Assembly: GCA_033398695.1 (NCBI GenBank)
Contig: CM065809.1
Coordinates: 84,363,644 to 84,427,643 of the forward strand
Length of the DNA stretch: 64,000 nt
Source: Orobanche coerulescens
Lineage: Eukaryota > Streptophyta > Magnoliopsida > Lamiales > Orobanchaceae
Direction: 5' to 3'
The translations under genes were made by a program, and so were the position numbers. Of this stretch, positions 1 through 64,000 are shown in pieces. Position 1 is the first letter of the stretch. Each line of letters starts with the position of its first letter. A model generated the notes under the pieces. It was not told the DNA's origin. It saw nothing but the letters and a program-made list of their open reading frames with translations, and searched no databases.

Positions 1-1654
1 ACAGTCAGCTTGAGTTCGTCATTTAGCATTCTATTCTCATTCTCTCGTCGGTTCTAGGCGATTTGGGCGATTTAGAGAGTATTCTTCAAGGTGTAATCAT
101 CAATCATCATCTTCAAGTCTTTGAGTTGGATTAATCATCACTTCATCATCTCCAAAACATCGAATCAAAGGTATTAATTTCTTGGATCCAGAATTTCGGA
201 TTTTTGGGTTTTCCTTCCGATTTCTTCGTGTAAGCTTAGATTATCATTGGAAAATGTTAGATATGGATTATCTACCTTGGATAAATATATTCCTACGGAT
301 TTAGTGGTTATTTTCGGAATTGTTTTCAAGAACCCTTGGGGTTGACTTCGGTTAATTGGGAATTTTCCGATTGATGTTGTTGTAATCATGAATTATGGAT
401 TCCTAATGGATTATTGATATCATTGAAGTGTTTTGTTAGTTCGAAATACTAATTTTGGTGTGGGTTTCGACATATTCGGGATTGGATATTTCCAAAGTTG
501 TGTGGTTGGTTTTGTATTCGTTGGAATGCCCTATGAGTTTGATTATCGTTGTTTTCGACCTTTGGGTTAGTCGTGTTTTGTTGCTTGATACGTGTATTGA
601 GCGATTGTTGGTAATTATTGTTATTCAAGGTTGTTCGAGCGACCGGTATCTTGGTTAGGACGTTGTTCGTGGACGGACATTCTTCATCATTGTTGTGTAA
701 GTTAAATCTTACTCGGTTAAAAGGATACTCATTCCTTTTGTTGTTGATTGCTCATAATCATAATTCATTCATCATAATATTAATCATTTTGAGACTTGTA
801 ATTGTCGAATAATCAATTCATTCACGAGGAACGACGGTTCCAAATCATTTCATTGGGTTATCAATCACGTCACTATTACTTTCATATCGGTGAGTCATCT
901 TGGCCTTGTCTAATTATTATTTATTGATATTCATCATGGTCATTCTCGTTCATGTGACCTTCCGGGTTCATATTGCGTGGCCGGGTGTGGCTGTGTGGAA
1001 TTTTTAGTCGGGCACACGATGGTCATGTATTGGGTTCACCGATACATCGGACCGTGCACACGGTAACGCTTACCTCCGTGAGACTAATTAGGTACAAGGA
1101 CGGGTGTGTCCGGTCATTCGTCTTGTACACTTGCACAGAACATTACGGGCATACTATGATACTCCTCTTCAGCGTAATTCATAATTAAGAATATTTCATA
1201 ACTTCAGTTAATTCATGATTATGTAATTTCAACTCTTGAGGATTGTTGTTCTGTGTAAATCGATTCGTTGGGGATTTTGTTTTCGTGTCACGGCAAGGCA
1301 AAGGCACGGAAGAGCATGTTGACGGCGACGAGTCCTGTGATACTAGTAGGGGCCCTACCATTCCGTTTGTTCATTCATCTTCAGTCATTTTAGTTATTCC
1401 GTCATTTGTATTTTCCGCTGCAAATTCCGTTTGAGATGTTTATTTATTCAGGGTGGTGTATTTTATCTTCATATAAAATATACTAGTATTCGGTATTGTC
1501 CTGGTGTGTTGTACTTAAACTCCTCATCGGAGTACTTGGTAATATAATGTGGTTCGGTACTACAATTATATTATTTAATTCATCATTTTCATTCACTGGT
1601 GGGTCCCAGTCGGGGATTCACGGACCGTAATATCCGCCTAGTTTGGGGTGTTAC
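1..1654 (+). repeat. 5' LTR of gypsy copy A, left part cut by window edge
   Basis: This matches position 10304 onward of the B 5' LTR and ends in GGGTGTTAC directly before the primer site. About 820 bp of U3, including the palindrome array and TATA box seen in the other three LTRs, lies outside the window. It shares diagnostic bases with the B 5' LTR rather than with A's own 3' LTR. The terminal A of the usual TTACA end is missing, one of many small differences at CAG sites. Confidence 0.92.
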
Positions 1655-1674
1655 GAGTTGGTATCGGAGAGTGG
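1655..1674 (+). promoter_or_regulatory. Primer binding site of copy A
   Basis: TTGGTATCGGAGAG follows the LTR immediately. It matches the initiator-Met tRNA primer site of plant LTR elements (TGGTATCAGAGC type) with small changes. Confidence 0.75.
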
Positions 1675-2125
1675 TTTTGAATACTACCCTCCAAGTCATG
1701 TCTCGTTTGAAATCATCGTCATCGGACTAGTATCATTGGACTTTCGCCACGTGTGACTGTGCAAATGCCGAGCCAATCGGATCAAGAACAAGTAAGATTT
1801 CTAATGCCATGGTATAATTTCTCGCAATAATCATTCATTCATAATTCATCGCTTAACAATACTCAATCATCATTGTCACTTTGACCAGACGGTCAAGTTA
1901 ACTCATTAATCACTCAATTCATTTCATTATTCATTGTTGATCGTGAAGATCAAATCATTAATCTTGTTAACTCATTCAAGATAATCATTTCAAGAACTTC
2001 ATCGCATACAATCATGTCACGTCAATTAATCATTCATGTAATCATGTATTTGAGCGCGTATGCTCATTTTCATCATTTCATAATATAATCATAATGTGAT
2101 ACTCATGCGAGATATATAATCATCA
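1675..2125 (+). other. Untranslated leader of copy A
   Basis: This stretch between primer site and gag is AT-rich, with many TCATTCAT and AATCAT strings. No coding signal was seen. The equivalent region of copy B is 11983-12437. Confidence 0.6.
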
Positions 2126-3410
2126 TATGACTTTCCACTTCAAGATGGAAAGGGTCGGCAGAGACGTGGAGGACGAGGCCGTGGAGCGGGCCGAATCCCG
2201 AGAGCTCGTTTGAATACACGTGCAAACGCGAGGAATAATGCTAATTCATCGAGCAAATGACGCCGCCACTCATTCACCTCGACGCGATCATTCAATATCG
2301 GGAGTTGTACCGGACACGGCTCATCGAGGGTGTCCGGTTGACCCACTCGCTTTATGCGTGGCATGATGGCCCAAATGACCCGATGGCTCGGTTGATGGAG
2401 ACGATGCATAACTCCGTCAATCAAAATCAGCAGCTCCTCCGCCGCCACCTCGCAGGCAAGAGAGGAATGTGAGTAATATCATCGGCGATATCTTCTCGCC
2501 AGGCCACCTACTTTTGAGGGCCTGCCCGAGCCAGAGATATCATTCATTGGCTCGAGCATTTTGAGAAGTTGTTTGCTATGGTAGAGTGTCCCAGGGACAC
2601 AAAGTTTGTTGCGGCTTACTACCCGGGTAAGAGCGCACATTCTGGTGGTTATCGTTGAAGCCCACCGAAGGATCTTGTACTTGGGATCGATCAAGACTCT
2701 CATGATGGAGAGGTACTACCCGGCCCCACTCGCAGAGGCCAAGTCGTCGAATTGCTCACCCCGACCCCTCAACAGACGAGGATGTTCTCGCCATTGCCGA
2801 GAAATTTCAGAACTTCTTCCTTTCGCCTCATCCATCATTCATTCGAGGCGGATAAGATCAAGTATTTCAAAGAAGAGGTCAAACCCCGTATGAGACTTGA
2901 TTTACTTAATCATAATTGCACCACGTTGGCGAATTCATTGAGAAAGCTCTCACCTACGAGCTATCGCTAAGGAAATTTCTAAGCGGCAACCTTCGTCTCG
3001 CTAGCAAGAAATCGAAGAATCGTAATCGTCCGAAGGCGGTCGACAACCTTCAAGAAACCCGTGCGGGCTCGCTTTCGAGCGACCTCCCGTGTCGTCTAAA
3101 CCCGCGAATCTCGGTCTCGAGCGGCGATCGCCATCACCTGTTTCAACTGGGGATCTTGGTCACCTCACCAAGTGTCCGAGACAGACTATCACATGTCATA
3201 ATTGTGGAATTGCCGGGCATAAGGCCCGTTTTTGCCGTAGGGACTCCAAACCTACTCGGACGTCATCTCGTGCACCTAAGCGGTCACTGCTCGTAATCAA
3301 AGGCCACTCAATCGGGCTGCTTTAAAACGACAGGAGCGACTAAAGGTGGAGCCTATAGCCAGCAGACGGGAGCGTCCGGTGCCGGGACTAGCAAGCCCCG
3401 GATCTATGAG
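2126..3410 (+). pseudogene. gag of copy A, fragmented by many small indels
   Basis: Gag forms the virus-like particle of the retrotransposon and packages its RNA. The region aligns base for base with the better preserved gag of copy B (12438-13737), starting with an RG-rich N-terminus and passing through the Retrotrans_gag core and a zinc-knuckle region near 3180-3240 (CHNCG followed by GH). No single frame stays open for long. Almost every difference from B falls at CAG or CTG sites, where a base is lost or changed. The breaks may therefore be consensus errors rather than true mutations. Confidence 0.8.
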
Positions 3411-5735
3411 ATGAAGAAGACCGATGATCCAGAGGCCCGAATGATCTCAGGTACACTCGATATTCTATCTCAACCTGTGTGTACCCTTTTCGATACTGGT
3501 GCATCGCATTCATTCATTTCCGAGTCATGTGTGAGTAGACTACGTCTGGGTAGTGCTACTAGTTGTGAGCCTTATGTCATTAGCCTACCTGATGGTAGAC
3601 GAATTACCAGTAATCGTGAGATTCAGAATTGTCCAATTCAGTTTCATGGCCGTGTATGGCCAGCGGACCTAGTCGTGGTAGATTTGCCGAGGGACGACGT
3701 CATCTTGGGTATTGATTGGATGGATCGTCATGATGCCATCATTAGTGTCCGTAAGCGTATGGTCACTATCATTTCAGACGATGGGGTTGAATGTGTGTTT
3801 CAGGGAGGTAATCCCGGCTGTTCTGGTAAGGTCATTAATTTGATGAAAGCAGTAAGGTTACTCAATCAGGGATGTGTCGGTTATTGGTGCTATATGGCCA
3901 AAACCGAGAAATCATTAGTAATGTTGACGGATATTCCGGTAGTGAGGGAATATGCCGATGTTTTTCCAGACGAGTTACCTGGTTTGCCTCCACAGAGGGA
4001 TGTGGAATTCACGATTGAGTTGGAGCCTGGTACGTCCCCGATATCGAAGGCACTGTACCGGATGGCCCCGACCGAAATGCAGGAATTAAAGAACCAACTT
4101 GAGGAGTTGTTCGAGAAAGGTTATATCCGACCGAGTGCGTCCCTGTGGGGAGCACCAGTGTTGTTTGTCAAGAAGAAGGATGGTTCATTCCGCTTATGTA
4201 TTGATTATCGGGAGTTGAACAGGGTGACGATCAAGAATAAGTATCCCTTACCCCGTATTGATGATCTCTTAGATCAACTTGAGGGAGCTTCAGTATTTTC
4301 CAAGATCGACTTAAGGTCTGGATATCATCAGTTGTGGATCCGAGAGTCGGACATCGCGAGGACGGCGTTTCGAACACGCTATGGTCATTATGAATTTGTG
4401 GTTATTCCGTTTGGATTGACTAATGCACCTGCGGTATTCATGGAGTTAATGAATCGGGTTTTCATCGACTTTTTGGATCAGTTTGTTGTTGTCTTCATCG
4501 ATGACATTTTGATTTATTACCGTGACCGGGAGGAACACGAGTTTCACCTTCATCAAGTACTCGACGTGTTGAGACGAGAACAACTTTATGGGAAGTTCTC
4601 CAAATGTGAGTTCTGGATGTCCGAAGTGACTTTTCGCGGACATGTAATTTCATCAGACGGAGTTCGTGTCGACCCTCAGAAGACGGAGGCTATTCGAGAT
4701 TGGCTACCTCCGAAGAACGTTAAGGAAATCCGAAGTTTCCTCGGATTAGCGGGTTATTATCGGCGATTTGTAGAGGGATTTTCTAGAATCGCTCAACCCT
4801 TAACGAACCTTTTGCGGAAGGATAAGAAATACACGTGGTCCGACGCGTGTCAGCGGAGTTTTGAGGAACTCAAGAGCCGGTTAATGTCAGCACCTGTACT
4901 TTCCTTGCCGCAGGGGACGGAAGGATTTGTGGTTTATAGTGATGCGTCCGGACAGGGTCTCGGATGTGTACTCATGCAGAACGGGAAGGTTATTGCCTAT
5001 GCTTCACGGCAATTGAGACCTTACGAGGTTAATTATCCGACACACGACCTGGAGCTAGCAGCCGTGGTGTTCGCCTTGAAAATTTGGCATCATTATCTTT
5101 ATGGCGTTACATGTCAGATATTCACCGATCATAAGAGTTTAAAGTATATATTTACTCAGAAGGAGTTGAATATGCGTCAGAGACAGTGGTTGGAATTAAT
5201 CAAAGATTATGATATCGAGATCCTCTACCACCCGGGCAAGGCGAATGTTGTCGCCGACGCCTTGAGTCGTAAGTCCGTTCAGGAGCATATGCTTGCCCGT
5301 TTAACAGTTCAGAAGGAGCTTCAGCAGGAATTCCTTAGACCCGAGATCGAGGTCTGGCTTCAGCGAGTTCAGGGGAAGCTTTGTATGTTAGAGATTTCAT
5401 CGTCACTCGAGGAGGCAATCCGAGAGAATCAGGGTTCGGACCCATCATTGTTGCGCATCCGAGAGGATGTGGCTCAAGGGAAAGCCCCTGGATTTGTGGT
5501 CCACGAGGATGGACTTTTGAGGTTTAAGAATCGGTTGTGCGTACCGGCGAATGTCGAGTTGAAAAACTCGATTTTGAAAGAAGCCCATGCTACCCCTTAC
5601 TCTGTTCATCCGGGGTCTAGCAAGATGTACAAGGACTTGAAACAAAATTACTGGTGGAGTAATATGAAGCGAGAAGTCGCAGAATTTGTTTCGAGATGCT
5701 TAACTTGTCAACAAGTTAAGATTGAACATCAGTGA
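3411..5735 (+). CDS. pol: gypsy pol of copy A: protease, reverse transcriptase, RNase H, start of integrase
   Basis: This is a 774-residue open frame. The aspartic protease motif DTGASHS begins near residue 28. Reverse transcriptase shows CIDYREL near residue 262 and the catalytic FIDD box near 361-365. RNase H begins with YSDAS near residue 508, and DALSRK near 617 marks its end. The integrase zinc region starts near 725, with an H-x-H pattern and C-x-x-C. The frame stops after IEHQ at a TGA where related elements usually carry Arg, a probable CGA to TGA change. The same stop is present in copy B, so it predates the duplication. In a working element gag and pol would form one polyprotein; here gag is broken. 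Confidence 0.93.
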
Positions 5736-6821
5736 CCGGCGGGTATGCTGAAACCTCTTCCTATTCCCGAATGGAAGTGGGAAGACATTTCTATGGATTT
5801 CATCACGAGTTTGCCGACGAGTCGTCGTGGCATGAATACAATCTGGGTGATCGTGGACCGCTTAACTAAATCAACTCATTTTCAAGGAGACGTGGGGTCC
5901 CGAGAGACTTGCTCAACTGTTCATCAAAGAGATAGTCAGACTGCACGGTACTCCTAAAAGTATCGTTTCCGATCGTGACGGACGGTTTGTGTCTCATTTT
6001 TGGAAATCAGTTCATCGTGCTATGGGAACCCAGCTTAATCTCAGTCGCTTTTCATCATCAGTCCGACGGACAATCAGAGAGGACCATTCAGACATTAGAG
6101 GACATGTTGAGTGCATGCGTCCTCGATTGGAAAGACGATTGGGAAGCCCAACTACCATTGATCGAGTTCACGTATAATAATAGTTGGCATGCTTCGATCA
6201 AGATGGCACCTTACGAGGCCTTGTATGGTCGTCGTTGTCGATCTCCGTTGTGTTGGGACGACTTATCAGAATCAATCGGCACCGAGCCCGATATGCTTAT
6301 AGCCGCCCGTGAGAAGGTAACTTTGATAGAGTCGTTTGTTGATTTCGTAGTCGACAGAGATCATACATGATAACCGCTGCCGACCTTTAGAGTTCGAGGC
6401 TGGTGACCATGTGTTGGTCAAGGTATCCCCGAGTCGTGGTATCTTCCGTTTTGGGAGGAGGGGAAAGTTGAGTCCGAGATTCATTGGACCGTTTGAGATT
6501 TTGGATCGAGTAGGCGAGTTAGCTTATCGATTAGCTTTACCTCCGGCATTGAGCCGAATTCATAATGTGTTTCATGTCTCTCAGCTGCGGAAGTATGTTT
6601 CCGACCCGAGTCACATACTTCAGTTCGACGAAATCGAGATCGCCGACGATCATTCATATGAGGAGCGTCCTATACGAGTTTTAGAGCGGCGAATCAAACA
6701 GTTGAGGAATAAGACGATTCCTTTGGTTAAAATTCAGTGGTCTAGACACAGAGTCGAAGAGGCTACTTGGGAAACCGAGGATAGTATGCGGGAGAGTTAT
6801 CCCGAGTTGTTTGACCCTTAG
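5736..6821 (+). pseudogene. Integrase core and chromodomain-like tail of copy A
   Basis: The first part (5745-5957) encodes the start of the integrase core ([13 protein letters not shown], then [11 protein letters not shown]). It then changes frame after THF, where a few codons also appear to be missing. The second part (5975-6370) carries the rest of the core, including DGQSER and YNNSWHASI. The last part (6411-6821) carries the [10 protein letters not shown] segment and an EEATWETE chromodomain-like end. The shift after THF is shared with copy B. Further breaks near 6040 and 6325-6385 are private to A and fall at CAG sites, so those may be consensus errors. Confidence 0.85.
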
Positions 6822-6838
6822 TTTCGGGGACGAAACTC

Positions 6839-6851
6839 TTTTAGGGGGGGG
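6839..6851 (+). promoter_or_regulatory. Polypurine tract of copy A
   Basis: A TTTTAGGGGGGG run sits four bases upstream of the 3' LTR and would prime plus-strand DNA synthesis. Copy B has the equivalent at 17162-17173. Confidence 0.75.
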
Positions 6852-7084
6852 TGTATGTAATACCCGGTTGTAATTCAGTAATTATCATTCAGTATTTATC
6901 ATTCAGTAATTGATACTCAGTAATTTCACTCATTATTGATCATTTGCCACTCAGATTTAGTCATGGTATTCATCATTTAGAGTAATTGTATCGAGTATCA
7001 ATCGTCATTCATCACTAATCTGATTGGAGTTTCGTGTCGTGTTTATCATCATTGTCAATTTCGTTGCGAACTGTGCGTGAAGGG

Positions 7085-7643
7085 TAGCGCACGCTACGTA
7101 CTCCTTTTAGCGTACGCTAATTGGGTATAGGTAGCGCACGCTACCACTCAGCTTTAGCGTACGCTAAGGTTGCCTGGCCGCACCCGTAAGGTACCGGGCT
7201 GCAGTGAGTTATAAGTAGCGCACGCTACTTAATGGTAAGTAGCGCGCGCTAGTGAGTTGTAGTAGCGCACGCTAATATGTGGTGTAGCGCTGGGGAGATC
7301 GAGTTGAGTCCGGTGGCTACCGGATCGCACCGGATTAATTCTTAGCGCACGCTATGTGTTGTTTTTAGCGTACGCAATCGATATTATAGCGCACGCTAAA
7401 TAATGGTTGTAGCGCACGCTATCGAGGTCAGATCATAGGACAGGCAGTTTCTGGATTCCAGTACTGGGCATCACATTATTCGTTAGCGCACGCTAACTAT
7501 GAGTATTAACGTACGCTAGTGGTATGGCCGTAGCGCACGCTACAAAAAGGTACGTAGCGCGCGCTACCGTTTTCGGACAGTGGGTACTGGAATACCCAAA
7601 TTACCCGTTAGCGCACGCTATGCATAAGGGCTAGCGCACGCTA
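7085..7643. repeat. Array of 12-bp palindromes TAGCGCACGCTA in the U3 of the A 3' LTR
   Basis: I count about 18 units, of which about two are degenerate. They are irregularly spaced, with unrelated sequence between them. Variants are TAGCGCACGCTA, TAGCGTACGCTA and TAGCGCGCGCTA; the latter two are perfect palindromes. The last unit ends about 10 bp before the TATA box. The uneven spacing argues against satellite-type amplification and for binding sites. Confidence 0.93.
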
Positions 7644-7652
7644 ACCTGGAGT

Positions 7653-7662
7653 GATTATATAT
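7653..7662 (+). promoter_or_regulatory. LTR TATA box, A 3' LTR
   Basis: ATTATATATT lies directly downstream of the palindrome array, at the expected U3/R boundary. It is conserved in the B LTRs. Confidence 0.7.
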
Positions 7663-9321
7663 TGGACAGTCAGCTTGAGTTCGTCTTTTAGCATTCTATT
7701 CTCATTCTCTCGTCGGTTCTAGGCGATTTGGGCGATTTAGAGAGTATTCTTCAAGGTGTAATCATCAATCATCATCTTCAAGTCTTTGAGTTGGATTAAT
7801 CATCACTTCATCATCTCCAAAACATCGAATCAAAGGTATTAATTTCTTGGATCTAGAATTTCGGATTTTTGGGTTTTCCTTCCGATTTCTTCGTGTAAGC
7901 TTGGATTATCATTGGAAAATGTTAGATATGGATTATCTACCTTGGATGAATATATTCCTACGGATTTAATGGTTATTTTCGGAATTGTTTTTAAGAACCC
8001 TTGGGGTTGACTTCGATTAATTGGGAATTTTCCGATTGATGTTGTTGTAATCATAAATTATGGATTCCTAATGGATTATTGATATCATTGAAGTGTTTTG
8101 TTAGTTCGAAATACTCATTTTGGTGTGGGTTTCGACATATTCGGGATCGATATTTCCGAAGTTGTGTGGTTGGTTATGTATTCGTTGGAATGCCCTATGA
8201 GTTTGATTATCGTTGTTTTCGACCTTTGGGTTAGTCGTGTTTTGTTGCTTGATAAGTGTATTGAGCGATTGTTGGTAATTATTGTTATTCAAGGTTGTTC
8301 GAGCGACCGGTATCTTGGTTAGGACGTTGTTCGTGGACGAATATTCTTCATCGTTGTTGTGTAAGTTAAATCTTACTCGGTTAAAAGGATACTCATTCCT
8401 TTTGTTGTTGATTGCTCATAATCATAATTCATTCATCATAATATTAATCATTTTGAGACTTGTAATTGTCGAATAATCAATTCATTCACGAGGAACGACG
8501 GTTCCAAATCATTTCATTGGGTTATCAATCACGTCACTATTACTTTCATATCGGTGAGTCATCTTGGCCTTGTCTAATTATTATTTATTGATATTCATCA
8601 TGGTCATTCTCGTTCATGTGACCTTCCCGGTTCATATTGCATGGTCGGGTGTGGCTGTGTGGAATTTTTAGTCAGGGCACACGATGGTCATGTATTGGGT
8701 TCACCGATACATCGGACCGTGCACACGGTAACGCTTACCTCCGTGAGACTAATTAGGTACAAGGACGGGTGTGTCCGGTCATTCGTCTTGTACACTTGCA
8801 CAGAACATTACGGGCGTACTATGATACTCCTCTTCAGCGTAATTCATAATTAAGAATATTTCATAACTTCAGTTAATTCATGATTGTGTAATTTCAACTC
8901 TTGAGGATTGTTGTTCGTAAATCGACTCGTTGGGGATTTTGTTTTCGTCACGACAAGGCAAAGGCACGGGAAGAGCATGTTGACGGCGACGAGTCCCAGT
9001 GATACTAGTAGGGGGCCCCAGTCATTCCGTTTGTTCAGTCATCTTCAGTCATTTTAGTTATTCTGTCATTTGTATTTTCCGCTGCAAATTCCGTTTGAGA
9101 TGTTTATTTATTCAGGGTGGTGTATTTTATCTTCATATAAAATATACTAGTATTCGTTATTGTCCTGGTGTGTTGTACTTAAACTCCTCATCGGAGTACT
9201 TGGTAATATAATGTGGTTCGGTACTACAATTATATTATTTAATTCATCATTTTCATTCGCCTGGTGGGTCCCAGTCGGGGATTCACGGCACTGTAATATC
9301 CGCCTAGTTTGGGGTGTTACA

Positions 9322-9485
9322 AACCATATCCATATATTCACACACAGCACAATACAACACATATATTCAAACAATTCACCCAGAGGCATCAAATACTTAG
9401 CAAAACACAACGTCAAACCACAATGCACCGAAATGAAATAATATACGTCCACAAGCATTATCAATCACAATATCAACACCAACCA
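9322..9485. other. Duplication junction and flank between copies A and B
   Basis: The spacer starts AACCATATCCATA, the same 13 bases that follow the B 3' LTR at 19648-19660, then turns into different sequence and ends CACCAACCA before the B LTR. The simplest reading is that it holds right-flank sequence joined to left-flank sequence of the original insertion, i.e. the join of a tandem duplication. The flank looks like LTR H sequence. Confidence 0.75.
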
Positions 9486-9714
9486 TGTAATACCCGGTTG
9501 TAATTCAGTAATTATCATTCAGTATTTATCATTCAGTAATTGATACTCAGTAATTTCACTCATTATTGATCATTTGTCACTCAGATTCAGTCATGGTATT
9601 CATCATTCAGAGTAATTGTATCAAGTATCAATCGTCATTCATCACTAATCTGATTGGAGTTTCGTGTCGTGTTTATCATCATTGTCAATTTCGTTGCGAA
9701 CTGTGCGTGAAGGG

Positions 9715-10281
9715 TAGCGCACGCTACGTACTCCTTTTAGCGTACGCTAATTGGGTATAGGTAGCGCACGCTACCACTCAGCTTTAGCTCACGCTAAGGT
9801 TGCCCTGGCTGCAGTCCAGAAGGTACTGGACTGCAGGTGAGTTATAAGTAGCGCACGCTACGAATGGTAAGTAGCGCGCGCTAGTGAGTTGTAGTAGCGC
9901 ACACTAATATGTGGTGTAGCGCGCGCTAAGGATAGATCAGGTTGAGTCCAGTGGCTACTGGACTGCACTGGATTAATTCTTAGCGCATGCTATGTGTTGT
10001 TTTTAGCGTACGCAATCGATATTATAGCGCACGCTAAATAATGGTTGTAGCGCACGCTATCGAGGTCAGATCAGAGGACAGGCAGTTTCTGGATTCCAGT
10101 ACTGGGCATCACATTATTCGTTAGTGCACGCTAACTATGAGTATTAACGTACGCTAGTGGTATGGCCGTAGCGCACGCTACAAAAAGGTACGTAGCGCGC
10201 GCTACCGTTTTCGGACAGTGGGTACTGGAATACCCAAATTACCCGTTAGCGCACGCTATGCATAAGGGCTAGCGCACGCTA
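9715..10281. repeat. Palindrome array in the U3 of the B 5' LTR
   Basis: This has the same order of TAGCGCACGCTA-type units as at 7085-7643, with one unit (near 9910) better preserved as TAGCGCGCGCTA. It stops about 10 bp before the TATA box. Confidence 0.93.
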
Positions 10282-10290
10282 ACCTGGAGT

Positions 10291-10300
10291 GATTATATAT
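10291..10300 (+). promoter_or_regulatory. LTR TATA box driving copy B
   Basis: GATTATATAT lies just after the array in the 5' LTR. It is the likely promoter core for copy B transcription. Confidence 0.7.
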
Positions 10301-11962
10301 TGGACAGTCAGCTTGAGTTCGTCATTTAGCATTCTATTCTCATTCTCTCGTCGGTTCTAGGCGATTTGGGCGATTTAGAGAGTATTCTTCAAGGTGTAAT
10401 CATCAATCATCATCTTCAAGTCTTTGAGTTGGATTAATCATCACTTCATCATCTCCAAAACATCGAATCAAAGGTATTAATTTCTTGGATCCAGAATTTC
10501 GGATTTTTGGGTTTTCCTTCCGATTTCTTCGTGTAAGCTTAGATTATCATTGGAAAATGTTAGATATGGATTATCTACCTTGGATAAATATATTCCTACG
10601 GATTTAGTGGTTATTTTCGGAATTGTTTTCAAGAACCCTTGGGGTTGACTTCGGTTAATTGGGAATTTTCCGATTGATGTTGTTGTAATCATGAATTATG
10701 GATTCCTAATGGATTATTGATATCATTGAAGTGTTTTGTTAGTTCGAAATACTAATTTTGGTGTGGGTTTCGACATATTCGGGATTGGATATTTCCAAAG
10801 TTGTGTGGTTGGTTTTGTATTCGTTGGAATGCCCTATGAGTTTGATTATCGTTGTTTTCGACCTTTGGGTTAGTCGTGTTTTGTTGCTTGATACGTGTAT
10901 TGAGTGATTGTTGGTAATTATTGTTATTCAAGGTTGTTCGAGCGACCGGTATCTTGGTTAGGACGTTGTTCGTGGACGGACATTCTTCATCATTGTTGTG
11001 TAAGTTAAATCTTACTCGGTTAAAAGGATACTCATTCCTTTTGTTGTTGATTGCTCATAATCATAATTCATTCATCATAATATTAATCATTTTGAGACTT
11101 GTAATTGTCGAATAATCAATTCATTCACGAGGAACGACGGTTCCAAATCATTTCATTGGGTTATCAATCACGTCACTATTACTTTCATATCGGTGAGTCA
11201 TCTTGGCCTTGTCTAATTATTATTTATTGATATTCATCATGGTCATTCTCGTTCATGTGACCTTCCGGGTTCATATTGCGTGGCCGGGTGTGGCTGTGTG
11301 GAATTTTTAGTCGGGCACACGATGGTCATGTATTGGGTTCACCGATACATCGAACCGTGCACACGGTAACGCTTACCTCCGTGAGACTAATTAGGTACAA
11401 GGACGGGTGTGTCTGGTCATTCGTCTTGTACACTTGCACAGAACATTACGGGCATACTATGATACTCCTCTTCAGCGTAATTCATAATTAAGAATATTTC
11501 ATAACTTCAGTTAATTCATGATTATGTAATTTCAACTCTTGAGGATTGTTGTTCTCAGAATCGACCGTTGGGGGATTTTGTTTTCAGGTCACGGCAAGGC
11601 AAAGGCACGGGAAGAGCATGTTGACGGCGACGAGTCCCAGTGATACTAGTAGGGGGCCCCAGTCATTCCGTTTGTTCATTCATCTTCAGTCATTTTAGTT
11701 ATTCCGTCATTTGTATTTTCCGCTGCAAATTCCGTTTGAGATGTTTATTTATTCAGGGTGGTGTATTTTATCTTCATATAAAATATACTAGTATTCGGTA
11801 TTGTCCTGGTGTGTTGTACTTAAACTCCTCATCGGAGTACTTGGTAATATAATGTGGTTCGGTACTACAATTATATTATTTAATTCATCATTTTCATTCA
11901 CCTGGTGGGTCCCAGTCGGGGATTCACGGCACTGTAATATCCGCCTAGTTTGGGGTGTTACA

Positions 11963-11982
11963 GAGTTGGTATCGGAGAGTGG
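11963..11982 (+). promoter_or_regulatory. Primer binding site of copy B
   Basis: GAGTTGGTATCGGAGAGTGG directly follows the LTR and is an initiator-Met-type site. The leader (11983-12437) that follows has no coding signal. Confidence 0.75.
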
Positions 11983-12437
11983 TTTTGAATACTACCCTCC
12001 AAGTCATGTCTCGTTTGAAATCATCGTCATCGGACTAGTATCATTGGACTTTCGCGTCACGTGTGACCTGTGCAAATGCCGAGCCAATCAGACCAAGAAC
12101 AGTAAGATTTCTAATGCCATGGTATAATTTCTGGCAATAATCATTCATTCATAATTCATCAGTTAACAATACTCAATCATCATTGTCACTTTGACCAGGA
12201 CGGTCAGGTTAACTCATTAATCACTCAATTCATTTCATTATTCAGTTGTTGATCAGGAAGATCAAATCATTAATCTTGTTAACTCATTCAAGATAATCAT
12301 TTCAGTAACTTCATCAGACAATCATGTCACGTCAATTAATCATTCATGTAATCACTGTATTTGAGCGCGTATGCTCATTTTCATCATTTCATAATATAAT
12401 CATAATGTGATACTCATGCGAGATATATAATCATCAT

Positions 12438-13737
12438 ATGACTTTCCACTTCAGTATGGAAAGGGCTGGCAGAGGACGTGGAGGACGAGGCCGTGGAGCG
12501 GGCCGAATCCCGAGAGCTCGTTTGAATACACGTGCAAACGCGAGGAATAATGCTAATTCATCGAGCGTGACGCCGCCACTCATTCACCAGGACGCGATCA
12601 TTCAATATCGGGAGTTGTACCGGACACGGCTCAGTCAGAGGGTGTCCGGGTTGACCCACTCGCTTTTATGCGGGGCATGATGGCCCAAATGACCCAGATG
12701 GCTCAGTTGATGGAGACGGTGCATAACTCCGTCAATCAGAATCAGCAGGCTCCTCCGCCGCCACCTCAGAGGCAAGAGAGGAATGTGAGTAATATCATCG
12801 GCGATATCTCTCGCCAGAGGCCACCTACTTTTGAGGGCTCGTCTGAGCCGGCAGATATCATTCATTGGCTCGAGCATTTTGAGAAGTTGTTTGCTATGGT
12901 AGAGTGTCCCGAGGGACACAAAGTTTCTGTTGCGGCTTACTACCTGGGTAAGAGCGCACATTCTTGGTGGTTATCGTTGAAGCCCACCGAAGGATCTTGT
13001 ACTTGGGATCAGTTCAAGACTCTCATGATGGAGAGGTACTACCCGGCCCCACTCAGAGAGGCCAAGCTGTCAGAATTGCTCACCCCCGACCCCTCAACAG
13101 ACGAGGATGTTCTCGCCATTGCCGAGAAATTTCAGGAACTTCTTCCTTTCGCCTCATCCATCATTCATTCAGAGGCGGATAAGATCAAGTATTTCAAAGA
13201 AGAGGTGAAACCCCGTATGAGACTTGCCATTTAATCATAATTGCACCACGTTGGCGAATTCATTGAGAAAGCTCTCACCTACGAGCTATCGCTAAGGAAA
13301 TTTCTAAGCAAAGAACCTTCGTGCGCTAGCAAGAAATCGAAGAATCGTAATCGGTCGAAGGCGGTCGACAACCTTCAAGAAACCCCGTGCGGGCTCTGCT
13401 TTTACGAGCGACCTCTGTGTCGTCTAAACCCGCGGAATCTCGCCTCGAGCGGCCGGTTCGGCCATCACTGTTTCAAGCGTGGGGATCTTGGTCACCTCGG
13501 TACCAAGTGTCCGAGACAGACTATCACATGTCATAATTGTGGAATTGCCGGGCATAAGGCCCGTTTTGCCGTAGGACTCCAAACCTACTCGACGTCATCT
13601 CGGGCACCTAAGCAACACTGCTCGTAATCGAGCCACTCAATCGGCTGTTTAAAACGACAGGAGCGACTAAAGGTGGAGCCTATAGCCAGCAGACGGGAGC
13701 GTCCGGTGCCGGGACTAGCAAGCCCCGGATCTATGAG
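12438..13737 (+). pseudogene. gag: gag of copy B, few frame breaks
   Basis: The frame starts at 12438 with an RG-rich N-terminus (GRGRGGRGRGAGR) typical of chromovirus gag. It shifts near 12660 into a 188-residue stretch (12668-13234) carrying the Retrotrans_gag core, with IHWLEHFEKLF and WWLSLKP. The frame breaks again near 13230. A zinc-knuckle region follows at about 13455-13570 (CHNCGIAGHKARF); the first knuckle and the end of the second are damaged. A working copy would read through into protease. The breaks again sit near CAG or CTG sites. Confidence 0.85.
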
Positions 13738-16051
13738 ATGAAGAAGACCGATGATCCAGAGGCCCGAATGATCTCAGGTACACTCGATATTCTATCTCAA
13801 CCTGTGTGTACCCTTTTCGATACTGGTGCATCGCATTCATTCATTTCCGAGTCATGTGTGAGTAGACTACGTCTGGGTAGTGCTACTAGTTGTGAGCCTT
13901 ATGTCATTAGCCTACCTGATGGTAGACGAATTACGATGTCGTGAGATTGAATTGTCCAATTCGGGCCATGGCCGTGTATGGCCAGCGGACCTAGTCGTGG
14001 TAGATTTGCCGAGGGACGACGTCATCTTGGGTATTGATTGGATGGATCGTCATGATGCCATCATTAGTGTCCGTAAGCGTATGGTCACTATCATTTCAGA
14101 CGATGGGGTTGAATGTGTGTTTCAGGGAGGTAATCCTGGCTGTTCTGGTAAGGTCATTAATTTGATGAAAGCAGTAAGGTTACTCAATCGGGGATGTGTC
14201 GGTTATTGGTGCTATATGGCCAAAACCGAGAAATCATCAGTAATATTGACGGATATTCCGGTAGTGAGGGAATATGCCGATGTTTTTCCAGACGAGTTAC
14301 CTGGTTTGCCTCCACAGAGGGATGTGGAATTCACGATTGAGTTGGAGCCTGGTACATCCCCGATATCGAAGGCACCGTACCGGATGGCCCCGACCGAAAT
14401 GCAGGAATTAAAGAACCAACTTGAGGAGTTGTTCGAGAAAGGTTATATCCGACCGAGTGCGTCCCTGTGGGGAGCACCAGTGTTGTTTGTCAAGAAGAAG
14501 GATGGTTCATTCCGCTTATGTATTGATTATCGGGAGTTGAACAGGGTGACGATCAAGAATAAGTATCCCTTACCCCGTATTGATGATCTCTTAGATCAAC
14601 TTGAGGGAGCTTCAGTATTTTCCAAGATCGACTTAAGGTCTGGATATCATCAGTTGTGGATCCGAGAGTCGGACATCGCGAGGACGGCGTTTCGAACACG
14701 CTATGGTCATTATGAATTTGTGGTTATTCCGTTTGGATTGACTAATGCACCTGCGGTATTCATGGAGTTAATGAATCGGGTTTTCATCGACTTTTTGGAT
14801 CAGTTTGTTGTTGTCTTCATCGATGACATTTTGATTTATTACCGTGACCGGGAGGAACACGAGTTTCACCTTCATCAAGTACTCGACGTGTTGAGACGAG
14901 AACAACTTTATGGGAAGTTCTCCAAATGTGAGTTCTGGATGTCCGAAGTGACTTTTCGCGGACATGTAATTTCATCAGACGGAGTTCGTGTCGACCCTCA
15001 GAAGACGGAGGCTATTCGAGATTGGCTACCTCCGAAGAACGTTAAGGAAATCCGAAGTTTCCTCGGATTAGCGGGTTATTATCGGCGATTTGTAGAGGGA
15101 TTTTCTAGAATCGCTCAACCCTTAACGAACCTTTTGCGGAAGGATAAGAAATACACGTGGTCCGACGCATGTCAGCGGAGTTTTGAGGAACTCAAGAGCC
15201 GGTTAATGTCGACTGTACTTTCCTTGCCGCAGGGACGGAAGGATTTGTGGTTTATAGTGATGCGTCGGACGGGGTCTCGGATGTGTACTCATGCGAGCGG
15301 GAAGGTTATTGCCTATGCTTCACGGCAATTGAGACCTTACGAGGTTAATTATCCGACACACGACCTGGAGCTAGCAGCCGTGGTGTTCGCCTTGAAAATT
15401 TGGCATCATTATCTTTATGGCGTTACATGTCAGATATTCACCGATCATAAGAGTTTAAAGTATATATTTACTCAGAAGGAGTTGAATATGCGTCAGAGAC
15501 AGTGGTTGGAATTAATCAAAGATTATGATATCGAGATCCTCTACCACCCGGGCAAGGCGAATGTTGTCGCCGACGCCTTGAGTCGTAAGTCCGTTCAGGA
15601 GCATATGCTTGCCCGTTTAACAGTTCAGAAGGAGCTTCAGCAGGAATTCCTTAGACCCGAGATCGAGGTCTGGCTTCAGCGAGTTCAGGGGAAGCTTTGT
15701 ATGTTAGAGATTTCATCGTCACTCGAGGAGGCAATCCGAGAGAATCAGGGTTCGGACCCATCATTGTTGCGCATCCGAGAGGATGTGGCTCAAGGGAAAG
15801 CCCCTGGATTTGTGGTCCACGAGGATGGACTTTTGAGGTTTAAGAATCGGTTGTGCGTACCGGCGAATGTCGAGTTGAAAAACTCGATTTTGAAAGAAGC
15901 CCATGCTACCCCTTACTCTGTTCATCCGGGGTCTAGCAAGATGTACAAGGACTTGAAACAAAATTACTGGTGGAGTAATATGAAGCGAGAAGTCGCAGAA
16001 TTTGTTTCGAGATGCTTAACTTGTCAACAAGTTAAGATTGAACATCAGTGA
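13738..16051 (+). pseudogene. pol: gypsy pol of copy B: protease, RT, RNase H, start of integrase
   Basis: The region aligns with 3411-5735 of copy A. The protease motif DTGASHS is in an opening frame (13738-13944). Around 13935-13970 the sequence differs from A at three CAG sites and the frame shifts. RT is intact, with CIDYREL and FIDD. Within RNase H (15208-15300) several CAG or CTG sites have lost bases, so about 30 residues are read in wrong frames before the original frame returns at [10 protein letters not shown]. The end carries the same TGA as copy A. Copy A is intact at these places, so they are post-duplication changes or consensus errors. Confidence 0.9.
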
Positions 16052-16304
16052 CCGGCGGGTATGCTGAAACCTCTTCCTATTCCCGAATGGAAGTGGGAAG
16101 ACATTTCTATGGATTTCATCACGAGTTTGCCGACGAGTCGTCGTGGCATGAATACAATCTGGGTGATCGTGGACCGCTTAACTAAATCAACTCATTTTCA
16201 AGGAGACGTGGGGTCCCGAGAGACTTGCTCAACTGTTCATCAAAGAGATAGTCAGACTGCACGGTACTCCTAAAAGTATCGTTTCCGATCGTGACGGACG
16301 GTTT
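16052..16304 (+). pseudogene. Start of integrase core of copy B, shifted
   Basis: The sequence is identical in layout to A: after the shared TGA it encodes [15 protein letters not shown] and [11 protein letters not shown], then shifts frame after THF. The shared shift and stop show that the parent element was already defective in integrase before it was duplicated. Confidence 0.8.
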
Positions 16305-17144
16305 GTGTCTCATTTTTGGAAATCAGTTCATCGTGCTATGGGAACCCAGCTTAATCTCAGTACCGCTTTTCATCCTCAGTCCGACGGACAATCAGAGAGG
16401 ACCATTCAGACATTAGAGGACATGTTGAGTGCATGCGTCCTCGATTGGAAAGACGATTGGGAAGCCCAACTACCATTGATCGAGTTCACGTATAATAATA
16501 GTTGGCATGCTTCGATCAAGATGGCACCTTACGAGGCCTTGTATGGTCGTCGTTGTCGATCTCCGTTGTGTTGGGACGACTTATCAGAATCAATCGGCAC
16601 CGAGCCCGATATGCTTATAGCCGCCCGTGAGAAGGTAACTTTGATCAGGAGTCGTTTGTTGACAGCTCAGAGTCGACAGAGATCATACACAGATAACCAT
16701 CGTCGACCTTTAGAGTTCGAGGCTGGTGACCATGTGTTGGTCAAGGTATCCCCGAGTCGTGGTATCTTCCGTTTTGGGAGGAGGGGAAAGTTGAGTCCGA
16801 GATTCATTGGACCGTTTGAGATTTTGGATCGAGTAGGCGAGTTAGCTTATCGATTAGCTTTACCTCCGGCGTTGAGCCGAATTCATAATGTGTTTCATGT
16901 CTCTCAGCTGCGGAAGTATGTTTCCGACCCGAGTCACATACTTCAGTTCGACGAAATCAAGATCGCCGACGATCATTCATATGAGGAGCGTCCTATACGA
17001 GTTTTAGAGCGGCGAATCAAACAGTTGAGGAATAAGACGATTCCTTTGGTTAAAATTCAGTGGTCTAGACACAGAGTCGAAGAGGCTACTTGGGAAACCG
17101 AGGATAGTATGCGGGAGAGTTATCCCGAGTTGTTTGACCCTTAG
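16305..17144 (+). CDS. Integrase core, C-terminal domain and chromodomain-like tail of copy B
   Basis: This 279-residue open stretch continues the integrase core ([34 protein letters not shown]). It then has the C-terminal [10 protein letters not shown] and [12 protein letters not shown] segments and ends in an EEATWETE chromodomain-like motif and YPELF. In the element it is the end of pol, not a separate gene; its first Met is internal. The chromodomain is thought to guide integration into heterochromatin in this lineage. Confidence 0.9.
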   Translation: MSHFWKSVHRAMGTQLNLSTAFHPQSDGQSERTIQTLEDMLSACVLDWKDDWEAQLPLIEFTYNNSWHASIKMAPYEALYGRRCRSPLCWDDLSESIGTEPDMLIAAREKVTLIRSRLLTAQSRQRSYTDNHRRPLEFEAGDHVLVKVSPSRGIFRFGRRGKLSPRFIGPFEILDRVGELAYRLALPPALSRIHNVFHVSQLRKYVSDPSHILQFDEIKIADDHSYEERPIRVLERRIKQLRNKTIPLVKIQWSRHRVEEATWETEDSMRESYPELFDP

Positions 17145-17177
17145 TTTCGGGGACGAAACTCTTTTAGGGGGGGTGTA

Positions 17178-19647
17178 TGTAATACCCGGTTGTAATTCAG
17201 TAATTATCATTCAGTATTTATCATTCAGTAATTGATACTCAGTAATTTCACTCATTATTGATCATTTGCCACTCAGATTTAGTCATGGTATTCATCATTT
17301 AGAGTAATTGTATCGAGTATCAATCGTCATTCATCACTAATCTGATTGGAGTTTCGTGTCGTGTTTATCATCATTGTCAATTTCGTTGCGAACTGTGCGT
17401 GAAGGGTAGCGCACGCTACGTACTCCTTTTAGCGTACGCTAATTGGGTATAGGTAGCGCACGCTACCACTCAGCTTTAGCGTACGCTAAGGTTGCCCTGG
17501 CCGCGATCCCGTAAGGTACCGGTGGCAGTGAGTTAGGCAGCGCACGCTACGAATGGTAAGTAGCGCGCGCTAGTGAGTTGTAGTAGCGCACGCTAATATG
17601 TGGTGTAGCGCGCTAAGGACAGATCGGGTTGAGTCCGGTGGCTACCGGACCGCATCGATTAATTCTTAGCGCACGCTATGTGTTGTTTTTAGCGACGCAA
17701 TCGATATTATAGCGCACGCTAAATAATGGTTGTAGCGCACGCTATCGAGGTCGATCGAGGACAGGCGGTTCGGATTCCGAGATCGGGCATCACATTATTC
17801 GTTAGCGCACGCTAACTATGAGTATTAACGACGCTAGTGGTATGGCCGTAGCGCACGCTACAAAAATGTACGTAGCGCGCGCTACCGTTTTCGGACGATG
17901 GGTACTGGAATACCCAAATTACCCGTTAGCGCACGCTATGCATAAGGGCTAGCGCACGCTAACTCGGGAGTGATTATATATTGGACGATCGGCTTGAGTT
18001 CGTCTTTTAGCATTCTATTCTCATTCTCTCGTCGGTTCTAGGCGATTTGGGCGATTTAGAGAGTATTCTTCAAGGTGTAATCATCAATCATCATCTTCAA
18101 GTCTTTGAGTTGGATTAATCATCACTTCATCATCTCCAAAACATCGAATCAAAGGTATTAATTTCTTGGATCTAGAATTTCGGATTTTTGGGTTTTCCTT
18201 CCGATTTCTTCGTGTAAGCTTGGATTATCATTGGAAAATGTTAGATATGGATTATCTACCTTGGATGAATATATTCCTACGGATTTAATGGTTATTTTCG
18301 GAATTGTTTTTAAGAACCCTTGGGGTTGACTTCGATTAATTGGGAATTTTCCGATTGATGTTGTTGTAATCATAAATTATGGATTCCTAATGGATTATTG
18401 ATATCATTGAAGTGTTTTGTTAGTTCGAAATACTCATTTTGGTGTGGGTTTCGACATATTCGGGATTGGATATTTCCGAAGTTGTGTGGTTGGTTATGTA
18501 TTCGTTGGAATGCCCTATGAGTTTGATTATCGTTGTTTTCGACCTTTGGGTTAGTCGTGTTTTGTTGCTTGATAAGTGTATTGAGCGATTGTTGGTAATT
18601 ATTGTTATTCAAGGTTGTTCGAGCGACCGGTATCTTGGTTAGGACGTTGTTCGTGGACGAATATTCTTCATCGTTGTTGTGTAAGTTAAATCTTACTCGG
18701 TTAAAAGGATACTCATTCCTTTTGTTGTTGATTGCTCATAATCATAATTCATTCATCATAATATTAATCATTTTGAGACTTGTAATTGTCGAATAATCAA
18801 TTCATTCACGAGGAACGACGGTTCCAAATCATTTCATTGGGTTATCAATCACGTCACTATTACTTTCATATCGGTGAGTCATCTTGGCCTTGTCTAATTA
18901 TTATTTATTGATATTCATCATGGTCATTCTCGTTCATGTGACCTTCCCGGTTCATATTGCATGGTCGGGTGTGGCTGTGTGGAATTTTTAGTCAGGGCAC
19001 ACGATGGTCATGTATTGGGTTCACCGATACATCGGACCGTGCACACGGTAACGCTTACCTCCGTGAGACTAATTAGGTACAAGGACGGGTGTGTCCGGTC
19101 ATTCGTCTTGTACACTTGCACAGAACATTACGGGCGTACTATGATACTCCTCTTCAGCGTAATTCATAATTAAGAATATTTCATAACTTCAGTTAATTCA
19201 TGATTGTGTAATTTCAACTCTTTAGGATTGTTGTTCTGTGTAACTGACCCCGTTGGGGGATTTTGTTTTCAGGTCACGACAAGGCAAAGGCACGGGAAGA
19301 GCATGTTGACGGCGACGAGTCCCAGTGATACTAGTAGGGGGCCCCAGTCATTCCGTTTGTTCAGTCATCTTCAGTCATTTTAGTTATTCTGTCATTTGTA
19401 TTTTCCGCTGCAAATTCCGTTTGAGATGTTTATTTATTCAGGGTGGTGTATTTTATCTTCATATAAAATATACTAGTATTCGTTATTGTCCTGGTGTGTT
19501 GTACTTAAACTCCTCATCGGAGTACTTGGTAATATAATGTGGTTCGGTACTACAATTATATTATTTAATTCATCATTTTCATTCGCCTGGTGGGTCCCAG
19601 TCGGGGATTCACGGCACTGTAATATCCGCCTAGTTTGGGGTGTTACA
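17178..19647 (+). repeat. 3' LTR of gypsy copy B (2,470 bp)
   Basis: The LTR runs TGTAATACCCGG to GGGTGTTACA and is followed by AACCA at 19648-19652. It shares its diagnostic bases with the A 3' LTR. Between 17500 and 17980 most CAG and CTG sites seen in the B 5' LTR appear as CG, CGG or CCG. Confidence 0.95.
17407..17961. repeat. Palindrome array in the U3 of the B 3' LTR
   Basis: TAGCGCACGCTA-type units lie in the same order as in the other LTRs. A few units are shortened, for example near 17605, 17690 and 17828. A TATA box follows at about 17972-17981. Confidence 0.9.
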
Positions 19648-20421
19648 AACCATATCCATAAGATTCACATACTCGTTTACGAAACACACCAATCACAAAA
19701 CACACACGGTTTTGAAAGAGAGCCTTTAACAAGGTTAACTGAATCTTTTGAAAGTTCAATTCAAACGACCAAATAAAAGACATTTAGACGATCACCAATT
19801 ATCATATCCACAAAACAAGAATTATATGGACAAGGTACTTGCCTCGAAATCGGCACGCAAGTAGTCCGATGAACACGGCTCAACCGGGAAGCTACGAAAC
19901 GCCCGATGCTATTAAAAAGGGAGATGACGACGAACGGATGGGTTCAACCTGGTTTCTTTGCAAGAAACTTGACCCTAACATCCTATAATCCATAAATCAA
20001 CAATCATACGAGGAAGGATAATCGTAGAATGTCCGAAAACCCCTCTATGACATTCTACCGGACACCTTCAAGGCGTCGATCAAGAACTCAACCAAAATAA
20101 TGAATCGATACGATCCAACCATGGAATAACAAGGGAAGTGATATAATACATCTAAATAATCATCAATCCATCACAATCCTAAGTTAAATCGGATTAAACG
20201 GATGAAAACAACCAAAACACCCAAATTCCCCAAAATTAGATTTCTAGAAAACCTGACCTGATTCGCTCGATCAAAGGATGTTATAGGATGGATGATTGAT
20301 GATATGAACTCCAAGACTTCATGGATTGATTGTCCAACAACATGTATCCATGATAAACACACCTCCAACCGCGGAAGGGAATAAAACAAGTGAGGAAAAT
20401 GATGAAAAACCCGTCTGCTGG

Positions 20422-20432
20422 GTCTTAAATAC
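20422..20432 (-). promoter_or_regulatory. TATA-like box of LTR H
   Basis: GTATTTAAGAC on the minus strand lies about 17 bp downstream of the palindrome array. Confidence 0.5.
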
Positions 20433-20449
20433 ACAGCCTGCCGGACGCC

Positions 20450-20578
20450 TTACGTACGTAATCGGCCATGGCTTACGGCCGTAACCGGCCATGGCCGAGC
20501 CTAATGCCCAAAAATGCCGGCAGCGTTACGTACGTAACCGGACAAATCTTACGCACATAAACGGCCTTACGTATGTAA
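20450..20578. repeat. Mixed palindrome array in LTR H
   Basis: About five units are present, mixing TTACGTACGTAA and TTACGGCCGTAA forms with two degenerate ones. It sits just upstream of the minus-strand TATA box. Confidence 0.8.
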
Positions 20579-21296
20579 CTGCCGGGCCCTTCCGGCTGTA
20601 ACTCGCCAGGGCTGGCCTGGGCCCAACCTGCCCGGCCATGACTCGGCCGGGGCCAACTCCGACGGCCCGGAAGACCCCGAAACCCGAGCCTGAATACGAA
20701 TCGAAGATATGGTTACGAAGTACTCGCAAAGATGAATTCGAGCACTAAGAGAACACACGATTCCGACCATCCGAAGGCTCGAAATTCGACAACGGAAAGT
20801 AATTACCCCAAACTTCGGAAAATTACGGAAATGGCCCAAAATGTCTGAAATACACGATACACGATCGATACACCAAGACAAATCTCGCAACATGAATAAT
20901 AACATTAAATGAACTTACGAGAAACTCGAAACAATAGTTTTAGACGAGATTCGCAAGAATCGAACTCAAGTGCGGAAAAACCGCATAAGAACACGGAACT
21001 CAACAAAACGATACCGAAACGAACTCGGATGGTAAAAAGTGCCGAATTAAATACTCTCGGAATGACGAAATGATCACAATCTAGTCGTCAAAACGGGCTC
21101 CCGCCGAAAAAAAAGAAAATCACCGAAATATGAAATTGCGGATATTACAGTGTGTGTTGAGTAAATTTAGATATATGAATCAATGAGATAACATTTGTTT
21201 AACCTAATAAAATGTGTCAAATATTTCATTCTTATCTACATTATAAATTGTTCGATTTGTATTTGCATACGGCATCACCTGTTAAGTAATTGGACA

Positions 21297-23365
21297 TGTC
21301 ACATCCCTATTCGTCCCAGTTGCGGTCGGAACCAGTTGAACTTATTTTTTGTTTTATCATCATCATCATATCATATTGATAAGTGAGCCCTTTAATTCTT
21401 ATATATAGCGTTATAGGTATGAAGGTTTAGAAAATTTGACAATAAAATCCATTATTAGCATTTTTAATGCTTTCTGCATAGTAACTGGATTTAAACAATA
21501 AAAACACACCTTAAACTTCTACAAAACCACTAGACCAGACATTAATACCCTAAATATGTTCAATATCTATTAAGAACCGGTTCACACCAACAAATAACCG
21601 GCCTATAACTGCTTGAACCGATCCAGCCTTTCAAACATGATTTATGGAAGCTATTTGAGGGTATCTCCGGTATTTCGCCCTCAAAACTGCCTCTCTAACT
21701 TGGATAAGAGATGAAAACCAACCCTAAGCCCTCATTAACACTCTGGAATCGATCTAGAAGCATCCATCTCCGAAAAGTCACCAAAAAATCAAGAAAAATC
21801 ATCAAAACACCAACAGCTCATATCCTTTGAGAATCAAGGCGAGTTTCCTTTGTTTTCTTCATGTTCTTGATGTATTTATTGATTATTTCGATGAAACAAG
21901 GGTTTGTTCAGGCCCTTAGACATGTCATTATATTTTTAAGAGTTCATTCATGGCCTAACCTTGTGTTTATTGTGGGTTTATAAAGCCTAAATCATCACTA
22001 GACAACATAGAACTCAATTCTGCCACCTTTTATAAACATATATGGATTGTGCATATTTCGTATAGTTAAGGGGCTTGTATTCCCATATATTTGTTCTTCA
22101 GTATGTTAGGGATGTTATATCAAAATTTGATAAAATCCAACTTATATTCAAGTGGTTATAAGCTAAACAAATTCTGTTATTCAAAGGTTTTGATAAACTC
22201 TCTTGAACAATTATGTTGTTGTAAAATAGGTTACACAAATTACTATATGTTCATATTTTCAGAATAAGTTTTCTTGTATAAGTAAAGGAGAAGGATATAA
22301 AGTTAAAACGTAGTATAAATGGGTATATATGTATAATTATTGCATCACAATAACTAGTTGTAAAGGGATAAGTCATAGATGATCCTAAATTGTATTCCAA
22401 ACATTTTGTAGCATTCATGAAAGTAATGTTAAGTGCAATATAGTTAACTAATTCAGGGCTTTTAGCACATCCATCTAGCTAGAAAAGCTGATCTTTTCAC
22501 TTCAATATGCAGCCTGACCTGAGGTAAGATGAGGCTTTTCCTTGCTTTATCATAAGGATCATATATTGATTGATATTTTCATATATGACTGTTATTGAAT
22601 GATCATGCATAACATGTGTATGTGAAAGAATGTTTAAGAAAAAGAAATATGGTACTTGATTGATGGTGAGTAGGAGCGGGACGCGGGAGATCGGCGGACC
22701 CAAAACATGGTGGCAAATACTTGCGGCTGAAAGTCGGTCAAGGAAACCCATACTAAATGAAAAAGGTTGAATACGGGTAATACCATTGGTTGGAAAACTA
22801 GTATGGGAACCCCCGTATACATGTTTTATTGGCTAATTATATGAATAAGTTCCGAAAACCATGGACTATCACTATCAGTCTAGTACCACACTTCAAGGGT
22901 ACCCGCTGAAAGGATTTTACAAGAACATGACTATATCATTAAAGTAGTTATTTGTTGATGAATGTGATATGTGACACTTTGCTATTACAGAAGTCTCATC
23001 TTACTGAGCCATTAGCTCACTAGATTCATATGATACAGATGATGATGCTCATGTTTAGGGGTTGACTATACTTCTTCAGTATTGCCAGTCGAAGACTTGT
23101 CCATATGCCATTCTCCAGCTATTTTGCCCTATGCTGGAAGACTATGTTGTGTTTTGAATAAAATCGCTCTGTTATGGTTTTTTTTATGTATTAAAATTAA
23201 GGTTGTGGAATGTTTTGAACAAATAATACCAGTTTGCGTTATTTCCTTGAGTTCTTGCTTTTACCAAATTTAAAATTTTGGTTTCAAAGTATAACAGAGT
23301 GATACTCCCCAACTTGGTAGCACAGACCCCTTTGCGGTTCAGCTACTAGGTTAGGGGGTGTTACA
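21297..23365 (+). repeat. Probable plus-strand gypsy-type LTR (K)
   Basis: The stretch begins TGTCACATCCC and ends GGGGGTGTTACA, giving imperfect terminal inverted repeats as in the gypsy LTRs nearby. No primer site or polypurine tract adjoins it and the five flanking bases differ (GGACA, GCCAT). It would be a solo LTR formed between two insertions, or a rearranged one. It has no TWRCGNNCGYWA array and no credible reading frame. Confidence 0.5.
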
Positions 23366-24419
23366 GCCATCGTCATGCCCCTCTGTCTCAACTCTCTCCT
23401 CGCAAGCACCTAAAACATGAAAACATGTTCCGTCCCTACGGGGCCAGTCGTCCAGATAATGAACATCAAATACATGTGCAACATGATATGCATCCAAAGG
23501 CAGAATAAACGGTACAACAATGGTAACGAGATGCTCACAAACCAAGGTAAGAACCGAGCATTCATGAAATACTTATGCCCACGGCATACGATCAATACCT
23601 GCTCAACGGGTTAGAACAAAAGGGCCCAACGGCGAATCATCAATATAGTTCACAATAATGAAATTACCCAAAGGTAAACCAAACCAACGCTGACTATATA
23701 CGAATCACAATGCCCAAAGGCTCCACGGAAATACCAATACATCACAATGGCCTGAAATCCCCTCAGTCGAAGCTGCCAAAATATCATAATGGTATGAAAA
23801 CCACTCAGTCGAAGCTGCCAATCATCGCAATGCGGATCTCAAAGAAACAAACCCGACTGTCGAACATGCCACTCGGCGTATGAACAACCTGTCACAAACC
23901 GTCGGACATATCCAATACAACATGGACTATTAACAACCAAACCAATAAGGCTCAAGAGGTACATCACAGTATGCCCGATCCGGAAATGTGTCCGTGCACA
24001 TATCCACCCTGTATACGGAATCCAGAATATACATGGGACAATGTACCTAATTATCCTCACGAACTACGTTTCGTGTGCACGGTCCAATGCGGAAACATCC
24101 ACGCATGACCATCGTGTGCCTGGCTAAAAATCCTACCCATAACCAATCGGCACACAGATATGATTCCAGATATGTTACGATGCAACATGACAACGAAACT
24201 CAAAGAATAACACATCCAATAAGGATCAAAAGACTCACCAAAGTGAACAATGACACATGGATAATGAAAGATCGACACGACCAACAATATCCAAAACAAC
24301 CATCCTGGGATCACAATCCCTAAGGTCCGATTAACACGATCAACAATCACAACACAACAATCCTAGAATCCTCAACCCTCAACGATCACAAAATTACCGA
24401 GTTCACAAGAATGATAATA

Positions 24420-24805
24420 TGTTGCCTTGAGATGGCCAACATGACTATAATAACTCACGGATGGGCACCGTCCTCGGTGGTCCCAATTTAAATACCTCGA
24501 CTGCCTTGGAATGGCCAATCGATCAAAACGACTCAACAGATGGGAACTATCCTCGACAGTCCCAATTCAACACCAATATTACCTTATAATGGCCAATCGA
24601 TAACAGTGATATAGATAATCCCAATTCAATACCTCGATTTCCTTATAATGGCCAATCGATAACAACGACACAATGGATGGGAACTATCCTCGATAGTCCC
24701 AATTCAATACCTCGATTGCCTTAGAATGGCCAATCGATAACAATGATACAACGGATTCCTCAGTACCTTTAATCGGTTACCGAATACGTCAATGCCTTCA
24801 ATCGG
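24420..24805. repeat. Imperfect tandem repeat inside LTR I
   Basis: About four to five units of roughly 75-105 bp are each marked by AATGGCCAATCGAT, with CCCAATTCAATACCTCGA shared by several. The region lies downstream of the LTR's TATA box, so it would be transcribed. Confidence 0.75.
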
Positions 24806-26083
24806 CCAATTACAGCATCAATAGCAAAACACCAATATCAATAACAATGATCACAACAATGTCTTAAACCAACATCAATATCAACAACAACAATCGATAC
24901 ATCAATACCGTGAACCGGCTATCGACAAAAACATCAACAACGAGTATCTCAATGTCCTGAATAGCTTTTGCCGAACAACAATAACATTTGGCATAATTTG
25001 CAGAAGAGAATCGTATCAAACAATCCCCTGATATCAACAAAATCATAGAGAGACCAAGTCTCGAAATGATACAACACATTCATACACATACACGATAACA
25101 TTAATCTCATTGACTAGTACAAGTATAAAACTTGCCTCAAACCAAAGGCGGTGAAATCCTCCAACGAACGACGAATGGCGTCTTCCAACAATCACAAGCA
25201 CTCGAACAACCTTGAATGAAATAAAATTCATTCAATAACACGATAGAAATCGAAAACAGCACAAAAGACAACCCCTATTCAACACGAATCGATCAAACCT
25301 CACAAACGAATATCATAGTCCTCAACTATGAATTCTAACATCCTCCAACACCTCAATGATCAATTAACATGATCATTATGTTCTTAACACTTGTTACAAA
25401 CAATTCAACAAGGATTATCAGAACAACATCGAATCAATCATCTCAAAATGATAATATCACTAATATCATGATCAATACCTCAAAAACATCATCATCACAA
25501 CAAACATGATGTCTCTATCAATATCAATCACCAATTCTTCAAGAATTCGGATTAATCAACAAGATTAACTTAACCATTTCTAGATTATGATAATCACCTC
25601 CTAATTCATCATAAATCCTTGCTAAAATTGTTATAATCTCTCAAGAACACAACCAACAACAATAATCATCTCAAGGCTATGTTAATCACCTAAAAATATT
25701 AACATAACTCTTCCTAGACATGATTATAACCTCCAAGTATTCTTAAACATCAAGAACACAATTAAACTCAAGCTATAACATCATGTTCTTCATCATAAGT
25801 TCATAAAATCTATGAAGAACCATACTATCCCCCAAGAAATCATCAATACACGAATTACACGACAACAACATCAACATAATCTCGAGTTAAACACAAGATT
25901 ACTCAACATACATCCTGAAAAATGAGGAACAACCTCAAACCATCAAGAATCCACTCCAATCTCCAAGTTCCTAAGCTCCAATCCAAGTTTGAAGAGGCTG
26001 GAAAACGCAAAGCGATGCAGAGGGATGATTTCTAGGGAGAGAAATCAGAAATGGATCGTGGTAAAATGAAAGACGAATCGTGT

Positions 26084-26093
26084 CTTTATAATC
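26084..26093 (-). promoter_or_regulatory. TATA-like box of LTR I
   Basis: GATTATAAAG on the minus strand lies about 10 bp from the palindrome array. Confidence 0.5.
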
Positions 26094-26103
26094 TGCACAT
26101 CAC

Positions 26104-26468
26104 ATTACGGCCGCTATTTCAAGGCTTAACGTACGTTATGGACTTAACGTACATTATCGCCTCTACGTAGCGTATGCTACATAGCCCAAAACTCAATGCC
26201 TCAAAATGGGGTACCCATTACGTACGTTAACTACATTACATACGTAACAAATCTCACCATTACGTACGTTAACCTCAAGGTATAGCATACGTAATGTGCG
26301 TTGACCTGCCTGTCCCAATCGAACTCCGCGAATCCAGCCTGGCCCGGTCCCACACGCCAAAAGTCAGATGCTATCTGATACCCATCGTTACGTACGTAAC
26401 CCTCACAATTTAACGTACGTAAGCTCAACACAATATCATACGTAATGCTACACATGTAGCGTACGCTA
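26104..26468. repeat. Mixed palindrome array in LTR I
   Basis: About a dozen units are present: TTACGTACGTTA, TTACGTACGTAA, TAACGTACGTAA and also TAGCGTACGCTA (26457-26468), the A/B form. It lies directly upstream of the minus-strand TATA box. Confidence 0.88.
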
Positions 26469-26674
26469 TGGCTATATACTTAGCCAAAATTCCAAACTCA
26501 CCAAGAAACATCTAAACGACAAAACAAAATCAACGATAAGTATAAATATTTCGATTCCGAAATATCCCAATACAATATACATTGTATCAGTCAAATACAA
26601 CAACACTTGTACAATTCTAAATGAATACGTACAACACAACAGTTAAACGAAAAAAATTACCCCCGGATATTATA

Positions 26675-27538
26675 GGAACCCCGGTAAGGGATCATGTTCT
26701 AAAGATGATTTCTCATCTAAACAAACTTTATATCTTAGGGGTGACTATCGATGCAGAAACGCAGGTCGATATCATCCTAGGCAGCTTACCTAGGAGCTTT
26801 GAGCAGTTCTGCCTAAACTACAATATGAATCGTAGGGAATATACCTTGGCAGAATTATTGGTAGAGCTTCAAGTTGGGCAAGGTCTCTTTAAGCAAGGGT
26901 ATCAAGTTCCTGCGGCTACTGGTGTTTCGACTTCTAAACCCAAGTGGGGGAAGAAGAAGAAACAAGTGGGCCAGAAGCAAGTGGCAATTCTCAAGCTAAA
27001 GAGCAAAGCTCCTCATCCTGAGGCGAACAAAAATTGTAAGGTAAAGTGCTGCAAGGGCGGTCAGAAAGGACATTTCAAATCGGACTGTCCTGCACTTACA
27101 AAAGGTATGTCTCGAGCACTAGTAGTCAAAACATATTTGGCAGCTTGTTCTTCTACTTCGTGGATAGTTGATTCAGGCTCCACTGATCATGTTTGCTCTG
27201 AATCGCATGGTTTTCAAGTACAGCTTAGTGCGGGCGAGATCACCATCAACTGGGGTGATTATTCCAGACTTATGGCTATTGCAGTGGGAGTCTTGCAGTT
27301 GAAGATTAGTGATAAAATATTAGTCCTTAATAATGTATTATTAGTACCAGATTTTAGAATGAATTTAATTTCGGTTCCTAAATTAAGTTGTGATGGTTAT
27401 TCAGTTTATTTTGATGGTGATGCTATTATTAGAAGAAACGGTGAATATATTTGCAAAGGTACTTATACTGATCGACTATATGTCATTAATACTTCACAAA
27501 CTCCCATATATAAACATAAATCGATTAACTCTGTCTAA
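26675..27538 (+). pseudogene. gag C-terminal part, zinc knuckle remnant and protease of copia E
   Basis: Copia sequence begins about GTPVRDHVLKM; the codons before it (from an ATG at 26621) belong to LTR I. The gag core shows LGSLPRSFEQF and the YTLAELLVELQ helix. A zinc knuckle follows (C-C-GHFKSDC pattern, first part altered to CCKGGQKGHFKSDC). The protease active site is WIVDSGSTDHVC, and the frame ends at 27538 after the segment that leads to integrase. The long open frame is notable in an otherwise decayed element. Confidence 0.85.
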
Positions 27539-28620
27539 ACTTAAAAAGAGAAAAGAACCTTCAAGCATAAACCAAATATATCTGTGGCATTTATGGTTAG
27601 TTCATGTAAACCTTAGGAGGGATTCAAAGATTGATAGATGATAGCCCATTGAATGACCTCCAAGTTGAGTCATTTCCAATTTGTGAATCTTGTCTAGAAG
27701 GAAAGATGACCAAAAGGGTTTTTAAAACCAAGGGAAACCGTGCTCAGAATGTGTAAGAATTGGTTCATACGGATGTATGTGGTCCAATGAATATCCAAGA
27801 TAGGGGTGGTTTCAAATATTTCATCACGTTTATAGATGATTATTAGATATATAGACACATTTATTTGATGGGATGTAAGTCTGGAACCTTTGACAAGTTC
27901 ATAGACTTCAAGGTAGAAACGGAGAAGCGTCATGGAAAGAGTATCATCACTGCAATATGATCATGGTGGTGAATACCTTAGTGGATAGTTCTTGGATTTC
28001 TTGGCAAATAAGGAGATTTCATCCCAGCTCACTGTGCCGGGAACTCCACAACAAAATGGTCTTGCTGAGATAAGGAATAGAACTCTTTTAGAAATGGTTA
28101 GGTCAATGATGAGTTATTCAGATGTACCTATTTCATTCTAGGGATACGCCTTGGAAACAGCGGCGTACATTCTAAATCTGGTACCTTCGAAATTAGTTCA
28201 AAAAACACCCACAGAACTGTGGACTGGGCGAAATCCCGATCTAGAACATGTTCGGTTTTGGGGTACTCCAGCACATGTGCTGAATAAGGAAGCTGACAAG
28301 TTGTCATCTCGTACAAAGGTACAAGTGTTTGTAGGATATCCTAAATAGTCCCCAGGATCAAAAGGTCATTGTTAGCACCAATGCCCGGTTCTTGGAAGAG
28401 GATTATATGATTAATCACAAGCACATGAGCAAAATAATTCTGGAAGAGTTGAGGGGCGAGACTCCGTCTATACCAATCATACAAGCACCAACTAACAGTA
28501 CACCACGTATCGATTTTCAGACTTTTACACCAAATCAGGATTTGCCTCGTCGTAGTGGAAGGGTTGTTCATCAACCAGAATGATTCATAGGTGTGGGACA
28601 ATCTTCGGACTCAACCCCAA
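27539..28620 (+). pseudogene. Integrase remnant of copia E
   Basis: GAG_pre-integrase (LWHLWLVHVN) and integrase core traces, such as the VHTDVCGPM-like and PQQNGLAE-like regions near 27760-27800 and 28040-28075, are broken by stops and shifts. The better preserved end (28151-28348) has AAYILNLVPSK and PTELWTGRNP, typical of the end of the copia integrase core. 28392-28583 is the linker before RT. Confidence 0.8.
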
Positions 28621-28649
28621 ACGAAGATGAATTAGATCCTTAGACTTAC

Positions 28650-29280
28650 AAGGATCAAATCCAAGACAAAGATGCTGACTCCTGGCAAGTAGCAATGGAA
28701 TCAGAAATGGAATCTATGGATTCCAATAAAGTGTGGGAGCTAGTAGAACTATCTGATGGGGTACAAGCCATTGGGAGTAAGTGGGTCTACAAGCGAAATA
28801 AAAGAGGTGACAGGAAGGTTGAAACCTTCAAATCGAGGCTTGTAGCGAAAGGTTACACTCAGGAAGAGGGTATCGATTATGATGAAACCTTTTCACCGTT
28901 AGCCATGCTTAAGTCAATCTGGATTCTTTTAGCTATAGCTGCACATTTGGATCTGGAGATTTGGCAAATGGATGTCGAGACTGCATTCTTGAATGGAAGT
29001 CTAGACAAGGAAATAGACAAACGCCAACCAGAGGGATTCATTGTTGAAGGAGAAGAGCACTTAGTGTGCAATCTTAAGAGATCCATTTATTGACTTAAAC
29101 AAGCATCTAGATCTTGGAATACTCGATTTGACGAAGTTGTCCAGTCATATGGATTCGTCCAATGTCCGAGTTAGAGTTGCATGTATAAGAAATGCGATGG
29201 AAATGTGTTATGTTTCTTGTATTGTACGTAGATGATATCCTTCTGACTGGAAACAACGTAAAGGAATTATCGGATGTACG
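28650..29280 (+). pseudogene. Reverse transcriptase of copia E, cut by copia D
   Basis: The open part (28695-29093) has [30 protein letters not shown] (shown in pieces) and QMDVETAFLNG, the copia RT signature. A stop follows RSIY, then further RT sequence up to YVDDILLTGNN, where the catalytic DD box is visible near 29225-29240. The frame is lost at 29280, where the LTR of copia D starts. Confidence 0.9.
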
Positions 29281-30817
29281 TGTTGGGTTTTACATATATC
29301 TAATAAAATAAATATAAGCACAATGCAGCAGAATAAATTAACAAAAAATTGATTTATTAAGAGTTCGTAGAATTACCTTAATTCGAAGAACAGAACTGAA
29401 CCCGGACCAGGAGCTGATTAAATCCTCTTCATATTTCGGTGATCCACACACGAACAACTGGTACAAGCCGGATTGCTAGATCCTTACGAACAATTTTGAT
29501 AAACAGTATAACAATTAATTCCTTGCTAGAAGGATTTGTACTGATGATCAAAATCAACTAAGGGAAGAGAATGGAGATGGCCGAAACGGACTTCCTGGAC
29601 TGAAATCAATTCGGCCAAACAGTAAAGGGGAGGCCGATTTTTCTATCAAACACAATTAGGGTTGTGTAAATTTTCTTATGACAACTCCTTGTCCAAGACC
29701 CTTTATTTATACTAAGTAAACCCTAGAGTGAAACTCTAGTATTTGCTTAATTGCCCCTCAACTTATTAAAAAATACAATACATATAATATCTTATATTAT
29801 ATATTACTTATTATTTAATCCTCTAATAAATATAATATTTAATATTATATTCCCAGTTGTTATAATTAAATAATATAATATATAATATCCTATATTATAT
29901 ATTACTCATTATTTAATTTTTTTAATAAATATAATACCTAATATTATATCTATTAATTATTCTTGCTTGTCTTTAGTTGTCGTATGTGTGACCCAAAAGA
30001 CTTATATTATATTGGCAATTATTTAAGATCTTATTAAATAATAAATCATAAGCGATCTCTAGCAAGACATTATGACTAACCAAATAATATAAATTTATAG
30101 TCCATTAAACCATTTAACGTGTGAAATCCCTTTGTCGCTCAATATCATATTTGAACCAAGTCATGAAAATTGTCATATTTATTGTGTTCAAATGCTTTCT
30201 CGATCTTAAGTAGACTAATTTAATCAAACGACTCTTCATTTGAGCATGGCCATGCATTTCCTTCAGACCTACTTATCGAGGGGCCCATCAGATATCTCTC
30301 TCACTAAAGAGAGGGACAAATCCCCATCTTGATTATTCATTGCCCTCTACATGACTCCCGCTAATCCCGATCGCTAACCTTTATGATCACCATGTTTCAG
30401 ATGACGTTGGATTACATCATTGCATAGCAGTTATCATGTTGGACTCTATGACAATCTCAGGCTCAAGGATTTATTGACATACTGTTATATTGAGATTCAC
30501 TTAGGCATTTCCATGCAGTGATCTCAATACGGATCTGTCCAGTATTGTTTCTCCGACCAATACCTATAAGTTGATCTGTACCACACGCATAATCATCTGA
30601 TGATTATCAATCAAACATATACTAGTATATTAATCACTTGAGTCTCCATTCAACGCGATTGAGTAATCTTATTATTCGTGAATAACTATTGATTATTATA
30701 ATATTAAAACATGCACACATTATAATAATCAACGAGAAGAAAATATAATCAAATAACATTATTTAAATGTGACAATTACAAATCTAGGTACAATGTCCTA
30801 GGGCACTATTCCCAACA
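29281..30817 (-). repeat. 3' LTR of copia D (1,537 bp)
   Basis: On the plus strand it runs TGTTGGGTTTT to CCCAACA, so TG/CA ends are kept. The inner side is followed by ATCTCCCAC, the complement of a GTGGGAGAT polypurine tract. GTACG at 29276-29280 is the presumed target site in copia E; the partner is not visible. The LTR is very AT-rich in its middle and lacks the palindrome arrays of the other LTRs. Confidence 0.9.
29782..29949. repeat. AT-rich duplicated block in copia D LTR
   Basis: Two 69-70 bp copies (29782-29850 and 29880-29949) of a TATAATATC..TTATTTAAT..AATATTATAT block are about 90% alike. Confidence 0.75.
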
Positions 30818-31484
30818 ATCTCCCACTTGCACTAGGACCATTCATTCATGACTTTTAGTCATATCGATCTATCATGCTCAACATGCTTTCCTTGTGAGAG
30901 TGGCTTGGTAATCATGCTCAACATGCTTTCCTTGTGAGAGAGGCTTGGTAAGTGGATCAGCAACATTCTCTTCCGTTGCTACTTTGCATATACTGAGTAT
31001 GTGTTTAGATCTATAATCAGTCCTTGACTCTTTAGCTTGTACAATAGCACCATTATTGTCGCAGTAAAGACTTATAGGTCCTAAAAGGATCCACATATTC
31101 TCCTCGGATGTAACCGATGCTGCCAGGTACTCAGCTTTAGTAATAGAATATATGAGCGTTCTTTACTTGTAACATTTCCAACTCAGAGCACCTCAATTTT
31201 AAACAAAAACACAAAACCATCTGTGATCTTAAATCATCTCTATCGGTTTCGAAACTTGCATCGGTGTAATCATTTACAGCCAACTCGATTCCCACCCCTC
31301 CATAAATTAGGAAAGCATCATTAGTTCTTAAGTACTTTAGGATGGTTTTCACTTTTGTCCAGTGACTTTCACCTGGATTTGATTGGTATCGACTTGTCAT
31401 GCTAAGGGCAAACGGTACGTCTAGTCAAGTACAAATCATGGCATACATGATTTATACAATGGCCGAAGCATATGGAATCTTGCT
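30818..31484 (-). pseudogene. RNase H end of copia D (part left of gypsy C)
   Basis: On the minus strand, SKIPYASAI and TSRYQSNPGESHW lead into the copia RNase H (LKYLR, YTDASFETD). A break follows, then ISLYCDNNGAIVQAKE, RSKHI and NVADPLTKPL, the normal end of copia pol. Frames are interrupted near 31100-31137 and near 31400-31460. It joins in sense to 40527 onward once gypsy C and one copy of CATGC are removed. Confidence 0.88.
30871..30950. repeat. 40-bp tandem duplication at the end of copia D pol
   Basis: Two 40-bp units (30871-30910, 30911-30950) differ at one base. The duplication lies in the last codons and repeats part of the KHVEHD tail. Confidence 0.9.
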
Positions 31485-32630
31485 CATGCTGTAACACCCC
31501 CAAGATATTCAGGGTATATTACAGTGCCGTGGTTCCCTACATGGAACCCGCCAGTCTAGACGACCTAATATACTCATCGACTCACGGAATCAACATAATA
31601 ACACATCGTCATAAAGACGCAAAGCAATAATAATCCACCCAGTTCAACCGGTCAAACAACATCACAACCACCCAATACAAATATAATAGACGAAAGATTT
31701 CAATCCGAACAAACAAAAGCTCATAGTACTCGAGTACTTCTATTAGTTTACAGGTTGACAAACGATCAAAAGGTAGAAAACAATAAGACACCACTCATGC
31801 ACAATCATCACGCACGGCCATCGTCTGCATACTGGTCCAGCTCTCATTCGTCTCGATGAACCTGACCTGAAAATCATAAAACGAATAACCCCAAAATGGG
31901 TCCCAAAGGGGTTAGCAATTATGCTAGTACAAGTAACCAAATGAACAACTTACACCTTACACATGTAGTCAATGCATGCAATCATGAAAACATTGGTTGA
32001 AACACACATTTCCGGAAACGCCAATAATCCAAAACACATTTGCAAAATGCACCACAATTAACCGCGAACCCACCCCTCCGTGGACTCCTACCGAGACCCT
32101 GTCGGATCTAACCCATAGTGAGCATACACACACACACACACACACTCATGCAATACTACTATGTCAAGATTGTAAGTTCATAAGGGTACTTGACTCGATC
32201 AATAGACGGTGACATGAATGGAAAGGAAGAATCAAACACGACCGCTAGGAACCGGCGAAACAGAACCTAACGATTCTAAACGAATACGGAAATGGAATAC
32301 ACCCGAAAACCCGCCCACGATTCATGTATATTCGTACAGGAACAACAAAGAGGGCGGACCACAACCAAACCCTCTCGATTACACAAATACCACGAAATAT
32401 ACCATGAATCCGTAGGGAAAACGAAAATACCAATAAGATTAACCATATACACCATGGATTAATCAACAACACGGAACAATGGATGATTAGTGATAGATTG
32501 ATGATATGATGATCAAATACACTTTTCCAACGAAGCTTCAGTGAAAATCAGATGAACCCTAGGCCTCAAGTCGCTTCCGTCGCGAAGAGAAGAGAGAAAG
32601 GTGAGAAATAAAGAAAAAGTCGGCCGCTGT

Positions 32631-32643
32631 CAGTTTATATACT
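32631..32643 (-). promoter_or_regulatory. TATA box of C 3' LTR
   Basis: AGTATATAAACTG on the minus strand lies 8 bp from the palindrome array. The same arrangement is at 39679-39691 in the 5' LTR. Confidence 0.75.
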
Positions 32644-32650
32644 GGCAGGT

Positions 32651-32963
32651 GTTACGGCTGTAACATCACTAACATACGGCCGTAACATGAGAATATTACG
32701 ACCGTAACGTGCCCGACTTACGACCGTAACTGGCCCTGGGAGAAATCTGGGCAATCCAACGAAGCTCACTTACGGCCGTGCAACAAAATGGTTACGGCCG
32801 TAACACATATTACGGCCGTATCTGACAAACATTACGCCCGTAAGTGCTCACTGGACCAAAAGCTAGGAAAAAAAACGAACTCAAGTTACGTCCGTGCAAG
32901 TAAGAACTTACGGTCTTAACTGATGAGTATTAAAGCCGTAACAGCCTTCGCTTACGGCCGTAA
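32651..32963. repeat. TTACGGCCGTAA palindrome array, C 3' LTR
   Basis: About 13 units of TTACGGCCGTAA, several with one arm changed, lie immediately upstream of the minus-strand TATA box. Confidence 0.92.
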
Positions 32964-33559
32964 TGTGCCTTTGGCAGCAGGCCAGAGATGCACAATGTTA
33001 TAATGAAGGTCGATCGGAGGGTACAAGATGTACCAACGGATACATTCTCAACGAGTTCCGAGATAGAAACTAAAATGTTCAAACGAAATGCGATTCCGAC
33101 AACCTGAGGGTTCGGTAACGACAAGGATAGTAATTACCCCATAACTTTGGGAAATTACAAAACGGCCCGAAACATCCAAAACACACGATACATGATCAGA
33201 AAAACAAATGAAAGTTCACAACATGCATAACAACATGAGACGGACCTGCCGCAACCCCGAAACGGTGGTTCCGAACAATGTTTACGAGAATCGAACGAAC
33301 TAGCGACGAAAATGACATTAAGCACGGAATTGAGTAAAAAGTCCGAAACAAGCTCGGATGACATAAAGTCCAATGTTAAATATTCTCGAAATTTCGATAC
33401 GGTTACAAGCGAGTCGCTAAAAATGAAAAATACACCAAAAATGAAAATATCGGGAAAAGAAAAATGCGGATATTACATTCTAACCCTCTAAAAATAAGTT
33501 TCATCCCGAAACTTAAGAAACAAACAACTCGGGTATCTAGCACGCATACTATCCTCGGT

Positions 33560-36491
33560 TTACCAAGTTGCCTCCTTGACACCATGCCTCGACCAATGCA
33601 CCTTGACCAAGGGAATGGTCTTATGCCTCAATCGCTTCTCACGGTGGTCCAAAATCTTCAAGGGACGCTCCTCGAAAGTAATATCCTCAGCAATATCAAT
33701 CTCACCGTAATCGATGACGTGACTAGGATCCGGGACATATTTCCTCAATAGGGAAACATGGAAAACACTATGAACGTGACTCAAGGCCGGAGGTAACGCC
33801 AACCGGTATGCCAACTCACCGACTCTCTCGAGAATCTCAAAGGGTCCTATAAATCTCGGGCTCAACTTTCCCTTCTTCCCGAAGCAGAAAACTCCCCTCG
33901 TCGGCAACACTTTTAGCAAAACGTGGTCTCCCACCTTGAATTCTAAAGGTCGACGACGGACATCGGCATATGACTTGTGCGACTCTGAGCAGTCAACATC
34001 CTTTCTCGAATCATTTTCACCTTCCGCCTCGTCTCTCTAACTATATCCGGTTCGGTCCCGACCAGATCGGATGCCTCGTTCCAACAAATTGGTGATCGAC
34101 ATCATCGCCCATAAAACGCCTCATACGGTGCCATTCGAATCGACGCATGCCAACTGTTATTGTACGTGAACTCGATCAACGGTAAATGTTCCTCCTAGTC
34201 ACTGCTCCAATCGAGAGCACAAGCGCGCAACATATCCTCAAACGTCTAGATAGTGCGCTCGGACTGCCCATCCGACTGAGGATGAAAAGAGGTACTCAGA
34301 CGCGAACGAGTACCCAACGCCTTATGCACTGCCTATCAAAAGTGCGATACAAAACGGCCATCCTGATCCGAAACAATAGACTTCGGAGTACTGTGAAGCT
34401 TCAATAAACACACGAGCCAACTTCTCCGGACCCCAAGTATCCTTGATGCCCAAAAAATATGCCGAATTGGTCAGACGGTCCACAATCACCATAACCATAT
34501 TCATGCCCGATCTCGATCTCGGCAAACTCGTGATGAAGTCTATCGAAATATCTTCCCATTTCCATTCCGGAACGGGAAGTGACTGCAATAACCCAGTCGG
34601 TCGGTGATGCTCGATTTTGACCTCCTAACAAGTCAAACATCTCGCTACAAACCGTATGACCTCCTCATTCATATCATTCGACCAAAAATCTCTCCTCAGG
34701 TCCTTGTACATATTACTCAAACCAGGATGAACGGAGTAAGGTGTAGATGGGCCTCTCGCAAAATACTCCGTCTCAATGTCAAGTCCTTCGGTACACAAAG
34801 CCGACTCTGGAATCTCAACACACCATCCTCGTGAATCACAAACCCAGGAGACTTTCTTTTAAGAACATTCTCCCGAATTTGAGAAATCATCGGATCCTCT
34901 AACTGCTTCAATTTAATTTCATCGACCAGCGACGACGAAATCTCTAAAGCACAAAGTTGCCTGACCACTCCTGGCAATAAAATATCAACAACCAAATTGA
35001 TCAAAACCCGTTGAAGCTCAGACTGAGACGTAAGAATCTCAAGTGTCCTCAACGCAACCGGTTTTCGACTCAAGGCGTCAGCCACGACGTTCGCCTTGCC
35101 CGGATGATAAAGGATTTCGAGGTCAGAATTCTTAATCAGCTCCAACCACCTCCTCTGCCTCATATTCATCTCCCACTGGGTAAATATATACTTCAGACTT
35201 TTATGATCGGTAAAAATCTAACATGCGGAGCAAAATAGATAGTGACACCAAATCTTGAGTGCAATGACAACTGCCGCTAACTCCAAATCGTGAGTAGGGT
35301 AGTTGAGCTCGTACGGCCTCAATTGTCTCGATGCTACGCAATAGTCTTGCTGTGCTGCATCAATACGCACCCAAGACCCTGGCCCAAAGCATCACTATAA
35401 ATAGCAAAACCCTCGTTGCCACACGACAACGCTAAAATCGGGGCTGAAGTTAAATGCCTCGTCAGCTCCTCAAAACTCGCCTGTCTCTCGTCATTCTATA
35501 TGAACGTCTCAGACTTCTGAAGCAACTATGTAAGTGGCTGAGATAGTTTCGAGAAACCCTCGATGAACCTACGGTAGTAGCCCTCCAAACCCAAGAAACT
35601 ACGGACCTCCTTCACGTTCTTAGGCGGTGCCCAATCCAACACTGCCTTGATCTTCTGCGGATCCACACGTACTCCCTCGGCAGAAATCACGTGACCTAGA
35701 AACATCACCTCCTTCAGCCAAAACTCACATTTCGAGAACTTCGCATAGATTTGCTCGGTCCTCAAAATGTCTAACACCACTCGCAGATGATGCGTGTGCT
35801 CCACCTCGTTCCTCGAATAGATAAGGATATCGTCAATGAAGACGACGACACACTTATCCAAATACTCGATAAAGACCTTGTTCATCAACTGCATGAACAC
35901 TGCCGGCACGTTAGTTAACCCCAATGGCATAACTACAAACTCATAATGCCCGTATCTCGTCCGAAAAGCTATTTTCGGCACATCGGACTCCTTCACCCGA
36001 GGCTGATAGTACCCCGATCTCAAGTCGATCTTCGAGAATACCGCAGCTCCCTACAACCGATCGAACAAGTCATCAATCCTCGGCAAGGGGCACTTGTTCT
36101 TGATAGTCACCTTGTTTAGCTCGCGATAGTCGATACACAAACGCAGTGAACCATCCTTCTTCCGCAAAAACAGAACCGGTGCGCCCCAAGACGAAGTGCT
36201 CGGTCGAATATACCCTGACTCAAGAAGCTCACTCAACTACTTCTTCAAGTCAGCCTTCTCTGAAAGAGCCATGCGATACGGCGCCTTCGAAATTGTAGCC
36301 GCACCCGACTCTAACTCGATAGCGAACTCTACCTCAGGGTCCGGTGGCAACCCCGGTAACTCGTCAAGAAAAACGTCAGGAAACTCACTAACAACTGGAA
36401 TCGATGAAAGATCGACTCCACCACTCTCCGCCTTCAAGGCGTAGCACCAATAACCAGTACACCCCTTCCGCAGGAGTCTCATCACTTTCAA
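33560..36491 (-). pseudogene. pol of gypsy C: RT, RNase H, integrase, chromodomain-like tail
   Basis: From right to left the minus strand encodes the RT start (LPGLPPDPEVEF, 36237-36491), the fingers with [15 protein letters not shown] (36051-36236), the palm with [11 protein letters not shown] (35526-36023), a damaged RNase H around 35200-35520, the RNase H end and integrase zinc region (34717-35169, with DALSRKP), the integrase core start (WEDISIDFITSLP, 34322-34588) and a C-terminal part with [16 protein letters not shown] (33560-33934). Stops end most pieces. Those at 36237, 36051, 35526 and 34625 are TAG where related elements have Gln. Integrase core sequence between 33935 and 34320 is shifted. 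Confidence 0.9.
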
Positions 36492-37651
36492 GCATTAATA
36501 ACAAACTTCTGGTTTCCCCTCTTTCGCCCTGCAAAAGAGTGCTCGATGCCATACTTGGCTAACATAGTGATGATTCTCGTGTGGTAGTTCATGATCGCAC
36601 CATGCTGCTTGATCCAATTATCCCCGAGAATTAAATCCTCACCCTCAATACCCACAACAATAAGATCAGCGAGCCAATCCCTCTCGCAAATAGTCACACA
36701 ACAATCTCGAATCTCTCGATCACCAACGATCCTATCACCGCTGGGAAGTTTAACGATGAAAGGCTCACAAGGCGACAAACAATCAAGACCCAAACGGCGC
36801 ACACATTCCAAAGAGACGAATGAATGCGTAGCACCAGAATCGAAAAGCACACTGACAGGATGCGAATGAATGTGAATGGTACCTGTGGCAACGGTAGCGT
36901 CTGGATCATCGGCCCTCCTCATCTCATAAACACGCTGATGGGCGAAGCCGACACTGGAAGCTCCCCCTCTACCGAGCTGACCCCGATCTCTCCCTCGACT
37001 GGCACTCGGCGGAGACTGAGAAGCAAACGATCCTTGATTCACACTTGGTTCCCTAGGCGCTGGAATGGAAGTCTGGGCACCAAGAATTCTCTCTCTCTCA
37101 ACACAAAAAGTAGCCTTATGGACCGGCTGGCCACACCAATTACACATCAGGAAAGGGGTCGGACAATTACGATTGATGTGGCCCGGTCGGCCACAGTTAA
37201 AACACTTCACATCCCGAGGAGGAGTACTGGTGGTTCCACAGAAACCCCCAGTAGAACGAGTTGGACCACCATTGGCGGAAAAATTAGCAGGCTGAGATTT
37301 CTGCTGACCTCCACCCTTGTGGCCCGAGAAGCTTCCGACGGACTTCTGCTTCTTGCACTCACGAGCCGCCTCACTGACTGTCACAGACATATCATAAGCA
37401 AGGGCTCTGCTCTGATAATCCTTCAAGGTGGTGCAGACGAGCCCACACATGTAATCACAAATCGACAATTTCATCCGCATGGAGAAATGGAAAATTTTGT
37501 CGCTCTCCTCTCTAACCTGGGACTTCACGAAATCCAGCTCACGGTTAAAATCAGCAATAGCCTGAGAAACAGGGATATCCCGAGGCTGAGCGTCAAATAA
37601 GGCATGGACTAGAACCTGTTTAACCGGACACGGGCAATATTCCGTCTCCAT
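36488..37651 (-). CDS. gag C-terminal half, two zinc knuckles and protease of gypsy C
   Basis: This is a 387-residue open stretch. Residues 1-100 are the end of the gag core (FNRELDFVKSQV, ALAYDMSVTVSEAARE). A basic linker follows, then zinc knuckles C-x2-C-x4-H-x4-C at 150-163 and a second at 170-183. The protease active site DSGATHS is at 271-277. The first Met is internal to gag; upstream coding continues to about 38150. The frame ends where RT begins in another ORF. The length is normal for gag-end plus protease in this lineage. Confidence 0.92.
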   Translation of the reverse strand: METEYCPCPVKQVLVHALFDAQPRDIPVSQAIADFNRELDFVKSQVREESDKIFHFSMRMKLSICDYMCGLVCTTLKDYQSRALAYDMSVTVSEAARECKKQKSVGSFSGHKGGGQQKSQPANFSANGGPTRSTGGFCGTTSTPPRDVKCFNCGRPGHINRNCPTPFLMCNWCGQPVHKATFCVERERILGAQTSIPAPREPSVNQGSFASQSPPSASRGRDRGQLGRGGASSVGFAHQRVYEMRRADDPDATVATGTIHIHSHPVSVLFDSGATHSFVSLECVRRLGLDCLSPCEPFIVKLPSGDRIVGDREIRDCCVTICERDWLADLIVVGIEGEDLILGDNWIKQHGAIMNYHTRIITMLAKYGIEHSFAGRKRGNQKFVINA

Positions 37652-38150
37652 TAGGTCCTTGAACTCATTCCATGTAGCTGCGCGGTCCCTGGGCTCAATG
37701 GCCTCCCACCAGTCAGTAGCATCCCCAGTGAGAAAATACTGGGCAATAGGGACCTTGCGGTCCTCGGGATAGTTGGTGGTGATGAAAACTTTGGATATCT
37801 CCTTGATCCACTGCTCCCAGCTGATCGGGTCTGAGGCTCCCTAAAACTGAAGAGGATGCATCTTGATGACATCCTGTAGCCAACGATCTGCTCCGCCCCG
37901 AGCAGCATGGGCCGGATTCGGGTTCTGAACCGCCTGAGCTATTTCCGCCATTTGGTTCACCATTTGTTGCATAACAGCCGAAACACCAAGGTCGGCGCCA
38001 TGTTGAGTAGAAGCATGGCTATGACGGTCACGGTACTGCCAGCTCCAGAAGAATGTGATGTGGCCACCTCACCGGCTGCCACACGTCCCTGGCCGCGTCC
38101 ACGACTACGACCACGGCCTCTTCCAGCATCAATATTGGTGTTAAATATGT
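37652..38150 (-). pseudogene. gag N-terminal half of gypsy C
   Basis: An RG-rich start (GRGRGRSRGRGQGR, minus strand near 38080-38130) leads to a gag core with WEQWIKEI and WWEAIEPRD that continues in frame into the next piece. It is interrupted by a TAG at 37841-37843 in place of an expected Gln, and by a shift near 37950. Confidence 0.82.
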
Positions 38151-38345
38151 AGTAAAAGCAATTCGATGATAAGTACGAGAGGAAATCAATCATAGTTCAA
38201 GAATCGAAAGTACGATACAAGGAAACATAATAAGGAAAACTTATGGACACTCGAAGTACCGAAATAATGGCAGCATGATGACGATGTGCAAAACTAATCA
38301 CACAACTAGACCCAATTAACCGACAAGCCTAGGTATCCATAAAAC

Positions 38346-38360
38346 TGGCTCTGATACCAT
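38346..38360 (-). promoter_or_regulatory. Primer binding site of gypsy C
   Basis: TGGTATCAGAGCCAG on the minus strand lies a few bases inside the 5' LTR. It is a standard initiator-Met tRNA site. Confidence 0.9.
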
Positions 38361-38364
38361 TTTC

Positions 38365-40521
38365 TATAACACCCCCAAGATATTTAGGGTATATTACAGC
38401 GCCGTGGATCCCAACATGGGACCCACCAGGCTAGACGACCAACATACTCATCGACTCGCGGAATCAACATAATAACACCTCGTCATAAAGATGCAAAGCA
38501 ATAATAATCCACCCAGTTCAACCGGTCAAACAACCTCACAACCACCCAATAAAAATATAATAGATGAAACATTTCAATCCGAACAAACAAAAGCTCCTAA
38601 GTACTCGAGTACTTCTATTAGTTTATAGGTTGACAAATGATCAAAAGGTAGAAAACAGTAAGACACCACTCATGCACAATCATCACGCACGGCCATCATC
38701 CGTGTACTAGTCCAGCGCCCGTTCGTCTCGATGAACCTGGCCTGAAATTCATAAAATGAATTTCCTCAAAATGGGTCCCCACATGGGCTAGCAATTATGC
38801 TAGTACAAGTAACCAAATGAAGAACTTACACCTTACACATGTATTCAATGCATGCAATCATGAAAACATCAGTTGAAACAAATATTTCAGGAAACGCCAA
38901 TAATCTAAAACACATTTGCAAAATGCACCACAATTAACCGCGGACCCACCCCTCCGTGGACACCTACCGAGACCCCATCGGATCTAACCCGTAGTGGTTA
39001 AAAGCAAGCTCGCGGACCGACCCCTTCGTTGAACCCTACCGAGACCCCATTAGATCTAACTCGTAGTAAGCACACACACACACACACACTCATGAAATAC
39101 TACTATGTCAAGATTGTATGTTCATAAGGGTACTTGCCTCGATCAATAGACGGTGACACGAACGGAAAGGAAGAATCAAACACGATTGCTAGGAACCGGT
39201 GAAACCGAACCTAACGATTCGTAGAATACAATCACAACCATTTCTAAAAGAATACGAAAATAGAATACACCCGAAAACTCGCCCACGATTCATGTATATT
39301 CGTACAGGAACAACAACGAAGGCGGACCACAACCAAACCCTCTCGATTACGCAAATACTATGAAATATACCATGAATCCGTAGGGAAAATGAAAATACCA
39401 ACAAGATTAACCATATACAACATGGATTGATCAACAACACGGAACGAAACGGACAATAAATTAAAAATCCCCAATTTCCCCAAAACTAGGGTTTTAAGAG
39501 ATTTTACCTCGATTCCAAGGTGAACAACTGATGATTAGTGATAGGTTAATGATATGATGATCGAATATACTTCTCTAACGAAGCTTGAGTGAAAATCGGA
39601 TGAACCCTAAGCCTCAAGTCGCTCCCGTCACGAAGAGAAGAGAGAAAGGTGAGAAATGAAGAAAAAGTCGGCCGCTGTCAGTTTATATACTGGCAGGTGT
39701 TACGGCCGTAACATCACTAACATACGGCCGTAACATGAGGACATTACGGCCGTAACGTGCCAGACTTACGGTCGTAACTGGCCCTGGGAGAAAGCTGGGT
39801 AATCCAACGAAGCTCACTTACGGTCGTACGACAACATGGTTACGGCCGTAACACATATTACGGCCGTATCTGATAGACATTATGCCCGTAAGTGCTCACT
39901 GGACAAAAGCTAGGAAAAAAACGACCTCATGTTATGGCCGTGCAAGGAAGAACTTACGGCCATAACTGATGAGTATTACGGCCGTAACAGCCTTCGCTTA
40001 CGGCCGTAATGTGCCTCTGGCAGCAGGCCAGAGATGCACAACATTACATTGAAGGTCGATCGTAGGGTACAAGATGTACCAATGGATACATTCTCAATGA
40101 GTTCCAAGACATAAACTAAAATGTTCAAACAAAACGCGATTCCGACAACCCGAGGGATTGGTAACGACAAGGATAGTTACCCCATAACTTTGGGAAATTA
40201 CAAACGGCCCGAAACATCCAAAACACACGATACATGATCAGAATAACAAACGAAAGTTCACAACATGCATAACAACATGAGACGGACCTACGGCGACCCC
40301 GAAACGGCGGTTCCAAACAACGATTACGAGAATCGAATGAAATAGCAGCGAAAATGACATTAACCACGGAATTGAGTAAAACAAGTCCGAAACAAGCTCG
40401 GATGACACAGTCCAATATTAAATATTCTCGAAATTTCAATATGGTTACAAGCGAGTTGCTCAAAATGAAAAATACACCAAAAATTAAAATCTATCCGAAA
40501 AAGAAAAATGTGGATATTACA
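38365..40521 (-). repeat. 5' LTR of gypsy C (2,157 bp)
   Basis: The LTR starts TGTAATATCC at 40521 (minus strand) and ends GGTGTTATA at 38365, a CA to TA change. It contains a tandemly repeated block of about 70-80 bp around 38930-39070, single in the 3' LTR. It also has about 80 bp around 39440-39530 missing from the 3' LTR. The array, TATA box and CA microsatellite (about 39068-39090) are present. Confidence 0.92.
39699..40009. repeat. TTACGGCCGTAA palindrome array, C 5' LTR
   Basis: This has the same order of units as in the 3' LTR, with several arms better preserved, upstream of the TATA box at 39679-39691. Confidence 0.92.
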
Positions 40522-40526
40522 CATGC

Positions 40527-41695
40527 GGGCTCGCTCATCGTGACTCGAAGGACTCTGAGTCGCACTCAGATGAATGCCATGTGATACTGGCAAGAGTCCT
40601 CTCTTGGAGTCCTGCATATTAAACCTCTTCAATATTTTGTTAATGTAAGTACTTTGACTCAGACCAATCATTCTCTTTGATCTATCTCTATAGATTTTTA
40701 TCCCAAGAATGTAAGCAGCGCCTCCTAAGTCTTTCATTGAGAAATAACTTCCCAACTAAGTCTTGACTATCTGAAAGGTGGGTACGTCATTTTCAATGAG
40801 TAATATGTCATCTACATATAAGACTAAGAGATGCTCCCACTAACTTTCTTGTACACACATGGTTCATCTTCATTTTGAATAAACCCAAACTCTTTGACAG
40901 TTTCATCAAAATGCAGATTCCAGCTCCGAGAAGCCTGCTTCAACCCATAAATGGATCTTTGAATCTTGCAAACATTTTTAGAATCTTCTGTATAAACAAA
41001 TGCCTCAAGTTGTGTCATGTACACATCCTCGAGTAAGTTTCCATTAAGAAACGCTATTATGACATCCATTTGCCGTAATTCATAATCATAGTATGCGGCA
41101 ATGGCAAATAAAATTCTATGTAATTTAAGCATGACTACTGGCGAAAAAGTCTCATCATGGTCAACACCATGAATCTGTCTATAACCTTTTGTCACTAGTT
41201 TAGCTTTATAGGCTTGCATATTATCATCTATGTCTTTCTTCTTTTTGAAGACCCATTTGCACCTAATGGTTTTAACACCCTTAGGTGGATCTATCAAGTT
41301 CCAAACTTGATTGTCATACATGGACTGTATCTCTGACTTCATGGCTTCTAGACATTCCTCGGACTCTAGTCTTAAAGCAGCTTCTAAATACATACTAGGC
41401 TCATCATTTATGAGCGATGCATCATCATACTCTGTTATGAGATACCTATATCTCTCAGGTTCATGTCGCACCTTATCAGATCTGCGAGGGACTTGTGTAC
41501 TTTGAACTGGCTCTTCAACCTATGTTTGATCATGTTCAGTTTCCATCGTTGAAGCAATGTCTTCTTGTGGTTCTCGACTTTCCTTGAGAATTACTCTTCT
41601 CCTACTATCTCTTTTGGAAATAAATTTCCTTTCTACGAAGACAGCATTTCGAGCAACAAACACTTTGTTCTCTGCGGGCTTGTAAAAGTAGTATC
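40527..41695 (-). pseudogene. Integrase end and reverse transcriptase of copia D (part right of gypsy C)
   Basis: From right to left: an integrase C-terminal piece (NRYYFYKPAENKVFVARN, 41520-41695), then RT in 40824-41471 with CKWVFKKKK, DETFSPVVML and QMDVIIAFLNG. The RT end follows in 40527-40755 with GSYFSMKDLGGAAYILGIK and a QSTYINKILKRF segment. The catalytic YVDD region near 40800-40830 is in a shifted frame. LTR F1 cuts the element at 41695, so its gag and 5' LTR are missing. Confidence 0.9.
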
Positions 41696-41774
41696 TATTG
41701 GAACAATATTCTTTATTACACGTTTTGATGATGTTTAGAAAGACAAAATTAACATTAAACATATTTACATCTCA

Positions 41775-42114
41775 TAACGTACGTAATAGGTTGTTCATAA
41801 CGTACGTAGCACTCACATTTGTATAAAGTGTTGAATTGCAGGTTAACATACGTAACGTTCTCATCATAACATACTTAATGTTCAGAATTCCAACCCTTGC
41901 AAAAAGTAAACCAATGATGTCATTGCGTATGTCATCAGATCCGACGGCTACTTGAGGAAAGCATAATGTACGTAATCAAAGGAAGATTAATGTATGTAAT
42001 AGTAAAGCCATGAGCTACTAGTAGTTTTCGGACGTAATATTACGACCGTTACACATAGGTGTAATGTACGTTACATACATTACGTACATAACATATGTTG
42101 CGTAACGTACGTAA
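41775..42114. repeat. TAACGTACGTAA palindrome array, LTR F1
   Basis: About 12 units are present; roughly half are perfect and the others have one or two changed bases. The array ends about 40 bp before the TATA box. Confidence 0.85.
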
Positions 42115-42154
42115 ATAAGGTCCCCTATTCCAATGGGAAAATGTCTCCAAAGTG

Positions 42155-42164
42155 TTATAAATAG
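42155..42164 (+). promoter_or_regulatory. TATA box of LTR F1
   Basis: TTATAAATAG is in the same position relative to the array as CTATAAATAG in LTR F2. Confidence 0.75.
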
Positions 42165-42710
42165 AAGCTTTCAAGGTGTTGAGATACACAAGATTACACA
42201 AGAATTACACAAGCATTCATACTGTTATCTGATCTTTATTCGCAATATTTCTTGAGAGATATATTCATTGTAACTGATACAAGAAGAATTGTGCTAACAA
42301 TCTTCGATATACATTATTGTATCACTGTGAGCTATTTTTTTGAAATGCGAGTAAGTGTACTCGCAAAATCTTTGTATTTTTGAGAGGTTATCTTGTACTC
42401 GATAAACAAGATATAGTGGTCAGTCTTGAGCCAAGAAATCATGAAATTAAAGTTAAGCATTAATCTAGAAAATGCTATTGTAATAGGGTTGGCACTGAAC
42501 TATAAAGTGCATTCAGTTATGAAGAAAAGTCCTAGTCGATAGACTAGGTAGGGGACGTAGGCTTTTTGATAGCCGAACCTCTTGAACAATTTCTTGTGTT
42601 CTTTCTTTTACGCACTTCTCTTACTCCGATTAATCACTTATGCATGAAAAGAGTTCATTACTCTTCCTACCACTATTCAACCCCCTTCTAGTGGCAGTTC
42701 TATACTAACA

Positions 42711-42726
42711 ATTGGTATCAGAGAGG
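42711..42726 (+). promoter_or_regulatory. Primer binding site of F1
   Basis: ATTGGTATCAGAGAGG directly after the LTR is an initiator-Met-type site. Confidence 0.85.
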
Positions 42727-42814
42727 TCTCTTTTTCACCGGTCTCACACCAGCTAGAGAAAAGATCCATATGTGGACTATATTCATACTTCGCTTGAAGG
42801 TAACAGTCTTAATC

Positions 42815-43442
42815 GCCCTCCCTTCTTTGACGGTTCAAACTTTATGACTTGGAAGAAGAAAATGTCCATCTTTATCCGGGCTCATGATATTGAGATTTGG
42901 AAAGTCATCGCTCTTGGTCCAACGATTCCATAGAAAATCGACGGTTCTCTAAAAAGCTTTAAGAGTACGATGAAACCGATTAGAAGAATGATCACTTCAA
43001 TAGTAAAGCCACTCAACTGCTTTACTATGCTCTTAATCCCGAAGATCTCAACAGAATATCATCTTGCGAGATGGCCAAATAAATTTGGAAGATGCTTGAA
43101 ATCACTCATGAAGGTACGAGTCAAGTTAAAGAGACGAAAATTGATATGCTTCTTCACTATTATGAACTATTCACAATGAAAGAAGAAGAAAGCATTACTA
43201 CCATGCTTGACCGCTTTTCTGCTATTACAAATGGGATAGCCTCGTTTGGCAAACCAATCTCAAGTAGTGACAAAGCTAAGAAGATCCTAAGATCACTACT
43301 CAAAGAATGGCATGCTACGGTAACGGCTATTGTGGAGTCAAAAGACCTTAAAAATATGGAATTCAGTACTCTTATTGTATCCCTTGTCAATTATGAGATT
43401 GTCATTAAATCTCAAAACTCTAAGTTGAATCCCAAAGAATGA
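42815..43442 (+). pseudogene. gag of copia element F1 (UBN2 type)
   Basis: Coding starts with PPFFDGSNFMTWKKKM, the DUF4219/UBN2-type gag start of SIRE-like elements. A frame change follows near 42980 and a TAA after SCEMAK near 43078. It then runs in one frame (43092-43442) through IWKMLEITHEGTSQVKE, MLDRFSAITNG and KILRSLLKEWHA. The frame stops after LNPKE, just before LTR J starts at 43454, so the rest of the element is cut away. Confidence 0.85.
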
Positions 43443-43641
43443 TAAAGGCCGATTGTAATACTCGGATAATTGTTGTGTATTTTCATTTATATTTGAACCT
43501 TGTGGTATTTGATTATGTTGTATTGATAATCAAAGTGTGATTTTTCAGTATTCGTATTCCGATATTTATGATCATGTCGTGTGGAGTTTGTCAATTCATA
43601 CATGCTTCTACATGACACTAATGTATGTTAAGAGTTGTGCA

Positions 43642-44005
43642 TAGCATACGCTAGGAACGACAGGTAACGTACGTTACAGTTAAAGTATAGCGTACGTAAT
43701 ATGGGGTCAAGGCAGATAACGTGTGGTCGGCGTTTGGGGGCCAGATGAGGATATTGTCGGATTCCCCCGTGTTAACCTGGAAAACTTTTTGTTAAAGCAA
43801 GTCAATGAATCATAGCGTACATTAAGAGGGTAGAATAACGTACGCTGAGTTGATCATATTACGTGCGTAAAAGGTGGTTAGCGTACGTTAAGAAGGACAG
43901 AAAACGAGACAGTGAGCTACTGCCCGGCGATAGCGTACATAAGTATTTGTCGCTAGCGTACGTTAGGTGCTAACATACGTAATGTCTTTTCAATAACGTA
44001 CGTAA
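43642..44005. repeat. Mixed palindrome array, LTR J
   Basis: About 11 units mix arms: TAGCATACGCTA, TAACGTACGTTA, TAGCGTACGTTA, TAGCGTACGTAA and TAACGTACGTAA. The array ends about 12 bp before CTATTTATAG (44017-44026). Confidence 0.88.
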
Positions 44006-44016
44006 TGTTTAAAACT

Positions 44017-44026
44017 CTATTTATAG
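44017..44026 (+). promoter_or_regulatory. TATA-like box of LTR J
   Basis: CTATTTATAG lies just after the palindrome array. Confidence 0.55.
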
Positions 44027-44055
44027 ACATCAACCTCCTTTCATTTCTCACTTTA

Positions 44056-44700
44056 CACTACGCCATAAGTGCTCATAGGCAATGTCTTTAGCTAGTGTTG
44101 CCACCAAAGCGTTTCAATAGATTGTTGATTTTTGATCTTTTGAAACACTGCTAAAATAGTATTGCACTAGATATACATTTGGTGTTGCAAGATGAAAATG
44201 GTGTTGCGCGACGTGCAACACATGTGATGGTGTTGCATTATATCTAATTTTTAATATTTTTTTCAAGTTATTGTAAAAAACAAACACAATGAAATAAAAT
44301 TTAAATTTTGATAATTTTTAACTCTTAAAGTTTGATATATAGCATATGATAAATTTGATTTAAATTATTTATATCTAATATAAATACTTATCATACTTTT
44401 TAATATTGTAATTAAAAATTATAAATATTTTTTATAATTTTAAAGTTTAAAATATTATCAATATATATAATGAAATTTAAATTAATGTTTTGTTTTCAAA
44501 GTTTGATATATAATATAATATAAATTATAGCATATATATATTTAAATTATATAATATAAATTTCAAAATTTTAAATTACAAAAAATAATACAATCCTTTT
44601 TTAAAATACTTATATAGCGTTTAATTAGGAAGCGCTATGTAAGAGTACACTTACATGGTTTTTTTAGAAAATATTGTGGTAGGTTCCGTATTTTAAATAA
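44056..44700 (+). mobile_element. CACTA-type transposon terminus, fragment
   Basis: CACTACGCCATAAGTGCTCATAGGC has the form of a CACTA terminal inverted repeat (first 20 bases are diagnostic). Subterminal GTGTTGC repeats follow in both directions (44093-44245). The rest is AT-rich, non-coding sequence with an AGCGCTAT string near 44630. The other end was not found, so the right limit is a guess. Confidence 0.5.
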
Positions 44701-45043
44701 TATTTCTTTAATTCTCAATCCGTCAATTAAAAAGGTATGTTGAACTTTTTATTTTGGATTTGATTTGAAAGATTAAATTCTCTTTTTGTTTAGATCTGAA
44801 CGATTGCTCAAGGGTTTCATAATTTTTTTCCCTTGATTGATTGCTAAGTGTATTTTGCTCGTGTGGTTATATTATGTTATCTATTTTGTTATAATATTTT
44901 GCCCCAACTCAACCCGTTATAACATTTTTATTATCCCAGTCCGAATTGAGATTATTAATCTCCCTTTATCAGGACCGTCCGATCTCCCCCTTATCACCCC
45001 TAACCCTACCCCCTCTTCTCACCGCCTCCCTCATACTCTCCTC

Positions 45044-45115
<72 letters not shown>

Positions 45116-45335
45116 TTTGTTTCTTCTCTCTCAACCCCAATACCAAACCTGTCCTCGACTCTCTCTTTTTTGTTTCTTCTCTCCCCAGATCCATCATTTC
45201 ATCCGAATCCTACCATTCTCCTTCCTCCGTGCCCTACGCCTCCCACTGAAGCTGCCCACCTTCACTCTTCCGTCGCCAATGACAGTCTACTCCCTCATCG
45301 GTAAACCCTAAGCCATTGGAAATTGCAGGGCATTC
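44700..45335 (+). other. Non-repeat tract with CT microsatellite, possible gene 5' end remnant
   Basis: A (TC)n run spans about 45045-45115. The surrounding pyrimidine-rich sequence, a short ATG frame (45280-45303) that meets GTAAACCC, and GCAG near 45325 look like a 5' leader with a first exon and splice signals. LTR F2 starts at 45336 and cuts it. Long frames here only reflect the CT repeat. This could be the remnant of a host gene, but the evidence is weak. Confidence 0.35.
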
Positions 45336-45417
45336 TGTTGGAACAATATCTTTTAGATCATTTTGACGATGTGTTATTAAAACCAAAATTTACTTAAAAC
45401 ATATTCTTCTCTTCAGT

Positions 45418-45820
45418 TAACGTACGTAACGCAAACCATATTAACGTACGTAACATTCACAGTTGTCTGCAAGATTTTGATGCGATTAACGACGTAACTC
45501 GCCTATCATAACGCATTTAACACTCATTGTTTTCGTAAGTTTTTACGAGCAGTGCGACGTAACCGTGAGTTATCTAACGTACGTAATGCTTGAATTATTC
45601 TGACCGTTGAAAAAGTCACTAGCCGTTGCAACAAGTCGTCACACTCAACGGATCTCTGACCGTAATATTACGTACGTAACCATGAAGTTCATAACGTACG
45701 TAATGTATATTATCATATCTCACTGGACCAGTTCTTCACTTTCGTTACGGCCGCTATTCGTAGTATATAACGTACGTAACGTTCATAACGTACGTAACCA
45801 TCAGCATGTAACGTACGTAA
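45418..45820. repeat. TAACGTACGTAA palindrome array, LTR F2
   Basis: About 10 units are present, most of them perfect TAACGTACGTAA. It ends 40 bp before the TATA box, as in F1, although the sequence between units has diverged. Confidence 0.9.
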
Positions 45821-45860
45821 TCAGTTAAACTGTTCCAACGGGAATATGAGCTCAAGAAGG

Positions 45861-45870
45861 CTATAAATAG
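45861..45870 (+). promoter_or_regulatory. TATA box of LTR F2
   Basis: CTATAAATAG is within sequence alignable to F1. Confidence 0.75.
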
Positions 45871-46661
45871 CCAACTTCATGGAGATTGAAGATACACAAG
45901 CATTCTGAGCCTACTAGCATACTCAAGCAATATCAAGCAAACATTTTGAGAGATATACTTATTCTAGATTGTGATACGAGAAGATTTGTTCTATAATTTC
46001 CAATCTTCATTCTTGTATCAAAGAGCGATATATTGTGAAAGTCGAGTTTCTACTTAGCAGTGAACTTCTCTTTATGAACTTCTGAAGACTGATTGGAACT
46101 ATGATTGCATAAGCGATACAGCCTGATTTCATGCATCTCTTCTTTGATGATAGAAAGAGTTGCTTGCGATTGACTACATCAAGATAACCGCCCATCTTGA
46201 CAGAAGGAGTGCGGTAAGCGTCTCCGGACATATATAGTAGGCAATCACTTACCCTTCGTTAGCGGTGTAGGTTTCAGTCGTAGTTTTGACTTTGAGTTCC
46301 TCTTATAAGAATATATAAAAAGCATTCCACAATCGTTGGTACTCAATTCTATTAGATTGAACTGCTTTATTTTTGTCCTTTCTCTATCCTTCTTTTTTTT
46401 AAAGGACTTTCTCTATCCTTCTAAAGGTTTACAAATTGGAAAAGTTTGTGGAAAAAAGGCAATGTGGATGGAAAAAGTGTGTGATTTATGAATAATATGT
46501 GTAATGATTTGTCCTTTTAGATATAGTATTATTCTTTTATGCCTCAATTTCAGCGGCAACTCTTTTTATACTCAAATGATTGAAATTGACCTTTATTCGA
46601 ATACATTCGAGTCATATATTTTAATTTCGTATAAGAGGTAGTCGAGTAACCTTTTGAAAAT

Positions 46662-48336
46662 GGCTAAATGATTAAAATAGGACCTCAAGTTTACCAATTT
46701 TAGCACTTGAGAACCTAAATTTTTGAAGGTATCAAACTAGGACCTAATCTTTGATATGCTACACCACATTAGGACCTCCGTTAATTTTTGTCCGTTGAGT
46801 ACTAACGGATTACTTAGTTGGCAGTTAAAGACACGTGGCATATGTTTATTGGCTCGTAATATATGACGTAAAATAATAATAAAAATAAAAAATATATATA
46901 AAAGTTTGAAAGATATAAAAAATATAAAAAATCTCGAAAACTTAAGAGAAAAAAAATCAAAACTTCATTTTTTTTATTTTAAAAATCTGGAAAACTAAAA
47001 AAATCATAACTTGAGGTAATTTTTTCTAAATTCTAGAATATAATTAATATTTAAAAATTGGAATTTTTTATTCAAAATTCGAAAATAAAAAATTAAAAAA
47101 TTCTGGATCTTATTTATAAATTGTTTTAATAAAAATAATAAATAGAATATTATTTTTCATAAAATAAATAAAAAATCTTTATTATTATATTTTATTTATA
47201 AAACACCTGCTAGTAATTTTATTTTTTTAATTTTTTACTTTTCATAAAAAAACTACTTTATTTTTTAAAAAAATCTAAAAATCTAAAAAAAAAGCAAATT
47301 AAAGATTAATTACTTGAAGTCAATTTCACTGGAAAAGATAACCGATCAGATTTTTTATTTATTTTATGGAAAATAATATTTCAGTTTTTATTTTTAGTAA
47401 AATAGTTTATAAATAAGTTCCAGATTTTTTTTAATTTTTTATTTTCCAAGTTTAAATAAAAACTCGATTTTTTATTATTAATATTCCATAATTTAAAAAA
47501 AATCCCTGATGTTCCGATTTTTTTTATTTTTCCAGATTATTTCCAAATTTTTATTTTTTTAGATTTTTTAGACTTTTGTATTTTTTATTATTTTATTATT
47601 ATTTTACGTCATATATTGACCAGCCAATAAACATCTACCACATGTCATTTAACTGCCAAATAAGCATTCCATTAGGACTTAACGGACAAAAATTAACAGA
47701 GGTCCTAACTTGGTCTAACGGCTCAAAGAGTAGGTCCCAGTTTGATACCTTCGAAAATTAAGGTCTTCAAATGCTAAAATTAGTAAACTTGAGTTCCTAT
47801 TTTAGTCATTTTGCCTTTCAAAATATACAATATCCTTTACTTGAAGTCAATTTCACTGGAGAAGATAACCGATCAGATTGTTTTATCTATTTTATGGAAA
47901 ATAATATTTTTTTTATTTTTATTAAAATAGTTTATAAATAAGTTCCATATTTTTTTTTTAATTTTTTATGTTTGAATTTTAAATAAAAACTCGATTTTTT
48001 AATATTAATATTCCAGAATTTAAACAAAATTCCCTGAAGTTCCATTTTTTGTTTTATTTTTTCTAGATTATTTCCAAATTTTTAGATTTTTTAGATTTTT
48101 TAGACTTTTGTATTTTTTTATTATTTTACGTCATATATTGACCAGCCAATAAACATCTGCCATGTATCATTTAAATGCCAAATAAGCACTCTGTTAGGAT
48201 TTAACGGACAAAAATTAACGGAGGTCCTAACTTGGTCTAACGGCTCAAAGAGTAGGTCCCAGTTGGTACCTTCGAAAATTTAGGTCTTCAAGTGCTAAGA
48301 TTGATAAACTTGAGGTCCTATTTTAGTCATTTTGCC
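46662..48336. mobile_element. Non-coding Mutator-like element with long inverted repeats and duplicated right end
   Basis: The left inverted repeat (46662 to about 46900, starting GGCTAAATGATTAAAATAGG) matches the reverse complement of about 47580-47815 over roughly 240 bp. Nine-base flanks TTTGAAAAT (46653-46661) and TTTCAAAAT (47816-47824) differ at one base, as expected for a Mutator-type 9-bp target duplication. A second copy of the right arm ends at 48336, followed again by TTTCAAAAT. The interior is very AT-rich and non-coding. Confidence 0.8.
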
Positions 48337-48362
48337 TTTCAAAATATACAATATTCTTTACT
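47312..48362. repeat. Tandem duplication (about 0.52 kb x 2) at the right end of the Mutator-like element
   Basis: ACTTGAAGTCAATTTCACTGG starts at 47312 and again at 47839, and both copies end in GCCTTTCAAAATATACAATA. Each unit holds part of the interior, the right inverted repeat, the 9-bp target site and some flank. Confidence 0.88.
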
Positions 48363-48371
48363 CGCATAAAG

Positions 48372-49665
48372 TCTCGAGTTACCCGAATTCGAACTCGAGT
48401 TACCCGAATAAGGAGAAGTTACCCGAATAATCACTTGAGTTACCCGAATTCAAACTCGAGTTACCCGAATTTAAACCCGAGTTACCCGAATAAGGAAACC
48501 TATTACTCGAAAAACTCAAATTACACGAATTGGCGAGTAACTCTATAAATCGATGTGCATCGCCTTCATCTTCCTTTTATTTCGACTGAACAAATCTGAG
48601 TTTCACGAGTAAAAAGAATACGAGTTTCACGAGTATCCGAGTAATACCAATTCAATCGAGTTACCTCTTTTTCGATGGCGAATTCGACTTCTCCGAATGT
48701 GAGGCGTTCCCTGAATGGCACCGCTGACACTTCCGGTCATTGCCGACGCCGAGTTCTCTTCCGCCACCGCCAGATCTGCCGAAAACTAGGTAAGATTTCA
48801 ATGTTTCGAAAAATCGTGTCACTCGATAGTTTCTGATTAGTTTGTGTTACTCGATATTCTGATTTACTCAAATATTGTGCAACTATGTTAGATATTACGA
48901 TTATGCAACTGTGTTACTCGATATTCTGATATTCCGATATTTCGATATTCCATTCCGATATTCCGATTTCAATGTTACCCCAAAAATCGAGTCACTCGAA
49001 TATTTCACTATGTTACTCGAATGTTTCATTGTGTTACTCGAATTTTTATGCAACTGTTCAGTGTTACCCGAATTATGGTATTTAGTGTTACTAGAATTAT
49101 AATATTACTCGAGTTTAGTATTATTCCAATATTATTTCAGTGTTACTCGAATTATGCAATTGTTCAGTATTCGGGTCACTCGAATATTTTGTTTAGTTAC
49201 TCGAATTATGCAACTGTTTAGTTAGTCGAAACTGTCCTTGAAACTCGAATTATACAACTTTAGTTACCCAAATGATGGCTCGAATCGGCTTTTCAGTGTG
49301 TCTCGATTGGATATTTATAGATATTTGTGACTTGAATTGTTTCTATTTTCTCGAATTATTCTGTTACTCGAATTTACTCCGTTTTGTTACTTTATTTTGT
49401 TTTTTCTGTTTGTATTACTCGAATATAATTTAAGATTACTCGAATTTGGATTCTCAATTAGGATTACTCAAATTTATTTATGATGACTAATAATGAAATA
49501 TGATGACACGAACTGAATTACAGTGATTCGAATTGAATCGGAATGTCTCAAATTTAATTAGAATAACTCGATGGAATAAAACCGAATAAATTTTACTGTT
49601 GTTCAAATTGCCCAAGTTACTTTTTCTGGTTACATATTACCCGAATACACCATCGGGAAGCTAAA
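48372..49665. repeat. Field of TTACCCGAAT / TTACTCGAAT motifs
   Basis: A block at 48372-48540 has about seven TTACCCGAAT units spaced roughly 20 bp apart. From 48800 to 49665 looser TTACTCGAAT units occur every 20-60 bp. Between them (48675-48789) lies a GC-richer stretch with an ATG (ATGGCGAATTCG) that runs open to a GTAAG, like a first exon. The motif field would then be promoter and intron sequence. Confidence 0.7.
48675..48789 (+). CDS. Possible first exon of the DUF1985-like gene fragment
   Basis: ATG at 48675 opens about 38 codons (MANSTSPNVRRSLNG and an Arg-rich end) and meets AG|GTAAG at 48788-48793, a good donor. Base composition differs from the motif field on both sides. I recognise no domain. 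It may belong with the DUF1985-like sequence at 49678 onward, with the motif field as intron; this is inference. Confidence 0.35.
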
Positions 49666-49677
49666 ATTAAGATATAA

Positions 49678-50180
49678 TTGAATTGTCATGTTGTTTGGAA
49701 GAGACCGAATATGCGGGATTCGAAATGCTCGATAAATGGGTATGTTAGATTAGGGATTATTAAGACTATCATTGCTGAGCTGCGGAGTGTGGGTGATGAC
49801 ACTATTAGAGAGTTTAGAGAGTTGTGTCTTGGATATTTTATCCGGGAGGAGTGGGAGGTTTATCTCTAATGCCGCATTGCATGCCTTGTTCTCGAACGAG
49901 GTGGTTAGAACGGATGCACAAGCAGATGAGTTTTGGTTTGGGATCGGTCATCACTTGATCCGATTTTCTAGATATGAGTATGCGTTAGTCACCGACTTGT
50001 GATTCGGTGATTCCGACTTTGATGTACACGGGGACGATGTTCCACCCGAGGGGAGCGTGTACGATCGGTATCCGTTGCTCGGTCATGGGGCAGATGTTCG
50101 ACTGTATTCGTGATCGATTTGCTATTGGATATTTTAGAGAGCAGCACAATGATGCACTAAAAGTCGCTAAGTTAAATAAA
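49678..50180 (+). pseudogene. DUF1985-like gene fragment (Ulp1-associated, transposon-borne type)
   Basis: Two overlapping frames give a DUF1985-like pattern: FRELCLGYFI, then ALHALFSNEV, then DEFWFGIGHHLIRFSRYEYALVTDL. A stop TGA follows DL where an Arg codon is likely, then FDVHGDD and PPEGSVYDRYPLL in the same frame. DUF1985 usually precedes an Ulp1-type protease in plant genes that are carried by CACTA or Mutator elements; no protease domain is present here. One frameshift near 49850 and the stop make it a pseudogene. The domain call is from memory of the family. Confidence 0.55.
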
Positions 50181-50199
50181 ACTTTCTAGATCAGTTGTT

Positions 50200-50312
50200 C
50201 AGAACCGATCTAGAATGTCTAGACTTTCTACATCGGCTGGATCTATATCGGTTAAGCAACCGATTTAGAAAATCTTTTTCACCCGATTTAAAAAGTGTTT
50301 TTTCTAGTAGTG
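50200..50312 (+). mobile_element. CACTA-type right terminus with subterminal repeats
   Basis: The sequence ends TTTTTTCTAGTAGTG at 50312, the complement of a CACTACTAGAAAA terminus. The 110 bp before it repeat ATCGGTT, ACCGAT and TCTAGA strings in both directions, as in CACTA subterminal regions. The left terminus was not found; the CACTACGCC end at 44056 does not match beyond CACTAC. Confidence 0.6.
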
Positions 50313-50763
50313 TAGATGCTGATCTGAAAAGACCTAAATTTCACATTATTCAACAAGAAATTTTAAATATAACACCCAGGAAATTAAGGAGAAATTTAAT
50401 TACTTTTCAAAAATTGGGAACTTTATTGAACAAAAAAAAATAAAAAAAAAATTCAAACCACTGTTGAGCCCCAAAACAGCCAAGTTGAAAAAAAGGGGAA
50501 TTATGGTACCGTCTATGGTACACTCTCATGTAGTGCATTCCCTGCCGAATGCACTACACGTGATCGTATACCCCTACACCAACAAACATGATCGTGACAC
50601 ATCAAAGGTATTATGGGGAATTTTTGATAGATTTTCAGACACCCTTATGGTTCTTTTTCTTACAGATGAAGTGATTATTTATGATATCTTTTTGATTAGT
50701 TAATTAAAATTAATTAATTATTGCAAGGCATGGCTTTGGAAACAATTTCTTACATATTACAAC
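50313..50763. other. Unassigned sequence with a strong short hairpin
   Basis: No gene is seen. At 50530-50557 GTAGTGCATTC and GAATGCACTAC form a perfect 11-bp stem around a 6-base loop. The rest is AT-rich. The last bases (ACAATTTC) are the target site of the following element. Confidence 0.5.
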
Positions 50764-50768
50764 AATTT

Positions 50769-51059
50769 CTGATGCAGGGAGAAGCGTGAACGAAACAAAA
50801 CAACCTTCTCAATCTCCGTTGATTCCCACTAGTATACCGACAAAGAGGAACATGAGAAAACTCTCTCACTAATTTTCTTAAATCATCAACAACCCCCTAA
50901 GAACGATTACAAAACTCCTATTTATAATAGATAACTAGGGGTTTAGGCGTATAAACCCTAAAGCCCGACCCACTAACAATTAATAAAACTTAAATAAAGT
51001 CCTATAATTATAAGATAGAAATAATAATAAATAATTAAATACAATATGTATCTCCATCA
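50769..51059 (-). repeat. LTR 1 (outer, 3') of the gag-only element
   Basis: 291 bp; on the minus strand TGATGGAGATAC to CTGCATCA. It has a TATA box CTATTATAAATAGG near 50917-50930. It differs from the inner LTRs by CATCA instead of CATTA at its end. Confidence 0.92.
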
Positions 51060-51844
51060 TTCTCTTCTTCTTCGAAAAGATTCGTCCTCGAATCTGCATG
51101 AATATTTATCTCCAGTAGTATGATAGAGACGATTACGCGTTTAACTCCCAGAAAAGCAAAATTACTTGACGTCTCACGTAACTTGACTTCAAAAATATCT
51201 GCAGTTCGTACTTGAGCCAAGGTCTTCAGATGGTAGGAGGGTCTTGAAGAAGTGCTCAAATAACTATCATTAAATATAAAAAAATAATAGTCATTTTGTG
51301 AGTCAAAACCTTCATCATCCTCGAGGTAGAACTCATCAAACATCATATCAAGACATGGAAAAAGAGCCTCGTCATCATATTTCGTATCAAAATTTTGGTA
51401 AGACTCGTCCTCAGACTCGGTGTCGTAAACAGGAAATATTGGATCACTTACGGGTAACTCTTCTTCTTCATCAAAGACCGGTGGCCCGTCATACTTAAAA
51501 TTTTCAAAATAATTCTCAGGCCCAAAGTGATCCAAAAGAATTCCAGTCCCATTATCATCACAATCTTCCAAAAATATTTTAAACTTATTTTCATCAGACT
51601 GTCCAAAATTTTTGCTCGGCCCAACACAATTATAATTAAAAGGCCCAAATGTTATAGCCTCTTCAGTCACACGCATAGGCACACTAAAATCAGTGAAGTT
51701 TACAAACTTTGCAGGAGCAACTTCTTCAAGAAAATAGAGCCCAAGTTGTTCTTTAATTGAGAAAGGCCCAAGTATTTCGTCATTAACAGTAGTTGGCCGA
51801 AGAGTACTTGAAATTAAATAAGGCCCAACGAGATTCTCACCCAA
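51035..51844 (-). CDS. Second ORF, unit 1, acidic protein of unknown role
   Basis: This is a 269-residue frame starting MGENLVGPYL. It has recurring GP-aromatic motifs (LGPFS, FGPFNYN, VGPSKNFG), then an acidic middle rich in Asp, Glu and Tyr (residues about 115-190). The end, SRTNLFEEE, overlaps the polypurine tract, and its last residues are encoded by the LTR. I do not recognise a domain. The FEEGEND-type tail resembles the end of gypsy pol in plants, so this may be a remnant of the post-integrase region fused behind gag. The frame is open in all three units. Confidence 0.6.
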   Translation of the reverse strand: MGENLVGPYLISSTLRPTTVNDEILGPFSIKEQLGLYFLEEVAPAKFVNFTDFSVPMRVTEEAITFGPFNYNCVGPSKNFGQSDENKFKIFLEDCDDNGTGILLDHFGPENYFENFKYDGPPVFDEEEELPVSDPIFPVYDTESEDESYQNFDTKYDDEALFPCLDMMFDEFYLEDDEGFDSQNDYYFFIFNDSYLSTSSRPSYHLKTLAQVRTADIFEVKLRETSSNFAFLGVKRVIVSIILLEINIHADSRTNLFEEEENDGDTYCI

Positions 51845-51932
51845 AGAAGAAGGTTGATGTGTTGGGCTAGGGCAGCAAAAGCATTTGCCGCTGCACGATC
51901 TTCTTTAACTGCCACACGATCTCCTTCACCCG

Positions 51933-52667
51933 CTACACGATTTTCTGCACCACGAGCGGCTGTATCATCCTCTTCAGCTCTGTCGGAGACAAAAAATTGC
52001 AACGTTGACAATCGTAGTCTTCATCGGCTAGTGGTGGAGCGGCGATCTGTGTTGCGGCGTTTGAAGTCCGGGGTGCGAAGTCAGCGCCGGAGAAGAAATG
52101 GGCGGCGGCGGAATTCCAATCAGTGGGCGTCTTTGTCACGCCGGACGGAGATACAGCATGAGACCGGCGGAGGTGGTATTGCTTCGCAATCGTCCTTGTA
52201 CCCTGTCTATCTTGAGATTTCTGAAATTTTGGGGTTGTGTAATTTTTGGGAATAAACTCACGGGTGAAATATTTTCTGAATTTGTGCCAATCTGTAATTT
52301 TGGGTTTACCTTGAAGGGATCTGGCGACTTTCAACTGACGCCAGCATGTGGAGGCGCAATCGCGGAGGCACTTCGCCACGAGCGAAACACGACGGGTGGT
52401 AGGGGCTGTTATGAAGTCGGCATGTTGTTCACAAGTGTGAAGCCATTCTAAGCACGCAGTTGGTTTACTGGTGCCGTGAAACTCACGTATGGGTACCTTA
52501 AATCTGGCGGTGGGTGGTGGATCACGGTGGCGGTGAGGTGGAAGGGAACCCCTGACCGCGGCGTGAATCGTTGTTTGTTGTGCACACAGGGACTGAACAG
52601 ATTAGGCGAGAATCGTGATATGATCTTTCAATTTCTGATTCTCCCGGGCATTACGATGGGGAGGCAT
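51933..52667 (-). pseudogene. gag of unit 1, early stop
   Basis: The region is the same as the intact gag of unit 2, but with TAA at codon 22 (52602-52604) in place of Gln. The remainder is open from an internal Met (52379). Other changes include Trp to Cys at the CWRQL site. Confidence 0.85.
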
Positions 52668-52686
52668 TGAAAGGAGCGTACCGTGA

Positions 52687-52699
52687 CTCTGGATACCAA
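52687..52699 (-). promoter_or_regulatory. Primer binding site of the gag-only element
   Basis: TTGGTATCCAGAG on the minus strand follows the LTR. It resembles the initiator-Met site with one extra C. Copies lie at 54619-54631 and 56551-56563. Confidence 0.7.
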
Positions 52700-52700
52700 C

Positions 52701-52991
52701 TAATGCAGGGAGAAGCGTGAACGAAATAAAACAATCTTCTCAATCTCCGTTGATTCCCACTAGAATACCGGTAAAGAGGAACATGAGAAAACTCTCTCAC
52801 TAATTTTCTTAAATCATCAACAACCCCCTAAGAACGATTACAAAACTCCTATTTATAATAGATAACTAGGGGTTTAGGCGTATAAACCCTAAAAGCCCGA
52901 CCCACTAACAATTAATAAAACTTAAATAAAGTCCTATAATTATAAGATAGAAATAATAATAAATAATTAAATACAATATGTATCTCCATCA
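52701..52991 (-). repeat. LTR 2 (inner) of the gag-only element
   Basis: It is nearly identical to LTRs 1, 3 and 4, and serves as 5' LTR for unit 1 and 3' LTR for unit 2. Confidence 0.92.
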
Positions 52992-53776
52992 TTCTCTCCC
53001 TCTTCAAAAAGATTCGTCCTCGAATCTGCATGAATATTTATCTCCAGTAGTATGATAGAGACGATTACGCATTTAACTCCCAGAAAAGCAAAATTACTTG
53101 ACGTCTCACGTAACTTGACTTCAAAAATATCTGCAGTTCGTACTTGAGCCAAGGTCTTCAGACGGTAGGAGGGTCTTGAAGAAGTGCTCAAATAACTATC
53201 ATTAATTATAAAAAAATAATAGCTATTTTGTGAGTCAAAACCTTCATCATCCTCGAGGTAGAACTCATAAAACATCATATCAAGACATGGAAAAAGAGCC
53301 TCGTCATCATATTTCGTATCAAAATTTTGGTAAGACTCGTCCTCAGACTCGGTGTCGTAAACAGGAAATATTGGATCACTTACGGGCAACTCTTCTTCTT
53401 CATCAAAGATCGGTGGCCCGTCATACTTAAAATTTTCAAAATAATTCTCAGGCCCAAAGTGATCCAAAAGAATTCCAGTCCCATTATCATCACAATCTTC
53501 CAAATATATTTTAAACTTATTTTCATCAGACTGCCCAAAATTTTTGCTCGGCCCAACACAATTATAATTAAAAGGCCCAAATGTTATAGCCTCTTCAGTC
53601 ACACGCATAGGCACACTAAAATCAGTGAAGTTGACAAACTTTGCAGGAGCAACCTCTTCAAGAAAATAGGGCCCAAGTTGTTCTTTAATTGAGAAAGGCC
53701 CAAGTATTTCGTCATTAACAGTAGTTGGCCGAAGAGTACTTGAAATTAAATAAGGCCCAACGAGATTCTCACCCAA
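52967..53776 (-). CDS. Second ORF, unit 2
   Basis: The 269 residues are the same length as in units 1 and 3, with scattered substitutions and no stop. See 51035-51844 for its description. Open frames of equal length in three copies suggest either recent duplication or retained function. Confidence 0.6.
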   Translation of the reverse strand: MGENLVGPYLISSTLRPTTVNDEILGPFSIKEQLGPYFLEEVAPAKFVNFTDFSVPMRVTEEAITFGPFNYNCVGPSKNFGQSDENKFKIYLEDCDDNGTGILLDHFGPENYFENFKYDGPPIFDEEEELPVSDPIFPVYDTESEDESYQNFDTKYDDEALFPCLDMMFYEFYLEDDEGFDSQNSYYFFIINDSYLSTSSRPSYRLKTLAQVRTADIFEVKLRETSSNFAFLGVKCVIVSIILLEINIHADSRTNLFEEGENDGDTYCI

Positions 53777-53864
53777 AGAAGAAGGTTGATGTGTTGGGCT
53801 AGGGCAGCAAAAGCATTTGCCGCTGCACGATCTTCTTTAACTGCCACACGATCTCCTTCACCCG

Positions 53865-54599
53865 CTACACGATTTTCTGCACCACGAGCGGCTGTATCAT
53901 CCTCTTCAGCTCTGTCAGAGACAAAAAATTGCAACGTTGACAATCGTAGTCTTCACCGGCTGGTGGTAGAGCGGCGATCTGTGTTGCGGCGTTTGAAGTC
54001 CGGGGTGGGAAGTCAGTGCTGGAGAAGAAATGGGCGGCGGCGGAATTCCAATCAGCGGGCGTCTTTGTCACGCCGGACGGAGATACAACATGAGACCGGC
54101 GGAGGTGGTATTGCTTCGCAATCGTCCTTGTACCCTGTCTATCTTGAGATTTCTGAAATTTTGGGGTTGTGTAATTTTTGGGAATAAACTCACGGGTGAA
54201 ATATTTTCTGAATTTGTGCCAATCTGTAATTTTGGGTTTACCTTGAAGGGATCTGGCGACTTTCAACTGACGCCACCATGTGGAGGCGCGATCGCGGAGG
54301 CACTTCGCCACGAGCGAAACACGACGGGTGGTAGGGGCTGTTATGAAGTCGGCATGTTGTTCACAAGTGTGAAGCCATTCTAAGCCCGCAGTTGGTTTAC
54401 TGGTGCCGTGAAACTCACGTATGGGTACCTTAAATCTGGCGGTGGGTGGTGGATCACGGTGGCGGTGAGGTGGAAGGGAACCCCTGACCGCTGCGTGAAT
54501 CGTTGTTTGTTGTGCACACAGGGACTGAACAGATTGGGCGAGAATCGTGATATGATCTTTCAATTTCTCATTCTCCCGGGCATTACGACGGGGAGGCAT
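53865..54599 (-). CDS. gag of unit 2, intact frame
   Basis: The 244-residue frame starts MPPRRNAREN, with a helical segment typical of plant gypsy gag. It contains FHGTSKPTAGLEWLHTCEQ, ASTWWRQLKVA and a KYFTREFIPKNY segment, the Retrotrans_gag core. It ends with LSLTELKRM near residue 228, the motif that usually leads into the zinc knuckle. The knuckle itself is missing, which places the deletion breakpoint of this non-autonomous element just there. It would build particles only together with proteins from a helper element. Confidence 0.85.
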   Translation of the reverse strand: MPPRRNARENEKLKDHITILAQSVQSLCAQQTTIHAAVRGSLPPHRHRDPPPTARFKVPIREFHGTSKPTAGLEWLHTCEQHADFITAPTTRRVSLVAKCLRDRASTWWRQLKVARSLQGKPKITDWHKFRKYFTREFIPKNYTTPKFQKSQDRQGTRTIAKQYHLRRSHVVSPSGVTKTPADWNSAAAHFFSSTDFPPRTSNAATQIAALPPAGEDYDCQRCNFLSLTELKRMIQPLVVQKIV

Positions 54600-54632
54600 T
54601 GAAAGGAGCGTACCGTGACTCTGGATACCAAC

Positions 54633-54923
54633 TAATGCAGGGAGAAGCGTGAACGAAATAAAACAATCTTCTCAATCTCTGTTGATTCCCACTAGAATAC
54701 CGGTAAAGAGGAACATGAGAAAACTCTCTCACTAATTTTCTTAAATCATCAACAACCCCCTAAGAACGATTACAAAACTCCTATTTATAATAGATAACTA
54801 GGGGTTTAGGCGTATAAACCCTAAAAGCTCGACCCACTAACAATTAATAAAACTTAAATAAAGTCCTATAATTATAAGATAGAAATAATAATAAATAATT
54901 AAATACAATATGTATCTCCATCA
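54633..54923 (-). repeat. LTR 3 (inner) of the gag-only element
   Basis: 291 bp, shared between units 2 and 3. Confidence 0.92.
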
Positions 54924-55708
54924 TTATCTCCCTCTTCGAAAAGATTCGTCCTCGAATCTGCATGAATATTTATCTCCAGTAGTATGATAGAGACAATTAC
55001 GCGTTTAACTCCCAGAAAAGCAAAATTACTTGACGTCTCACGTAACTTGAGTTCAAAAATATCTGCAGTTCGTACTTGAGCCAAGGTCTTCATACGGTAG
55101 GAGGGTCTTGAAGAAGTGCTCAAATAACTATCATTAATTATAAAAAAATAATAGTCATTTTGTGAGTCAAAACCTTCATCATCCTCGAGGTAGAACTCAT
55201 TAAACATCATATCAAGACATGGAAAAAGAGCCTCGTCATCATATTTCGTATCAAAATTTTGGTAAGACTCGTCCTCAGACTCAGTGTCGTAAACAGGAAA
55301 TATTGGATCACTTACGGGCAACTCTTCTTCTTCATCAAAGACCGGTGGCCCCTCATACTTAAAATTTTCAAAATAATTCTCAGGCCTAAAGTGATCCAAA
55401 AGAATTCCAGTCCCATTATCATCACAATCTTCCAAAAATATTTTAAACTTATTTTCATCAGACTGCCCAAAATTTTTGCTCGGCCCAACACAATTATAAT
55501 TAAAAGGCCCAAATGTTATAGCCTCTTCAGTCACACGCATAGGCACACTAAAATCAGTGAAGTTGACAAACTTTGCTGGAGCAACTTCTTCAAGAAAATA
55601 GGGCCCAAGTTGTTCTTTAATTGAGAAAGGCCCAAGTATTTCGTCATTAACAGTAGTTGGCCGAAGAGTACTTGAAATTAAATAAGGCCCAACGAGATTC
55701 TCACCCAA
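54899..55708 (-). CDS. Second ORF, unit 3
   Basis: This is the third open copy of the 269-residue frame. Differences from unit 2 are mostly single substitutions, for example in the LDHF(G/R)PEN and KY(D/E)GPP segments. Confidence 0.6.
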   Translation of the reverse strand: MGENLVGPYLISSTLRPTTVNDEILGPFSIKEQLGPYFLEEVAPAKFVNFTDFSVPMRVTEEAITFGPFNYNCVGPSKNFGQSDENKFKIFLEDCDDNGTGILLDHFRPENYFENFKYEGPPVFDEEEELPVSDPIFPVYDTESEDESYQNFDTKYDDEALFPCLDMMFNEFYLEDDEGFDSQNDYYFFIINDSYLSTSSRPSYRMKTLAQVRTADIFELKLRETSSNFAFLGVKRVIVSIILLEINIHADSRTNLFEEGDNDGDTYCI

Positions 55709-55796
55709 AGAAGAAGGTTAATGTGTTGGGCTAGGGCAACAAAAGCATTTGCCGCTGCACGATGTTCTTTAACTGCCACACGATCTCCTTCACCCG

Positions 55797-56531
55797 CTAC
55801 ACGATTTTCTGCACCACGAGCGGCTGTATCATCCTCTTCAGCTCTGTCGGAGACAAAAAATTGCAACGTTGACAATCGTAGTCTTCACTGGCTGGTGGTG
55901 GAGCGGCGATCTGTGTTGCGGCATTTGATGTCCGGGGTGGGAAGTCAGCGCTGGAGAAGAAATGGGCGGCGGCGGAATTCCAATCAGCAGGCGTCTTTGT
56001 CACGCCGGACGGAGATACAGCATGAGGCCGGCGGAGGTGGTATTGCTTCGCAATCGTCCTTGTACCCTGTCTATCTTGAGATTTCTGAAATTTTGGGGTT
56101 GTGTAATTTTTGGGAATAAACTCACGGGTGAAATATTTTTTGAATTTGTGCCAATCTATAATTTTGGGTTTACCTTGAAGGGATCTGGCGACTTTCAACT
56201 GACGCCACCATATGGAGGCGCGATCGCGGAGGCACTTCGCCACGAGCGAAACACGACGGGTGGTAGGGGCTGTTATGAAGTCGGCATGTTGTTCACAAGT
56301 GTGAAGCCATTCTAAGCACGCAGTTGGTTTACTGGTGCCGTGAAACTTACGTATGAGTACCTTAAATCTGGCGGTAGGTGGTGGATTACGGTGGCGGTGA
56401 GGTGGAAGGGAACCCCTGACCGCAGCGTGAATCGTTGTTTGTTGTGCACACATGGACTGAACAGATTGGGCGAGAATCGTGATCTGATCTTTCAATTTCT
56501 GATTCTCCCGGGCATTACGACGAGGAGGCAT
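55797..56531 (-). CDS. gag of unit 3, intact frame
   Basis: The 244 residues are colinear with unit 2, with a few substitutions such as ASIWWRQL. The start Met lies about 20 bp from the primer site, in the usual place. Confidence 0.85.
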   Translation of the reverse strand: MPPRRNARENQKLKDQITILAQSVQSMCAQQTTIHAAVRGSLPPHRHRNPPPTARFKVLIRKFHGTSKPTACLEWLHTCEQHADFITAPTTRRVSLVAKCLRDRASIWWRQLKVARSLQGKPKIIDWHKFKKYFTREFIPKNYTTPKFQKSQDRQGTRTIAKQYHLRRPHAVSPSGVTKTPADWNSAAAHFFSSADFPPRTSNAATQIAAPPPASEDYDCQRCNFLSPTELKRMIQPLVVQKIV

Positions 56532-56564
56532 TGAAAGGAGCGTACCGTGACTCTGGATACCAAC

Positions 56565-56855
56565 TAATGCAGGGAGAAGCGTGAATGAAATAAAACAATC
56601 TTCTCAATCTCCGTTGATTCCCACTAGAATACCGGTAAAGAGGAACATGAGAAAACTCTCTCACTAATTTTCTTAAATCATCAACAACCCCCTGAGAACG
56701 ATTACAAAACTCCTATTTATAATAGATAACTAGGGGTTTAGGCGTATAAACCCTAAAAGCGTGACCCACTAACAATTAATAAAACTTAAATAAAGTCCTA
56801 TAATTATAAGATAGAAATAATAATAAATAATTAAATACAATATGTATCTCCATCA
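56565..56855 (-). repeat. LTR 4 (outer, 5') of the gag-only element
   Basis: 291 bp, ending at CATCA followed by ATTTC. On the minus strand it is the promoter-proximal LTR of the complex. Confidence 0.92.
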
Positions 56856-57090
56856 ATTTCCTAAACTTTTTGAAAGTCAAAAGTAAGATTCCCGGCTGAA
56901 AACAAGAAATTGCTAGCAGAAATTGCATGAAGGGAGATGCAGACAAAAAATAAAGTTCGTGAAAGTTTGAGATTTTTTTTTGAAAGTTCGCAATAATATA
57001 TACATATTATATATATAGAGAGAGAAAAAAAGAAGAAGAAGATCATTTACCAACACCAAAAGAATCTCTCCAAGAAAGGCACTAACTAAC

Positions 57091-57484
57091 TGTTGGGATA
57101 TCACATGATCATTATAGTAAATTACCTATGATTTGAGAGAAAAATATTTATTCTATTATCACTCAAGAATAGAATTACAAACTCACAAAATAAAAACTCT
57201 CAACCTCACTCAATCCACTTCTTGGATTGATATCCCCTCTACTTGGAATTTTCACTCTTGGAGATGGGATAATTACAAATGCTACAAACATGCCTTATTT
57301 ATAGGTAGTAAACATGGTGTGAAACCATGGTGTGAAAGAATAGTGCTAAAGGATGGTGTGAAGGGATGAAGCTTCCAGCTTCAAAGCTGATGGCTTCAAC
57401 AATTGTTGGTGGAGCAATCTTCAAATATGGTGGCTTCTAGATGATTTGACATTTGAGAAGGTGGGTTGGTAATGATTTTTAACA
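57091..57484 (-). repeat. 3' LTR of copia G (394 bp)
   Basis: Plus-strand ends are TGTTGGGATATC and TTTTTAACA. The complement of a polypurine tract (ACCCCTTCATT) lies on the inner side. Confidence 0.9.
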
Positions 57485-58489
57485 CCCCTTCATTACTAAC
57501 ACTCCGGATACGTAATACCATCCCAAGTAGGTCTTGAAATTCGAAAATCTTTGTTACAGATAAGCTCTTCGTAAATATGTCTGCAACCTGGTCTTCGGTT
57601 CTAACTGGCTTCATGTCATTGTCTCCTTTAAGTACTTTCTCACTTAAGAAATGATTGTGTACTTCCACATGTTTGGGCCGAGCATTAAATACTGGATTCT
57701 CAGCCAAAGGAACTGCTGACAGATTGTCACAGTGTAATGCAACTCCATCATGAGTTGAGTCAACCAAGCACACTCTTGTGCTGCCATCGCCCCTGCTCTA
57801 TATTCTGCTTCAGTAGTTGAAAGAGAAACGGTAGGTTGTCTCTTACTACACCATGATATAGCTCCCGAACCAAGATTGAATATATATCCTGTAGTCGATC
57901 TCCTGGTATCATGGTCTCCGGCATAGTCAGCATCACAATAGCCGCTGACCTTGCTTTGTACTCCCTTCTTGTAGAAAAGTCCCCAATCAATTGTGCCTTT
58001 GACATATTTCAGGATCCTTTTGACTACTTCGAAATGTGGCTTCTTAGGTTTCTGCATGAACCTGCTAGTAACACCTACAACGAATGCTATATCAGGTCTG
58101 GAAAGAGTTAGATAGATAAGACTACCTACTATCCGCCGGTACATTCTTGTGTCCTCTAAGTCGTTCCCATCGTAGGCACACAACTTCAAGTTTGGCTCCA
58201 TTGGGGTAGATATTGACTTGCAGTCAGTTAGCCCAAACTTCTCGATTAAATATCTTGCATATTTCTGCTGTCCAAGAAATATACCATCATCTGTTCTTTC
58301 GACTTCCAATCATAGGATATATTTCAGTTCACCAAGTTCCTTCATTTGAAATCGGACCGACAAATTTGTCCTTGTTCGTTGAATCTCGTCTTCGTCATCG
58401 CCAGTGATGATTAGATCACCCACATATACAAGGACTACTGCTAGCTTGCCTCCTTGAGTTTTCACGAACAAGCTCGAATCTGCTGGGGC
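57485..58489 (-). pseudogene. RT end and RNase H of copia G
   Basis: From right to left: [12 protein letters not shown] just after the catalytic YVGD-like site (VYVGDL, a change from YVDD), MKELGELKY, a TGA, then an open run (57644-58309) with [26 protein letters not shown] and [10 protein letters not shown]. RNase H follows with [10 protein letters not shown] and [12 protein letters not shown] shift near 57750 leads to the end (57396-57773) with LHCDNLSA and VADIFTKSL. The altered RT box alone would remove activity. Confidence 0.9.
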
Positions 58490-58497
58490 AACATGAT

Positions 58498-58964
58498 TAG
58501 GGCTGTGAACAAACCTAATAGTTCGATTCGGTTCGAAGGATTCAGCTCGAAAAATATAGATTCGTGGCTCGATTCGGGGCACCAAACATAGATCCGAACC
58601 CTATAAAATAGGATTCGGCGAATCGGACTGAACGGTTCAGCTCGATTCGAGGGGCTTTGCCCAAGACATAAACTCCTCCCATCCCAGGCCGAACCATTCG
58701 GCTTCGGCGAATCGGACCGAACTATATTGGACTTTTGGAGTTATAATAGACTTTAACTCGATCCGAATCGAATTATATTTAAAAAGTTAGAAAATTCGAG
58801 CCGAATTGAATCGAACTATAAAAAAAATTAGCCTTCGAGCCGAATCGAACCTCAAATTCTGAGGTTCGAAAGTTTCGAGCCGAATCGAACCTAAGGTTCG
58901 AATAAGTTCGAGTCGAGCCGGACCCTGTGAAGGTTCGGTATAGTTCGGCTCGTTTACAACCCTA
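58498..58964. mobile_element. hAT-type MITE in copia G (467 bp)
   Basis: The ends TAGGGCTGTGAACAAACC and GGCTCGTTTACAACCCTA are imperfect inverted repeats. AACATGAT at 58490-58497 and 58965-58972 is a perfect 8-bp target duplication, which fits hAT. The interior is non-coding, with many TTCGA, CGAATCG and GGTTCG strings in both directions. Confidence 0.93.
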
Positions 58965-58972
58965 AACATGAT

Positions 58973-59580
58973 AACCACTTTGGACTAGAAACTCAGCAAT
59001 TTTCCCATACCATGCTCGAGGTGCCTGCTTCAAGCCATACAAAGCCTTTTTCAACTTGCACACGTACTCAGGCTTTTCATGATTCACAAATCATTTGGGT
59101 TGATCAATATAGATATCACGATCAAGTTCCCCATGTAAAAACGCATTCTTCACATCTATTTGCCATAATTTCCAAGACTTACTTGCTGCTAAGGCTAGTA
59201 AGACACGAACTGTAGTAATCTTTGCAACAGGACTAAACGTCTCATCATAGTCTATGCCATACTCTTTAGAGAATCCACGAACAACTAATCAAGCCTTTTA
59301 CATCTTGATTGTACCATTTGGACGAATCTTCAACTTTTAAACCCATTTGCAGGATATGGGTCTAACACATTCATGTTTTGGAACTAAATTCCAAGTCTGA
59401 TTTTGTTTTAATGCCAAAATCTCTTCTTCCATGGTCTTTCTCCACTCTGGACTATTTTATGCTTCTTCAAATGTACTTGGCCTTTTGACTTCAGCATAGG
59501 CAACATCTACATACTTTGGATTTGGCCGTCTTTCTCTGTTGGACCTTCGCACTTGAGGTTGTGAAGATTCCTGCTCATCC
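58973..59580 (-). pseudogene. RT start of copia G
   Basis: On the minus strand, degenerate frames carry CKWV-like, [26 protein letters not shown] and [19 protein letters not shown] segments. Several stops interrupt them. The sequence continues across the MITE once one target copy is removed. Confidence 0.85.
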
Positions 59581-59582
59581 GG

Positions 59583-59945
59583 TTAACTAGTCTGCACTTC
59601 ATTTGGTGTTTCATGTGCACCTGTTCTCCAACGGCTTCTTGATTTAGATCGTGCCTCAACTTGATCCGATGGGGATCTTAGTTCTTCTATGTCATCGTTG
59701 TCTTGAGAGGAATGTAGCTGCAACTTGGTTTGTAGCTTTTCTTGCAGCTCATGTGTATCTGGTAATGCCACCTTGTTTGCCCACCATGAAGATGCCTCAT
59801 CGAATACAACATTTCGTGAGATATAGATCTTGTTTGTATTTGGATTGCAACATCTCCAACCTTTCTTTTGTTCATTATATCCAATGATTATGCAGCGAAT
59901 AGCTTTCTTGTCAAACTTACTGCGATATTCATTTGCAATAAACAC
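59583..59945 (-). pseudogene. Integrase C-terminal part of copia G
   Basis: The segment FDKKAIRCIIIGYNEQKKGWR and a SRNVVFDE motif are the normal end of copia integrase. A low-complexity linker to RT follows. It is separated from the core at 60174 by about 230 bp of shifted coding sequence. Confidence 0.85.
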
Positions 59946-60173
59946 ATAACATACACAACCAAATACTCAAAAATAATTCACTGTTGGTTTTACATTATAC
60001 AATTTTTGAAATGGTGAAATAAATTCCAGCCTCGGTTGTGGTAGCCTGTTTGTGATATAAACTACTATCTTCATGCATTCTCCCCAAAATCTTGTATCAA
60101 CATTCTTTGCATGTAGAAGACTTCTAGATGTCTCTGCTAGGTGGCGGTTCTTCCTCTCCGCTACTCCATTTTG

Positions 60174-61090
60174 CTATGGAGTGTTTGCACAAGTCAGTTG
60201 CCTTTCGAATATTGCACTCCTTGAATTGAATTCATTTGAAGTGTATTCTCCTCCATCATCAGTACGGAGGCACTTGATCTTTCTCCTAAACTCACGTTCT
60301 ACCGTATCCTTGAATTTCCTGAATTTTTCAAAAGCTTCATCTTTATGCTTCAAGAAATATACACATACGTACCTTGAGAAATCATCAATAAAGGTTATGA
60401 AATATTGATAACCGCTTGTTGACTTTTGTTTGATCTTCCAAAACACATCTGAGTGGACCAATTCCAATGGCTCCCTTGCTCTGAACTTTGAATCTTTGTA
60501 AGGCAGTTGATGTGCCTTACCATATTGACATCCAGCACACACATTATCATGTTGGATCTCGAGTTGAGGAAGTCCCTTTAGCATGGACTTCTGCATCATA
60601 ATCTTCAGTTTGCCATAATTGACATGTCCAAGTCGTGCATGCCATAGGTCTCCAGTGTCACTTCTCCTAGATTTCTCAACGTAGGCTTCTTCAGCGGACA
60701 TCACATAGATAGCTTTCATTTTTGGTCCTTCCACGAATTGTGTACCTATGACTTTCAATTCACGATACACTTTCACATTGTTCGGGCCAAACAACACATA
60801 ATTACCTGAAGTAGTTAATTGTGGTACTGACAACAGGTTCTTCTTCATCCCCGAGACATGATATACATTGTCGAGTTGTACTTCTTCATATCCATACCTT
60901 TGTGGCAGTTGTGTCTTGCCAACATGGGCTATTGGTAATTGTGTGTTATCAACTTGCACAATAACTCGATCTCCATTGTACTTGGTCATACTTACAAGTT
61001 TCAACTCATCTCCGGTCATATGATTGGAACAACCAGAGTCAATGATCTAATCATTCTTGTAATCGACTAACTGCTCACATACCGCAGTAA
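60174..61090 (-). pseudogene. Protease and integrase core of copia G
   Basis: The protease motif is IDSGCSNHMTGD near 61010-61060. The 281-residue frame (60174-61019) then shows the GAG_pre-integrase zinc residues (DLWHARLGHVNYG and CAGCQYGK) and the integrase core with VHSDV, TFIDDFSRY and LRTDDGGEY. It ends in TAG after CANTP, directly before QNGVAER, so one nonsense change interrupts the core. Confidence 0.9.
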
Positions 61091-61139
61091 GTGCGAATTC
61101 CTTTCTTAGGTCTTTCCCTCGTGTGTCAGCAGTATCTAC

Positions 61140-61505
61140 CTCCTCGGCATAGAAGGAAGTCTCGAAATCCCAATCTTCTTCTCCTGGAGCCTCGTCCTTA
61201 GATGTCGTTGCTGCATTTCCTTCAACTCTCTTGGACCAACAATTTTTTGCATAATATTATTTCTTGCCGCAATTGAAACATTCGTCACTTTGACGATCCT
61301 TTTGTTGCCACTGGTTCTGACCATTTCGATTATGTTGAGCTCCTCGAGCTCCCTGACTGGAAACCTCTATCTTGGTTTCTTCGAACATCTTTTTCTTGAC
61401 TATTGAATCTCCCGAAATCACATCCTCATCCTCGACCACGATCGCGTCCTCATCCGCGTCCTTGATTGTCTCTTCTATTAGTGAAAATGGCTGTCTCTTC
61501 ACTAT
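61140..61505 (-). pseudogene. Zinc-knuckle region of copia G gag
   Basis: The frame 61257-61502 holds an acidic stretch (DADEDAIVVEDEDV), then the start of a zinc knuckle, CFNCGKK. A stop follows and YAKNCW continues in the next frame. This is the C-terminal gag portion before the protease. Confidence 0.8.
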
Positions 61506-61532
61506 TGGTTGGTCGACTAGGCGTGGGTTTGT

Positions 61533-62166
61533 CTAGATCCCCTTCATTACTAGCAAATTCTCCAGATTTGCTAAAGTTGGCTCGGCAGCCCAGCCCCGAG
61601 TTGCCATGATAATACCCTTATACTCCGACTTCAATCCGTGGATGATAATTCTTTTCATCCTGGTTTGTGTAATGCCATTTTCAGGATCTAGTTTAGAAAT
61701 CTCATCACAGAGAGATTTCACCTTTGAGAAATATTGACTCACGGACATATTTTGCTGGGAGATCGACAAAAGCTCATTTTCGAGCCTTTGTATTTTTGCA
61801 TCATTTTCCTTCCCGAAAATAGCCGTCAATGTATCCCAAGCTTCCTTTGGTGTTCGGGCATCTTTGATCCACTGGAGAAATTCATCTTCTACAGCAACAG
61901 TTAAGGCATACATAGCTTTGCCTGCCTTAACCTTCCATTTCTTTAAAGCATCAAGGTCGGCAGTGTGCAGCATATGGTCGTACCGGTGTTGAGGTTGAGA
62001 TGTCGAAGGTTGTGTCTATGCTTCTGACCTCCCTTGGTGGTGTTGTCTCAACTCCGTTCACGATATCCCATAAGTCCTGTCCGAGCAGGTAAAACTTCAT
62101 ACGGGTACTCCATGACCCATAATTGTTGTTATTGAGCTTCTCAATAGCGGTAGTAAAATCAGCCAT
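61533..62166 (-). pseudogene. gag core of copia G
   Basis: The likely start is MADFTTAIEKL at 62166, with NNNNYGSWSTRMKFYL, the usual copia gag start. A frame change occurs near 61975. The second frame (61533-61973) has LKKWKVKAGKAMYAL, ARTPKEAWDTL and LANLENLL, the UBN2-type core. It stops before the zinc-knuckle region. Confidence 0.88.
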
Positions 62167-62537
62167 GATTTTAACAAAGCTTTTGGGGCCAAAAGTATAA
62201 TTTTTCAAATTCTTGGGGTCAACATAAAAAATTTCAGAAATTTAGGGACTGAATTTAAAACTTTAGAAAGTTCAGAGACCAGTATGTAATTTCTGGAAAA
62301 TTTATTTGCATAAACTACTGTCATCGTCTTCAACCTTGAGTTGAGATGATTTTTCCGACAGCCCATACGACTTCATTTGACGTCGGTTTTGTATTCCGAA
62401 AATACCTCCGAACTCGTCTCGACGCGAGGAATCTGTTGATATCCTCAAAATTGAGTTTCGACCACATTTGTAAAACTCAAAAATTTCAGCCCTCTACCAC
62501 TTCCGACTAGCACTCCAAACCTTTCTCCGATACCACT
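62167..62537 (-). promoter_or_regulatory. Leader and primer binding site of copia G
   Basis: AAGTGGTATCGGAGAAAGG on the minus strand follows the 5' LTR (62519-62537) and is the initiator-Met-type primer site. The remaining leader has no coding signal. Confidence 0.75.
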
Positions 62538-62720
62538 TGTTGGGATATCACAGGATCATTATAGTAAATTACCTATAATTTGAGAGAAAAATATTTATTC
62601 TATTATCACTCAAGAATAGAATTACAAACTCACAAAATAAAAACTCTGAACATCACGCAATCCACTTCTTGGATTGATATTCCCTCTACTTGGAATTTTC
62701 ACTCTTGGAGATGGGATAAT
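62538..62720 (-). repeat. 5' LTR of copia G, interrupted
   Basis: The first 183 plus-strand bases match the 3' LTR at about 95% identity, then the match ends at GGGATAAT. Confidence 0.88.
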
Positions 62721-63100
62721 CATGGTTCTAAAAGACGCTAGGCACTAGGCGTTCAGATTGCTAACGCCTAGCGCCCAGGGGATTAATCGGGGAGTAATCG
62801 GGCTAGGCGGATTTGAATTTTTTTAATTTTTTTGTATATAAAATAATAAATATATAATATTTAAAATAACTAAATTATGTAAAAATAACATGTATTTTTG
62901 AAATATGTCATAATTTGACAATATATATGTATTAAAAAATGAACCGACGATAGTCATCATGTTATAAAGTTGGATCAATCTATCATTAATTCATATGTCA
63001 TGAATTTTCCAATCAAAAAGCAAAATGCACAGATGAAAATCCCCTGACACTGACCCAATAAGGACTTAAAAATTACAATCACATTATACCCCAAATTCTT

Positions 63101-63190
63101 CTTCAAACAAAATAACATTCAGTATCTCTTCAAACAAAATAACATTCAATAGTTCTTCAAACAAAATAACATTCAATAGTTCTTCAAACT
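63101..63190. repeat. Short tandem repeat in hAT 3' region
   Basis: Three to four copies of a 30-34 bp unit with TTCTTCAAACAAAATAACA lie just downstream of the transposase stop. Confidence 0.8.
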
Positions 63191-63241
63191 GGAGACAAAA
63201 ATCCACTAATTCAACAATTACTTGAAAATTACAATCACACA

Positions 63242-63628
63242 TTATATCTCAAATTCTTCTTCCCCATATTGCTCTAATACTTCATCGGTATCAGATTCAA
63301 ATTCATAATCCATCTCATCATCCTCTTCCTCATCCGATACAAAATCATCCTCATGTAGTTCTCTAATTTCTTGAATTCTATAACTTCTCTTATGCTCTAA
63401 GACACAATATTCTCCAGATTCACTAGTTAGATCCGAATAATCATCATCACCACATTCAACGATCCATCCTTGTGCCATGGTAGCTTCACTAGCAAGTAAA
63501 ACATCTACATTCTTCTCTTTCTCTCTTCTTTTCTTGTTCATAATCCTAGCATTAAATTGGATGTAAACTAAATTGTTCAACCTTGTTGTATCAAGTCTGT
63601 TCCTTTTCTTTGTATGGATCAACATCAA
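63242..63628 (-). CDS. Last exon of hAT transposase
   Basis: The segment HTKKRNRLDTTRLNNLVYIQ is the end of the hAT C-terminal dimerisation region. An acidic tail of about 60 residues follows, rich in Asp and Glu with EEEDDEMDYEFESDTDE. The first Met (63628) lies upstream of the likely exon border. No clear AG acceptor precedes HTKKR, so the splice site may be damaged. Transposase cuts and rejoins the hAT ends. Confidence 0.75.
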   Translation of the reverse strand: MMLIHTKKRNRLDTTRLNNLVYIQFNARIMNKKRREKEKNVDVLLASEATMAQGWIVECGDDDYSDLTSESGEYCVLEHKRSYRIQEIRELHEDDFVSDEEEDDEMDYEFESDTDEVLEQYGEEEFEI

Positions 63629-63716
63629 GGGAAAAATAAAATATTAATACGAGTACTCCTTCATGCTACAAGTTTGTATTGTATATTGAAATTCAAAATG
63701 AATTGAATGAATTGTA

Positions 63717-63990
63717 TTAATTCTTAGTACTTACCCCTTCAAAACTGTTCCAGTTTCTCTCACAACCCGACGAACTTGTAGTCAATGAAAGTATCCTTTT
63801 AGCCATTTTTTGCAAGTTTGGCACACCATTTCCATAAACATTCCACCATGCAACTACATAAAATTTAAACATTGTTGGGATAACAATCCCTGTATCGAAA
63901 GTTTTGACAGAATGTTTTGACAATGTGCCAATCCAGTATGCAGCAAACAGCTGTATCAAAAAGCTGATCAAAAGTATCAACCTGTATCGA
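63717..63990 (-). CDS. Penultimate exon of hAT transposase (dimerisation domain)
   Basis: The domain part is AWWNVYGNGVPNLQKMAKR followed by SSGCERNW, the conserved hAT dimerisation signature. The exon ends at a GTAAGT donor (minus strand near 63733-63738), and probably starts after an AG just before WW. Residues further upstream in the open frame are likely intron. The rest of the transposase is outside the window. Confidence 0.75.
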
Positions 63991-64000
63991 AGAGTTCTCG

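Follow-up and report, generated by a model that had tools for sequence, protein, structure and literature searches.

Within a 64-kb stretch of the Orobanche coerulescens genome, here called the window and analyzed over its full length, LTRs of both gypsy and copia retrotransposons carry arrays of a 12-bp palindrome just upstream of a TATA-like box. This raises the question of why elements from two superfamilies should hold the same kind of array at the same place in their LTRs, and what type of molecule might read it. We addressed that question with this one window as the evidence base, which holds seven array families, five of gypsy lineage and two of copia lineage.

The exact motif, TWRCGNNCGYWA, had 84 matches in the window, whereas 100 dinucleotide shuffles averaged 0.53 and never exceeded 3. 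Each of the ten array stretches (Table 1) contained between 3 and 17 exact sites, which was above the maxima of 1–3 found in 500 dinucleotide shuffles per stretch, and in the remainder of the 64-kb window there were no exact TWRCGNNCGYWA sites and seven sites with one mismatch. The same regularity was evident from the CpGs themselves, with 58 of 209 array CpGs (0.278) having a CG-to-CG offset of 4 bp, compared with 0.037 of the 2325 CpGs elsewhere, when the LTR copies A2, A3 and H1 were left out of the count. A sequence-only reading of this DNA had described palindrome arrays in seven LTR types, with 5–18 copies per LTR and ending 8–41 bp before the TATA box, and had named enrichment over dinucleotide shuffles as the way to check it. 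That description agreed well with the counts obtained here, with the enrichment being present within the window and all exact copies lying within arrays, with 17 exact sites in A1 and 5–12 sites in the other LTR types when decayed copies were included (A 17, F1 10, J 9, F2 12, I 12, H 11–12 and C 5–6 per LTR), and with the last site lying 10–41 bp from the TATA-like box across the seven types. The center of the palindrome varied with the family, being mostly CGCACG in A, CGGCCG in H and mostly CGTACG in F1, F2, I and J, with C, I and J each also having a single exact CGGCCG site; because these variants are family-specific, more than one protein might be involved.

Table 1. Arrays, TATA-like boxes and associated LTR features, with positions counted from the first nucleotide of the window.
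Feature	Position	Strand	Remarks
LTR A1, 3' LTR of gypsy element with weak chromodomain match	6855..9345	+	From self-alignment, boundaries unrefined
Array in LTR A1 (gypsy)	7085..7643	+	17 exact sites in groups of 4, 3, 4, 4 and 2
TATA-like box, LTR A1	7656..7661	+	12 bp past last site
Array in LTR A2 (5' LTR, second A element)	9715..10281	+	14 exact sites
Array in LTR A3 (3' LTR, second A element)	17407..17961	+	14 exact sites; two more without a central base
Array in LTR C (gypsy, H relative)	20450..20601	-	Gaps from TATA side 23, 53, 23, 18, 23; last site with two mismatches
TATA-like box, LTR C	20425..20431	-	18 bp past last site
Array in LTR I (gypsy by terminus near 26668 only)	26105..26468	-	Three groups of four; one site with two mismatches
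TATA-like box, LTR I	26086..26091	-	13 bp past last site
Array in LTR H1 (3' LTR, gypsy element H)	32652..32963	-	
Array in LTR H2 (5' LTR, gypsy element H)	39700..40009	-	
TATA-like box, LTR H2	39684..39689	-	10 bp past last site
Array in LTR F1 (copia, Sirevirus-like)	41775..42114	+	TATA-proximal group 22-18-23
TATA-like box, LTR F1	42155..42160	+	40 bp past last site
F1 C-run and 5' LTR/PBS junction	42675..42723	+	
Array in LTR F2 (gypsy by terminus at 43456 only)	43619..44005	+	Groups of four, proximal group 23-17-23; outermost site with two mismatches
TATA-like box, LTR F2	44017..44025	+	11 bp past last site
Array in LTR J (copia, F1 relative)	45418..45820	+	Proximal group 23-18-23
TATA-like box, LTR J, within CTATAAATAG	45862..45867	+	41 bp past last site

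Judged from their sequences, the array-bearing LTRs are of two lineages, with A/B, C and H together with I and F2 being gypsy, and F1 and J being copia. Elements A and H both contained the gypsy set of domains (RVT_1, RVP_2, Retrotrans_gag and SH3_Tf2-1), the Ty1/copia polymerase domain that characterizes a Sirevirus was found in neither of the two, and their pol regions matched each other at 68.6% over 2.96 kb. The chromodomain of element A (PF00385) gave weak matches, with E values of 5.8e-4 and 1.2e-3 that were both below the curated cut-off, and its pol ORF had its highest identity, among the best 120 of 7960 protein matches, to Rumex salicifolius (70% over 96%); a chromodomain C-terminal to the integrase would mark a Del/Tekay chromovirus, to which lineage element A may belong. 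LTRs I and F2 were assigned to gypsy by their termini only, because of starts shared with other families: the F2 LTR, which begins directly after the F1 gag ORF, starts with TGTAATAC as does the A LTR, and the I LTR starts with a one-base variant of the TGTAATATCC that starts C and H. As for F1, which is followed by a copia gag, a Sirevirus-type junction with CA, ATTGG and TATCAGAG was found at 42709-42723 (its ninth PBS base being A, and not the C of the described Sirevirus PBS TATCAGAGC), and a CCCCC at 42681-42685 lies in a C/T stretch whose end is some 20 bp away from that of the LTR, compared with about 21 bp described for the C-rich integrase signal of Sireviruses. By this junction and this signal, the F1 element appears to be Sirevirus-like. 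One further copia element of the window, with 183-bp repeats at 57091-57273 and 62538-62720, has no array.

When the motif was masked and LTR–LTR matches were taken up to E 0.05, no gypsy LTR matched any copia LTR among the seven LTR types of the window, with the 3' boundaries of LTRs C, I, F2 and J placed approximately. In the sequence-only reading, common descent of the whole LTR had been dismissed as an explanation for the sharing of arrays, the elements being both gypsy and copia. The LTR families had also been called unrelated, which was correct as to the sharing between gypsy and copia but not as to seven separate lineages, since C and H could be aligned with each other (69% over 346 bp), as could A and H (77% over 66 bp) and F1 and J (77% over 69 bp), all with the motif masked.

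With regards to the overall structure of the locus, the two A elements were seen to lie back to back (window positions 1-19672), with about 140 bp between their LTRs and with 97% identity. Outside of the array and in non-CpG columns, A1 and A3 differed at 10 of 1772 positions and A2 and A3 at 44 of 1766, a pattern hinting at segmental duplication. Furthermore, a roughly 1.93-kb unit forms three tandem copies at 50769-56855, with 96–98% identity and with two minus-strand ORFs that match Retrotrans_gag.

The distances between neighboring sites were regular. Using a blind set, in which sites with at most one mismatch were accepted and spacing was ignored (73 sites in seven families with one LTR each, giving 66 neighbor distances), we found that 38 of the 66 distances were 22–24 bp, whereas the null averaged 5.04 and never exceeded 14 in 20 000 random placements of equally many sites across an identical span. 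Exact sites only gave the same result with 21 of 44 distances (null 2.5, maximum 10), as did a scoring that tolerated CpG decay, with 40 of 70 (null 4.9, maximum 14), and distances of 25–37 bp were entirely lacking in both the blind set (0 of 66) and the exact-only set. With the decay-tolerant scoring, neither the 17–18 bp class (5 of 70, null 4.0) nor the 50–54 bp class (6 of 70, null 2.8, maximum 12) was in clear excess by number. As to placement, the 17–18 bp distance separates the two inner sites of a group of four in each of C, I, H, F1, F2 and J and occurs one further time, at a group edge, in I, and the TATA-proximal group followed the order 22–23, 17–18 and 22–23 bp in gypsy (I and F2) and copia (F1 and J) alike.

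The sites were moreover grouped in fours. Against a null in which short and long gaps were reordered at random within each family, 10 of 25 clusters in the blind set had exactly four sites (null 3.3, P 0.0002) and one was larger, having five sites (null 4.6); in the curated list, which leans towards regularity because degenerate in-phase copies were picked by eye, 14 of 24 clusters had exactly four sites and none was larger (null 3.1 and 5.8, respectively). Counted from the TATA side in that same list, the first long gap was 54 bp in A, 53 bp in C, 50 bp in I, 52 bp in H, F1 and F2 and 53 bp in J, so that all seven families had a first long gap of 50–54 bp (random null 0.63, maximum 4). In the blind set this was the case for six of the seven (random null 0.64, maximum 5), the gap in F1 being 62 bp owing to an intruding chance site and a decayed site that escaped detection, and with exact sites only for three of the seven (A, C and J), because of decayed sites in the other arrays. 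Permuting the families' own gaps gave a mean of 3.4 families with all seven reached in 0.35% of cases for the curated list, and a mean of 2.9 with at least six reached in 0.7% for the blind set. The I array was oriented by its LTR terminus and leader, which matters for this count, as the reversed array would have a first long gap of 105 bp. This spacing grammar, with its steps of 22–24 bp, its groups of four and its first gap of about 52 bp, was overlooked in the sequence-only reading.

We next consider whether the palindromes act as DNA or as RNA, on which the two halves of each site are informative. In the families that use several half-sites (I, F1, F2 and J), 40 sites could be scored, of which 13 were symmetric, compared with about 11.4 under free mixing of halves; such mixing would be expected if a dimer reads two TWRCG halves, but not if a hairpin is under selection. 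The arms read TAA...TAA in the sense direction at six of nine scorable sites in F1 and at seven of nine in J, all seven in J being exact TAACGTACGTAA, with these arms in this sense also present at two sites out of 11 in both I and F2. The suggestion of a dimeric DNA-binding protein, made in the sequence-only reading, is in this way indirectly supported, both by the number of symmetric sites and by a spacing that is fixed while the linkers vary. An RNA role of such palindromes has been proposed for maize Sireviruses, and would here imply that U3 is transcribed at the 3' end, whereupon the palindromes pair and the resulting hairpins feed siRNA production or some other RNA function. In agreement with this, the arrays of A (z -7.0, also -6.6), H (-6.6), I (-4.1), C (-3.9) and F2 (-3.6) folded better than dinucleotide shuffles, using 40 shuffles for each test, and an excess of small RNAs is given for maize Sirevirus palindrome clusters in the cited part of one report (PMC10760457). 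However, the folding excess was largely gone (z -1.7 to +1.1) when the motifs were kept and the linkers shuffled, the copia arrays folded weakly (z -2.1 for F1 and -1.1 for J, or -0.37 in a single check), and the halves of a site need not match each other. Selection for an RNA hairpin was hence unsupported beyond the motif itself, and we regard an RNA role as unlikely.

The regular spacing could also be a by-product of tandem duplication of short units, by slippage or by jumping of the reverse transcriptase, which would leave the distances without function. Tandem Repeats Finder indeed gave periods of 22–24 bp with 68–87% matches in A, C and H, and the linkers within an array were weakly similar to each other in A (P 0.007) and in J (P 0.009). 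No significant similarity of this kind was seen in the other five of the seven families, however, and the groups tend to end at four, with equal distances being found in gypsy and copia elements that lack LTR similarity, for which reasons we find duplication quite unlikely as the source of the spacing. When linkers of 22–24 bp pairs in the curated list were compared between families, four of 21 comparisons had P<0.05 (A–H 0.04, A–F1 0.036, C–H 0.004 and I–F1 0.012), at identities of 0.33–0.41 compared with 0.30–0.34. The weak similarity in A, in J, and in A–F1 and I–F1, the last two being comparisons of gypsy with copia, leaves some room for duplication or exchange.

The gaps between the groups held inverted repeats in some of the families, with nine in A2 compared with 1.3 in shuffles, two each in C and I and three each in F1 and J (shuffle means 0.3–1.9). 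The A2 gaps at 9797-9848 and 9929-9980 contain GTCCAGAAGGTACTGGAC and GTCCAGTGGCTACTGGAC, one J gap contains ACTGGACCAGT and one I gap TCAGATAGCATCTGA. It is possible that these constitute a second type of site, not common to all families; a second palindrome family as a general feature of the arrays was rejected, as H and F2 had no inverted repeats in their gaps.

Fixed distances, weakly related linkers, mixing halves and the constant place before the TATA-like box are together best explained by a cooperative dimer, and we consider it probable that the arrays are promoter-proximal enhancers, located in the U3 of each LTR and read cooperatively by a dimeric host protein. Each 12-bp site would then bind one protein dimer, with one monomer for each TWRCG half-site, and dimers on neighboring sites would cooperate at about 23 bp or, less often, at 18 bp. 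Four sites would give one assembly of about 76–82 bp, with the TATA-proximal assembly positioned about 52 bp, or five helical turns, from the next. As 52 bp corresponds to 4.95 turns at 10.5 bp per turn, the two groups nearest to the TATA-like box should, by this arithmetic, lie on one face of the helix, and the distances of 23 and 18 bp would be about half a turn apart. Because the array is common to two superfamilies, a host protein is the simpler choice, and the reader would most likely be a host factor used by the gypsy and the Sirevirus-like copia elements of this genome, with their common spacing reflecting the geometry of the predicted protein. CpG methylation of silenced copies would be expected to block or weaken its binding. 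More tentatively, and with slightly less than even confidence, we propose that gypsy and Sirevirus-type copia elements have adopted one and the same ruler, with groups of four spaced 23/18/23 or 23/23/23 and five turns between the proximal group and its neighbor, and that a single host protein, oligomeric and cooperative, reads it, such that the spacing would be a shared code reached either by convergence or by old exchange. If true, the fixed distances would allow for a sharp test by shifts of half a helical turn, a group of four with its 76–82 bp would be a clean bait for the binder, and retrotransposon activation, CpG methylation and host regulation would be linked in a testable manner.

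The mismatches in the arrays carried the signature of CpG decay. In 32 one-mismatch sites near arrays, 23 mismatches were at CGs and 21 of these were C>T or G>A, and in a wider, partly curated list of 122 sites the corresponding figure was 28 of 32 CG mismatches, among 46 mismatches in all. Such a bias is expected of methylated CpGs and reports on the decay of CpG, not on the sensitivity of a protein; for the methylation-sensitive binder previously suggested, the decay was thus seen, with the sensitivity of the protein being plausible. The observed/expected ratio of CpG was 1.38–2.37 in the arrays compared with 1.03 for the window, and the GC content was above 50% only in the arrays of A (0.513) and C (0.546, over 152 bp). 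Between A2 and A3, 3 of 38 motif CpGs had changed compared with 13 of 25 linker CpGs; in H the comparison of motif with other LTR CpGs gave 4 of 24 and 39 of 110 (P 0.09), and in the A LTR pairs that of motif with all other LTR CpGs gave P values of 0.06, 0.28 and 0.11. Protection of motif CpGs from decay was set aside as a candidate explanation, the differences between A1, A2 and A3 in the gaps being possible base-calling errors or array replacement. These differences cluster at CAG/CTG and CCGG together with small indels (7167-7215, 7298-7342 and 7422-7483, with the matching parts of A2 and A3), and we infer that they may reflect sequencing error at methylated sites, if not replacement of the array.

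Both the CpG content of the arrays and the predominance of C>T/G>A at mismatched CGs would fit arrays that serve the host chiefly as silencing signals or CpG methylation traps, with a repressor as the bound protein, but the elements would be expected to shed such signals and the place just upstream of the TATA-like box would better fit activation, which makes this reading highly improbable. That the arrays are instead bound by an anti-silencing protein of the transposon's own, comparable to the VANDAL/VANC system with its likewise dense motif arrays in transposon non-coding DNA, is about equally improbable, since element A has no ORF of at least 150 aa besides gag and pol (ORFs of 84–128 aa are present), since sharing between gypsy and copia would be unexpected of a self-encoded factor and since the motif is here a palindrome with CG.

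Returning to a dimeric host protein as the predicted reader of the arrays, NAC factors could be considered, having the core TTNCGT[G/A] or T[G/A]CGT and domains that bind as dimers (PMC4081100). Their core resembles the TTACGT/TACGT of the CGTACG variants, and NAC factors are possible readers of these. The NAC palindrome in the cited part of that report is CGT N7-8 ACG, compared with CG NN CG here, and it was not found within single sites; as the sole reader NAC factors were rejected, since the H sites (CGGCCG) have no CGT core and since the spacing of the NAC dimer differs. R2R3-MYB homodimers were also rejected, with no matching palindrome in the part of the source cited here (PMC11995187).

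In the literature covered by our searches, we found no report of gypsy LTR arrays of this kind or of the fixed spacing, and six motif strings searched for in literature text gave matches in five papers, unrelated by title. Scans of IMG/VR for site pairs yielded 4, 0 and 4 loci with 2–4 exact sites each, none of which was recognized as a plant LTR. One IMG/VR contig, 3300033463_001428 (L002:5761-5931), holds eight TTACGTACGTAA-like sites, four exact and four with one mismatch, at 22–23 bp and just before an apparent small ORF as judged by eye; word and spacing are as in the plant LTRs, and the likeness is presumably a case of convergence.

Among known systems, VANC21 and VANC6 share with the present arrays the dense occurrence of short motifs in non-coding DNA, there of Arabidopsis VANDAL transposons. 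Those are DNA transposons, however, and the VANC21 motif YAGTATTAY, as given in the cited part of the report (PMC5735166), has no CG, is not palindromic and is bound by a protein that the transposon itself encodes; the parallel to VANC drawn in the sequence-only reading is for these reasons weak. In maize, the palindrome CACCGGACNNNGTCCGGTG outnumbers every other motif in the structured regions of both Copia and Helitron elements, thereby providing a precedent for LTR clusters and for sharing across transposon classes, although it is treated as RNA secondary structure and as a source of small RNAs in the cited part of that study (PMC10760457). For Del elements, which are gypsy, variable CpG islands in the 5' part of the LTR are described from monocot groups, with none in the eudicot Del LTRs of the same study (Cruz et al. 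2014), and their CpG-rich 5' region of variable length, which the authors suggest could serve escape from host control, is reminiscent of the LTRs studied here, although the part of the report cited makes no mention of a repeated palindrome (PMC4029996).

The closest precedent, finally, and one overlooked in the sequence-only reading, is that of the palindromic repeated motifs (RM) described upstream of the TATA box in 13 Sireviruses, of which 12 have a CGG-CCG core (Bousios et al. 2010, PMC2829016). These are likewise palindromes with CG that occur as element-specific variants of one theme, for which no common binder was found and which were called Sirevirus-specific after comparison with other copia elements (PMC2829016). 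The arrays of the window agree with the definition of an RM as a palindrome having at least eight copies per element in the first half of the LTR, with that placement checked for A, H and F1, except for C with its 5–6 copies. As to the CpG island that an RM array would form, the CpG ratios of all arrays lie above that of the window, with a GC content above 50% in A and C only. The core CGG-CCG with varying intervening bases, in contrast, is here replaced by CG-NN-CG with TWR arms, CGGCCG being confined to H and the three single sites given above. The RM were furthermore described from Sireviruses, compared with five gypsy LTR types here, and fixed spacing is absent from the cited part of their description (PMC2829016). 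The copia part of our findings is a variant of the known Sirevirus RM, and the gypsy arrays and the shared ruler appear new against the literature searched; should the gypsy elements of this genome use both formula and distances, a single host factor exploited by several retrotransposon superfamilies would be the probable binder.
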